The notes under the pieces were generated by a model. That model made no database searches, was not told the DNA's origin, and was given only the letters and a program-made list of their open reading frames with translations. This document shows, piece by piece, positions 1-64,000 of a DNA stretch of 64,000 nucleotides (position 1 is the stretch's first letter; the number at the start of each line of letters is the position of its first letter). This stretch comes from Magnolia sinica (lineage: Eukaryota > Streptophyta > Magnoliopsida > Magnoliales > Magnoliaceae), in contig NC_080577.1 in NCBI RefSeq assembly GCF_029962835.1, forward strand, positions 7,168,501 through 7,232,500, given 5' to 3'. Made by a program: the position numbers and the translations under genes.

Positions 1-1117
1 AGATACCTAAAGGTTTATAGAGGGTGGACCAGATTTCTACATCAACGGAAATCTAAGTAATGTAGAGAGAAAATCATTAAAAATAAAATACTAAAGCGTC
101 AATGATCCACTTTTAGCAGTTTTCAATGCCTAATTCACTTAATTCAATTAGATAATATAATTGGAATCAAAGTCATATCTATCCAGCCAAATAATAGAGT
201 GATTAATTCAATATTCACAAACCAACATAGATTTGAACTTCAACTGATTCAATTCCTACATGAAGCACCGAGTTATTGATCGCAGAAAATATAAAGTATT
301 TATAGTGCCTGTAGTCTACGATAAATCTGTGAATTTTATAGATCAATCCCTTGCAAAATAAATAAGCAATCAATCTTAACCTTCACAAACATCCAAAGTT
401 TCCGGAGTAAATAAAAGATCAATGTAAACTAAAAATAAACATTTATTCAAACTAAAACTAATGAATTGTCCATCACTCAAACCATCAAACTTTAATCAAA
501 GTAAGCTAGAACACTAAAAATAACTACGAGCTTCACCTCTTAGTACTAGCTAAGAGTTTTAACCAACCATTGTCATAGTTGAATTAAACTCAAAAAAAAA
601 AAAAAAAAAAAACATAAAAAAATAACTTAGAACAGAAAAAGAATGGCTCCATAAAAGCTCTGCAATGTCTTGCTCTTTCTCTCCCAAACCCTAATTCGTA
701 TTTGGAATAGCTTCTATCAATCCTTCAATATTCAACTTTGAAGCTTTAATGTGTAAGCTAGATGTGACATATGAATTACATGACTCAATCAATGTTTAAA
801 CTTTTCAATTAAAATTAATAACTTCGAACTCAACTTTAAAATCTATCAAATAATTAAAATTCAGGCTTTAAAAATCCTCAACATTGGTATTTTGTCATTC
901 TAATATCTTAATTATCTTAAAAATCACTTAAATTTATGGAAAATTTTCAAAATATTTGGAAAAAAAATATCATTAAAATTTTAAAAATCCAACACAAATT
1001 GAAGAATTTTCAAAGAAAACCCTACCCCCAACCTAATTTCTACATTATCCTCAATGTAAAAATATATGCAATAAGAGCACAATGAAAATAACGAAAATAA
1101 AGAAGAGTACCACCCTA
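1..1117. other. AT-rich stretch without recognisable gene
   Basis: I see no exon-like reading frame, RNA gene or element boundary here. The stretch is AT-rich with homopolymer A runs, the longest near 590-620. It could be intergenic DNA or decayed repeat. Confidence 0.5.
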
Positions 1118-1380
1118 TCCATGGGTAGAGCTGGGCATCAAGTTGAGTCGGACCGAGTTAGGGCTGACCCGACTCGATCTGGTTTTGAAATAGGCCTGAC
1201 CCAAACTCAACTCGACTCAGTACCGAGTCCAGCATGCATGAACCGATCCGAGTTCGGGTCTGACCTGGACTAATTCGAACCGAGTCTGATCCAGTCAAAA
1301 GTACCAAGCTGGTTCGAGTTGGCACCGATTCAAATCGAGAGATGAGGGAGTGAAGAGGAGAAAGAGAGAGGAAGAGAGTG

Positions 1381-1479
1381 GTGATGGTGGTGGGTGGTTG
1401 TCGGGTTTTAAAGAGGGAGTGGAGAGGAGAGAGAGGAGGAGGAGGGTGGTGATGGTGGTGGGTGGTTGTCGGGTTTGGA

Positions 1480-1539
<60 letters not shown>

Positions 1540-1574
1540 GGTGGTAGTGGTGGTGGTGGGTGGTTGTCGGGCTG
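1381..1574 (+). repeat. GGT-rich minisatellite inside the hAT MITE
   Basis: A unit built round GGTGGGTGGTTGTCGGG occurs three times, starting near 1381, 1449 and 1541. The units are separated by GA-rich spacers of different length. It probably arose by slippage in the MITE core. The short frames through it (arginine/glutamate repeats) are not credible proteins. Confidence 0.7.
1485..1536. repeat. (AG)26 microsatellite
   Basis: Twenty-six uninterrupted AG dinucleotides within the core of the hAT MITE. An uninterrupted array of this length is likely to vary between individuals. Confidence 0.95.
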
Positions 1575-1929
1575 GGAAGAGGAGGATAAAGGAGGGAGAG
1601 AGAGAGAGAGAGTTTGGGATTGGTTCAGGGTCAGGTTGAGTGCGGCGTATAGTGTTAGAGATACTTAAAAATTAGGATTTTTTATTTTTTTTTATATATA
1701 CCTGAATCTGAGTCAAATCAGTTTCGGATAGAGTCGAATCTGACTGGATCAAGTTTCGAGTCGAGTTATTGGGTACCTCGAACTCGATTCGTTTTGAATT
1801 CAGATTGGGCGAAGCCTACTTGGTTTGGACTGACTCACCCATTCGGTTTGGGTTGAATCGGGTTGGAATGAGTCGGACAAGTCGACTCAAGTGAGTCGAG
1901 TTGTCCATTGCCCATCTCCATCCATGGGC

Positions 1930-2395
1930 ATGGCTTGGGTGGATCCTGATTGTGGTGCCCATGTGATATATCTTACTTACATTCACACTGTCCATCCCTT
2001 GTGACAGCTCATTTATGGGCATGATCCCAAAATGAAGTAAATCAAAAACTCAGGTGGACCACACCATAGAAAAAAGTGGCAATTGATAATTAAAAACTTC
2101 TTGTGGGCCACAAAAGTTTTGGATCAAGCTGATATTTGTCTGGTCCCTTCATTCAAGTTTTTGTGACCTTATCAACATATTAGATAGTAAATAAACATTC
2201 TGGTGGCCCCAATAAGCTTTTAATGGTGGGTATTCAATCAACATTGTTTCAGGTGGTGCGGTCCACCTAATATTTGGATATCTTTCATTTTTGTCATCAT
2301 GCCCTAATAAGAGCTATATCAAAATGGATGGACGGCATGGATGTAAGTAACATACACCACAGTGGCCCAACATTCAGGATCCACCGAATTCGATG
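1930..2395. mobile_element. Long-arm fold-back MITE (W family)
   Basis: The ends carry GGTGGATCCTGA and TCAGGATCCACC in inverted orientation. The two halves mirror each other: GTGGACCACACC in the left arm and GGTCCACC in the right, with the phrase TTTGGATCAAGCTGATATTT in the centre. The same word order recurs many times in the window. It is non-coding. I found no convincing target duplication, so the exact ends are uncertain. Confidence 0.6.
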
Positions 2396-3086
2396 GAGCC
2401 GCGCCCCCATCCGCATTCTTTTGTAGCCACAGTACCAGTATTGGGACATTTCACAGATTAACACGGATCGGTGACCTCTATCATTTCTTTACCCTCTATA
2501 TTCGACTCACGTATTGAATGGCTAGAGTTTTCACATGCAATACATACATTGCATGGTCCAGGTATTATTGTTCCAAGAAAACAATCATATGGATCTACAT
2601 TCCATCCATCAAGAGAACCCATTCTTACAAGGATCCAAGCCATTTTGTTGATCCAATACATTCCATCCATCAAATCCAAACCACCGTTCCAATCTAAAAT
2701 CCAATATGCACCAAGCTATCAAAATAGAAATTAAAACCATCATTCCAATCTAATCCAATGTGCACCAAGCTATCAAAATAGAAGGTTAGGTATCTATCCG
2801 TGGGAGGAGGGATCACCCTTCAAAAAAAAAAGTTGGGTTATCAAACCTCAAGGGTATTTTGTCCCTTTTTATAGTCCCCGCGTCATTGATCGACTTCAAT
2901 GGGACTTCCCATGGTAAAGGCGAGAGGAAGAGAAGAAATTTCTCCTTAGGCCGGTAAGTAGAGGTTACCTTGGTATCGAAAATGGCCAGAAAAGAACTGG
3001 ACATTGCTTTTATCTAAATAATGGTGGAGATTCAGGACAAGATGTATGGGCCATGGAGAAATGTGATCGTGAGAAAGTATGGGTGT
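2396..3086. other. No gene seen; small tandem duplication
   Basis: No credible coding sequence. A 56-bp unit is repeated imperfectly (2687-2742 and 2743-2790), marked by GCACCAAGCTATCAAAATAG in both units. Confidence 0.5.
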
Positions 3087-4551
3087 TAGGGTTGTTAGTG
3101 GGGCCAGGTTGGCCTGTCGGGCTTCCCGCCTGTCCTGCCTTGGCCAAGCTTGGGCTTCACCTTAGACCAGGCTTGGGCTGAAGTATTAGGCGTGAGGGCC
3201 GGTCTTGGGCTTAAATTTCAATCCCATTTTGAATTTAGGCTGGGCTTGGACTAAGACACCCAAGAGCCTATCAGTCCGGCCCGGCTCATTAGAGTTTAAA
3301 ATTTCAATTCAAATTTCAATGGGTTAGAAATCTACCAGGAAGGAAAAAGTTATTTCACCTCGGGTGGGCCCCATCATCGTGAATGTCTGAAATTCACCCC
3401 AACCAACAACAAGCGTATCACCCCTTGTTAGGCCTAGAGCCTAAAATTTATGCCCACTGGTGTTTCACGTGGGTTGCACGATTGGAAACAATGTGCAAGC
3501 AACCCTCACCTTCCAAACTATTTACGGTCATTTAATCCATGTAAATAATGAATAGACCTGATCTTTTGGTCCCAGGCATATGTTTTGGTGTGGTATGTAA
3601 TGGTTGGAGTGGATTTTATATAACAATCATAGCGGGCCTATAAATATCAAGGGTGGACGTCACTATCTTAACTGTTTCCCTCGGTGTAACTCACTTGAAT
3701 CACGAGTCATCCTTTTATTTTCTTTAGTTTTTTTTTTCTTTTTTTTTCTTTTTTTTTGTTAACATAATATAAGATTGCACGTGTAATGGTGGGAGTGGAT
3801 CTCACATACACATCACCATAGGCCCATTGAAAAAGTAAAGGTAAGTCCTGAGGAGAGTTAGTTTGGTACACGCTTTAGTGGTGGTTGGCGTCTCAAGGAT
3901 TTATAAAAGCCAGATGCAACGTGAAATCCACTCAAGACTATCAAGTGTGTCACATCAAGTAAGACTGTAAGACCCATGGTTCAAAAATTAACCTCATCCG
4001 TAATTCAAGTGGGTCACACAATTGGAAACAGTATACATGACGATTGTCGCCCTTCAAACTATTTCTCCTGTATGGCTCAGTTGAATAATGGATGAACCTG
4101 ATTTTGGGCTCTATGCCTAAATATTAGTGTAGCAGTTAATGGATAGAGAGGATTTTATATAATCACCACAGAAGTTCCTATCAGAATTAATGGTGAATCT
4201 CTTGCAACTATTTCCTTTGGTGTGAACCATGTGTCCCACCTGAATCACAAATCAATTGACTTTTTCACCATTAGCCTAACGTGGGATTGCAAATCTAATG
4301 ATCAGAGTACATCTTACATGTACATCACGGTGGGCCCCATAAAAATTCAACGGTGGTGTGCATGTGCACATGCATTTCGCCCTTTTTCCCTGTCCAACAT
4401 TGTAGGTGATATTTTAAGTCTTCCTTGGGCTTGGGCTAAGGTCAGGCTCTATATAAGTATTCCAGGCCAGACTCAAGCTAGACTATTTTGGCCTGTCATG
4501 GGCCGGGCAGGATTTCAGCTTAGGTTGAACAATGCGGCCCCATTGACACCC
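3087..4551. mobile_element. Composite MITE block, TAGGGYTGTYARTGGGGCC termini
   Basis: TAGGGTTGTTAGTGGGGCC at the left end is mirrored by GGCCCCATTGACACCC at the right end. This resembles the TAGGGCTGTCAA family seen near 54.8 kb. About 1.4 kb between the ends is filled with other MITE-like, non-coding sequence with GTGGGCCCCA words, so nested insertion is likely. I could not find matching target duplications. Confidence 0.35.
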
Positions 4552-6284
4552 GTTCCAATGGTAGATCATAGATGACTTCAAGGCACAAGCACGAGGTAAG
4601 CAAGTTCTTTAGTTTGAATAATATAATCAAAGTGGGTAAAAATACCAAGGAGCAAATAGGTCCACTCCACATTGTCAATAAGGAGCTTGTAAAGGGCATA
4701 AAATCCTTCTTTTCTTTTTCTTTTTTTCGACGGAGAACTGTATATAAGTTCGTAGATGCTGATCTTTGGTACATATAAATTGAGAGTCAAATTTTGAACA
4801 TTTTAACTTGAGTTACATGTATGCCGTACATGCTTTAGATCTAATGACCCTAATCATTGATTTGGCAGGTGCATAGCCATAATCATAGATCATTTAAAGC
4901 TTTTGGAACTCTAAACACTAGTTATAACCATTCGATTTCTATGACAATGAATCAGGTTGGCCCCACCATAAAGACTAGTTTATGCAGAAATCACCCTGGA
5001 TCCAAGCATTAATTGGACCTAACTATAGAGAAAAATATTATGCGACCCTTAATATAATTTTTTTAAAATAATAAATAAAAAAATAATAATAAATAATAAA
5101 TAATAAAAAACTACAAATGCGATCTACTTAATGAGTGGTTGGAGCTGATTTTTACATAAGGTAATTCATGCAGGGCCAAACGTTTGGACAGGTTGTATGT
5201 TCCATAAACATAACAAAATGAAAATTATTTGCTGTTTTGAACATGATCATCTCTGTATAGTAAGAAGGATGTAGCTTATCATCTAACCAAATCGAAACCA
5301 TTTAAATAATAGGCCTCACCATGAAGATCATCTAGTATAGAAATCGAGCCAGTGCGCTCATCAGTTGGACCACACTGTTGAATGGTTCAACATACAAGTA
5401 TGGCCCACATGATGAACAGATATGCAAATTTTGAACCAGATGACACTCATTGTGGGTCCAACTCTGATTAAGCATGGTATGGATGGCTGTCAACGGGCCC
5501 ACCGGCATACCCAAAACTTTGATTTTCTTCTGTGAAGCCTTTTTTGGTGCCAGATGATATTATGTGGGGGCCTACCATACCATATGCATTGTATGGAGGG
5601 TATTAAATGGCCGGGACCAGCCTATTTTTTTGTGCCAGATGATATTGATTGTCGATCTACTTGATGGTATAAAGGGCTGTCAACAGGCTGGCACTATCCA
5701 AAATTTTGAATTTCTTCCATGATGAAAGAGGGTCTGACCAACATAGTTCTATAAAGGACTACTTGAACAACCTGATTCATATTTTTACGGGCCCAACCCG
5801 AAATGGTAGCCCACCGTTTATTCTTTATGGGCCCAACCAAAGATGGATGCCCACCCTTTATTTTTTACCGGCCCAACTATTGTGTACGTGAGATCAACTC
5901 CGATCATCATATCTGTAATCCCATGATGGGGAGAGACATAAAAAATCCGGCTGACCTGTGATTCGAGTGGGCCATACCAATGGAAATAGTTGGGGGAGAC
6001 GTTCGTCCTTGATTTTTACGGGGCACATTGTGATGAAAATATGAAATCCACTCAAACCATTAGATGCCACACCAAAATCTATACCTGAGGCCAAAATGCA
6101 GGCCCATATATGATTTAAGTGGACCACATCAACAGAAACAGCTTGGTGAGTGAGCTTGTAAGCCGTTTCTAATCATGTAGTCCACCTAAACTATAGATGG
6201 GGCTGATTTTTGCCTGATGGTTGAGGTAGATTTTTTAAAACAGGAACATATATAATATCATCAGGTTTTTAGTTTCTTCCTCTG
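4552..6284. other. No gene; degenerate repeat relics
   Basis: AT-rich DNA with scattered GTGGGCC/GGCCCAC MITE words. Short open frames exist, but none has a recognisable domain, codon structure or splice signals. Confidence 0.5.
5781..5880. repeat. 40-bp tandem repeat, about 2.5 units
   Basis: Units start at 5781, 5821 and 5861, each with a T-rich start followed by GGCCCAAC and then a short purine-rich part and GCCCACC. Period 40 bp with several substitutions between units. Confidence 0.7.
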
Positions 6285-7250
6285 GGGTTGATGATTTGAT
6301 GATCCAGAATATTGACACAGGAACGACTGTGGGTAGACCATGCCAAGTACATCAATATAATTTTATCAATGATATTTTTTTCCGTGACGTCTGGAATACT
6401 AGGCTCAACGATTGTGCCCAGACCTAAAATCAAAGTTCCTTTATCAACAATTGCACAAAAGCAGATCCGCTTCGGGCTCGGGCCATGCATAACCATCACG
6501 GATCGGCTTCGAACCTGGATGTTTTGGCCTGTCAACACATGGCCCAGGCTCAGGCCTTGGATTGACTTTGCAGGCTGGGCCTAATGTTGTAGGGGAAATT
6601 TATTTTTTATTTATTATATTAAAAATAAAAATAAAAAATAAATAAATAAATAAATAAAAACAACTGCGGATCCGAGCTTGCTGTTGGGTTTGGCGCCGAT
6701 TTTGAACTGTTCGGCCAAGGTCTGATGGGCCAGGCTTTTTAAAAATTTTGATTTTGCTAGGTACGAGCCCAGCCCACTACACCCCATCGCATTAGATGGG
6801 CATCAAGTCGAGTCAGACTGAGTTAGGGCTGACCCAACTCGATCCAGTTTTGAAATAAACCTGACCTGAACTCGACCCGACTCGATACCAAGTCCAGTAT
6901 ACCCAGCCCAATTCAAGTCCGGGGGATATGGCTTTGACTAATCTAGACCGAGTCTAACCCAATCACAAGTATCAAGTCAGGTCAGGTGTGGCGGGCATCC
7001 ATAGGCTGAAATCACAGCTCAAACACTATTTGCACATGCCGGAATTGCAGCATCTTCATCTGTTACACGGCATTTCAAAACTGAAATGTTAAATTTGATT
7101 TTATTTTTTTTATATGTATGAGTCGTATTTCGGATCAAGTTGAGTCATTACCAAGTCGAGTTAAGTTACTGGGTGACTGGAACTTGACTTGATTTGAGTT
7201 TCGATCAAAATCCGGGCCAAGCCCAACCCCAGCCCGCCGGTTGACAGCCC
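6285..7250. repeat. Composite repeat block A (second copy at 37.4-38.4 kb)
   Basis: This block matches 37383-38340 in the same order: TTTGATGATCCAGA, GACTGTGGGTAGACCATGCC, CCGTGACGTCTGGAATACTA, then CATGCATAACCATCACGGAT, then a TAGATGGGCATCAAGTCGAG hAT-type left end at 6793. The order of two element types is conserved, so the combination was copied as a unit. The right end differs: here it runs into CGGTTGACAGCCC rather than the hAT right terminus. Confidence 0.6.
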
Positions 7251-7363
7251 TTGTTTTAGGTGGATATTTGAGGAGTCCAGAGTATGGTGTGATTACATAT
7301 CCTTTTTCAACTGCTCCTTAATAACCGTTGATTTTTGCATCGCAAGGATGTCCAGTGGAGCGA

Positions 7364-7479
7364 CGGGCACACTACCAGCCCACACAAGGGGATGTGAAGC
7401 AGCCAATTCAGAAAGGGTTGTCGGGCACACTATCAGCCCACACAAGGGGAAGTGAAGCAGCCAATTCAAAAAGGGTTGT
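7364..7479. repeat. 58-bp tandem duplication
   Basis: Two units, 7364-7421 and 7422-7479, each beginning CGGGCACACTA and sharing GTGAAGCAGCCAATTCA. They differ at only a few bases, so the duplication is recent relative to the surrounding relics. The sequence just after it (7485-7595) resembles 25780-25900. Confidence 0.8.
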
Positions 7480-7734
7480 TGGACGACCATGACTGTGGAT
7501 GATGTCCAATGTGCCCAGCTAAGCAGTACTCTTGAGAGATGGCATTTGCGAAGTAAAACCAATGGTTACATAGGTGGGCTTGGGCTTACAAAAACCCATG
7601 GATTTCCTGTACAATAGCCCATGGATTTCCTCCCGTCAGATACGCTCCACCACTAACTCAAGGACCCAGTTGGGTACTACCCTGACGAAGACCTAGCTAG
7701 AGACGGACGGTCCTGTCAGGGGATCTGTGGAGCC

Positions 7735-7995
7735 CACCATGATGTAAATGTTTTATCGACGCAGTTCATTTATTTTGAAAGGTCATTTTACGGGTACGAG
7801 CCTAAAAAGAAAGCAGATTAAAGGTTCAAGTGGACTACACAGCAGAAAGCATTGGGGATTGAAATCTTACTGTTGAAAACTTCTTTGAGGGCACAGAAGT
7901 CAAAGAAGTTTTGGATCAAGTTGATAGTTATGCTTGCCCTCCATACATATTAAAAGGTTGAATGGCAAATAAACATCATGATTGGCCATAGGAAG
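7735..7995. mobile_element. W-family MITE, left half only
   Basis: Carries the left-arm words (CCCACCATGATG, then TTTTGGATCAAGTTGATA) and then breaks off before the mirrored right arm. Non-coding. Confidence 0.45.
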
Positions 7996-8090
7996 TTTTC
8001 AACCGCAGGAATTCAAGTCCCGCTGCTTCCTCTTGTGTGGCGCACTTGAGCCTTCAATCTGCCTTCTTTATAGACTTATGCCTTCAAGTC

Positions 8091-8365
8091 CCACCTTTTA
8101 TCCAGCGTCTTTTAGGAAGATCCAAAACTTACCTTCCCAACTTAGACCTTGCACGTACGGACAGAGCATATTAGGACGATAATACTCCTGCTAACGCAAT
8201 CTATGGCTGCTATTATAATTCGTAGCCATAGGTTCACAGAAACCAAAAAATCACTTTGAAAAGCAGGGGTATTTTCGTCCTCAAATGCTCTGTCTGTACA
8301 TGAAAGGTCTAAGTTTGCAAAGTAAATTTTGGATTCTTCCTAAAAGACGCTGATAAAAGGTCGGG
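8091..8365. mobile_element. Fold-back MITE with about 100-bp arms
   Basis: The left arm (8091-8190) begins CCACCTTTTATCCAGCG and the right arm (8262-8365) ends CGCTGATAAAAGGTCGGG. The arms pair over about 100 bp, through GTCTTTTAGGAAGA, AACTTAGACCTT and GACAGAGCAT, leaving a loop of about 70 bp. No coding capacity. A single-stranded copy would form a long hairpin, so transcripts through it could yield small RNAs. Confidence 0.75.
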
Positions 8366-8419
8366 TCTACAATGGTAATTTTCTCTTGCTAATCCTACGC
8401 GATAGGTGCAGCAACAGGT

Positions 8420-8865
8420 TGGACGCCGCTTCGGTGGATCACCGGATCCACCTAAACCGTGAGGCCACTTTGATGTATGTTCCTTATATCGGTGCCATCC
8501 ATCCGTTTTGACAGCACATTTAGACCATGATACCGAAAAATGCAGTATATCCAAACCTCACGTGAACCACACAACACGAAAAGGTAGTGATTGAATGTCC
8601 ACCAATAAAAACTTTGGAGATCATAAAAGTTTTGGATCGAGCTGATATTTATGTGTTCTTTCATCCAGGTGTGTGTGAACTTTATCAACAGGTTCGATGG
8701 AAAATAAATATTATAGGATCAAGCTGATATTTATCTGGTCCCTTCATCTAAGTTGGTGTGATCTTATCAACTGGTTGAATGGTGGCCCCAACAGGATTTT
8801 AACGGTGGGCATTCAATCACCACTGTTTCCGATCATGCAGTCTACCTGAGATTTAAATCTGCTGC
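8420..8865. mobile_element. W-family MITE
   Basis: Shows the left arm (GTGAGGCCACTTTGATGTATG), the middle phrase TTTTGGATCGAGCTGATATTT and part of a right arm with GTCTACCTGAGATTT. The middle phrase occurs twice (near 8633 and 8707), which suggests an internal duplication. Ends approximate. Confidence 0.5.
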
Positions 8866-8984
8866 ATTTTTTTAGTAGCCTAATTTTATCAAGGAAGGCT
8901 TCCCACTTCTTTTTTACTCCTCCGGCGCATCTAGAAGTTAGGGCGTCCACCAGGGATTGCGTATGCTCTTTTCGTAGTAAACTC

Positions 8985-9420
8985 AGTTAGGCCCACCTTG
9001 AATGTATGCAGTCTATCCACGCAGTCCATCCGTGTTTTTCTGTCATATTTAAGAGGTTGAGCCCCAAATTAAAGCATATCCAAAGATAAGTGGATCATAC
9101 CGCTGGAAACAGTGGGGATACTGATTTTCAGGTTGAAACCTCGCCTCCTCCCAAAATATTTGTCATCCAACTTATTCATAAGATCATAAAAACATGGGTG
9201 AAGGGAAAACACTAATATAAGCTGTAGCCCCCAAGAAGTTCTCAACGTTGCACATTCAGTTCAACTGTTTCCTGTGGTGTGGTCCACTTGAAAATTGGAA
9301 ATGCCTCATTTTGGGGCTGAAGTCCTAAAATTGTCTGGTAAAATGGATGGACAGAGTGAATAAAATAAATAAATTATGGTGGACCTCACATAAATCATGG
9401 TGGACCTCACAGAGGGTAGT
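8985..9420. mobile_element. W-family MITE
   Basis: The left arm starts near GCCCACCTTGAATGTATG and the right arm ends near ATAAATCATGGTGGACC. The two arms are mirror images, including GGTGTGGTCCACTTG against GTGGATCATACC. The right arm repeats AAATAAATTATGGTGGACCT as a short tandem. Confidence 0.5.
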
Positions 9421-10309
9421 GAGTTACTCCCGGGCCCACTTTCTCGTATGGTTAAATGATCTAAAAGTCAACCTTTTTTTCATAATCTCACTTTAATGAT
9501 AGAATTATCCTTTTGATTCTCCAATAGGGTATGATGGATGATACATATGCACACGGAAATTTAGGACATACACTGTACCGCTCTCCAAATTTGAACACAA
9601 GACTTTCCACCTTGATATTATGTCAAACAATAACTTTCTCAAAAAACTGGAGCCGTTGGATGATGGCATATCAATGTTTATCAAGGGACGTTAACAGTAA
9701 ATGAGGCCCATTTATTTTGTACTTCGAACCTGAATTTTGACAGCAATATTGCTATTTCAACAAAGTTAAAAAGTGTGTGCTCTCATCTTTTAAAAAAAAA
9801 AAAAAAAATGCTTTGGAAAATATTAAAGAATATTTTATCATTTTTAATAAAATATTAAAGTTGATGTTTAAGATTAAAAGTTATGAAAGATAATAGAGAA
9901 TTTAGATTAATCAATGTTATTATTTACTATAAATATGTTAGGATTACCGAAAATATTGTAACTGAATATGATATTAACATAGGCAACCTTTTGTAACCTT
10001 TGATTGGAAGCATCATTATTAGCAGCCCCCAACAATTTCACAGTAATCTGAACTGTTTTGTGCCTAAGCAGGCATTGGTCATTTCCCAAAAAAAAGAGAG
10101 AAACATAAACAAAAAATAAATAAAAAATCACCCAACAATTCCAACCACGAATTCCATTACATAGAATAACAGTAGGATGAAACGAGTACACAAACATAGA
10201 CTCATGAGCCCATTACATAGACACCATTTAATAAATCCATGCATAGGTGTTCTTAATTCTAGAATTTGCTGAACTAGTAACAAAATAAACACTACCAACC
10301 ATCAAATAT
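9421..10309. other. AT-rich DNA, probable 3' flank of the O-methyltransferase remnant
   Basis: No other gene seen. The part next to 10310 lies directly after the O-methyltransferase stop codon on the minus strand and is therefore its probable 3' UTR and downstream DNA. No clear poly(A) signal could be assigned. Confidence 0.4.
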
Positions 10310-10354
10310 TTATGGATAGACCTCAATAATGGACCGCACACCAAGGATGGGTGT
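10310..10354 (-). pseudogene. O-methyltransferase, C-terminal end of the last exon (distal piece)
   Basis: Read on the minus strand, this short piece gives PILGVRSIIEVYP and a stop codon at 10312-10310. That is the usual C-terminus of plant type-1 O-methyltransferases. It continues, in frame, the exon piece at 21864-22126. The two are separated by the 11.5-kb Tat retrotransposon, which inserted between the ACA codon and the following proline codon. Four of the five bases of the expected duplication match (GGTGT at 10350-10354, AGTGT at 21864-21868). Removing the element and one copy of the duplication restores the frame. Confidence 0.85.
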
Positions 10355-11142
10355 TGTTGATGCAAATATCTGGTCGTCCCTCGGTATACCTTTGGGTACC
10401 TGCACAAGAAGAAGACAAAGGAGACCCTGGCTAGAGCAGGAGACCCTCCGATGTTAAAGTCAGGCTAGGAATCTGGGTCTTATTGTATTGAGGGAGTTCA
10501 GGAGAGAGTATTTTGCGTACATTTCATCCTTGGAGTCTCTCCTATTTATAAGAGGAGAAGGATCCCACCATATGGGGATTCTTTCCTGATATCTTGGAGA
10601 TTTGATTTAGATGGTATTTTGCTTATGGATACTTCCCGATCCCGAGATTTTCGAGATCGGGGATCCTTCTACAAAATTCTCGGGACGGTGTTTAAGATTA
10701 CACCGTCTCTCCCTTGCTTAACTCGGTCTCAATAGATCCATAATCTCGACTGGCTTATATAGGAGACTTTTTGCCTACTATCGGATGAAACTGGGTCGGT
10801 TCGGGGCCGATATTTTCCTTCTATCCGATAGCTGATACTACAACCAACCATACATGGGTTGTTTTTATAGTCGGTTAGGCGGCTTTCTGATTTAGGACCT
10901 TTAACAGGTCTTTTTAGACGTTGCTGCCTCATTAACTGCGTCAGCTTGATGCGTCCTATACCTGTCTAAGGCTCTCGACTCTCAATTTCGGTCGGGATTC
11001 ATTTCCTACAAATCCGAACGAGTCTCTCCTTGGCTTTATCATGCTCGATCTAAACTATAGGCTCGGATCCTTCGGTCGGTTTTAGTAAAGTTGGTCCATT
11101 CCATAACCGAGTCTCCGGACTTGTCATATTTTTTACCCAACA
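10355..11142 (-). repeat. 3' LTR of the Tat element
   Basis: 788 bp. In plus-strand reading it starts TGTTGATGCAAATATC and ends CCCAACA. It pairs with 21085-21863. Most differences between the two are transitions, plus small indels near 10515, 10665 and 10845. Confidence 0.95.
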
Positions 11143-11160
11143 GTAAGCCCCCTACTCCTT
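11143..11160 (-). other. Polypurine tract of the Tat element
   Basis: Read on the minus strand this is a purine-rich stretch, AAGGAGTAGGGGGCTTAC, directly against the 3' LTR. This is the expected place for priming of plus-strand DNA synthesis. Confidence 0.75.
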
Positions 11161-11420
11161 GTGTCAGTTACACCGACACTAAGGAGTACTGTATTGCAAA
11201 CCGAGGTTATGATGGGATATTTATTGCTTCTTGTGTCGTTCTTGACGTACGACGGATCGTTACTCGAGGTTGCACGAGCGAACAATCGTCGAATCGTTTC
11301 GTCCGCTTATGAACGTCGGACACGTGACGAAGGCGTTACTTATGTCAATCAGCGTGCGCCATGCGTCGGGCAGGAGAGTCGAAACAAGCGTCAATTTGAT
11401 TCCTCCTTAAATGCTGCTGC

Positions 11421-11440
11421 CACGTGGCTCGGCTATAAAA
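11421..11440 (+). promoter_or_regulatory. G-box and TATA box of the antisense accessory gene
   Basis: CACGTG (11421-11426) is a perfect G-box, and TATAAAA (11434-11440) follows 7 bp later, reading plus. Both are inside the minus-strand retrotransposon but outside its LTR. They sit about 190 bp upstream of the ATG at 11630, with a pyrimidine-rich leader between. G-boxes are bound by plant bZIP/bHLH factors (known). That this copy is active is inference. Confidence 0.65.
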
Positions 11441-11629
11441 GGAAGAGCGAGATCGACTTTAGCAATTTCGTCTGCACTATTCATTTTTCTCTCATATTCT
11501 CCCTCCTTAGCTGTATTTGCGGTTTGTCTTTCTTCTCCGTCTTTGCCTTCTTCTCTCCTCAACTGTGTGCTTATCGTCCTTACGGTGAGTCTTATCTTTC
11601 CCCCATTTTCTTTTCGACATTTAGTGACT

Positions 11630-14600
11630 ATGTATCCTTCAAATCCCCAAGGGGAGATTTCTAGTGATGAGGGCGAAACGAAGCATTTTTGGAATGTTTC
11701 GGAATCGCCTTCCTTATTGACGGAGATGGCGATGAGTGCCAATGAGGCTTTCCAGCTCTCTGCCATGATGTCCAGTAGGACCCCAGCGGAACGCCCCATC
11801 CCGGAGGACCCCTCTATCTTGAGACATGCCCCGGGCAGGCCCACCTCCTTTTTCCCAGGGGATGACTTAGAGGAAGAATTAGGAACTTCTTAATCCGCTC
11901 TTCCTACGAGACCGATGAGGGCCGAGTTTAGGGGAACCACTAAGTTGGTCCCCCTACGGAGATCGGTTCGATTTGCTGAGTCGACAGCCGAAGAAGGAGA
12001 GGCTGCCGAGAGAGAGGAGGTCGAAGACGAACAAAAGGGGCCAGTTCCCTCAGTTTTGACTGAGATGGACTTAAATAAGATTCGAATAGGGTATCATGTC
12101 CCTGACTCAGTAATTCTTCAACTTTCACTTCCGAATGAGTTGCCTGACCATCCCCCTCTTGGGATGGTCGCAATTTTTCAAGTTGTCATGCAATGTGGCT
12201 TACATCTTCCCCTACAGCCCATTGTTCTGGATTTTCTTTCCCGACTCAGGATTGCTCCTGGGCAGATTGTCCCGAATGTGTGGAGGAACTTGTTTGGATG
12301 TGCAGTGTTGTGGGCCGAGACTGAGCAGCCCCCACTAACTGTGGACGAGTTCCTCTATCTATACCAAGTTCGGCCAAATACTTCGCAGCCTGGCTAGTAT
12401 TTTTTGAGTGCTTGGCGAAACAAGGGTAGTTCTTTGATAACCGACCCTCCTATCTCTAACAAGCATTGGAGAGAGAGGTGGTTCTGGGCATGCGGTCGCT
12501 AGGAAACTGCCGAGCCTGGGTTATTCAAATCCCTCCTTCCCCGGGTGTTCTCTAAAGCAGGTGACTCGGCACGCCTTTTTCCTTGTCTCGTTTTGCTAAC
12601 CTCCTATTGAGTCTAACTGAACATCTTCTGCAGATATCTCTAAGAGAAAGCTGAAGCTAGCAACCAACGCTTTAGCTCAAATCAGAGACTTGTGGAAGTT
12701 GAGCCCGGAAGACAGGTCTTGGAAGTCCCTTTTACAGCCGGAGCATCTTCTCCTCTCGGGCCTGGACTCGTCCGTGACAGGTAACTTTAAATTATTCAGG
12801 CACATTCTTCTTGAGTTTTTCTGATTCTGTGTTTTGTCTGACACAGAAATGGCCGAAGGTCGACCCCTCTTGAGGTCGTCGAAGTTAAAAGCTCCCCCTA
12901 GGTCAGTCCTTTTGTTGGAGCCTCGACTTCCGAAGAAGGCTAAGACTGCTCCCTCGATCTCGGAGCCTTCCGTCCTCGTCGCCGCCCCCTCGGACGTCCC
13001 ACCCTTCGTCGATCTTTCTGACCCCGAAGAGAGGGCGGAGGACGTTCCTGCAGAGTCCCGAGCGACTCTCGAGCCAACACAGGTCGCTGAACGAGTCTCG
13101 GGACGTAGAGAGGAGCAGAGAGGGGAGAGTTCAAGGGAGGAGTCGGCTCCGCAGGAGCAATCCTCCTTCCGTCGGGCCGTGACAGATATGGTGCCTTAGG
13201 CTGTTTCGACAGGGAGCGAAAGGGAATTCGCTTCCATCTTCGAAGCTCCTGGGAGTCGGATACTCTCCCATGCTGCAAAGGTCATGATTCAGGTGTGGTT
13301 TCTAATTTTGTTCTCTAGCTCCTTATCTCTTTCAGCTTTAATCGGACTTAGTAAAAAAAAATTGTGCAACTCCCTACTGAGGGCCAGCGTAGACCTGACC
13401 AAGGCTGAGAAGGCTCAGAAAAATGTGGCGGACGTCGAAGCAGCTCAGAGATGGGCAGCAAAGGTAGAAGCCCAACTTGAGATAGTGATGAGTATCGAAT
13501 ATCGCATATCAGACCCAGTAATTTCCTGATTTTACATACATGATAATGTTTAATGCTAGATTTTACTCGTGTTTTTGTTACAGGATGAAATCAGGAGTGT
13601 GTATTGAAAGATGATGTTAAAAACATGGATTTAGCACTCCAAAATTACCAGAGCACGGGATAGATTCCAGAAAACCAATAGTGAAGATTTTACACGCCTG
13701 GGATTTGAGGAAAGCAAGCCAAAGGGGCCCGAAGGACGTCCAGAATGCAAGATCACATGGTTTCTACCATCCGATCAACTCGAAACTTCATACATGTGAT
13801 GGGGGCCATAAATTAACCGTACATATTAAATTTCAGCCATTGAGGATCTCGGGAAGTGGTCCAACGGACAGATCAGCCCATTAATCTTCACTTTGGGGCC
13901 CACCTGATATTTGGAACTGCCTCAAACTTAGTTTTGGACATGGGAAAGGCATTGAGAACCAGGGGATTCCAGATCTGGAGCAAGGGAGAGAAGAAAGAAG
14001 AGAGAGAGAGATTGTTTGGTTTGACGTTTTTTTTATGAATTTTATTTAATATTTTTTATGGATTTTATGGGTCACTAATCTCTCAGCTAGGGCTGAGATG
14101 AAGCCCCTAATTTGATTAGCTCTTGTATTGGATTTACTTTGAATTTCAATTAATTTGTTTCTTTCTTTAAGTGGGCTTTATGGGTTTAAATTCTATACTT
14201 CTCCATCTATGAACTTGAACAAAGTATATATATGGATGTTGTTTGGATGCTTATTATAGGTGCTTGTGTCTGATCAAGAACAGGTTTCCTATAGAGGAAG
14301 AAACAGGATGCTTTAATGAATTGTACATCCCTTATGCCCGACCAAGGATATGGGATATGTCATTCATGGCATTGCTTAAAGGAATTAGACAGTCTGTATG
14401 CCCGATTAAGGACACAGATTGTGCTTTCTCTATTTAAGTGGTATCAATTTAGATCAAGGTGAATCAACAGACAAAACAAGGGTTAGGATGATTAGGGGTG
14501 GATTCGAAAGTCCTAGTGCTCTCTTTCTGATTGAATTTTCTTCCCTGTTCTTAATTGTTTTTTTTCCCTAAAATTGTGCTTAGTAGTTCATTCCATTATC

Positions 14601-15204
14601 TGTTGGATTAGTTAAGGAGAGTCATAGATTTGAATTGTGACGACCAGTCCTCGTGGGAACGATCTCGTAATACATACCGTATCTGCATCTGATTCGTATA
14701 CTTGCGAGTTTAAATATCATTTAAATCGTGTTGGTTTAAATAAAACATCAGATAGCCTCTACTAGGGTCAGCTATTTGACTGGCGAGTTGAGCTTGGCTC
14801 AGAAGGTGACTGAAGACGCTAGAGCCGAATGTGCTCGGATGGCTCAGCTGCTGAAAGGGGCCACTGATGAGAGTCGGCAACTTCGCATGGCTCGTGACAC
14901 CTCCGAAGATAAGCTAATCCGGCTGAAGGCCGATACCAAAGCGGCGCTCGAGGTGGCCAAGAAAGAGGCGGGAGAGAAGGCCGTAAAAGACTTCCTTGAA
15001 TCTCGAGAGTTCGAGGACGAGAGAGACCTCCTATATGCGAGCGGGTACCGAACTTGCATTGAAGGGGTGAAGCAATTTTTCCCGACCTTGACCTCTCAAA
15101 TTTTGAAGATGGGCCTCCCGAGGATCCAGCGGCTGAGCCTGACGACGTTGCGGTTGGTGCCGGAGCCGAGCCTGAAGCGACTCAGGCTCCAGAGTTCATT
15201 CTGA
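11630..15204 (+). pseudogene. Antisense accessory gene of the Tat element (gypsy-type Transposase_28-like protein)
   Basis: A plus-strand, apparently spliced gene inside the minus-strand element. Exon 1 is about 11630-12560, with the stretch GLHLPLQPIVLDFLSRL followed by IAPGQIVPNVWRNLFG. I recognise this as the plant 'putative gypsy type transposon' domain (PF04195-like). Exon 2 is 12634-12780, exon 3 is 12847-13292, and exon 4 is 13336-13485 continuing at 14756-15204. Each boundary has GT/AG with a polypyrimidine tract. The C-terminal part is charged and likely coiled coil. Breaks: TAA at 11891-11893, TAG at 12395-12397 where tryptophan is expected, another TAG near 12500, TAG at 13197, and the solo LTR at 13486-14750. 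Function unknown. It converges on the integrase gene. Confidence 0.75.
13486..14750 (+). mobile_element. Solo LTR nested in the Tat element's antisense gene
   Basis: 1265 bp, beginning TGATG and ending CATCA (a perfect 5-bp terminal inverted repeat). It is flanked by identical GATAG (13481-13485 and 14751-14755), the 5-bp duplication of LTR retrotransposons. Near the right end it has GACCAGTCCTCGTGGGAACG, a phrase I associate with R-U5 regions of plant Ty3/gypsy LTRs, so plus orientation is likely. There is no internal coding region or second LTR. Removing it with one GATAG rejoins exon 4 of the antisense gene in frame. Confidence 0.9.
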
Positions 15205-15230
15205 ATGACCCTTGAGAGCCCTGGATCTTA

Positions 15231-15345
15231 GTTTTTGGTACCATCATTAGCTCCATTTTTTGCACTCACACCAGCTCTGCTGGGAACTTGGTTTTTGGTA
15301 CCATCATCGGCTCCATTTGTGGCACTAACACCGGCTCCGGGCAAG
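15231..15345 (+). repeat. 60-bp tandem repeat between convergent genes
   Basis: Two units, 15231-15290 and 15291-15345, both starting GTTTTTGGTACCATCAT and sharing a GCTCCATTT core. It lies between the end of the antisense gene (15204) and the end of integrase (about 15550), where transcripts of both strands should terminate. Confidence 0.75.
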
Positions 15346-15549
15346 CTCGAGAATAGCATTAACCAAAGAAGACATTCGCACGTTGTGGCCGACCTTTCTT
15401 TTACCTCTTTCTAGTCTAACAAATGTATTGTCAAAGCAAGATGTAACTCGATGTAACATGCTGATAAATGAATATGATGTTTCATTTTATTCATTTTGAC
15501 TCAGTTTACATGCCTATTTTTTTCGAGTCTTTTTCATTGCTTTGTCGTG

Positions 15550-16690
15550 CGAATTTTAGGAGTAATAAGTTTTCAGATGCTTGGCATTCCACGGGTGAGA
15601 CAGTAGTCGTCCGATCAGGTCTTCCAACTGATATGTCCCTGGTCGAATGGTGGCTGAGACGATATAGGGCCCTTCCCAGTTGGGTCCCAACATACCTGAG
15701 CAGACTTCCTTAGTATTGAGGAACGTTTTTCAGAGAACCATGTCTCTCATTCGAAAACGTCTGACCTTGACTCGGGCGTTATAGAACCGAGTAACCTACT
15801 GTTGCCGAGCTCTTTCTCTTTGTTTGTCCACAAGATCAAGTCCCAGTGTTAGGAGTTGTTCATTATCCTCTTCGTCAAATGAACTGATTTGGGCCGAAGG
15901 CAACCCAATCTCGACCGGAGTGACGGCTTCCGAGCCATAAGCAAGGGAAAAAGGAGTTTCGCCCGTAGCCGTTCGGGCTGTAGTTCGATATGCCCACAAT
16001 ATTTTCAGGAGTTCTTCAGCCCACGTTCCCTTGGCTCGGTTGAGCTTGGTCCGGAGGTGGTGTTTGATGATCTTATTGACTGCCTCAACCTACTCGTTTG
16101 TTTGAGGATGGTGAGGCGATGAATATACATTTCTGATCCCGAGGTTGCCACACATTTCTCAAAAGCTGTTATTGTCGAACTACTTTCCGTTGTCGGTAAC
16201 AATGGTGCGGGGTATTCCGAACCGACGGACAATGTTCTTTCACACAAAATCAATGATCTTTTGTTCGGTTATTCTCGCAAATGGCTCAGCCTCGGCCCAT
16301 TTCGTGAAGTAATCTACGGCCACGACAGCGAACTTAGTCTGGCCTTTTCCGACTGGGAGTAGCCCTATGATGTCGATTCCCCATTGTGCGAAGGGCTAAG
16401 GACCGGTCATGGGTGTCAATGCTTCTGGAGGTCGTCTAAGGAAAACTGTGAATCTCTGACATCTATCGCATTCCGGAACGAGCTTACTAGCGTTGTATTG
16501 GATGGTCGGCCAGTAGTATCCCTGACGCAATACCTTATGCGCGAGTGACCATCCTCCTGAATGGTTTTCACAGATCCTTTCGCGGATTTTTCGTAGTACA
16601 TAGTCCGCTTCGCTGGGGTTTAGACATCGCAGCAGTGGAGTATAATAACCTTTCTTGTATAACGTTCCATTAAATATGGTATAACGGGAG
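15550..16690 (-). pseudogene. Integrase of the Tat element
   Basis: Minus-strand reading contains WAYRTTARTATGETPFSLAY and GSEAVTPVEIGLPS (15999-15796), the hallmark C-terminal half of Ty3/gypsy integrase. After one in-frame stop (15793-15795) it continues with a GPNWEGPY motif, the usual C-terminal end. The N-terminal zinc and catalytic parts lie towards 16690 and are broken by stops and frameshifts. The domain would catalyse insertion of element DNA. This copy cannot encode it intact. Confidence 0.8.
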
Positions 16691-16704
16691 GCTCGGACCT
16701 TTAA

Positions 16705-17585
16705 TCATCGGGCCTCATCGCGATTTTCAGGTAACTCACCTTTATTGAGATATCGAACGATCGAATTAATCCAAGAAAGTTCCGAGTCGATCGTATGTAT
16801 GATCGAGCTAACCGGTTCCTCGATACTCAGCTTAGCGACGTACTTGACCGGAACAGAATTGGGTGTATCATCTTCGTCGGCGACGGCGAGTTTTACTAAC
16901 AGGTCGGCTTTAGCATTCTCTGTCCGAGGGATCCGAGTAACGACACAACATTGAAAGCATTTGATCAGTTCTTTGGCTTTCTCGATATATGCTTTTAATT
17001 GTTCTTTCCGTATTTGATATACATCGGTAACTTGGTTAATAACCAGCTGAGAATCACTGAAAACATTTAGATGCCTTACGCCCAAGCTGGCCGCGAGTCG
17101 AAGGTCGAGCAACAACGCTTCGTATTCTACTGTATTGTTTGACGCTTGAAATCCAAGTCTTAAGGCATATTGCATGTAGGTTTAATTTGGAGTTTTCAGA
17201 ACTACTCCTGCCCCGCTTGCCTTAGAATTGGAGGAACCGTCGACATATAGCTTCCAGGGTATAATGGTATGGGAGAAGCAGTAGTTGATTCTTCAATGGG
17301 CTCAGTAGAATGCTCAGTCATTGGGTTGGCCTGTGGTATTACTTCAGCAATGAAATCGGCCACAGGTTGCCCTTTGATTGCTACTCTCGGCTTATATTGA
17401 ATGTCGAACTCGCTGAGTTCGATCGCCCATTTCGTAAGTTGGCCGGATACATCTGGTTTCTGTAGAATCTGACGTAGTGGGAGATCGGTCATTATGATGA
17501 TGGTATGGGCTTGGAAATATGGTCGAAGTCGGTGCAAGGAGACTACTAGAACTAAGGCCACCTTTTCCAAGAGTGGGTATCTCAT
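16705..17585 (-). pseudogene. RNase H domains of the Tat element
   Basis: Two blocks on the minus strand. 17585-17202 holds the connection and first RNase H end (SGQLTKWAIELSEFDIQYKP). 17175-16705 holds a second RNase H-like domain with the conserved words VEYEALLLDLRLA and FSDSQLVINQV. Having two RNase H domains is a known Tat-lineage trait. A stop separates the blocks. The role is removal of RNA from the RNA-DNA hybrid during reverse transcription. Confidence 0.8.
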
Positions 17586-17589
17586 CTCC

Positions 17590-18660
17590 GCTGGTAGTAG
17601 TGCTTTGCTGACGTAGTAAACCGGCAGCTATTTTTCTTCGTGCTCATGTATCAGGGCCGAGCTAACTGCTGCCTTGGACACTGCCAAGTACAGCAACAAA
17701 GCTTCTCCTGACTCGGGTTTCGATAAGATTGGGGGAGATCCAAGATACGACTTTAACTGTTGAAACGCTGCTTCACACTCTTCCGTCTAATTCAACGCTT
17801 ACCGTCCCTTCAATTGTCTGAAGAACAGGAGACATTTATCTGTAGCTCTGGACAGGAAGCGATTAAGTGCTGCTACTCGTCTAATCAGTCTTTGTATATC
17901 TTTAATCGTCTTTGAAGACTCCATGTCAAGCAGGGCTTTTATCTTTTCCGGGTTAGCTTCTATCCCTCGCTAACTGAGTAAGAAACTGAGGAACTTTCCC
18001 AAGCTTACGCCAAAGGCGCACTTACTCGGGTTCAGTTTCATTCGGAACTTATGTAAGATGAGGAACATTTCTTCTAGGTCGGCTATGTGGTTGGTCGCGC
18101 GTACACTTTTGACGAGCATGTCATCAATGTACACTTCCATCGTTCGGCCGATCTGCCGAGCAAAAAGTCTGTTTACCAATCTCTGATAAGTTACACCAGC
18201 ATTTTTCAAACCAAACAGCATCACACGGTAACAATAAAGGCCTTTGTCAGTGACAAAGTTTATTTTAGATTTATCGGACTAATGCATTACAATTTGATTA
18301 TACCCTGAATACGCATCCATGCCCTACGGTACTATCTACCAACTGGTCTATCCTTGGAAGAGGAAAGCTATCCTTCGGGCAGGCTTTATTTACGTCGGTG
18401 TAGTCGATACAGACTCGCCATTTCCCGTTAGCTTTCTTCACCAGTACGACATTTGCTACCCATTCCGGATAGTATATCTCTTATATGAATTTTGCCTTGA
18501 GGAGCTTGCTAACCTCTTCACCTATGACTGCGTATCTTTCGGGGCCGAAAGGTCGTCGCTTCTGTCGGATTGGTCGGTAGGTCGAATCGTCATTGAGTCG
18601 ATGGGTGATCACTGACAGGTCGATTCCTTGCATATCTTCATGGCTCCAAGCAAATATGTC
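17590..18660 (-). pseudogene. Reverse transcriptase of the Tat element
   Basis: On the minus strand, 18660-18310 gives the N-terminal part with NGKWRVCIDYTDVNKACPKD. 18224-17970 gives the core with MLFGLKNAGVTYQRLVN and the catalytic YIDDM at 18131-18117. Both catalytic aspartates are kept. A frameshift and stops near 18300-18230 and 17970 break the frame between and after these blocks. It lies between protease and RNase H, as in all Ty3/gypsy elements. Confidence 0.85.
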
Positions 18661-18666
18661 AGCATA

Positions 18667-19620
18667 TCATCGGAGCAGGGCTATCAAGTTATCCCTCAAG
18701 GGTGGTCGCAGAGACGAACCAACCTGCATTGTTTTGGACTTGTCTGTCTCGACCAAGGGCACTGAAACAAGATCTTCAACTGGCTGCCCTCGTTCATGCG
18801 TCTCGACCCGAGGGTCTAGCGACTCGATCGTTGATACTTCAGTCGGAGCTTTCTCGGTGGGTCTTTTTACAGCTGTCATGTAGCAACGCCTCGCATCCTG
18901 CTGATCTCTTTTGACGACTACTACTCCCAACTCAGTCGAAAATTTCATGGAGAGGTGATACGTAGATACGACGGCCTGGAGGACACTCAGAGAGGGTCGA
19001 CCGAGTATAGCGTTGTACACGGATGACTGGTCGACTATCAAGAAATCAACCATTGTTGTCGCTTGGTGCGGATGATTCCCAGCTGTGAGCGACAGTGAAA
19101 TGATCTCTTCTGGGAGTATTTGCCCCCCCGAGAATCTGACCAATGGGGTACGGACCGGTCGTAACGTCGATCGTTCAACAGTCATCCTGTCGAATGCTTG
19201 AGTGAACAACATGTCAGCCGATGACTCAGTGTCGACAAGAATGTGAAACACCCTTCGGTTTGCTATGATCAGAGTAATGACCAATGCATCATCATGTGGA
19301 TGATAGATCCCTCGGGCATCTTCATCAGTGAATGAGATACAGTACCTTTCCTTCTTCTTTTCTTTCGAAGGCCGAGCTATGATCAGAGTGTCAGACTCAG
19401 GTCGGTTGAGGCTTCTGGCGTGATTTTTCTGGGCGTTATTTGAGTCGTTGCCGCACAGGGGTCCTCTGACTATCGTCCGGATTTCTTCCGTAGGTCGGTC
19501 ATCGCTCGGTCGTTCTTCTGTTGTCCCTGTTCTCTCAACATGTTCTTTGAGCCGGCCTTCTCGGATAAGCCTTTCGATCTCCTCCTTCAAATGATAACAA
19601 TCACTTTGTACTATGACCAT
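18667..19620 (-). pseudogene. gag C-terminus and aspartic protease of the Tat element
   Basis: Open frame of 317 residues on the minus strand, the longest intact frame of the element. Residues about 7-30 (DCYHLKEEIERLIREGRLKE) are the end of gag. The aspartic protease follows with its active-site loop at residues 130-134, reading DTESS where DTGSS is usual. The glycine-to-glutamate change should abolish activity. ILGRPSL near residue 206 is a conserved protease word. Confidence 0.82.
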
Positions 19621-19654
19621 GATCGCGATGATAGTGACAGTACTTGTCCTTATT

Positions 19655-21008
19655 TCACCGGTTTGGATTACTCCGAAGCTTATTTAGCCAACTCACGAAT
19701 CTTTCACTTTTGATTTCCATCAGCACCTGTTCTCGAGGTTTGTTAAGCGAGATGTATGTAGAGAACATTCGGTTGGGTCGCTTGCCTGACCTGCGTTCAT
19801 CGCGCGCTCGCTCGTCCTTGCGCTTGTTTCCTCCAGCCGAGTTAACCTCATTTTTGGCCGACCCTTTGGCCGTGGTTTTTGCGTTCTGGACTGCCTCGCG
19901 CAAGTTCCGCGTTTCTTCGGCGTCTGCGTATTTATCTGACTGAGTCATGAACTCCACCAAAGTTTCGGGTGGATTCTTGTCTAAGGACGCCAAGAAAGGC
20001 TTGTCCCTTACACTTTACATGATGGAGTTGAGTGCTGTTTCCTCCGAATGTTTTTGAACTTGGAGCAATTCGAAGTTAAACCGTTTGATATAATCTTTCA
20101 GCAATTCTCTCTCCTTCTGGATTATGTTGTTTAGGTGTGCTAGAGGTTTCAACTTCTTCTTCCCACCAATAAAATTGGTAAGGAAGGCGTCATTAAGTCC
20201 TGTGAAGGTTCGAATGGACTTTGGTTTCAGCTGTTTAAATCAAAGTCGAGCTACGTCAGCTAATGTGAGGGAGAAGGCTCGGCACATCACGGCATTCGAG
20301 ACATCATTTAGTTCCATGTATGTTTAGAAGCATTCGATGTGCTCGGTTGGGTCGGTTTTACCCGTGAAAGGCGTAATCTGCGAAAGACGGAAGCGTTCTG
20401 GTAATCGGACCTGCATCACTTCCTCCACGAACGGGGACGCTTTTGTCTTGGGCCGATTCTGACGCAAATCGCGACCTTGCTTCACGTTTTTGATCTCCTC
20501 CTATATCTCCCTCCTGAAATCTTGGAGGTCGGCTTTCCATGGTTCGTTACTTTCGGTCATTCCCTCGATCGGAGGCCGACTTCGTCTTCGCCGATCAATT
20601 TCATGTCGAAGGTCAGTGGGGGGCAGAACGGCAGTAGCGGAATGAGTGGGGCCCGGCTCGGATGGACCTTGGGGCTCACTTTTCTGAGAGATTGTCGGTT
20701 GCGGAGCATCAGGCTTGAGATCAACAACTTGCTGTGGGGCATTAACCGTTCAAACACCCAGCGAAACTTGCTGCCGGTGTATTTGTTCCAACAGCTGTTT
20801 CATGACGTTGATATCGGATCTGAGCTCCTGTACCTCTTTATCCAGTTGCCCATTACCTTGGTTCCTGAGTGTTCCTCGTCCCAGCGGATGTCGCTGGCCG
20901 AGCAGCGGAATTCTGGCCTTGAGTCCCTCGAACAGCATTTGCATCCGACGGCTCAACAGCGGCAGCCTCATTGGGATCTTCTAGGACCGTTCTTCTAGTA
21001 ACCACCAT
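19655..21008 (-). pseudogene. gag of the Tat element
   Basis: Probable ATG at 21008-21006, 56 bp after the primer site. The first part (to about 20360) is charged, rich in Q, R and E, and broken. The retrotransposon gag domain follows (about 20340-19700) with the pattern FTGKTDPTEH, MCRAFSLTLAD and FIGGKKKLKPLAHL, interrupted by stops at expected tryptophan or glutamine codons. It ends with a basic stretch (RRSGKRPNR). Gag forms the particle that packages element RNA. Confidence 0.78.
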
Positions 21009-21063
21009 TAAAGCACATTTTTCAACCTCTGGGTAGAGCTTAGGAAACGACTTCTTATATCGT

Positions 21064-21081
21064 TTCCCACAGACGGCGCCA
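21064..21081 (-). other. Primer binding site (tRNA-Asp type)
   Basis: Minus-strand TGGCGCCGTCTGTGGGAA, starting 3 nt after the end of the 5' LTR. The TGGCGCC start complements a tRNA ending GGCGCCA, as used by Tat and Athila elements. Its position fixes the element's orientation. Confidence 0.85.
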
Positions 21082-21084
21082 AAC

Positions 21085-21863
21085 TGTTGGTGCAAATATC
21101 TGGTCGTCCCTCGGTATACCTTTGGGTACCTGCATAGGAAGAAGACAAAGGAGACCCTGGCTAGAGCAGGGGACCCTCCGATGCCAAAATCAGGCTAGGA
21201 ATCTGGGTCTTATTGTATTAAGGGAGTTCGGGAGAGTATTTTGCGTACCTTTCATCCTTGGAGTCTCTCCTATTTATAAGAGGAGGAGGATCCCACCGTA
21301 TGGGGATTCTTTCCTGATATCTTGGAGATTTGATTTAGATGGTATTTTATTTATGGATACTTCCCAATCCCGAGAATTCGGGGATCCTTCTACAAAATTC
21401 TCGGGACGGTGTTTAAAATTACACCATCTCTCCTTTGCTTGACTCGGCCTCAATACATCCGTAATCTCGGCTGGCTTACATAGGAGATTTTTTGCCTATT
21501 ATCGGATGAAACTGGGTCGGTTCAGGGCCGATGTTTTCCTTGTATCCGATAGCCGATACTACAACCAACCTACATGGGTTGTTTTTATAGTCGGTCAGGC
21601 GACTTTCTGATTTAGGACCTTTAACAGGTCTTTTTAGACGTTGCTGCCTTATTAACTGCGTCAGCTTAATGCGTCCTATACCTGTCTAAGGCTCTCGACT
21701 CTCAACTTCAGTCGGGATTCATTTCCTACAAATCCAAACGAGTCTCTCCTTTGGCTTTATCATGCTCGATCCAAACTATAGGCTCGGATCCTTCGTTCGG
21801 TTTTAGTAGAGTTGGTCCATTCCATAACCGAGTCTTCGGACTTGTCATATTTTTTTCCCAACA
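21085..21863 (-). repeat. 5' LTR of the Tat element
   Basis: 779 bp, plus-strand reading TGTTGGTGCAAATATC to CCCAACA. About 95% identical to 10355-11142 by hand count. Confidence 0.95.
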
Positions 21864-22126
21864 AGTGTAATCGTGTAGTGAGTGAAACCAGCTTCGATGA
21901 AGATCTTTCGCCATTCATGTTCGTTCCTCTCCTTCCCACCAGTGAGAGTCATCATCAATAGATCGAAGAAGACCTGTGTCTCGGTCAACTTGTAATCGCC
22001 ATTATTCATGTTCACGACCATGTCCAGTGTAATCACCTTCCCTCCCTCTTCTTTTGAAGGGATTGCTTCCTTGCATCATCTCAGTATGTTCACGCACTCT
22101 TCGTCACTCCAATTATGTAGAACCCA
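21864..22126 (-). pseudogene. Plant O-methyltransferase, last exon (proximal piece), split by the Tat element
   Basis: Minus-strand reading after a TGCAG acceptor starts WVLHNWSDEECVNIL, where the histidine is the catalytic base of type-1 plant O-methyltransferases (COMT-like, SAM-dependent). It continues with GGKVITLDMVV, LLMMTLTGGKERNEHEW and IFIEAGFTHYTIT, all family signatures including the GKER glutamate. The exon start before 'WVLH' matches the usual intron site of this family. One in-frame TGA lies where arginine is expected (ILR*CKEAIP). The exon then meets the retrotransposon end and resumes at 10354. I found no N-terminal (SAM-binding) exon in the window, so it is a remnant or its first exon is far to the right. 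Substrate cannot be deduced. Confidence 0.88.
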
Positions 22127-22189
22127 CTGCAGTCCATTTTTGTGATTGTTAATTACCCCCTATTGGCTACAATTTAGGATTTGGATAGA

Positions 22190-22960
22190 TGTGATGGTTA
22201 TAATAGTGAGAATCATGAGATATATGTTATATCCAAACCATCCATGATGGGACTCACAGAACTTGTTGTCATCAATACACCTGTTACATGGATGGTGTGT
22301 GGTACACCTGCGGATTAGGTTCTACCCCCGCCTGTTCCGAGCTCGGGATAGGCATAGGCTCCAAGGGCCACTATGATGTATGAAATTTATCCACAACGTT
22401 CATCCATTTTTACATATCATTTTATATTATAAAACAAAAAATAACAAATGTCTAATGCCCAAATGGACCACACGGTGGGAATTAAATTCCCACCGTTAAA
22501 AATTTCTCAGGGACCACAGAAATTTTGGATCGAGACAATATTTGTTTTTTCGCTTCATCCAATTGTATATGACCATATCAACAAGTTGGATGGAAAATAA
22601 TTGACATAGTGGACCCTAAGAAGGTTTCAATGGTGGGCATCCTTACTACTACTGCTTCCTGTGGTGTGGTCTACTTGAGCTTTAGATCTACCCTATTTTT
22701 TATTTATCATCTAAAATGATATGAAAATATGGATGGATGGTGTGGATAAAACTCATAAATCACGACGGCCCCTCAGTGACCCTAGAGCCTCTGCCTGTCC
22801 CGAGCTCGAAACAAGCAGGGGTATTACCTAATCCGCGCCCGTGGTACACTAGCTAATCTGCTTCCAAAGCGGATTTACTGGTGTACCACACACTACCTAT
22901 GTAGCTGGTGTATTGACGTCAGCAAGTTCTGTGGGTCCCATCATGATATATGTGTTATAG
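22190..22960. mobile_element. Nested fold-back MITEs
   Basis: An outer inverted repeat (CACAGAACTTGTTG, then TGTGTGGTACACC on the left; GGTGTACCACACAC, then CAGCAAGTTCTGTG on the right) encloses an inner one. The inner ends read GCGGATTAGGT and ACCTAATCCGC, followed inward by CCGAGCTCGGGATAGGC and GCCTGTCCCGAGCTCG and by W-family arms. This is an element within an element. It fills the likely intron or upstream DNA of the O-methyltransferase remnant. Confidence 0.65.
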
Positions 22961-22975
22961 GACGCGAATTATATT

Positions 22976-23500
22976 CTGACAAGTTGAGTAGCGAGTTGAC
23001 TACTGAAGTGATGTCACCAAGTTCCATGGGCCCCACTATATGTATATGTTGTATTCACACCATCCATCCATTTTGAGATATCATTTTAGGGCATGATTGA
23101 AAGAATGAGGCAGATAAAGAGCTGTGGTGGACCCACCACAGAAAACAGTGGGGAGAGTGATTCCCATCGTTGACACTATCCTAACGCCCAGCATAATGTT
23201 TATTTGAAATCCAACTTGTTCAAAAGTTAAAAAATACATGAAATAAGGGAAAACACAAACATCAGCCTGATCTAAAACTATTGTGACCTTTAGAAGTTTT
23301 TAATGGTGGGTGTCACTGTCCCCACTGTTTTCTGTGCTGGGGTCCACTGAAGCTTTGGATTTAACTCATTATTTGTATATTTCCATAAAATGATCTCTCC
23401 AAATGGATGGAAGGTGTGGATACAAAACATACATCATGGTGGGGCCCACGAAACGTGGTGACATCACTTCAATAGGGAGTCTCGCTACTCAACCTGTCAG
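22976..23500. mobile_element. W-family fold-back MITE with arms over 100 bp
   Basis: The left arm starts CTGACAAGTTGAGTAGCGAG and the right arm ends in its inverse, CTCGCTACTCAACCTGTCAG. Pairing continues through AAGTGATGTCACC, GGGCCCCAC and CATCCATCCATTT. It is the clearest copy of the family in the window. No coding frame. No matching target duplication seen. Confidence 0.75.
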
Positions 23501-23504
23501 TAGC

Positions 23505-23910
23505 TAATCCGCGCCCATGTGTTATATCCAAACTGTCCATCTATTTTGCAAGCTCGTCTCGAGGCTTGAGCCGAAAAATAAGACAAATCTAAAGATTAAG
23601 TGAACCACACTGCAAAAGGCGGTGGGTGATTGGACGTCTACCATTGAAACCCTTTTAGGGTCACTGAAGTTTTGACTCTTCATTCGTGTATTTGTGACAT
23701 TATTAACAGATTAGATGGAAATTAAACATTAAGGTGGGCCCTACGAATTTTTTAACAGTGAAAATCATTATCATCGCTACTAGTTTTGGTGTGGTACGTT
23801 TGAACTTTGGATATGATTCATTTTTCGTCTAATGCTCTAAAATGATTCAAAAATGGATGAACAGTGTGAATATAATAAATACATCATTGTGGGTCCCATG
23901 TAACTCTGAT
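23505..23910. mobile_element. W-family MITE, degraded
   Basis: Same word order as the neighbouring copy (AGTGAACCACACTGC, GTTTTGACTCTTCATTC, TGTGGTACGTTTGAAC), starting directly beyond an ACTAATCCGC-type terminus. Degraded, with ends approximate. Confidence 0.45.
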
Positions 23911-24370
23911 CTCCTTTGAACCGTTCTTACAACTCAGGAGCTCGAGGAGCGTCGGCTCTTGTCTTGGCCCGATACGTATATACACCAGCTAATCCGCCAC
24001 GCCACCGTAAATGGAGCAGCCTTATTAGTGGGTCAACCTTTTGTACGGATTGGATCATGTAACTTATTTGTGGAAGAGCATGGTGAGGTAAGCTTATACA
24101 GTACCGGATGCTATTTTCAAGAATTGATGACTTATATGGGGTGATGACTGATTGGAGTAACAAGAAAATTACTCCACAGCATTGAGGTGATCCCGCAAAG
24201 CCAATCCTCTCTTCATCGTGTTTTGACTGCTTGTACTCAAGTGGGCCATACCATCTAAAATCATGCGAAGACACCGTTAAAATATATAAAAGCACTTGGT
24301 GGGGCCCACCTGAGTTTTGAATGCTGCTGAAACTTGGTCCGAACCCTCATTCAAGTTGGACACACATCCG

Positions 24371-24848
24371 TCCCATGAGGTCGAGCTGTGTGGGCTCCAC
24401 CATGATGCGTTTCAAACATCTACCCCGTTAGTCAGATGCACCATTCCATCGTGGGCCTAGGTCTCAAAAATCAAGTCAATCCATGACTTGTGTGGGCCAC
24501 ACCACATACAGAAGTGGAGAGGGGCCATGCACCATTAAAACATTCATAATCAGTTCTTTGGGCCCACTGAGATGTGGTTTGCAAATCCGGCCCATCCATT
24601 ATGTGTGTTCCACTTGGATGAGGGTTCAAACCAAGTTTCAGTAGCAGTAAAAACTCAAGTGGGCGCCACCAAGTGCTTTTATATGTTTTAATGGTGTCTT
24701 CACATGATTTTAGATGCTATGGCCCACCTGAGTTCTGTATACGGCTGATTTTTAGGATATCCCATAATTTAGAGGGGACCCATCAAATGCACGGTGTTGA
24801 TGGTCGACACGCATCATGATGGGGCCCACACAGCTCAACCTCATGGGA
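24371..24848. mobile_element. MITE, TCCCATGAGGTCGAGCTGTG family
   Basis: The left end TCCCATGAGGTCGAGCTGTG is mirrored by CACACAGCTCAACCTCATGGGA at the right end (one mismatch in the arm). Inward, CACCATGATGCG mirrors CGCATCATGATG. A second, partial copy lies at about 59520-59875 and a left-arm fragment at about 37290-37385. Non-coding. Confidence 0.7.
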
Positions 24849-24879
24849 GCTTATCGTGAGGTCAAGCGCATAGTACCTT

Positions 24880-25330
24880 TTCCATATATATATATATATA
24901 TATACACATTTGTATTATAATTTTGTAGTATATTTTCAGGAATTTAAAATCATTAATTAATGTACATATGTGATCTTTAACAAATTAATTATAGTAAACT
25001 CCATTGAAATATATACTTCAGTCAAAATTGAAAAAATCTAACATAAAATGGGCCACAAGCAGAAGATTACAAATGAGTGACTTGCTAATGTTTTTTATCT
25101 GTTAATTTACATTGCTAGTATTTGGATTATTTGGATTATTTTGTTAATATAATTTTAGTGATATGGTTGATAATTTACTTGTTTTAAAGTATTATTAGCA
25201 TATCATTATACAATATATTAATAACTTAAAGGCATCTAATTTGTTACATATGCAACTACTCCCGTTTCATTAAAATACATTTTTTTAAAAAAAAAAATCA
25301 TTTAATTTAGAATTACAGCATAATGAAAAA
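24880..25330. other. AT-rich DNA with TA microsatellite
   Basis: A TA run at about 24885-24903, then AT-rich DNA with no gene or clear element. Confidence 0.5.
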
Positions 25331-25960
25331 AGTTCAGACACAGTTTATTGCAAATGCCTTCCTACACAGTCAAACACCTTTTGAATTCTAAATTTGCTCA
25401 AAATCACGTTGCCTGACAACCCCTTGCATCAGAGAGTCCAATTGACGAATCTGAACAGATCATCAGGTGGAACAAACATTTCAGGGGCCACCACGTGAAA
25501 ATCAAGCCAATCAAACAATTCTAAACACTCAACCAATGTCTTATGAATTGGTCAGACAGGATGACTTATAAAAATAGGCCAAATCTATAATTTAAAACCT
25601 CCATTTTTGGAACACAGGAGACTGAATATTCCAAATCTCCTTTTTTCCATTCCTTCCTCATAAGCCGGAATCTGATCATTGTTGATTTTTTATATGGTAA
25701 AGAACCCTGAGTGGACCATCAAACGCCCACATGGGCGGTGCTAGTGGGAGCGATCGAAAGTGCGGCCACCAGTTCAGAATGCGTCATGGATGGCGATGGT
25801 TGTGGACTATGTCCAGTATGCCAAGTTGAACGGTACACTTGAGGGACATAGAATTAATGAAGTTAAACACATGGCTCCATACATAGGCTTGGGCTTTCAA
25901 CACCTCATAGGTCTCATCTCCTTGCATGAGCACCCTCACTGATTCACGTTTCAAAGAACA
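25331..25960. other. No gene; weak promoter-like sequence and repeat fragment
   Basis: A TTATAAAAATAGG sequence near 25568 could be a TATA box reading plus, but no coding exon follows it. The part 25780-25900 resembles 7485-7595 and is therefore a repeat. Nothing else is recognisable. Confidence 0.35.
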
Positions 25961-25967
25961 TAATCAC

Positions 25968-27134
25968 TAGAGCTGGACAAAAAGGACCCAATCTGGTGGA
26001 TCCGACCCGACCAGACCCGACCAAAATCGAACCGACGGTCTGGTTCGGTGCTGATCGGGTAGCCCCATTTAGATCCGAAATATTTCGGGTCGAGTTCGGA
26101 TTTGGCCTGATCTGACCCGAATGGACCCGGACAAATCTGATCCTACCCGATCCGGGGTAGTTCTTATTGATCTTTCTATTTTTTCCTATGGTATGGTCCG
26201 CTTGAGCTTTGGATATGCATCAATTTTTGGTTCAATCACTAAAATGATATGCAAAAACGAATGGATGGCGTGGATAAATCATATGCATTCAAGGTGGGCC
26301 CTAATAAAATTTAGGGTGTACAATAACAAGTTGGTTTACTGGTGTACCACACACAGGCGTTAGCTATAGCCTATAGGTACGAGTCGTGCCAAGACGAGCA
26401 AGGACGCTCCTTGAGCTCCGAGTTGTATGAATGGTTCAAAGGTTATCAAAGTTACATGGGCCTCATAGTGATGTATTTATTATATCTACACCGTTCATAT
26501 ATTTTTAGAGACCATTATAGACCATTTTCCAAAAAATGAATAATATCCAAAGATCATCTGGACCACACCACAAATAGCATCAGAGAATGATTTTCACCGT
26601 TAAACAATTTGTGTGGTCCACATGGTAGTTAGATCTGTCTTATTTTTAGTCTCAAGCCTTAAGACGAGCTCGCCAAATGAATGGACAGTTTGGATATAAC
26701 ACATACCCTACCGACTTGCTAACCAGTAACCTCAATACAGCCAGTCACGTCCACGACGTGCGTGAAAAGGAAGTAAGTGTCGTGCAGTGCACGTCAACAT
26801 GATAACATCCAGATGAAGCTTCATGCACTTTTCTCATAGTTATGTGGGGCCCACCTTGATGTATATGTTTGATCTAAGCCGTTCATTCATTTTGAGGTAT
26901 GATTTTAAGCGTTAAACACAAAAATATTATTAAGGTTTGGTTTGAAGATCCGATTCAGTTTTATCACCAGGTCAGAATCGGACTCGGATCAGCCCATTCA
27001 AATTTCGAATCTGTCCGAGTCAGGTGACCCGGACTCGATCCCGGATCGCAACGAGTTCGAGTCAAGCTGTTGAGATTTCGGATCTGATCGGGTGGGACCC
27101 AATCCGTTCCAACTTGGACTGATGCCCAGCTCTA
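25968..27134. mobile_element. hAT-type MITE, TAGAGCTGG family, with nested insertion
   Basis: TAGAGCTGG at the left and CCAGCTCTA at the right, flanked by identical ATAATCAC (25960-25967 and 27135-27142). The ends are rich in GGATCCGACCCGA-like words. The middle (about 26160-26930) is foreign: W-family arms and another fragment with GTGTACCACACAC. This explains the length of 1167 bp against 529 bp for the copy at 37919. Confidence 0.85.
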
Positions 27135-27720
27135 ATAATCACACACACCTATATACATTGGTAATTTTTTACTATATAGACGCGACCAACCACCTACGTT
27201 TTTTTATTCCACCGAAACAAAACCAATTTACCAAATTAAACCTTTACTTGTACGGACGAACTCATAAAAACAAAAATACCCCTACTTTTTCCAACTGTTT
27301 TACCCCAAAACCCAGAGGTACCCTGAAAATCTGCTTTTGTTACCTAAGTTCTTAGCAGGCGAAAAAAAAAAAAAAAAGCATACAAGGGAAGCATCTACGG
27401 TGCTAATTTTTTCTATACATTTATACATTAGAGGTAAGATACAAAGCTGTGGTAGAGAATTTATACAGCATGCTTTGGCTTTCAGCCAGTAGAAGTAAGA
27501 CTAGTGATTCAGCAATCTAAACCGTCGATACAAATGGACCTCACCCTGGATAGCATCCACCCTGTGATTGGAACATCCTAGCTCTAGGATTTTTGGCTTT
27601 TTTTAGTTGAATGTGAACCTTTCTTGTATTATCTTTCTTGACCATCTATCTTTTGGGCACCTATCGAATGGCTAGGATAGTAAAATCTTAGAGATATTTC
27701 GGGCGTGATAACTCTACAAC
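27135..27720. other. No gene; AT-rich with A-run
   Basis: Contains a 16-nt A run near 27361. Part may belong to the left end of the minus-strand copia LTR, whose boundary I could not place. Confidence 0.4.
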
Positions 27721-27724
27721 AGGG

Positions 27725-28337
27725 CCTACAATATCAACGGCTTAGATCAATGAACCAGCTTTCCAATTTGTACCAGTGCAAACTTTGTGCACGACCATTA
27801 TATCGTACTTCTCCAATCCGATTGACATCTTTGGGAACAACTAACGCCGCTGTTTGGAAGCGCGAAAGGTGAGCCCTCAAGATCTGACGGTTTACACGAT
27901 GTTTGGAACCTTTACAAAGCAGAAGATTGACGATCCAATGGACCACCTATCTACTACTGGAGCAGATGGATCTATTCACACCTCTGATCCTACGGTATAA
28001 GTGGTCCCGGATTGCGATCTATGGATCAGATCGTCCCAAGGACAAGCTAAAATGAACAGACTATAGTGCACACTGTATCTCTCGATATACTCTCGGTTTT
28101 ATCGTATGATTCAACGCGAGAGAGAGCGCATCCCTTTTTATAGGAAAGGAGGGAGAGATCGGATGAGATAGGATGAAACCATATTATCCGGTCAAATCTC
28201 TATCTCTTATCATATTTCAAATTCAAAGTTGAATTTAAAATCTCAACCGAATGGAAAAGGCCGAAAAAAACCTAAACATGTGAGACCCACCCACTAGTGA
28301 TTGCTCACCAATGGGCCCCACTGGCCAACGTCCAACA
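27725..28337 (-). repeat. 3' LTR of minus-strand Ty1/copia fragment (left end uncertain)
   Basis: The right boundary is firm: plus-strand CCAACA at 28332-28337, so the LTR starts TGTTGGACG on the minus strand, directly after a purine tract. A TATA box (TATAAAAA, minus, 28142-28135) lies about 200 bp inside, as expected for an LTR promoter. The low-coordinate end is a guess, because with the 5' LTR missing there is nothing to compare it with. Confidence 0.5.
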
Positions 28338-28350
28338 TCTCCCACTCAAT
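28338..28350 (-). other. Polypurine tract of the minus-strand copia element
   Basis: Minus-strand ATTGAGTGGGAGA, abutting the LTR start. Similar in form to the tract of the plus-strand copia at 34229-34239. Confidence 0.65.
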
Positions 28351-29540
28351 CACACTATGGGATAGGAACAAAAATTTGTCCATTTAACTCGCCTAATAAC
28401 AATCAAAGATCAAATATCGCGATCAAAAGAATCAGAGGCGTGGGACCAGCTGGATCACTGTAATCTTCACACAGGTGCTTAAGTACTAAGTGACCACCTA
28501 ACTAGTACTCAATAACTCAGGCTTTGCAATGCCTGTTCTAGTCCGCATGACCACACCGGATGGAGTTGACTCCCGACCTGGAGTACTTGGCCAACATACG
28601 CACTTATCTAACTTATCGAGTTATTCTGAAAACTTGATTTTTCACAAACTTCGATTGAAACCAATTTAAAGCAATACTTATATATGCTTTTTAAGAAAAA
28701 TATTGTTTGCAAAAGTCTAATAAAAACAACTCGATACTGCCGGCGAATAAGTCTTCAAGTGCGTATTTATAGTTTTAGAAACTTGGTGTAGCTGTCACGG
28801 GATCTTCCCCATGCAGATGTGTAATTTGGAATTAATCAAGCCGCTTTCCTAACGTAACTGAGTCTGACCAATCAAGGATCTTTCGTCATAGTACACTAAA
28901 GTAGCGATACTCAATCTCATCTTCACATACACAAGAGGAGGGTAGCTAAGGACACAAAGAGTCACCTACGGGACTGGCTACTCGCACGTTGCAATGATTA
29001 GATCGAATCAAAGCAATCTGTAGGTAATAGGTCTCAGCACGTGGCTACAATCCACATCATAAAGTAGACAATACTAGGTGAATGTCGGGTATACAATACG
29101 CAGGTCATTCTACATGAGGTACGACTCATCTCATAACCTCATAACCTCATAACCTGACTTTAATTTCAAGGCATAACATTGATGGCATGTAACGGAATGG
29201 TGTGATTATGTTATTCGACTTTATCAATCTCATCTTCAATCTTTATAAAATTGTAGGCGGATACGACTCACTCATATCATCATCCTTTATTATTCACAAT
29301 AAAGGGAAGTTCATACCTCAATATATAAACATAATCTCAAATATACCTCTCTTGTACATTTAAGGTTGGTCAACCCGTGCGAGTGGGTGACCGGCCTGCC
29401 GACAAAAATAGAAATCCTACATGATTTCAAGGTAAATGTGATGATCTTCATGCCTAGTTATATTAGTGTTCAATATTGAATAAAAGAAATATAATATTCA
29501 TTAATGAAAGATCAAAGGTACTACAAAACAAGTACATCAG
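28351..29540 (-). other. Non-coding 3' region of the minus-strand copia element
   Basis: About 1.2 kb between the RNase H stop codon (29541) and the polypurine tract. No conserved domain. A short CATAACCT triplication lies near 29135-29155. Long spacers between pol and the 3' LTR are common in some copia lineages. Confidence 0.5.
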
Positions 29541-29915
29541 TCAAGCTTTCCTCAATCCCATCTGCCTGATGTGAACCTGAAATAGATCTCTAGCTATAGG
29601 TTTCGTCATGGGATTAGCCATCATCTCCTTAGTAGGAATGTAGCTAAGGGCGACCTTCTTATCTCTCACTTGATCACGGACGTAATTATACTTGATCTCA
29701 ATGTGCTTAGATTTCTGGTGGTGTTTAGGGTCCTTTGCCAAGTCAATAACAGAAGTATTGTCTATCTTCAGTAATATAGGCTGATGAACACTCGGTACAA
29801 CACCCAGACTCAATAGAAATCTGTGAACCCATACACACTCTTGAACTGCATCACAACATGCAATGTACTCGGCCTCCATAGATGAGATAGCTCCTCCTCC
29901 CAGTAAAAATATCAT
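29541..29915 (-). pseudogene. Ty1/copia RNase H C-terminus (minus strand)
   Basis: Minus-strand reading shows SMEAEYIACCDAVQECVW, LLKIDNTSVIDLAKDPKHHQ, KHIEIKYNYVRDQV and ends MGLRKA plus stop, the standard end of copia pol. Just before SMEAEYIA the usual 'SWKSKKQ..' segment is missing after FLLGGGAIS, an internal deletion of about 11 codons. Sequence upstream of this point (29915-29978) does not match copia pol, so the element is truncated here. Confidence 0.85.
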
Positions 29916-29977
29916 TTGCCCCTTTTTTTGTAGTGAAAGGTTGCTGCCCACACCAAACGAGCCGAAGACAAACTCTT

Positions 29978-30840
29978 GTGTCGAGGACACATTTTGAACG
30001 CACTATTTGACCACTTGTACGATCTGTACCAACAGACGTCATCAACAAATGAGATCTGGGCTGCTTTAGAGTTCAAATATAAGGCTGAAGAAGAAGGTAC
30101 CAACAAATTTCTCATTGCTAGGTATTTTGACTTCAGCATGGTAGATAATAAACTGCTACTACCTCAAATATAAGAACTACAGCTAATAGTAAACAAAATC
30201 AAAATGATAAAAATTGATCTTCCCGAATCATTCCAAATCGGGACTATAATCACTAAATTGTCTCCGATGTGGAAAGACTATAGAAATAAATTGCTACATA
30301 AAACTGAGGACTACACACCGGAACAAATCTAGAAACACCTTAGAATTGAGGAAGAACCCATAACCACGACAGAAAGAATGATAACGGGAATGTCTCGTCC
30401 AAGGTACATGCAGTAGAGAACACTAAATAACAAGAATCCCGAGAAGGACGATTCCCTAAAACCCAATAAAGGAAAATTCAAGAAAAATGCCCAAAAGAAG
30501 AACGGAAAGTTCAAAGGCCCATGCCATGTCTGTGGAAAAATCGGGCACTATGCTCGAGTATGCCGATATCGCAAATCTAAAAAAGAGGCAAGTGTAGTAG
30601 AAGAAGGCGATATCGTAGCTATGATCACTGAGGTGAATACCATCCAAGGCAAAGTTTCAGGGTGGTGGTATGATACTGCCGCTACTGTACATGTGTGCTA
30701 CGACAAATCAGCCTTCAAAACCTATGAGGAATTGACCGATGGTCAAGAAGTCCAAATGGGTAATGAAGTCCGATCGAAGGTCATCAGCAAAGGGATTGTC
30801 GAATTGAATATTCACCTCTGAAAAGAAAGTGATTCTAACT
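29978..30840 (+). pseudogene. copia gag and start of protease
   Basis: Begins CRGHILNALFDHLYDLYQQ (gag, UBN2-type). The zinc knuckle C-X2-C-X4-H-X4-C at 30522-30563 (CHVCGKIGHYARVC) is intact. The protease start follows at about 30663, WWYDTAATVHVCYD, where the active-site loop has DTAAT instead of DTGAT. In-frame stops at 30171, 30329 and 30411, then a frame change near 30815. Gag binds element RNA through the knuckle. Confidence 0.85.
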
Positions 30841-30912
30841 AATGTACTGCACGTCCCAGACATGAGGTGAAACTTAGTTTCTGGGGATCTTCTGGGAAAA
30901 CCAGACATATGG

Positions 30913-31790
30913 GTGGTGTATGAGTCAGGTAAACTGATTCTGTCCAAAAATGAGAATTTTATCGGAAAGGGATATGCTTGTAACGGAATGGTTAAGTTTT
31001 TTCTGAATGAAAGTAGCACTTCTGCGTGTATGGTTGAATCCGCTGGACTGTGGCATGATAAATTAGCTCATATAGGGTATAGTACCTTGAAGTTCATGGC
31101 TAAGAATGGTTTAATCTCATATACAAATAATGAAACCGGAAAATGTGAAGTGTGCATAAGATCAAAAATGATAAGAGAAACTTTTTCCAAGTGTTGAAAG
31201 ATCATCTCAAGTATTGGATCTTGTGCACAGTGATTTCGTGAGTTAAACGGCATTCTTACTCGTGAAAGTAAACGGTACTTCATAACCTTTATAGATGATT
31301 GCTCTAGGTATGTGTATGTGTACATATTAAAGAGCAAAGATGAAGCATTAAACATGTTTAAAATATATAAACCAGAAGTAGAGAATCAACTGAATAAGAA
31401 GATAAAAATTCTCTGTAGCGAAAGAGGAGGAGAATACTTCTCCAATGAATTCGATAACTTCTGTGAAGAACATGGACTGATACATCAATGTACAGCGCCA
31501 TACACACCTCAACAAAATGGAATAGCTGAAAGAAAAAATAGAACATTAGTAGAAATGGTCAACTCAATGCTGATAAGAGCAAAGTTGACACTTAGTCTAT
31601 AGGGTGAGGCACTGCTTACAACATGCCATATAATAAACAAAATTCTATCTAAAAAATATAAAATATCTCCATATGAAACATGTAGAGGTAGAAAACCTAA
31701 CATAGGATATCTAAAAGTATGGGGGTGTCTTGCGTATTGCAGAACCCCTGATCCAGAAAGAACTAAATTATGACCAAGAGCTATTAAGTG
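30913..31790 (+). pseudogene. copia integrase
   Basis: The zinc-binding part shows WHDKLAHIG and CEVC (HHCC pattern, about 31050-31160). The catalytic core has ITFIDDCSRYVYVY with the first aspartate, then CSERGGEYF where the second catalytic aspartate is replaced by glutamate, then PQQNGIAERKNRTL with the catalytic glutamate. Stops at 31195, 31600 (expected tryptophan) and about 31771 break it. Confidence 0.85.
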
Positions 31791-32105
31791 CGCCTTCGTA
31801 GGGTATGCACAAAATAGTAAAGCTTATAGACTTCTAGACATAGAGTCTAATACAATAATAGAATCAAGAGACGTTGAGTTCTTTGAGAACTTACTATCCT
31901 TCGAGTCAAAGGATAATAAAATCCAAACTCCTAATAGAGAATCATATAATACAGCTCTACAGATAGTGAAAGCTCTTGTTGAACCTCATAGGAGTCAAAG
32001 GACAAGAATAGAGAAGAGTCTAGGAAATGACTATATAGACTCACAACGTATCATTTTCCATCTTATAGAAGGAGATAGAGAAAATGTTATAAAAAATAAC
32101 CTATA

Positions 32106-32888
32106 GTGATGACTATGAAAGATGATTCTAAAACATATAAAGAGGCCGTATCCTCTAGAGACTCAGCTTTCTGGAAAGAAGTTATAAACGATGAAATAGA
32201 ATCTATACTATCAAATCAAATATGGGAACCAGTTAACTTACCTCCAGGTTCTAGACCCATAGGTTGTAAGTGGGTATTTACGAAGAAATATCACACTGAT
32301 TGAACTATCCAAACCTTTAAAGCTTGACTAGTAACTAAGGGTTTTAGACAAAAAGAATGGATAAATTACTTTGACACATACTCTCCTTTAGCTAGGATAA
32401 CATCCATTAGGATATTATTTGCGCTAGCTTCCATACATCATTTTTATATCCACCAAATGGATGTAGAGACCGCATTCCTGAATGGTGACCTCAACGAGGA
32501 GGTATACATGGAACAACCTTAAGGATTCGTTCTACCAGGAAATGAAAACAAAGTATGTAGATTAGTCAAATCTTTGTATGGATTAAAACAAGCACCAAAA
32601 CAGTGGCATGAGAAGTTTGATTCCAAAATACTATCTCATGGTTTCATGCACAATGTAGCTGACAAATGCATATATTTTAAAGTAGATGGTAACTACATCG
32701 TTATTATTTGTTTATATGTTGATAACATGTTAATAATAAGTAATAAAATAGAAGGTGTGACTAAAACAAAGAGGTTTCTATCTTCCGCATTTAAAATAAA
32801 GGATCTTGGACAAGTTGATACCATTCTTGGTATCAAAGTTAAAAAATATTGTGGCGGGTTATGCTTTGTGTCAATCTCATTATATTGA
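32106..32888 (+). pseudogene. copia reverse transcriptase
   Basis: Shows NQIWEPVNLPPGSRPIGCKW, the DVETAFLNGDLNEEVYMEQP block, SLYGLKQAPKQWHEKFD and the catalytic box at 32715-32729, which reads YVDNM instead of YVDDM. Loss of the second aspartate (a G-to-A change) removes a metal ligand. Stops fall at 32301, 32325 and about 32521. Confidence 0.88.
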
Positions 32889-33021
32889 GAAGATATTAAA
32901 CAAGTTTAACCATCTAAATATAAAGAAAGCAAAAACCCCATTTGATCCAAGTATCAAGCTAAAAGAAAATACTTGAAAAACAGTTGCACAATTTGAATAT
33001 GCGAGTACTATATAGAGTCTT

Positions 33022-33695
33022 ATGTATGCTATGCAATGCACTAGACTTGATATCGCATATGCTATGAGTAAACTTAGTAGGTTTACTAGTAACCTCAATA
33101 CTGAACACTGGATTGTAATAAGTAGAGTCATTGGTTACTTAAAAGCAACCAAAGACTTAAGACTATTTTATTCAGAGTTTCCTTCCGTATTAGAAGGATA
33201 TACTGATGCGAGCTGGATATCGAGTGCAGGGAGAAACAAGTCTACTAGAGGGTGGGTATTCACCCTAGGAGGTGCAACTGTATCTTGGGAATCCAAGAAA
33301 CAGACTTGCGTAACGCATTCGACTATGGAGTCTGAATTTATAGCACTGACTGCAATAGGCAAAGAGGCTGAGTGGCTAAAGGATCTTCTATTAGAAATTC
33401 CTTTCTGTGTAAAGCCTACATCGACTGTGTCACTACATTGTGATAATGAAGCCACATTAGCTAGAACCTATAGTGGCACTTATAATGGTAAGTCTAGACA
33501 TATTAGTCTTTGACATGATTATGTCAGACAATTGATTCAAGATGGAATCATTGCTATTTCTTATGTGAAATCAAGTAATAACCTGATAAATCCTTTCACT
33601 AAACCTCTACTGAGAGAGGTAGTAAAGGCTACATCTAGAGGGATGGGGTTGAAATTCTTCAACCAAAGTTCCACCAGTGATGGTAACCCAACCTA
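33022..33695 (+). pseudogene. copia RNase H
   Basis: Contains [48 protein letters not shown] and [19 protein letters not shown], the copia RNase H core with its aspartate and glutamate residues. One stop (33511-33513) precedes the final part, which ends at 33695. Unlike the minus-strand copy next door, it keeps the WESKKQ segment. Confidence 0.88.
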
Positions 33696-34239
33696 AAGTC
33701 AGAAAATCTCTAATTTTGAGTTTAATGGGTAAGAACAAGTCACTGATATATAAAAAGTTTTCAGCACTAAACTATAAAACCTCATCCATAATAGATAAGT
33801 GCTGAGCATTACGATAAAGGGTTGAGTCTTAGAACTCTTAATGAAATCCAGTCTATAAGGACAAGTATCTTATAGTAACGAAGACACTGGAAGGATTTCA
33901 CCTATATGAACGTAGAAATGGTATCATCTTATGAGAGTTAGGAGTTTTCTCTTGGGATCGTTCACAAATTAGGATAAGCACATGGCCATTAATTGTGCTG
34001 AGCAAGATTGTGGAAACTCTAATAAACACATAACGAATATGTGTGTGGTATTTTCAATTCTGTTATCTAGGAATAATTGGTTCAAAGCTGCGACTACCAG
34101 TCATTTCGACAGAGTTTTGAGATACTTACACTAAGCAAAGATTAAAATCGAAAGATATCTTTTTTTATACATATAAGCTGATTATTCTAGTAGTATTGTT
34201 TAACCGAAAAAATAATTTTATAAAAATCAAGTGGGGGAT

Positions 34240-35511
34240 TGTTGCAAAAAATATTGATTTTAATAAAATAATATATAATATATAAAAAGTTGTTTTGAAA
34301 AATACCTTTCTGTGGGTTTTTGGGAATAGTCCCACATGAAAAAGGGAAGAGAAAAATCTGTAGTTTATATGAAGGATGTAAAGTATTATAATATTTACCT
34401 ACCTAGTCTGTGGACTATGGACCTTACGTGTTCCAGTGCGTAGCACTGGAACACCCGCGCTCGCGCTCAGGCTCGGGCATGGATACGGGCTCGGTCTCGG
34501 TCACAGGCTCGGTGCGAGGGCGTGGGCATGTGAGACAGTGTGGCTGTAGAGGCGCTAGTGACGCACTTTGTACTTCGCACGTCCGCATCGTGTCGCAGAG
34601 GGTCGCTCCTTCGCGACCTTAAGCGAACCGGAGCGAGATGTGTGTGAGTCGCGGTGCGACTAAGTGGCTATGGTGGGTGGGTGGTTAACAGAGAGACTAA
34701 AGGACTGGGAGAGAAATCTCTCAGTATAAATAAAGGGACTGAAAAGAGCTGTTGCAGCAGAAACTGTAACAGCTGAGCCATTAGTGTAGGGTCCAGCTGT
34801 AACTGCTGCATGGCTAGCCCAACAGCTAGAAAACGGCTAGCTGTTGTCTCACAACAGTCAGCATGCAGCAGATTAATGGCCCATGCACAACAGTCAGAAA
34901 ACGGCTAGTTTTTCAACAGCCAAAAATGGCTTAATGAAATTTAAGTCTCTGGACCATAACCCCCTAGCCACCATAGCCTATAAAAGGAGGGCCTGGATGG
35001 GTTTCCAAACCATCTCAACTCACTCCAGCAAACCCATACGAACTGAGACAGCTAGCCCTTCTCCACTCATATATTCTAGTGTTTCCAGCAACATAGAAAG
35101 GCTTAAACCTTAGCTTGAAGAACAAACCAGCGGTGTGGTCTAGGACGGTTCAACTGAACCAGTGGCTGAAGATTTGAACTGACCTGTGCAGAAGTCGAAA
35201 CTACTTTTTCTCTTCTTTTCTTCTTCTTTTGGGATTTTTCTTTTATACTGTAATACTGCCAGAAAGTGTGTAATTGAGTTCCATTTGGTGGGCCTTCGTG
35301 TTTGTTGAACGCAGACCCACACCAGGCTCGTCGTATCCTAGAAGTTGTTTGCCTGTAACTTATCAGCATACTCAATTCACTTGAGTAGGGGCAAATAACA
35401 CTTTAAGGACAGCGTTTCAGACGTGCTTCAACCTGTCCTGATTTCAGATTATTTTGCAATTTTCGGTTTCCACATTATACAAAAATACATTAATCTGTAT
35501 AATTTCCAACA
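34240..35511 (+). repeat. 3' LTR of the plus-strand copia element
   Basis: 1272 bp from TGTTGCAAAAAATATT, directly after the polypurine tract, to TTTCCAACA. TATAAAAGG at 34979-34987 is the probable LTR TATA box; a second candidate is TATAAATAAAGGG near 34725. U3 contains a perfect hairpin, a GC-rich block and repeated CAGCTG/AACGGCTAG words. U5 is pyrimidine-rich. There is no matching 5' LTR in the window. Confidence 0.88.
34428..34454. promoter_or_regulatory. Perfect 12-bp hairpin in copia LTR U3
   Basis: GTGTTCCAGTGC, loop GTA, GCACTGGAACAC. It sits at the junction between the AT-rich start of U3 and a GC-rich block (34455-34640). It could be a protein site or a cruciform. Function unknown. 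Confidence 0.7.
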
Positions 35512-36400
35512 ATTCAAATATCACATGGACCACACCACAGAAAAGAGTAGTGATTGAAAACTCACCATTAAAATTTTCCAAGAGCCACCAAAGTTTTGGA
35601 TTAAGTTGATATTTGTTTTTCTCTTCATCCAGGTGCCCGTGACTTAATGAACAGGCTGGATGACAAATAAATATTGAAGTGAGTGCTAAAAATATTTTAA
35701 TGATGGGTATTCAATCTCCACTGTTTACCTATGGTGTGGTCTAATTTCATATAAACCTCAACTTCATTTGTTAGATCTGGCATACGATTGAGATTAAAAA
35801 AGGTTTAGTGGGCGTGCCTCAAAACACTTGATAAGACTTGTGATTTTTCAATTTCATTGCTGAATTTACCGGTATCTATCTACCATTCCCTCTTTGCCTT
35901 CACACCAAAATGAAAACTATTTGTGGTGTTTTGAAGGGTGATTGAGTGGTGATATATTATATCCACCTCATCCATCCGATTTGCAATATCATTTTAGTAC
36001 ATTATACCAAAACTGTAGTGGATCCAAAACTCGAGTATACTACACGAGAGGAAACAATGAGAATTTAGTAACTACCGTTGAAACATTCATTGAGCTACGA
36101 AAGCTTTTTATTATGCTAACTTTTTCGTGATTTTACTTCATCCCATTATGAATGACATCATAAACGGTTTGGATGGCATATAAACATCAACATGGAGCTT
36201 GGGAAGGTTTTAATAGTAGGAAAGTCATTCCCCTAGTTTTCCACCGTGTATGACCCATTTAAGTTATGAATCTACCTCATTTTTTGTAGTATATCTTAAA
36301 ATGATCTCTCAAGCAAAACATACAAACGGAGTGAATTTCTTGCAAGCATCATGGTGGACACTATATAGCATCCAAGTAGCCACCTTGCTACATGCGCATT
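35512..36400. mobile_element. Degraded W-family MITE relics
   Basis: Two successive sets of the family words (CACATGGACCACACCACAG, then GTTTTGGATTAAGTTGATATT, then TATGGTGTGGTC; and again from about 35940). Ends approximate, non-coding. Confidence 0.45.
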
Positions 36401-36464
36401 CTGTATGCAATCCGGCTCCTGGGGACATGGATTTCATGCCAAGCCCTTCGCATTAAGTTCCTAT

Positions 36465-36860
36465 GCCAGAAACCTAGGTGGGTCTAACCATCATGTTTTT
36501 TTAAAAATCCACTAAGTCCATACTTATTTTAGCTCATTTAAAGAGGTAAAAAATGAGTCAGATCCAATACTCGAGTGGACCGAAGATGTGAGGATTGAAC
36601 GCCCATAGTTAAAATATCCATAGGGCAATATAAGTTTTGAATTGATATAATATTTTGTGTTCTCAGTTCATCCCAGTACGAATGACGTTGTGAACGGTAT
36701 GGATGGCCCGTAAACATTTCCTACCCACATCTTCATTTGGTGTGGCCCACTTAAATCTTGGATCCTATTTAATTTTTCTCTCAGGTAATAGAATGATCAC
36801 AAAACGGATGGATGGGGTAGGTTTCTCAAAAAATATGACGGTGAGCCCTGCCTAGCTTCC
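36465..36860. mobile_element. Degraded W-family MITE
   Basis: The left arm near GGTGGGTCTAACCATCATG mirrors AATATGACGGTGAGCCC at the right. GGTGTGGCCCACTTAAATC lies between them. No coding content. Confidence 0.45.
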
Positions 36861-36949
36861 TAGCGCATGAACTTCCGGGTATAGACTTTCCCATGAAATC
36901 CGCGTGTTATTCTCTGGATCAACTGGCGTCCAAAACGGATTGGCTACTC

Positions 36950-37300
36950 TCCTATCGGTGCTCTGTGGACCCAGCATGATGTATGTGTCTCATCCATGTC
37001 GTCTATACGTTTTTAAAAATAATTTTTTGATATGAACCCAAAACTGAGGTAGATCAAAATCTCAAGTGGGCGACACAGTGTTGATTGAACTCTCACCATT
37101 AAAAACTTCCCGGGGCTACCAAAGTTTTGGATCAAGCTAATATTTGTTTTTTGCAATCACCAGGTGTGTGTGACCTAATATACATGTTGGATGTCAAATA
37201 AACGTCACAGTAGGCCCTAAAAAAAAAATAACAGTAAGAATCATTATCACTGTTGCTGCTTGCTGTGGTGTGGTCCACTTGAGATTTGGACCCACCATAA
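36950..37300. mobile_element. W-family MITE
   Basis: Starts near GTGGACCCAGCATGATG, has TTTTGGATCAAGCTAATATTTG in the centre and ends near GTGTGGTCCACTTGAG, where it is replaced by the left arm of the TCCCATGAGG-type family (about 37290). Confidence 0.5.
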
Positions 37301-37382
37301 TGCGTGTCCAACATCTACTCCATCAGTCAGATGCAACATTCAATGGTAGGCCACGGGCTTAATAATCAAGTCAATCCATGGT

Positions 37383-37918
37383 TTGATGATCCAGATTGTT
37401 GATACAGGACCGACTGTGGGTAGACCATGCCACGTAAATCAATATAATTTGATCAATGTAATTTTTCCGTGACGTCTGGAATACTAGACTCAACGATTGT
37501 GCCCAGACCTAAAATCAAAGCTCCTTTATCAATCGGGCTGGATCTGGGCCGTGTATAAGAGCCTGTAACCCTGCTCAGCCTGTTAACAGTTACAAGGGCA
37601 TTTTTGTCATATTTCTTGAACAGCCTGATCTTGCACAAAAGTGGATCCGCTTCGGGCCGGGCCATGCATAACCATCACGGATCAGCTTCGGACCTGGATG
37701 TTTTGGCCCGTCAACACATGGGCCAGGCTCGGGTCTTGGATTGACTTTGCAGGCTGGGCCTAATGTTGTAGGGGAAAATAAAAAACACTGCCGATCCGAG
37801 CTTGCTGCTGGGTTCGGCTCCGATTTTGAATCGTTCGGGCGAACGTCTGATGGGCCAGGCCTATTAAAATTTTGATTTTACTTGGCCCGAACCTGGCCCA
37901 CTACACCCCTCCGATCAT
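37383..37918. repeat. Composite repeat block B (partner of 6285-7250)
   Basis: Same sequence as the first half of block A, with an extra segment of about 90 bp (about 37535-37630) not present in A. Followed directly by a hAT MITE, as in block A. Confidence 0.6.
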
Positions 37919-38447
37919 TAGAGGCTGGGGCATCAAGTCGAGCCGGACCGAGTTAGGGCTGACTCAACTCGATCCAGTTTTGAAATAGACCTGACCAGAA
38001 CTCGACTCTACTCAGTAACGAGTCTAGCATACCCAACCCGATCCAAGTCCGGTGTGCACTTGACTAATCTAGACTGAGTGACCCAATGACAAGCATCGAA
38101 TCAGGTTAGGTGTGGCAGGCATTCGCAGGCTGAATCACATCTCCAAACCTATTTACACATGCCGGAATTGCAGCATCTTTACCGATTACATACATGGCAT
38201 CTTAAATCTGATTTTGGCTTTTATTTTTATTTTATTTTTTTATTTTTTTAATGTATGAGTCAGGGAGTTATTACCAAGTCAGATTTTGGATCAAGTTGAG
38301 TCAAGCTACCGGGTGACTCGAACTTGGCTTGATTTGAGTTTGGATGGGACGAAAGGCTACTCAGTTAGATGAACTCACCCACTCAGTTGGTGTCAAGTCG
38401 GGTCTAAACAAGTTTGCCAAGTCTAAACAGTACGGTGCCCAGCTCTA
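37919..38447. mobile_element. hAT-type MITE, TAGAGCTGGGCA family
   Basis: TAGAGGCTGGGGCATC at the left and GGTGCCCAGCTCTA at the right. Flanks are CCGATCAT (37911-37918) and CCGACCAT (38448-38455), 7 of 8 identical. 529 bp without foreign insert, so probably closest to the family's basic length. Confidence 0.8.
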
Positions 38448-38455
38448 CCGACCAT

Positions 38456-39591
38456 TAATGAGCGCTAAGAACGTAAGGTGCATGGCCCAAAAATTACAAA
38501 TAAACGATCCAGCCACTCAATTTTCTATTTTCACAAACAAACTAGGATTTCTAATGGTTTCCCTTCTCAGCCGTACATTTGATTGACACTAGTCAGATAG
38601 CCGAGATCCTCTAACCCTTGTAAATTTAAGAGTGGTCTGGCAATTTCTACGGGCCGGATTGATGCACATGTGGGACATGGGTTCGGGGATATATCTGGAT
38701 GCAAGTTCTCGCCTGAGACGAGAATTATGAAGAGCACCAGTTTCTTTTTCGGCCATTGGTGAGAACCGGTGGGGCCCGCCCATCTGTTGCGTCAACACAG
38801 AGAATTCTACTATGCTTCGTTACCAACTTGTCCACCAAGAAAACGCGATGCCAAGAATATCGTATGACCGAGTTAGGAGACAATAATAGGTAATTGATTT
38901 CTTCACACGTGCCTACAGATCAGGGCCATTCATGAAGTAGTTCCCGTCTCATACAGGATCTGGCCCAAAAATATCAGCCTTGTCCGCTCATCAGGTGGGT
39001 CTGAGGAATTTCATGATCCTAGAGCCCAGCGTGGAGTTTGTACTAGTGGGGCCCACAATTTCATGATCCAGACCGTTAATCTCATGGGCTCGAACGTGGA
39101 TGAACCAAGAGCCTTAAAGTCTAACATCCATCCAATCTCTGCATTTCTTTCACTTAATTTTAATTATATAATGATAATTTTTACAGGATTATTGAGATTA
39201 AGGCTATCGACGTTGTGTGCCTAAATTGCCTTTCGCCCATATGTTGAATTATTCCGGGTGGGCTGATAAGCTGGACGTATGTAAAATTTTTATGCTGCTT
39301 ATCTTCATTGAGAACCTTGATTGAGATCAATTTCATCTTTGGGTTATTATTTTGGATAGCAAGTAAATGTTTGATGCCACTGTATCCATCCGTGTTTGAT
39401 GGCGGCTTTTTCTTATAATATGGTCCACTTCAAATTTAGACATACTTCATTTTTAAGCTCATGTTCTAATAAAATGATATGGGAAAACAAATAGCCAGCG
39501 TGTATGTAAATTACATATATCAAAATGAACCCCATGGTAAGGGCAGCACATTCTTGGTCGTGGCCACACTCAATTAGCAGCCCATCAATGG
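38456..39591. other. No gene; MITE fragments
   Basis: Non-coding. About 39230-39545 carries W-family words (TGGTCCACTTCAAATTTAGA, GTATGTAAATTACATA). The remainder shows no structure I can name. Confidence 0.4.
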
Positions 39592-39599
39592 TGTGTTTG

Positions 39600-40393
39600 T
39601 AGAGCTATACATGAGTAGACTTGGCTTGGTAACTCGCTCGACTCCGCTCGAAAAAGCTCGACTCAACTTAGATTGAAACTCTGTTCGCACCGAGTCGAGT
39701 CATATTTTGGGAGCTCGGAACATTTCGAGTCGAGTCCGAGCTGGACCTAGCTCGAATTGATTCGGATCGAGTTTAAGTGAGTATATAAGGAAAAAAAAAC
39801 CCTCTACGCCCGACCCTATTCATTTCACTCAACAACAACCCTAACCCCATTTCTCCCTCCAAATCACCAAAATCGTCCAAATCGGTCGTCTGTTCACCCA
39901 ATACTCTCGAATAATCTTCTCTCCCGACGATATTCCTTCTTCTAACGTTTGTCCGAACGATCTCTTCTCTCAACGATATTCCTTCTTCTAACGTCTATCC
40001 GGACAATCTCCTCTCCTGGACGAAGTCTACTCTCAGACGATCTCCTCTCTCGGCGATATTCCTCTCCCAAAGTGAGTCATCTCCTCCACTCTCACCATTT
40101 TATCTGGCGAGCAACGTCCGTCCGAGTAGCGGAACCCATCCGACCAGCGACCACTGGCTAAACGAATCTCTGAACCTGAGTACAGTCGGACACCCCTTGG
40201 TACAGCTGGATGGTGTCTCTGGTACAGTCGAACGCCACTGTCTCGAACTTGACTTGAAAACTCAACTCAAACTCAGCTCGGACTAGATCGAGCTGTTGGC
40301 CAAGCCGAGCACAAGCTATTGCTCCAAGCTTGAAGGCCGAGCCGAGCACGAGTTGGGCAAAGCTCCGCTCGGCTTGACTCATGTACACCTCTA
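39600..40393. mobile_element. hAT-type non-autonomous element with promoter-like leader
   Basis: The left end TAGAGCTATACATGAGT is the inverse of ACTCATGTACACCTCTA at the right, apart from two bases. Flanks are identical, TGTGTTTG (39592-39599 and 40394-40401). Inside, TATATAAGG (about 39783) is followed by a pyrimidine-rich leader with CAACAACAACCCTAACCCC and by an imperfect 50-bp tandem (CGATATTCCTTCTTCTAACG at about 39928 and 39978). This looks like the promoter and 5' leader of an autonomous hAT or of a captured gene, kept after the coding part was lost. Confidence 0.85.
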
Positions 40394-40404
40394 TGTGTTT
40401 GTGC

Positions 40405-40419
40405 TAGGCACGGTGGGCC

Positions 40420-40450
<31 letters not shown>

Positions 40451-40825
40451 TTTTTTTATATCCATGCCTTCCATCCGTTTTTGACCCTCATGAAGTTTAG
40501 GTGGACCACTAACAGTGGGGATTAGCAGAAATTGGGGACAATGATACACACCGTTGAAACCTTTTAAAGGCCCACTATCACTACAATAATTATTTGTCAT
40601 CCGACATGTTGGTAGGGTCAGATCTGGATGAAGGGAAGCATATGCATTTAATCCAAAAAATTTGTGCCGCCAAAGAATATTTTAATGGTAGGCGTTCAAT
40701 CACCACTGCTTCATATGGTGTTGTGGCCCTTTCGACCTTCGGATCGGCTTATTTTGTTTTCGTGCGCTGAAATAAGGGTCAAAACGGATGGACGGCGTGG
40801 ATATAAAATACATAACATCACCACC
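40405..40825. mobile_element. W-family MITE directly upstream of the OPA3-like gene
   Basis: Starts with CACGGTGGGCC, then (TA)n(TG)n at about 40422-40450, and ends GGATGGACGGCGTGGATATAAAATACATAACATC. Its right arm carries TATAAAAT (40803-40810), followed about 30 bp later by unique, transcribed-looking sequence of the gene's 5' UTR. Confidence 0.6.
40803..40810 (+). promoter_or_regulatory. Candidate TATA box of the OPA3-like gene
   Basis: TATAAAAT, 252 bp before the ATG. It is the only good TATA box in the first 300 bp upstream and lies in the arm of a MITE. If used, transcription would start near 40835, giving a 5' UTR of about 225 nt, unless the UTR is spliced. Confidence 0.4.
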
Positions 40826-41061
40826 GCTGGGTTGGTGCTGGCAACAGCACCCAATCCGTGTCTTCTCGAATGACCTGGGCCTCCGCTCTGCGAAGCTGTG
40901 TCGGAAACCTCCTCTCAAAGCATGCCGAGTACTCCCTCTCTCTCCGACGGCCCATGAAAATTACGAAAATACCCTGATGCCTTGTCCTTGCTATTTCCTG
41001 CTTTCTATCTCAAGTAACTCTCTCTCCCAAACGCAAGAACAGAGCTGGTGCTGATAGGAGC

Positions 41062-44000
41062 ATGATTCTGCCTGTTGTGAAGCTTGGAACCTTAGCCTTG
41101 AAGACCATATGCAAACCAATAGCTTCCAGACTCAAAAAAGAGGCTGGGCTCCACCCCAAATTCCGCCGCTTGATCATCAACATTGCCCAGGTGGGCCCTA
41201 CTTCCTTCCTCTTTTTCTTCATTTCTTTCTTTTCAGTTCCATATTCGAACCTTTTTATATCCATGCCGATGGTAATGAACGGTTATTAACATAATCCGTA
41301 CGCCTCACTTGATTATTTATTTATTTATTATTTTTAATGTCGATGTATGTATTGGGATTTTTCTTTCCAAAATCCCCTTTCACGAATTTGTTTCTCCTGG
41401 CTTCCCATCACTGTCTTGAGTTCGTTTTTCCTCCATCGCGACTCAGGATTGCAGCGTGAGTCGCTCCATTGGGGGGTCCCAATGCTGAGATGATTGGATG
41501 ATTTGAACCGTTTATCTTCTTGGTACTATCATTGATAAGCGTTGTTCCCATAAGAATTCTTCAGTGATAATCCTGACCTTCGATTTCTGAAGTCGAATGT
41601 GGGCCATCGAAGATCTTGTCTTCAATGTTCTAAATTCGTTCATGCATACTGATGGTTGGAATCATCTGTTCACACCTAGTTTTCTTCAGGTGGCCTGTAT
41701 AGCATGGAGCCCAGAGCATGGGCGGTTCCGATCATCCATCTCAGAGTCTTGGCATGTGGGCCCCAATGGGGGCAACCCATGCTGGCAATCCCGAATCATG
41801 AGATAGGCAAAATTGAGATGCTTGCAACTTCCTACATTTTGCTTCAGGAATTTAAGTAGGAATAAAGGAATACGAGGGATGCTAAGCCATCATGTGATGA
41901 TTTATGGGAGAATATTGAGAAATTGCAGATGGGACGGGTTATTGTTTTCTATTTTGGAAAGGGAGAAATGCTACGGAGGCATGCCCCGCCTTGCCATTTG
42001 GTGATCTAGACAGTTCATTTGGAAGGTCCCACCCCGATGACCATGCTGTGAACATCCACATGTTGATCTAGACAGTTCATTTGGAAGCCCTCTCAGCTCC
42101 TATCGGGGTTGCTAACTGAGTCGAGGCTGAGATTCGGGCCTTTGGCAGGGTATGACTTTTGGGAGAGCTCAATTACCTTCACCCCTACCATCAATCATTG
42201 AAGGTGACTCGGCTAATGTGATTGGGTAGGCATTTGAATGAGGACTGTCACTAGTGCTTCTCTTGTTGGGTGGAAGAGATTAGAGGGATTAAGGGGACCT
42301 TCTCAATACCCTTCTCTCATGTTAATAGAGAGGCGAATGCAGTGGGCATGTAGCTGATGATCTTGTCAAATGGGATGTTTCCCTTCAATCTCTTGTGATT
42401 GGAGATGCTTCATTCATCTCTACAAGAAGTTGTTTGGCAAGAGAGGAACCCTTGTGGTAATGTTGGAGGGCAGGTTGAAGAATCAAAATCTCTCTCCCAG
42501 AAAAAAAAAATAATAACAAATAAAAAAAAAAAAAAGAAGAAACATCTAAACTGAGGGATGTTGTTCATGTCCTTCCATCTTATCTCATGGATTGTGTTGC
42601 CATTGCTGATGTAATGAAGTGGAAGTTACCAAATGGTAATTTCCTTAATTAGCATTCCGATTGAGGGTCTGGGCTCCAAATTGCAGTCTCATTACTTTCA
42701 AGTTGGAGATGAGAGGAAATAACCACAATTTGCGAGCTGCTTCTGCATAATGAATTCTAGGAAACACCGTAATTTTGACATCTCTTTGATTAAACTGTGA
42801 GTTGCAATACAAATTCTCCTGCCTATCTAAACACAACCCTGATGTTGTAGTAACTACTTAAGATTGCTGATACTACATTACTGGGCCCCTAAGTTCACAC
42901 ATTGGATATGTTTAGAGAGGCTAATTAATTGGCCAATATGCTTGTTAGGGAGCATGTGAGCTGTTCTCTGTGTTGGGTTGTGCATGTTTAACCTATCAAC
43001 CTTGCATCATAACTGCTAGAGCATGTCCAATGAAAAGAGTTGCATTATGGGGTATTTCCATTATACTTCAATGTGCAATATAAAATTGCATGAACTCATC
43101 TTACTAACACTTACTACATTCTGTCGTCAGCCTTCCTTTTTGAGTAAATTGCTTGATAGTGATTGCATTTGGACAGGATGTGAATGGAGGTAGTAAGAAA
43201 AGATTTGATGACCTATGGTTTAATGGATGATTATTATTATTATTACTATTATTTTGAAGGATGGTTTAACGGATGATATGGTCCTTGATTGAGCGAAATG
43301 GTGGAATTGGATTTGTATGGCTGACCCTAGCCCTAGAAGATGATGATGATGAACAACTGCTTCTCAGACCTTTTAGAAGGAACATTGTAACTTGATTTTT
43401 TAAATGACAGGAATCACAGGGTGCTGAAGCTCAGAAATCATACAGTTTGCAGAGGCATAAGGTTTCATCATGTAGGGCCCATATTTCAATGTTTCAAAGC
43501 GTTGGTATAATAGGATCCACTGTGATGGGGAATGCACCAAAAATCTCACTAATGAATAGCATAACCTTTCAGTCAGTGACCTGGTAATAGAGACAATTTT
43601 ACAGCAATGATCCAGATCCGGATGAAAATAAGAGAAATATCAAATGGTTAAGATACTCCAATCCGGAAAATTTTTAGGCATCCCTCATCTGTGTTGGTTC
43701 CCATAAAATCAACATTCTGCATCATGAAGCACGTCCCCTACATGAATGGAATCTTGTGCCCCAGAAAACTCCTTTTTTTTCCCAGAGGCCCAACACCCTA
43801 TAGTTTCTTTTATGTATATGTGGTATGCTTTATCTCAATACTAATACTTTTATCTACTTAATGGATTTAGATACATTTGGTATTCACATGATACATTTGT
43901 TTTTAAATGGAACAACAATACTTCACTGGTAAAGGGGCAAAAGATACAAGAAGGAACCAATTCCTAAAATAGCATTAAAATATCAATTCAACCTCACTCA

Positions 44001-47000
44001 GTGACACAAGAGGGAGGGGTTTGGGTGAATGGCTAGCGCCGTGGGTGTGCTCCCCACAGACGCAAGTTTGATTCCCCTCCCCGTGCTTTACCTGATGCAT
44101 GTGGTTTGCGGGTGATCGTGTGCATTTCCAGGGATTAGTCTCGTCTTAAAAAGGGGCAGGGACACCCTGTTATCATATATATAGAGGAAGTTACTTAAAG
44201 GACTATTCACCCCGCATGCCTAAGATTTGTTTTTTCAACCTCACTTAGTGACATAAGAGGGAGGGGAAAAGAAGATGCATAGGCTGGAAGTTAGATCCCT
44301 TACCTGTTGCATCCATGGTTCTGCACAGTCTCCATAATCCATCCTAGAGGCATACACGATCATTGAAAACTCCTCACTCAATGATCGTGTATGCTTGCCG
44401 ATGCGCATAATACTCATGCGATTGACTTCCCTTAACAATCTCTTTGTTGGCTCTCCTTAATGATCTTCTCTAAAATTATTTGGTAGCTCTATTGGAGTGC
44501 AAATATGATTATTTATTTATTTATTTATTATTTTTTTTATTTTTATTTTTACACTCGTTGTCTGCCTCACGGTGCTTGTCTTGAAACATAACCTTTCTGA
44601 CTTTCTATGGAATTCTAATGTGTTATTCCTGATGTCCAATTGAAATCAGGCAAACCACCGATTCACCACAACCATGCAAAGACGCCTTTATGGTCATGCA
44701 ACTAATGTTAAGATCCATCCTTTGAATGAGGAAAAAGCTGTTCAAGCTGCTGCAGATCTTATTGGGGAACTTTTCGTCTTCTCGGTAATCTTCTTTCTTA
44801 TTAGCCTACTGTTAGCCCCCGTTAAACCGCATAAGTTCTATAGTTAATTTGTGTTTGAATGCATTGTTTCATCCATGTACCGTGTGACCACTCACGGCAA
44901 GTTGGTGATAGTGGATATGCATGTGTGCATGGATGTGGCCATTGTGGGTGGTTGGATCAGGGTGATGGGGTTGGATTTATGGGGTCTCATGCGGATTTTT
45001 CCTGCATGCACAAATATAGGTTTATGTGAGAGTGTGCACACATGCGCTCTTCTGCGTGCAAGTGTGATACACATGCATGTGCATCAGGGTCAGCTTGAGG
45101 ATCCAGTTATTTACTAATTGCTCAAACTTCAGACTGGTTATTATGCTTCTTTTTTCATGAGTGATAAAGATTTAAGTAATGCTCCTTACTTGATTGACCT
45201 ATGACCACATATAATATACTTCCTTGGTTTAAATAGGTTGCAGGAGCTGCTGTTATCTTTGAGGTTCAAAGAAGTTCTAGGTCTGAAGCTAGAAAGGAAG
45301 AACTACGAAAACAGGAGCTGGAGGTAAGCTATGATGGTTCTCTTTCTTGTTTAGACAATTGGATTTGGACTAGGGCTAATGGGTGGCCAGCCTTGTCGAT
45401 CCTTCAGGCCTGGCTCAACAAGAAACGTGCTCAGGCTTTGACCATTGAGCCTGTGGCCTGGGCTCATGCCTAAAAAGTCAAGCCTAACTACTAATCAGGT
45501 TGAGCTTGGGCTTTCATCCTCGCCCAGCATGGTGACCCTTTATTTAGAATGCTAAACCTAAATATAAATAGACATTACAATGAAATGAAGCCGTAATTTG
45601 CTTCATACCTATGATGTTTAATCACTCTTCAAAAAAACAAAAAAAAAAAAAAACTATGATGTTTAATCAGGCTTGAGTCTGTGAGGTTTAACTGGGCTCA
45701 AGTTCGGAAATGGGCCTGTTAAATTTATCAGGCGTTTTCCTATTACATTTTATCATTCTTGGTCCTGTTACCTTTTTACCTTTTTTATCAAGATACTTGC
45801 ATTGCTTTCTACAAAACATGTCCAACATAAATGTGTCACAGACAAGGATTCGCTATAATGACCACTGCATGTGTTTCATTCTCTTTGATCCTCTCTTTTC
45901 TTGCTTTTTATGCTCTCCCGCTTAGAATGAGAAAGAGGAGAGGTTGTTTTCAATTGGTGTCCACCAATTCTTTGCTTTCTACAAAACATACCCACCATAA
46001 ATGTGTCAGAGGCATTTTGCACATCTTGTGCAAGAGCAAAAACATTCCACATTGTTATGAAGATTTTTACGCCAAATGAAAGAGAAATATCATGAGATGG
46101 AAATGGAGTTCCAAAGCTAGCCCAAAGTTAGTTATAATTATAATTTTTAACTATTATCTGCTCCAACTAGTCATCATTATTCATTGGTGCACCAGATTTT
46201 CTAAAAATTCTGCCAAAGAGATAATCGAGCGATGGGTCCCAAAGTTATGGGAAGGTAGAAAGCTTCCACTAGTAAAGAATTAGAGTGCTGTGGCAATGGA
46301 CATTCTTAAGGAAAGGGAATGGGCTTTTGATGGTTTGGCAGTTCAAATTTGATTTTATGAAGATGTTTGGTGTGGTGGAACTCCTTTGAGTTGGAGTGTT
46401 TTGGTTGTAGCCATATTCACATCAGACTGGGGAGTGAAGTTTAGAGGTTACTACGAGTGATGGGGGTTTTAAGATAGTGAAATTACCTAGGACTTGAAGG
46501 ATGGAGAGCTGATCAATAGCTGATTTACCAGGCAAGACAGAAGTTATCTCCATTTCTATTCGTGGTGTGGATGATAGGTTTTGGATAGGAGAACAGAACT
46601 TGGTTTTCTTTGTTAGATCCATAGCTCACAAACCCAGACTTAGACTTGGGTCTATCACAGAGTTGAGTGGACTCAGGACTTGGCGGGTCGACTAGGAGGA
46701 TTGAGAATTTTATTTTTTAGTTATATTTATATTTATTATAAAAGTAAAATAAAAATAAAAATTATTAGATATTCTCCTCCCATGTTTACATTTTTTAAAA
46801 CTCATCCAAGTCCTGCCAAACAGAAACTCATGTTTTGGAATTGGTTGACGCAGGTGAGTTAGCCCCAAGTCATGTTCAATTTGGATGCCTCTCGGCCCAG
46901 TCACCAGTTGATGACTGGGCCTAGTTGACTCACCCAGGTCCTGGGTTGATTTGTTGGGTTGGCAATCTATGGGTAAATCATTCTACAGGCTTTGTTAATG

Positions 47001-50000
47001 GTGAAGATCAATGTAGGTTTTTGGGTTGTACAAAGATTATGCTGCTGACTGCTGTATGTGCTAGGGTCGTGGCATATGGTTGGAGAGAAATTATAGATAA
47101 TAACAGCAGTCACTTTTGTAAGGAGCTTTCAGTTTCCTAACATGTGCATAATGTGAAGAGAGTTGAACGTCTTTTTATTTAATCATTCTTTGGCTAGACG
47201 ATTTGGCATTTGAGAAGTAATAAGAAAATTGAATTACAAGTATTAAGAAAGAGGAACAGAGGAGCCAATAATGAGTGACCCCTTTGAAGTATTGAAACCT
47301 CATTCCCATCCCTAGAAATATTAGGAATAGGGTAACAATGGCAACCAGTTTCAAGGAGCGCTTTAATGGTGGAAATATGACATGCTAACTTTTTCGAGGG
47401 CCTGGATCCCCCAGAGAAGCCCCAAAAATGGCATTACGTGAATCTCATAAATTTACAACCTTTGCACTAAAGGACGCCAAAAGATCTGCAAATCCTTCCT
47501 TGATGCTAAGATCATTCCCCTCATAAAGCCATCTTGATCTCGCTCTTGTTGTTCCTCAAGAACCCCCTAGCACCTCTGGGTTGTCCAGTGAGTTCCCACC
47601 AAAATTAAGCATCCTCCCTCCATTTGGGATGGGCACCAACAGGTCGGGTTTTAAATATTCTCCCCTCGCCGTGAGTTCCGGACTTCCAATTTTGACCATA
47701 ACATCCCCCTGGAACTTGGTGCAATCATCACCCAACTTAACACATGGGGGGGAAAATCTATTTTCATGCATATCACAAAAGACACCAACATCATTGAAAA
47801 TCCTCCTATATCCTCCTTCCACAAACCTCACTTCATAGCTTCTTCCTTTTTTGTGGAAGGTATAACCAATGTTTTAAATATCATTATCGCATAATGTATT
47901 GCACCCTTGGGATATAGATACATATCGGTTATCACATAGGATATATCAGTTGTATCGCGTAATGTATCGTTGTTGTTGGGAAACATGGGAATATTGGGAA
48001 ATTGGTCGATTTTTTCAATGAAACTTTAGGGATTGTTGAAAAGGACATCAATATACACTTAGAAATCAAAACATTACAAAAAGAAAGTGCACATAATAGG
48101 GTTTCCTTTGTATGGGGTCCTAATGTATGCGCTTTCGAACTGAATTGATGCAAGTATATTCAAAGTCTATTCATATAATTTATAAACGTAAGAAGACATG
48201 CATGGAAACACAAGCAATACATTCAAAAGCAAAAGAAGAATTGCTAGATCAGGTTACATACATGTTTAATTTTGCGTTTGGATACAAAGATTGCAACTAA
48301 TTTGCGAGAAATTGAGAAATTTCAAATTTTCTCAATTTTCCGCAACTTGACCCATCTCCCCCAAATCTCGAAATCGACGTTCCAAATCCATGATTTTTCA
48401 TGGAAAACATGAAGAATAATAAATTTGTAACCATTGGACACTGGTTTAATGCGATTTACAACAAAAACATGGATCGAAAATGCTCGTTGGATCGAATAGG
48501 TGAGATATATCGGCACTACTTGTGCGTTTCATATCGCATAGGTGGGATACAAGATATATTGTGGGATATATCGGTTGATATCGTCGATATTTAAAACACT
48601 GGGTATAAGTAAAACGTTGGCATCATCTTTCATATCACTTCACCTCTAACAAAGAACAGCACCATCAACTACCCTTTGATTAGGCTATCCATCGTACCAT
48701 TAAGTACCCAAGGAATCCTGAAGAAGTGATTCCATACTTCTCTTGCTAATTTGCAGTGAATGATGATGTGATTAACTGATTGCTCATTGACGCAGGGATG
48801 AACGTGATGAGGTCGATTACCGTCTTCCTCAAGGATAACTACTCCGAATCCATGAAGCTTCTCTGGACTCCTCACAGAGACTTCTCGAATCCACGAGGAA
48901 AAGAAATAGAAATAATTCTAAAATATTTGAAATAAATTTGTTGATGATTGATAAACGAGTTTACAACCCTTTAAATAGGGATACCAAGACTTGGAAGAAG
49001 TTTAGGAATTAAACTATAACTAAAACTCACTAAAATTCGTAACTTACTATAAATAGTTACTTTTCTATTTATAGTAAGTGTCCTATGTGGCTGAACCACG
49101 TTATTCTCCAAATTTTTCTAAACACTTTTCATGTTGGACACAACTCCTAAAGCCCAATGGATGAAGAGTTACAATCAAACCAAAACTTACTAAAAATAGT
49201 AAAAACGGAAATAAACATGAAATTCGACTGTCGATATGATGAAATCTCACAAATTCAGTGTGGGCAACCTGGCATAGCCGGGTTGGTTGGCTAAAGTAGC
49301 TCGTCCTACCCCAAAATCATATATGGTACGTCGAGTAACTCATTATGGTTTGCAAGATATGTCTGTTTTAAGGTTCTGACGGTCTTGATGCCTACCGCCT
49401 CCAATTGGGCCTTCTCTGATCGATCTTGGACATGAAAGTGTCCGCGACCCGCTCTACATCACTCATCCTCCCCACATGGAAAAGATATGATGACAAACTT
49501 TCATGCCATTTCTTTAGATCAGCTTAAGTGTTAAAATTTAGTAGTCATCACCATCCAAGAGAAAGCCTCTATTCAGGGAAGGATGGAATCTCCTCAAACT
49601 TTAAGCACACAAGGAATTAGAATCACCTCGTAGAGTGCTTATCCAAAAGGATGATTCCCAAAATCCATTTCATATTGTGATCTGTCTGAATTAAGTCAAG
49701 GAAACCACTTCCGGATGACTCCACAGGCCCCCAAACATACCAATTTCATCCCCGAATCTTCTAAATTGTCACTGCTCCGATTGCTTCATAGCAATACTTC
49801 ACACACGCCCCTTCGCGAGGAATTAACCTATTGATAGAAAAGAAGTCAGAAGGGACGAGTCACCTCTCCAATAGCTTCATACGCGCCCCTCCGTAAGGAA
49901 TTGACCTGCATATTGAAAAGCAGTGAGAAGAGAGGGGCTTCTCCCCAAGCCACAGAACCTCCCAGTCTCACCTTATTGACCACCACCTGGAAGCACTCCT

Positions 50001-51071
50001 TTTCTCAGAAAGCTCCCTACTCTACCCAACTGATCTATATCACCCTCATTTGAATGGTACCCAAAGTTGCTTATGAGTTGTCAGCGTATATATTTAGATG
50101 ACAGTTGTTGCACACCTATTTGACAGGCCTTTTCTCCTTGAGAATGTACCGTTTTGTAGATTTGCTGCCTTGCCATCATCTGTGGCTTTTGTAAGGAACG
50201 GAATTGTTACCTTTTCAGTTATGGTGTCCTCTACAACTAGAGTTGAAGAGCACTATTTGTTTATTTTTATGTATTTATTTATTTATTTCCATGTCCGCTA
50301 TATTACAGTTTTGCATCCAGTGACACTTTTCAGTACTGTTTTTAAATTGACCTTTCTGGTGCCATGCATTGTGGAATTAATTCTATTCAATAAGCGGCCT
50401 TAGTACTGCAAAAGATCGATGCCCGTAACACTGAAAAATGGCGTTAAAAAAACTGAAAATATATAATTCTTGTCAATCTAACAATTGGACTGCTAAATAT
50501 CACCCAAGTTTTTTTTTATTTTACAGCACTCACACCGCAGTGGGATTTCACCGAACCCATGACCTGGTGTTGAAACTCGTGAGTCTACCACCAAGGCATG
50601 CCACATGACCAAGGACCCAAGCTTTAAGCAATCACTAAACGCCCTATTAATCACGTATCACTTATTGGTTAGTCATGTATCAGTCAATCTCTGGTCACGG
50701 GCTAATCACAGATGCTACTGTTAGAGAAGTTTGGGAGGGATTCAACATAATATTTCTGCTTGTTTTATTATTTGCCCGTAGTTTTTACTTGCAATTTTCC
50801 CCAGCAGCAGCTTAGCTCTGGTGTGTGGTGTCCCTGCAATCTTTATTTTATTTATTTATTTCCCTTTTATTCAGTGTTCTCAAGCACCCTGTTTGGTACT
50901 GACCCATTTCTGTTCATCTAGGCAATAAAACAAAGAAATGAGGAATTAGCAAGAGAAGTAGATCTTCTTAAGCACAAACTTGAAGAACTAGAGCACCTCG
51001 CCCATGGACGAGGCCTTTTGGGCGTCCTCAACTTCAGGCATCCCCCTGCAGCAGCTGAAGCTAGCAAGTAA
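41062..51071 (+). CDS. OPA3-like mitochondrial protein, four exons, 166 residues
   Basis: Coding exons: 41062-41190, 44650-44784, 45237-45323 and 50922-51071 (TAA at 51069). All junctions are GT/AG and phase 0. Exon 1 encodes MILPVVKLGTLALKTICKP and FRRLIINIAQ, the OPA3 N-terminus. Exon 2 has NRRL-type residues RRLYGHATNVKIHPLNEEKA followed by LIGELFVFS. Exon 3 starts VAGAAVIFEVQRSS, a hydrophobic membrane-like segment. Exon 4 is a charged coiled coil (LAREVDLLKHKLEELEHL). Length fits plant OPA3 proteins. In animals OPA3 is a mitochondrial membrane protein tied to optic atrophy; its plant role is not settled. Introns are 3.5, 0.45 and 5.6 kb, the long ones filled with transposons. No in-frame break is seen, so it is probably functional. 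Confidence 0.93.
42085..42537 (+). mobile_element. LINE 3' end with RNase H remnant and poly(A) tail
   Basis: In broken frames it reads IGVANxVEAEIRAFGRV, EGDSANVIGWAFE and a C-terminal ADDLVKWDVSLQSL, the RNase H-like (RVT_3-type) domain of plant L1 LINEs. It ends in an A-rich tail at about 42498-42537. 5' truncation plus a poly(A) tail is the usual LINE structure. A 24-bp direct repeat (CTAGACAGTTCATTTGGAAG, at about 42006 and 42069) precedes it, but the same sequence is absent after the tail, so it is not the target duplication. Confidence 0.7.
43988..44266 (+). mobile_element. Au-like SINE with 32-bp flanking direct repeats
   Basis: The body 44020-44234 has an A-box-like TGGCTAGCGCCG (44030) and a B-box-like AAGTTTGATTCC (44064-44075), spaced as in a tRNA promoter, and ends in a T-run as Au SINEs do. 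The flanks 43988-44019 and 44235-44266 are direct repeats identical at 30 of 32 positions, each ending AAGAGGGAGGGG. It lies in intron 1 of the OPA3-like gene, sense orientation. Confidence 0.75.
44785..45236 (+). other. Intron 2 of the OPA3-like gene
   Basis: 452 bp, GTAATC to AAATAG. It contains GTGTGCA-rich unique sequence and no recognised transposon. Confidence 0.85.
46150..46620 (+). pseudogene. Unidentified decayed coding remnant
   Basis: Frame pieces read KEIIERWVPKLWEGRKLPLV, MDILKEREWAFDGLAVQI and FYEDVWCGGTPLSW, with stops between them. Composition looks coding and could be transposon-derived, but I do not recognise a family. Confidence 0.25.
47556..47831 (-). pseudogene. Unidentified open frame, possibly transposon-derived
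   Basis: A 91-codon minus-strand frame with GGYRRIFNDVGVFCDMHENR and GRMLNFGGNSLDNPEVLGG. No domain recognised, no splice context, and it overlaps a plus-strand frame of similar length. It sits in a transposon-rich intron. Listed only because its composition is not typical of random AT-rich DNA here. Confidence 0.15.
47867..48601. mobile_element. hAT-type MITE, CAGTGTTTTAAATATCG family (copy 1)
   Basis: The left end CAATGTTTTAAATATC mirrors GATATTTAAAACACTG at the right (one mismatch). Flanks are GGTATAAC (47859-47866) and GGTATAAG (48602-48609), 7 of 8 equal. 735 bp, with GGGATATATCGG-like repeats near both ends. The second copy at 61674 is shorter. Confidence 0.85.
48610..49540 (-). mobile_element. 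LINE fragment (zf-RVT region) split by a solo LTR
   Basis: Minus-strand reading 48787-48669 gives QSVNHIIIHCKLAREVWNHF, the zinc-binding domain after LINE reverse transcriptases. Across the solo LTR, the upstream part (49520-49467) supplies PCGEDE in the same frame, completing the C-x-x-x-E-S-V-x-H pattern. Thus the LTR inserted into this domain. The remainder is too decayed to place. Confidence 0.7.
48788..49461 (+). mobile_element. Solo LTR, TGACGCAGGGATG family (copy 1)
   Basis: Begins TGACGCAGGGATGAACG and ends CGCTCTACATCA, with identical 5-bp flanks CTCAT (48783-48787 and 49462-49466). A TATA-like TTTAAATAGGG lies near 48973. 674 bp, no coding region. The 299-bp copy at 56362 has the same ends. 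Confidence 0.88.
49541..50510. other. Intronic DNA with an imperfect internal duplication
   Basis: Two related blocks with GCTTCATA, then CGCGCCCC-type and AGGAATT words (about 49775-49850 and 49865-49940) suggest an old duplication of about 80 bp. Nothing else is recognised. A TTTA microsatellite lies near 50265-50288. Confidence 0.4.
50510..50625 (-). mobile_element. tRNA-derived SINE fragment
   Basis: Reverse complement shows a TGCCTTGGTGGTAGACTC A-box-like part and a GGGTTCG-type B-box region, with an A tail (T-run 50511-50520 on plus). Short ACCCAAG flanks on both sides may be the target duplication. Same family as 60580-60665 and 62360-62457. Confidence 0.55.
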
Positions 51072-51338
51072 ACAATGGTGGCTTGACAAGATTTTGCGCA
51101 TTGGATTCAAATGGGTTGAACGCACCTCTGTGTGGAAGCCAATTAATTGGAATCTGTCATTCCACCAGGAAATCTCATTTTTCTCCCTCCCTTTTCTTTT
51201 ACTTGTTTTGCTTGATTTTGTTATCTTGGCTCATTGTTTTGGCTCCATCATTCCCATTTGTAAATGCAACTAGTGCTTGAAACTGAGCTAATGACGGGTT
51301 TTGGTTCTCATCCTTCATCTGAAAAGACTGGAATCATC

Positions 51339-51344
51339 AATAAA
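51339..51344 (+). terminator. Poly(A) signal of the OPA3-like gene
   Basis: AATAAA, 268 bp after the stop codon, followed by GT-rich sequence. Predicted 3' UTR of about 290 nt. Confidence 0.6.
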
Positions 51345-51389
51345 GAAATGGTTGGATAGAGAAAATTGATGTGTCATTCAAATGGATGA

Positions 51390-52190
51390 GAGGATGCTTG
51401 TTATATAGAGAACATGGTCTGTATATTGTCGCCGTAGAAATTCTCCTTGCAGTTGAAATTTGTGTGGAAGCACAACTAACCGCAGTTGATCATCCAAAGA
51501 TGATGTCGCACTGATGGCATGAACTTCAATCACTCCATGCTGTTCAACATAGCTGTTCTTAAGCAACTTAGCTGACTGTTTCTTCTTTTTTCCTGCAATT
51601 TTTGCCTCACAGAGGACATGACGAGTTGACCATCTACGCACTTGGAGCACTTGAAGGAACAATCTGTAGACATCGGCAGATCATCGGGGTCACATTCCAA
51701 GGCAGGTGCTTCTGTTTTAATAGACATTGGATGATTAATTGGGAGTCCCCTTAAATAATAATAAGACCCCAGATGTTTTGGAATTGCCAGGGAGATCCTA
51801 TTTGTAGACCCAAACATTCTGACATGGTAATAGAGCAGTTTCATAATTTCTTGGAACAATGTCCCCATGCATTTCCCGTGAGTGCTCTGAACGAGTCCAC
51901 CTGCACTGCCCCCTCTGTTATGTGGATTATCGGTGCCATCAAAATTAAGTGTGAAGGCGCCAGACTCTGGCTGCTCCCAGCCCAGAGGAATACAGATGAC
52001 CGGGTGTAACTGGATGTTTGTTTGGAGTCATTCTGTCCACTGTGTTAAAGGCCACCGTGTTGGCTACTGAGTTACAAAAGTCTTTTACTGCTCTGGTGAT
52101 TTGTTGAATTGTTGCTAGGTCTGGCATTCTGCGAACCTCTCAATCCATATGTGCCACAAGTTGGAGTAAAAAAATGGCCTCCAAATGGTG
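51390..52190 (-). mobile_element. LINE C-terminal (RNase H) remnant
   Basis: The minus strand reads LWHIWIERF near 52165, then WEQPESGAFTLNFDGTDNPH and GGSAGGLVQSTHGKCMG (about 52010-51850), the start of the RNase H-like domain of L1 LINEs. A late piece with LRLVVLPHKFQLQGEF follows. Several frame changes. It starts just beyond the OPA3-like gene's poly(A) signal. Confidence 0.65.
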
Positions 52191-52312
52191 CTTATTTGGC
52201 CATTTCACTCACATTATTTCCTTACTGAAAGGAATAAAACTGATGATACGATTGGCTGTAGTTTGGAGATAGTTTGGAGAAAACAGTTTTCAGTGGTTTC
52301 AAGTTGAGCTTG

Positions 52313-54295
52313 AGGGCCTGTTTGATAAATTTTATTTTCAGCACTTATCACCGAATTTTGATAATTTTTTAATAACATTTGGTAAATACATATAATGAAG
52401 TTTTTAATTTTGATTTGCACGGATTTTTTTCAGCTTCCCTCTCTTAACTTATTACTTAACCCAAAATGCGGTAAGTGATTTTACTATGAATAATTTAAAA
52501 TAACAAAAATGATATTTCTTTTCTCAAAAAATGACAACACTTATGGGCCAATTTATGATTCCGACTATAAATGTAAATCATTTATCTCAAAGTACTTGTC
52601 AAGCCTTTTGAAATGAGTGATCACTCGTCCATTGGAGCTGAGATCTTGGATTTCGAAGTTAGCATGTTTGCTGCACATTTGGGCCACTTGTGCGGTAATA
52701 ATAATTTAATATTGTAACTCATTTTTCTAGGTGTTTATAGACTCCTTTAGTAAGTGGATTGCAAATCTTATAATACTCATTAATAGCTTCAAAATAAGTT
52801 ATCATGTCCTAAATAGACATCAGAGCATTGAAATCTTGTATGTCAAAGTTGTGTCTAGCTGCACATTTGGTCCACATTTGCGGTAAAAAGATTTGACTTT
52901 GTGGCTTAGTTATCAAGGTGTTTCTAGCTTTTTTTGCAAAGTGGACCACACACCTTATAGTTCTCAGTGATAGCTTTAAAACAGATAATCTCACATACCG
53001 AACAAAAATCAAAATGCTGAAATCTTGTATGTCGAAATTGGAATATCGCTACACATTGGGCCACATATGCAGTAATAACGAATTGACTTTATGGCCCAAT
53101 TTCGAAGATGCTTCTAATCTCATTTCGAGATGTGAATTATACATCTTACAATACTCGTTTATATCTTCAAAATAAGTAGTTGCATATTCTGAATGGAAAT
53201 CTGAAGACGTATAAAATTGTATGTCATCACACATGTTGACAAAAATAAAATAAAATAACGCAAAATCTAACATTAGTTGTTTGTGTCCAATTTCAGCCTT
53301 TTTTCTTCTTTTTTTTTCCTTTTAGGAGATCTAAGTCTTCCATGACGTCCAGGAGATGTTGCTCGTTCAAATTGGAATATGAATCACAATAAATATGGTT
53401 TCTCAAGATGGTTTGTTCCTTTAGTAGGCCATATCTCTTCATCCATCGATTCAATTTAGACAAAATTTAATTTAGGTGGGTTTCTCGATGTATTCTTCAA
53501 GATGATCTATTCAAATTAGATCATACCTGACCAGATCTAGTCATATGAGATCACATACATCCAATCTTGTTTTCAATAGATTTTATTCAATTCAGGTCCA
53601 ATTTGGTTGAAAATTGTTCTTTAGCTCAATGAACACCCAGTCAACACATCTAATGATTCGAAATAATTATATAATGGTCCAATCAAGTAGATGTAGGTCA
53701 TGAACATTTAGGCTTATTGCATGACGAGATCAAAAAATGACCTATCATAAGCAACCCATATCTAAGCCTAGTATTTAGGCAGTCTTGATTAGCATGGCAC
53801 ACATACAAGAAATATGAGCAATTCATAAGATATCTCATGCATTTAATTGACCTTCAATCTCTCCTTACCCGCAATTCATAATTAACTTTCCTAAAATAAT
53901 AAGATTTAAAACTTAAAAATTGACTGACATTTATTTGCTAGAATACATAAGGGAAAAGTATTAAAATTTTATTATATTGGTCATCAGTGTACCAAATTTA
54001 ATAGCATGTTTCATCTCCTACTCTATGAATGATAGAAATTAAGATAGACAAAAATAAAAAAATTACCAATTTTCAAACATTTGTAGCATGTGTTTAGTAA
54101 ACAAGTTTCTTTTTCTTTTTTTTCTTTTTTTTTTTATGGAAAAAAAAAATGCTTATTTTTAGATGTCATGATTTTTTCAAATAAATTACCAAACATATTT
54201 TTCAGTATTATACTAAAATTCAATAATCAAATTTTTTTACACTTAAATTAATTTTCAGATATTATTTTTTTTTCAGTTCACAAAACGGCACCTAA
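52313..54295. other. AT-rich block, possible long non-autonomous transposon
   Basis: GGGCCTGTTTGATAAA at the left and TTCACAAAACGGCACCT at the right are loosely inverse and resemble termini of Tourist-like or hAT-like elements, but I found no matching target duplication. It contains the 190-bp tandem repeat and very AT-rich DNA with no gene. Confidence 0.3.
52641..53225. repeat. Diverged tandem repeat, period about 190 bp
   Basis: The word AAATCTTGTATGTC (or variants) recurs at 52641, 52831, 53020 and about 53212, spacing 190, 189 and 192. Each unit also contains TGCACATTTGGGCCACAT-like and AGCTTCAAAATAAGT-like words in the same order. Three units and a start of a fourth, clearly diverged. 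Confidence 0.8.
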
Positions 54296-54760
54296 GGCAA
54301 AGAAGCATGAGATGGGAATCGGTTTCAGTTTGAAGGATTATCCTTGCCTTATGCTCAGGCCAGCCGGATGATGGTTATGACTATATGAGGTCAGTTTTCC
54401 ATGTCCGACGCTCATGATGATTTACAAGGTTTGTTATACAAGGGTAGGGGATCTGCAGCTGTTTAGTTCGTGTCCAATGATACAAATTGGGCATAGTATG
54501 GTGTACTAGTCTTTTACTGTCAGCCACCCATTTGCAGGACAAGTGACATGTACACATAAGTCAATCCACACATTGCCAAATGTGGGCTCCCTTTGGATGG
54601 ATGTGTCCCAAAAATCAACAATGTGATTATTTTGGACTGCTGATCATATATTTAATCGTCCAACAGTGGACACTGGTTGGACGGTGTGGATCATTTAATT
54701 TTTGGATTACGCTTTGCAACGATGGACATGCTCACTTGAATGATCTGCGTGTTATCTTGC
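54296..54760. other. No gene seen
   Basis: No coding, RNA or clear repeat signal. Typical intergenic sequence. Confidence 0.4.
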
Positions 54761-55070
54761 TAGGGCTGTCAATGGGCCGAGCCTGAGGCTGATATTGGCC
54801 CGGATTTTAAACTGTTTGGGTCCAGACCTATTCAAATTTCTGATTTTGCCAGGCCCGAGCCCGGCCTATTGACACCCTTGGATAAAAGGGTTCGACTGGA
54901 AGTGGATTAGTTATTACCAATTAACACCTTAGTGCGCCCTACCTTGCTAGGGCTGTCAACAGGCCGGGCCTGAGCTTCGTCTCGGCCCGGATTTTGAACT
55001 GTTTGGGGTGGGCCTATTCAAAATTCTGATTTATCATGCACGGGCATGCACGGGCCTATTGATACCCCTA
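54761..55070. mobile_element. Two adjacent small MITEs, TAGGGCTGTCAA family
   Basis: 54761-54880 runs from TAGGGCTGTCAATGGGCC to GGCCTATTGACACCCTTG. 54948-55070 runs from TAGGGCTGTCAACAGGCC to GGGCCTATTGATACCCCTA. Each has inverted ends and the shared core GGCCCGGATTTT.AACTGTTTGG. The two are about 70 bp apart, in the same orientation, and both are preceded by CTTGC. Target duplications not evident. Confidence 0.65.
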
Positions 55071-55074
55071 ACCG

Positions 55075-55480
55075 TTACCATATGTGCTCATCTTGATAAA
55101 TGTTTTGTACATTCACACCGTCCATCTGTTTTTACAGCTCATTTGAGGATGTGATCCCAAAACTTAAACATATCCAAATCTAAGGTGGACCGCACCATTG
55201 GAAACGGTGGTGAATGACCATTTATATTTTCCTTTCATCCAGGTCTGTTTGACCTTATAAATTAGTTAGACGGAAAAGAAACATTACGGTGGGCATTACT
55301 GTGGGCCCTAGGAACTTTTTAATGGTAGGTGTTCAGTCAGGACTGTTTCCTGTGGTGTAGTTCACCTGAGATTTGGATCTACTTAATTTTTGAGACCAAG
55401 TCCTAAAATGGATTAGAAAAACGGATGGACAGCGTGGATATACAACATATCATTAAGGTGGGCCCCACGGTAAGGGTAAC
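55075..55480. mobile_element. W-family MITE
   Basis: Contains the full series of family words, from CATTCACACCGTCCATCTG to ACGGATGGACAGCGTGGATA, with mirrored arms and GTGGTGTAGTTCACCTGAG. Non-coding. Confidence 0.6.
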
Positions 55481-55794
55481 ATCCACTAAGGTGCTACTAA
55501 GGCCTAATCCGCTGCAGGTATCAGATAGTAATTTTAATAGGGCCCATGATGTGTGCATGACATCCAACCCGTTCATCAGATGTGTCACCTTAAAAAAATT
55601 CCCATGGCCCAAAAATCAGTCTGATGCAAAACTTAGGTGGGCCACAACATAGGGTACAATTTGGGAGGAGATGGCCACCATCTTGTTATACGGAAGCCAG
55701 GCCAGGCTGTTCAGGCCAAGCATCAGGAGGCTTTGCAACTCAAGTGGGCCCTGCTGAGTTCTTGAGAGAGGAAGAGATTACCTTGTAATCATAG

Positions 55795-56200
55795 ACTTTG
55801 TGTTCAGATCACTGTCCTATAGCATCGGACCTCCATTCGCTGCCTTTGAGACCATCGGACCTCCATTCGCTGCACCTTTGAGATCGTGGAACCTTGTAGA
55901 TTGCCAAACCTCTAGAACCTGCCTTCGACTCGTGATTGGCTCATCCCATGTCAAGTTCGCCTGGGACGACACAGTTGCAGCCTGCATAGAGCATTGCAAC
56001 TCGTGCAGACGAACATGACCACGGGAGAATCCAAAAAACAAGTTCAAAGGAAGTGAATGGGGGCCTGGCAATCTCTAAACAGAGGTTCGATGGTATCGAA
56101 GTTAGCAGGAGCAGAGATTCGACGATATCAAAGGTTGCGTTTGGAGGTTTTACCATTTTCCAATCCTCTGTAAAGATCCGTACTAGCCTGACACACATGG
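55795..56200. repeat. Diverged duplicate, copy 1 (partner at 57300-57650)
   Basis: Shares with 57300-57650 an ordered series: CTCCATTCG, CACCTTTGA, ATCGT.GAACCTTG, GTTCGCCTG, GAGAGGTTCGATG/AACAGAGGTTCGATGG and GCGTTTGGAGG. Copy 1 also has an internal 35-bp tandem (CATCGGACCTCCATTCGCTGC, twice, about 55823-55875). No domain recognised on either strand. Confidence 0.55.
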
Positions 56201-56361
56201 AATCGTCATTTAAATAATCACAATCTATTGAAATCCAGTCCTATGTAAAGATCTCATTCCCACCCTTGGATGGCATGCATGTCAGGGATCAGGGCATGTA
56301 TAAGTGTGATGGATTGGTCACATGAACAGTCAGATCACATTTCTATGAGGAAATGGGCCAC

Positions 56362-56660
56362 TGACGCAGGGATGAACGTGATGAGGTCGATCACGGATAA
56401 CTACTTTGAATCCATGGAAAAGAAATAAAAATAATTTTAAAATATATGAAAGAAGCTTGTTGAATATTAATACAACCCTTTAAATAGGAAATACATAGAC
56501 TTGAAAGAAGTTTAGGAATTAAACTAAAACTCTCTAAAATTCGTGACTTAATAGTAAATCTCTGTTTTAAGGTTCTAACGGTCTTGATGACTTCTGTTGT
56601 CGACCGGGCCTTTTCTGATCCATCTTGGCCATAAAACTGTCTGGGACCCGCTCTACATCA
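56362..56660 (+). mobile_element. Solo LTR, TGACGCAGGGATG family (copy 2, internally deleted)
   Basis: Same ends as 48788-49461 (TGACGCAGGGATGAACG to CCCGCTCTACATCA). Flanks are GCCAC (56357-56361) and GCGAC (56661-56665), 4 of 5 equal. It lacks about 375 bp of the middle present in copy 1. Confidence 0.8.
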
Positions 56661-56665
56661 GCGAC

Positions 56666-57290
56666 TAAAAAAAGGACCCACGGTCCAAATTCTGGGCGTT
56701 GGGAAACAAAGGTCCAACAGTCTTGTAGAACGTGTTGCTTACTAGATTAGTGTACAATCCTGATTTTTGGTACATCCACTCCCATAAATCAGGTGAGCCT
56801 TCTCATGTTCATCAAACACTCCAGCTATGAGCCTGATCCAAAAATTAGGTAGGCCACACCATACAACGGGGATCTGGCCTAAAGCGTCTAAGTTCACATG
56901 GAGTGGATCACCTGAATTCTTGATCAGGATGATTTTTGGAGATTCTCTTCATCCTAGTGGGGCACACCAGATGAACGGTTGGATAGAAAATACATACCAT
57001 TGTGAGCTACACACAAACCTATGGTTGTCATCCTCTGCTTCCATTGTTCCTTGGGATATGGAAAACCTCTCGTCTTTGGTCAGAACAAGTTTGATTTTCA
57101 TGTTGATTTGCCTCGAAATGAATCTAAGGTAGATGATTCAATCATCTGACCATTTTATAGGGTTGCTAATGGATCTCTTGGAACCTTGAGGTTGCTGATC
57201 ATGCAGATGAATTCATCTATATTCAAAATCGTTGTATTCAAAAGACTACTACAGAAAGATAAATGTATAGAGAGAGAAGTTACCAGAATT
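56666..57290. other. No gene seen
   Basis: Unassigned DNA with a few GGGCCACACC-type MITE words. Open frames here lack any recognisable feature. Confidence 0.4.
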
Positions 57291-57299
57291 TCAGAGCGT

Positions 57300-57650
57300 T
57301 TGTGGCCAGATAGTGTCCTGCAGCGCCTGGACTCCATTCGAGGCCTTTGATCTCGACGAACCTCCAAAGCCTGCACCGCACCTTTGAAATCGTAGAACCT
57401 TGGAGGTTTCCCAACCTCCAGACCCTGCCTTGAACTCGTGAATGGTTTTTACCTCATCGTGTTCGCCTGAGACAACACTGTTTCGAGCACGTTTGCAGAT
57501 CGTTGCAAGCTGTGTGCGGCCCCAGACGAAGACGAGTTGAAGGAAGACCCGAAGACGAGTCTGAAGGAAGAGAGTGAGTGGTCTGCCAATCTCTAATGAG
57601 AGGTTCGATGATGTCAAAGGCGCGTTTGGAGGTTCCCAAAATTCTGTGTG
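57300..57650. repeat. Diverged duplicate, copy 2
   Basis: Counterpart of 55795-56200. It contains a local repeat GAAGACGAGT(T/C)GAAGGAAGA (about 57527-57570). Minus-strand frames run through it, but no protein family is apparent. Confidence 0.5.
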
Positions 57651-57799
57651 AATGCAAAACAATAGCATATAAAAGCGAATGAGGATGCAAAGGAGTAAAA
57701 AATTAGAGAGTAATAGGAAAAGTGGAATCAAGAAACATCTATTTACTCGACTATTCAAAAAGAAAATGGTAAAAATGAAATTTTTTTTTTAAAAAAATG

Positions 57800-59067
57800 G
57801 AAATCAGAAAATCCATAAATGTGGAGAGGGAATATCTTGAGCAACCGTAATTAATTGTTAGAACTCCTACCACCAAATTTTATAGCTGATGAGTCTTTGA
57901 TGGGAACCATGTTGTTAACTTGGATGACAAGTAACCGGCACACGTCTATGTACGGTGACGGTTTCGAGGTTTGGACGTGGATTGATTAGTGACGCCGCGA
58001 AACTAGCAATGGCCAATGGTTGGTGATGCGGGGGCTGCATGATATATCTAAATCTTTTACATCATATGAAACAGTGTTGATTGAACTCCCAAGGTAAAAA
58101 AATTCTCACCAAGCTTATATTTGTTTTTTGCCCTTTATCAATGTTTGTATGACGTAATCAGGTTGGATGTCAAATAATCTTATTTTGAGATTTAGATATA
58201 CCTCATTTTTAGGATCAAGCCCCTAAAATGATATGAAAAAAATGAATGGACGGTATGGATATTACACATACATCATGAAAAGGCCCACATAACACCGAGC
58301 CAACTAGCTAGTGGCAGCGTGAGGTTCCCTAATTCCGAATGGCATCCGTACCATACACTTGAGTAAATGGAATGTGAACCATCTTCAGCCACACTATGTG
58401 GGTCCACCATGTTCTATGTGTTCATCTTCATTTATGCCAATTCCTACTATAGCCCATCGAGAAATGTTCCGAGGAGGATTTTGTGGTAAAATAGTTAGTG
58501 TCTGAGCAGTGCCACATCATCAACTAAGAAAAAGTGGTCAAGCATGTTGAAACGGTTATCAAAACAGATTGCATGATTAGAAATTTTGTTTTTCTTAAAA
58601 AAAAAACAAGCAGTGCTAAAGCGGCTATAGCAACGGTTAGAATGTAGGAAGAATCTAGATGATCGATCTAATGCTATAAATAATATAGAAAGTCAATTAA
58701 AAAATTTATTTCATACTAACCAAATTTATCTTTCAATTATCTTTTAATTATCTATCATTTATATTCTTTAGTATAATTGTTATCGTTATCTTACATTTAA
58801 ATTCGTTAGTGTAATCCATGGCAATAGTTAAGTAGTTGTTAACTTTAGCTACAATTCGAGTCTACGCTTATCTGTTAGATTCAGTTTTAATAGCATTTTG
58901 TGGTTGTTTTATGTGGTCAATTGTAAAAATTTGCGTAAGGTAAAGGAATGACCCATTTTTAAAAGACGAACCTCACCTTATGGCGGTCGCCTAATTACGT
59001 ATTTACCTGTCTTGACATAGTCATATACAATCAATTTCCAACATATTTGCCTATCTTGGTGTTTAGG
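57800..59067. other. AT-rich DNA with one MITE relic
   Basis: About 58020-58300 is a degraded W-family element (CATCATATGAAACAGTG, then ATGAATGGACGGTATGGATA). The remainder is AT-rich with no gene. Confidence 0.4.
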
Positions 59068-59075
59068 GTCATAGC

Positions 59076-60220
59076 TAAAGGTGGGCATCTAGTCGAGTCA
59101 GACCGGATTAGGCCCAACTCAACTTGGTCCGAAACTTTCAATAGCCTAAGCCGAACTCGATCTGATCCGAGACCGAGTCCGGATCCTCTGACTCGATCCG
59201 ATTTGTCGCATTGCTGTCCTGATCCGAATCGAGTCCGATTTGGTTAGGGAAACCGAGTCAGATAGGATTGGTACAATTCAGATCGAATCCTTTATTTCAA
59301 TGGTAGACGTCCAACCCCAACTACCTTTTGCAGTGTGGTCCACTTGATCTTTAGATCTGTCTTATTTTTCGACTCAAGCCTTAAGACGAGCCCGCCAAAT
59401 GGATGGATGATTTGGATATAACACATACCTCGTTATGGGACGCACAGAACTTGCTGACGTCAATGCACCAGCTGGCATGGTGCGTGGTACACCTGTCAGT
59501 CCACTTACATACAAACGTTGAGAGGGGTTATAGGTTACCCTCCCATTAAAACATTCATGAACATTTTTTGGGCCCACCAAGGTGTGGTTCACAAATCCAA
59601 ACCATCCATTATGTGTGTCCCACTTGGATGAGGGTTCAGACCAAGTTTCATATGCATCCAAAATTTAGGTGAGCCCCACCAAGTGCTTTTATATGTTTAG
59701 GAATGTCTTCATGATTTTAGATGGTATGGCCCACCTGAGTTCCATATACAGCTGATTTTTGGAATATCCTATAATTTAAAGGGGACCCATCAAATGCATG
59801 GTGTTGATGTTCGACACAGATCATGGTGAGGCCCACACAGCTCGACCTCATGGGAAGTTCCCATGAGTTAACCTTTTCCCTGTCCTTGAGCACAGAGGAG
59901 GAGGGATTAGCTACTTCCCCTGCCACCGGCCAATGGCTGATAGTTGATGCTCCGCGGACCCCACCATGATGTCTTTATTTCATTCATGTCGTCCATCTAT
60001 TTTTCTAAATCATTTTATGGTATTAAACAAAAAATGAGGTATATCCCAATCTCAAGTGGACAACATTATAGCAAATAGTGTTGAATAAACATTGTACAGA
60101 TCGGATCAGTCCGAATTGACCACTGATCCGAACACTATCCGATGTACGAACGGATCTGAGTGGTTCTACTCGATCTGCACCGATCCAGGCCTTTGGTTCG
60201 GTTGATTCTACCCGGCTCTA
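59076..60220. mobile_element. hAT-type MITE of the TAGAGCTGGGCA family with nested insertions
   Basis: The left end TAAAGGTGGGCATCTAGTCG and right end GATTCTACCCGGCTCTA are imperfectly inverse. Identical flanks GTCATAGC lie at 59068-59075 and 60221-60228. Between about 59295 and 60085 it holds fragments of three other families: W-family arms, the GTGGTACACC element, and a partial TCCCATGAGG MITE at about 59520-59875. Confidence 0.8.
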
Positions 60221-60579
60221 GTCATAGCTGTTCGGTTTGAATGAAGCCGCACATTCAATTCTACTATGATTGCACTAATCATGTGACCAAGATTGAAATA
60301 ACAACAATAATGTACTTAAAATCCTCTACATCCATTTGGTGAGAACCATTGTTTGGTAAATACAGAAGATAGCCTGATTAAAAACTGATACAGGGAGCAT
60401 TAGTGACGAAGATGTAAAATTGATCCCAAACCTACGGTGTGACGGGAGTGGATTAAGTGCAGCTCTTGTCATGGGGCCTACCTTGATGTATGTATTCTAC
60501 ACCAACGTTGTTCATCCATTTTTCCAGATTATTCAAGGCATGAACCCAAAAACAAAGCAGATCCAAAAATCAAGTAAAC

Positions 60580-60665
60580 CGTGATTTCACCACAATGGGA
60601 ACTTGACCCATGGCCTCGTGTTGAAACTCTTGTGAGTATACCACCAAGGCATGAGCAAGGACTCA
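60580..60665 (-). mobile_element. tRNA-derived SINE fragment
   Basis: The reverse complement contains CATGCCTTGGTGGTATACTC (A box region) and a B-box region near CATGGGTCAAGTTCCC. No A tail remains. It is embedded in a W-family MITE (about 60470-60780). Confidence 0.5.
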
Positions 60666-61361
60666 ACAGTGGTGATTGAATTCACTTCCATTAACAACTT
60701 CCTAGGGCCCACCGTAATGTTTCGGTAATGCTTACCTTCCATCCAACCTGCTGATAAGGTCTGATAAACCCGGATAAAGGGGAAAAAAACACATATTTGA
60801 AATCCTCTAAATACTTTGAATTTTCCCAGATGTTTTCGGATTCTTTTGACAAATAGAAAAAGAAAAGAAAAACTGGCAGTCACGCCCCTATAAGGGACGT
60901 TACGCCCTGTTATGCCCCCGTAATGGCATCGGTGAGGACCGTTACATCCACCAATATGGTTACCACACACCTTGATCACGGGTCAAGTTCTTGGGAAGGA
61001 CTGCTGAAATAGCACAGTAGGTTATGGTGCCCATCTTTTTATCAAAGAAAAAGAAGGAAAAATAATAATAATAAATATGAAAAGAAACTGTTAAATGGTA
61101 TGCATCTATTTCTACAAAGGTGGTCATCTTATTCAGCAACAGTGCAATCTTTTATACGAATCGTCTAAAAATCCAATACATGAATTTTCAAATTCTTTGA
61201 AATTTCTTGGCACTTTAATTAGAAAATTATTCCCACGCCAAGCCTACAGAAGGCGAGCTTCGGTGTTTAAGAGCCCAACTGATATCATGCATGGCATCTG
61301 TAGGAGCAGTTATATTTACAGAGGGATTTATCTTGCTTGAATGATGAAGTTCCTGATGTTC

Positions 61362-61543
61362 TCAGTCAACTTCCAGCACTACCTTACCATGAACAAGCCT
61401 CTTGTCTTTCGCCCCATGAGCCTCCCTCACTTGTGTGATTGGGAATATCTTTTCCACGGGTACCTTCAGCTTCCCGGCCTCGGCGAGTCTGCGGATCTCG
61501 TCTAGACCTTCAGGGTCAGCCCTCATGTATGTCCAGCAATACT
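61362..61543 (-). CDS. RTN4IP1-like mitochondrial zinc-type oxidoreductase, last exon (partial gene)
   Basis: After a TGTACAG acceptor the minus strand encodes WTYMRADPEGLDEIRRLAEA, GKLKVPVEKIFPITQVREAH and GKVVLEVD, then TGA at 61364-61362. This is the C-terminal end of plant homologues of RTN4IP1/OPA10 (GroES-like, medium-chain dehydrogenase superfamily), which act as mitochondrial NAD(P)H-dependent oxidoreductases. The 59-residue exon is free of stops and well conserved, so the gene is probably active. The other exons lie beyond the right edge; the intron holds a hAT MITE and a SINE. Its 3' end faces that of the OPA3-like gene. Confidence 0.85.
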
Positions 61544-61673
61544 CTGTACAGTCAAAACCAAGATGAACCTAAGTATGCGATTTTCAGTGGTTGCATACTA
61601 ATATAAAATACAAGAACGTAAATATGCCCACAATACTATGTGTGATCCTTTTGACATTCACATTACACAAGAT

Positions 61674-62107
61674 CAGTGTTCGAAATATCGGTATCATGTT
61701 ACATATCGCACCCTTGGGATACAGATATGTATCGGTTATCACATGGGATACATCGATTGTATCGTGTAATGTATCGTTGTTGTTAGAAACAAGGGGAAAC
61801 ATTAGAAATTGGTCGAATTTTTTAATGAAATTTCAGTGATTGTTAAAAAAGACATCAATACACACTTAACAAATCAAGATATTAGAAAAAACAAATGCAC
61901 AAAATAGGTTTTCTTTGTATGGGGTCCTAATCCATGCAACATGATTTACATAAAAAAAGGATCGAAAATATTTATATATAAAAAAAATGTTCACCAGATT
62001 GAACATGTGGGATATATCTCACTACTTCTACGTTTCGTATCGCACAGGTGGGATACAAGAAATATCGTGGGATATATCGGCCGATATCCTCAATATTTAA
62101 AACACTG
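61674..62107. mobile_element. hAT-type MITE, CAGTGTTTTAAATATCG family (copy 2)
   Basis: From CAGTGTTCGAAATATCGG to ATATTTAAAACACTG, flanked by identical CACAAGAT (61666-61673 and 62108-62115). 434 bp, about 300 bp shorter than copy 1 through an internal deletion. It lies in the intron of the RTN4IP1-like gene. Confidence 0.88.
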
Positions 62108-62359
62108 CACAAGATCAGTTTGCAACTCACAGCAGAACTAGAAAGAGGTAACTCCGAAACAACCAGCTTAAACTTTTTTTCCTAAGATAACAAGAACCAT
62201 CTTAACAAAGCAAGGAACGGTTCAGATTGTATTTGAGATTTCATACAGTAGTAGCATCCATACCAAACTTTCCATTTGAATAACAAACTTCATCAAAGAA
62301 TCTAATGCATTTGCCTTTTCTTTTCTTTAGTTTTGAAGAAATCTTAAGGCTATCTAACT

Positions 62360-62457
62360 CTTTTTTTTAACACACATGCACCACAATGGGTACTCGAACC
62401 CACGAACTTTGTGTTGAAACTCTTGTGAGTCTACCACTAAGCCATGAGCAAGGACCG
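62360..62457 (-). mobile_element. tRNA-derived SINE with 14-bp target duplication
   Basis: The minus strand reads GGTCCTTGCTCATGGCTTAG, then TGGTAGACTC (A box), then GTGGGTTCGAGTACCC (B box), and ends in an A-run. Identical flanks AAGGCTATCTAACT lie at 62346-62359 and 62458-62471. At 98 bp it is little more than the tRNA-like head plus tail. Not a tRNA gene: arms do not fold correctly by eye and there is an insertion signature. Confidence 0.8.
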
Positions 62458-62471
62458 AAGGCTATCTAACT

Positions 62472-63240
62472 TCGTGCACATAGAAATCAATAATTACAAA
62501 GAGGCGAGTTGATGCAAGACATGAAATTCAAATATGATATGCAAGATTTTCAGACTTTGGATCACACTAGTTCAGAAACAATTACACAAAATTTCATTTC
62601 CCACACAAAAGTTCAAGCACTCAATCAAGGGGAATCTATGCAGGCCCAAGCCTACACAAGCTAGGCTGGATCAATCAAAGTTATCAACCAAACAGTAGTC
62701 AAAAGAGAGTAAATTTATCCACACGTGCATAGAAATATTTCTCCAATCCAAAGGATTCACAGGTTTCAATTCGAGGAACTCTTGGGTTAGGAAAAGGGGC
62801 AAATAAATTGGAACTTAATGCAATCTAGGGTTAGGGTTAGTGAAAGTAAGTAAGAGAGGAATGAAAGAGAGGAAAGATGGGATCCGACGATGGTCCACGC
62901 GTGTGGACAACGGGCCAGACGTGATGCACATGCGCAGGGGCCTAACTGCACGTGCGTAGGGGCCACGAACCTGGAAAGCGACTCCTTGAGTCGAACCCGG
63001 AAAGCGACTCCTTGAGTCCGGTTGGCCAAGGGTGGAATCCAAAACCCCAAATTTCAGCTTGATCTGATGCACAGTCTGTGCGTGGTGCTCCGCCGAAATT
63101 TTAGCCCTCCTGCACGGTCAGATTCTGAAAATCTGCTGTAAAGAGAAAAACGGCTGCAATTGAGGATGGATTTGAAGCGTAGATGACTGTAGGAGAAGAG
63201 AAATATCAATGGTAGAAGGTGGGGGCGAATCGAGACGAGT
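62472..63240. other. No exon seen; short tandem
   Basis: Probable intron or flank of the RTN4IP1-like gene. A 26-bp tandem with GGAAAGCGACTCCTTGAGTC lies at about 62974 and 63000. No coding exon of the oxidoreductase was recognised. Confidence 0.4.
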
Positions 63241-63249
63241 GTGGCTTCG

Positions 63250-64000
63250 CACCATGATAGTCAGCCCTTCGAGGAAGGGAGGGTTTCACACCCAATTAGA
63301 TTTCCACAACTCAGAAACTCAGATAAACAAGAGAAAAAAATGCAAAAATTTTATTAATCTTCAATGAGAAAAAACTCTATAAGGGGTGCCTATTTATAAG
63401 AAAACCCTATACCCCAGAACTCGCACCATGTGCACAACCTATTACTTGGAGACGAAGTAATAAAAAATAATAATTAATCAAAGCAATCTAAATCATCCAT
63501 GATATTCCTAATAACAATAATAAGCAACACCCAAAGTACTAGATTAATTAGAATAGTGGGCCACGATCATGAGAACCTATGGTGGGATTCACATGACTAT
63601 CGGGTCCACTCCAACGAACCAAAACGCAGTCCTCTAACTAGAAGGCCCTTCTTAGACGTCGTCATCGATCCAGATCGATGGTGGGGCCCTCCTCCTTGCG
63701 TATATGCGTAGGGGGGGCGTGCGTGTGCGCGTGATGTCCCCATCACGAGTACTTTGCAAATTGTCTGAGACACCCCTCCAAAAGCGCCTAACAGAAGTGT
63801 CCCATACGTGCCAAAGTAGCACATACAAGATCTGGGCAGTTCATCACGCTGGCTTCACAGTGAACATGCTCTGGTCTACAATTAGGCAAACTCCACTTGC
63901 AGGTGGTCAGCACATGTATGAATAAATGGACAGTAGAAGAGGTAACTAACGGTTCACATTCAACAGATATTTGCAGCCCACCTAGTAAGTGGACCTGCCT
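63250..64000 (-). other. Possible LTR-type promoter region, otherwise unassigned
   Basis: On the minus strand, TTATAAATAGG (about 63400-63390) is followed by a leader with AATAAAATTTTTGC (poly(A)-like), an arrangement typical of an LTR's R region. I could not find LTR ends or a primer site, so this is tentative. No gene seen to the window end. Confidence 0.25.

Follow-up and report, generated by a model that had tools for sequence, protein, structure and literature searches.

Remains of an O-methyltransferase gene in Magnolia sinica with a last exon split by a putative Tat-clade LTR retrotransposon

In a stretch of 64,000 nucleotides of the Magnolia sinica genome (NC_080577.1, positions 7,168,501 to 7,232,500; hereafter the window), two pieces resembling the end of a plant O-methyltransferase (OMT) lie on the minus strand on either side of a long LTR retrotransposon. 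This raises the question whether both pieces belong to one exon that was split by the element, and whether it was this insertion that put an end to the gene. The original prediction had answered the first part in the affirmative, naming a Tat-type element, and had implied for the second part that the exon was damaged by the element alone.

We found that the last exon of an OMT gene is interrupted by an 11,509-bp LTR retrotransposon (10355-21863), which has the same orientation as the gene. If the element and one copy of the target duplication are removed, positions 22126-21869 (minus strand) join positions 10354-10310 (minus strand) in frame, just as had been predicted, giving an exon of 303 nt, i.e. 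100 codons and the final stop, with a single frame over the junction. The 5′ part of this exon (21869-22126, minus strand) provides 86 codons, including an in-frame TGA at 22078-22076, and the last 14 codons (TPILGVRSIIEVYP) together with the stop codon are located at 10310-10354 on the same strand. The insertion point of the element is therefore within the coding sequence, 14 codons ahead of the stop. Ahead of 22126 the bases end in CAG, but by eye they are not rich in pyrimidines, which is why a splice site at this position is not convincing.

The proposed search of the joined exon against known OMTs supported its identity. With the internal stop written as X, the 100 residues of the exon matched the Pfam family Methyltransf_2 with an E-value of 3.4e-19, a match that covers the C-terminal part of the family only (exon residues 1-81 against profile positions 135-209 of 210). 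In the PDB, 62 distinct sequences were matched at E up to 0.001, the top match being PoOMT1 (9waz; E 3.6e-38, 132.8 bits), with an alignment reaching the last residue of PoOMT1; a literature search on PoOMT1 found no paper. Judged by sequence, the gene appears to be of the isoflavone 7-/4'-OMT and norcoclaurine 6-OMT type, i.e. to have encoded a class II OMT acting on small molecules.

The 87 residues ahead of the insertion alone scored 109.7 bits against PoOMT1 (E 4.4e-31) compared with the 132.8 bits of the joined exon, from which it follows that the 13 residues beyond the element contribute 23 bits. The C-terminal piece by itself is short and only weakly matched (hmmsearch E 0.53), as would be expected if the apparent split were due to misassembly or if so short a peptide had matched by chance. 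However, among the 60,615 stop-free 14-mers in the six frames of the window, the 14-residue tail ranked first by a wide margin (score 50.4; runner-up 25.2), and it was the sole 14-mer with a stop directly after it among the six listed. The five OMT C-termini used for this scoring were drawn from the matches of the joined query, which makes it a strong but not a blind test. In addition, the tail is located exactly at the duplication, on the right strand and in the right frame, with its stop in place, and the LTR pair is complete and bordered by target bases that are almost identical. We therefore give artefact or coincidence next to no probability. From the tail match, combined with where the tail lies, its strand and frame and the stop that follows it, we conclude that the split of the OMT exon is real and beyond chance.

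The 5-bp target site duplication that had been predicted is indeed present at both flanks, although one of its five bases is mismatched (left copy GGTGT at 10350-10354, right copy AGTGT at 21864-21868). A 5-bp flank match as good as this has a chance probability of 0.016, so that the join is not made to depend on the duplication, and the single mismatch counts against the explanation of the locus that we prefer. By eye, the junction residue is a proline if read from the left copy and a leucine if read from the right one. Since a proline occupies this position in five of the five OMT C-termini used in the tail scoring, the single-base change probably sits in the right copy.

The 5′ LTR (21085-21863, 779 bp) and the 3′ LTR (10355-11142, 788 bp), both on the minus strand, have TG..CA ends, which together with the target duplication is what characterizes an LTR retrotransposon. 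Over 778 aligned sites, 43 differences separate the two LTRs (37 transitions, 6 transversions; K2P 0.058), and their alignment contains 11 gap columns, which by eye correspond to four gaps. This divergence of 5.5% is in agreement with the approximately 5% stated before. CG or CHG sites, which account for 136 of the 778 sites, hold 13 of the 37 transitions, and the distance without this context is 0.047 over 642 sites. Based on three substitution rates (1.3e-8 to 1.5e-9 per site and year), the LTR distance corresponds to an insertion age of about 2 to 19 million years. The insertion is thus datable, as had been claimed, but only within a range of about tenfold.

Behind the LTR at 21085 follows a minus-strand stretch starting with TGGCGCC at 21081, which by eye looks like a primer binding site, as TGGCGCC is a typical beginning of such sites; the element is therefore read on the minus strand. 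A purine-rich stretch is also visible by eye ahead of the 3′ LTR on this strand. Ten of the 39 open reading frames (ORFs) of the element, one of them on the plus strand near the 3′ LTR, were scanned with Pfam at E up to 0.01, resulting in five with and five without a match. On the minus strand, four pol ORFs had a match and contain, in this order, a reverse transcriptase fragment (RVT_1, 17970-18278, E 1.2e-15), a first RNase H (RT_RNaseH, 17202-17627, E 2e-13), a second RNase H (RVT_3, 16705-17181, E 4.3e-17), which we take to be the archaeal-type domain, and an integrase zinc-binding fragment (H2C2, 16396-16704, E 6.4e-5; 23.4 bits at a curated cut-off of 25.5), the second RNase H thus being located between the first one and the integrase. 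The fifth match is a Transposase_28-like ORF antisense to pol (11894-12397, plus strand, E 1.9e-5; 25.2 bits at a cut-off of 26.2). Gag, protease and integrase core had no Pfam match among the scanned ORFs, and four unmatched ORFs rescanned at E up to 10 revealed no relevant family; positions 15796-16089 resemble an integrase core by eye only. If pol ends with this integrase-like ORF, about 4,653 bp separate its end (15796) from the 3′ LTR. This copy of the element is itself decayed, as indicated by the shortness of the four pol ORFs with a match and by their distribution over two frames.

According to PMC6317226, two RNase H domains are a feature unique to Tat among plant LTR elements, and in Ogre and Retand the second one is placed between the first RNase H and the integrase; the extra RNase H of Tat is also described in PMC5348765. 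The two RNase H domains hence support the assignment of the element to the Tat clade that the original prediction had made. Within Tat, domains and layout, rather than a tree, suggest that the element probably belongs to the Retand subclade, with which it shares a second RNase H ahead of the integrase zinc-binding fragment and, between pol and the 3′ LTR, a region of about 4.6 kb that carries a Transposase_28-like ORF in antisense. Transposase_28 is given for 23% of Retand elements in PMC6317226 and for 97% of clusters in PMC11963269, which also reports 2,933-6,566 bp for the region that measures about 4,653 bp here. In contrast to Retand, the element has short ORFs in two frames, gag, protease and integrase core without a Pfam match, and Transposase_28 and H2C2 matches slightly under the cut-off. 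Between pol and the 3′ LTR, a 60-bp unit is present in about two copies (15223-15337). PMC11963269 describes tandem repeat arrays at this place in about half of its recent Retand elements; two copies hardly count as such an array.

Other repeats are found in the window as well. Fragments of a Ty1/copia element at 30417-32888 (plus strand) comprise Pol_BBD, an integrase core and RVT_2 in separate ORFs, with a sub-threshold zinc knuckle beside Pol_BBD. A dispersed repeat has copies at 6479-6922 and 37658-38052, which are 86% and 95% identical in two stretches and perhaps represent a mid-size non-autonomous element.

The original prediction had suggested looking for the first exon beyond 22126. 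A fragment of a first exon encoding a dimerisation domain was indeed found there (25693-25927, minus strand), but it is truncated, its frame is broken, and the middle part of the OMT was not found in the window. Positions 25927-25787 matched the N-termini of all four query OMTs (tblastn, best E 2e-10), and 25963-25787 matched the Pfam family Dimerisation (PF08100) with E 1.5e-7 and 31.5 bits at a cut-off of 25.6, covering profile positions 4-40 of 93. The best PDB match of the piece is again PoOMT1 (E 3.2e-15). With at least two frame changes, one after 25787 and one before 25725, the fragment is only weakly matched after 25787; weak OMT-like pieces end at about 25693, the last of them scoring just 2.3 bits in hmmsearch. 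For OMT residues 87-256 or so, which include the SAM-binding motif, tblastn of four OMTs against the window gave chance-level matches only (E 0.58 or worse), and hmmsearch --max over the 2,851 ORFs of the window gave 4.4 bits or less. From this we conclude that the locus holds the remains of an OMT gene and not a working OMT. Six long minus-strand ORFs outside the element (1158-1664, 23927-24346, 29541-30002, 51530-52027, 57291-57788 and 60587-60982) were without a match in Pfam at E up to 1 and thus show no sign of being OMT exons. Repeats are present in the 3.5 kb that separate the exon pieces, among them a MITE-like inverted repeat (24235-24733) with 133-nt arms that are 89% complementary; DNA related to it is present at 59564-59867.

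The piece of the first exon is collinear with the last exon and lies on the same strand. Based on their order, strand, spacing and common best relative PoOMT1, we infer that they belong to one gene. They could also stem from different truncated copies, as there is no sequence that bridges the middle.

A second OMT relic, on the same strand as the split gene, is located at 7389-7599. It corresponds to the N-terminal part of an OMT alone and shows a stop, frame changes and, at 7364-7479, a tandem duplication of 58 bp. In tblastn it matched OMT N-termini (7599-7389, best E 4e-6), and at the DNA level it is 69.7% identical to the first-exon piece over 152 bp (E 1e-11). This is thus a decayed tandem OMT locus, in which at least two copies with the same direction have left remains.

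The in-frame TGA corresponds to codon 17 of the joined exon, which means that the last exon is not intact even without the element. Together with the frame changes in the first exon, it leaves the gene without a continuous OMT reading frame. The implied claim that the element alone damaged the exon is therefore not supported, in view of the codon-17 TGA, the broken first exon and the middle that was not found. Like plant class II (COMT-like) OMTs, the locus has an N-terminal dimerisation domain, Methyltransf_2 and a C-terminal end like ...IEVYP, but it deviates from them by the stop in the last exon, the frame-broken first exon, the SAM-binding middle that was not found and the element inside the last exon. 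Similarly, the 5-bp duplication, the position of the element in coding sequence and the continuous frame of the empty site resemble known cases of exon inactivation by LTR retrotransposons; here, however, the host gene carries independent disabling damage, which may have come before or after the element.

Two orders of events deserve consideration. That the element inserted into an OMT copy that was already a pseudogene, and thus into dead DNA in which no selection acts on insertions, we regard as about an even chance. The truncated, out-of-frame first exon fits this order, as does the second relic on the same strand, which is likewise N-terminal only and broken. Less easily reconciled with it is the last exon, which has one stop, no frame change in 100 codons and OMT-like residues kept to the final codon. 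The opposite order, in which the gene was intact and working at the time of insertion, was killed by the element and acquired all its other damage by decay afterwards, has a serious prospect of being correct, though short of even. At the neutral rate derived from the LTRs, the probability that the last exon acquired one or more new stops is 0.19-0.23, 0.78 indels would be expected in this exon (none was seen), and the probability of at least two indels in the first-exon piece since the insertion is 0.12; this model rests on one LTR pair and 303 plus 235 bp and leaves out the missing middle. The small damage is accordingly compatible with decay since the insertion, but an earlier death of the gene fits these counts equally, and the roughly 170 codons absent after the first-exon piece as well as the decayed neighbouring copy suggest an older, dying locus.

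Taken together, we consider it highly probable that the window contains at least two OMT gene remains on one strand, and that one of these copies (25927 to 10310, minus strand) was split by a Tat, probably Retand, element and is now a pseudogene. A Tat (probably Retand) Ty3/gypsy element integrated in sense orientation 14 codons before the OMT stop, duplicating 5 bp. Reading straight from the OMT into the LTR, the frame ends after ITLVGKKI; right after the insertion, the end of the OMT would thus have been replaced by this LTR-encoded peptide, with the loss of the last strand of the enzyme, which we presume from the fold to be formed by the last residues. Judged by the fold, this loss alone would probably have disabled the OMT. 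The middle of the gene would have been deleted rather than moved outside the window, and the copy is presumably now without a product. It is very improbable that an OMT with the LTR-encoded C-terminus (...ITLVGKKI, stop) was in use for a time, or that the insertion removed an enzyme the lack of which altered the metabolites of the plant, with the other damage occurring later.

Plant genomes commonly contain insertions in dead or dying copies of duplicated gene families, and the split OMT is presumably a dead gene of this ordinary kind, accompanied by what is left of a second copy. A literature search combining OMT, pseudogene, LTR retrotransposon insertion and tandem led to PMC7004133, which in its accessible part names OMT solely in another context. 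The finding would gain greater weight only if the loss of the OMT were tied to a metabolite difference between relatives, and nothing here does so. The earlier point that automatic annotation would miss or mis-join the pieces is a fair one, but minor for a pseudogene. Domain-based annotation would take the split OMT pieces for unrelated scraps, and the locus provides a worked example of how a duplicated OMT gene decays, with an exon split by a later element.
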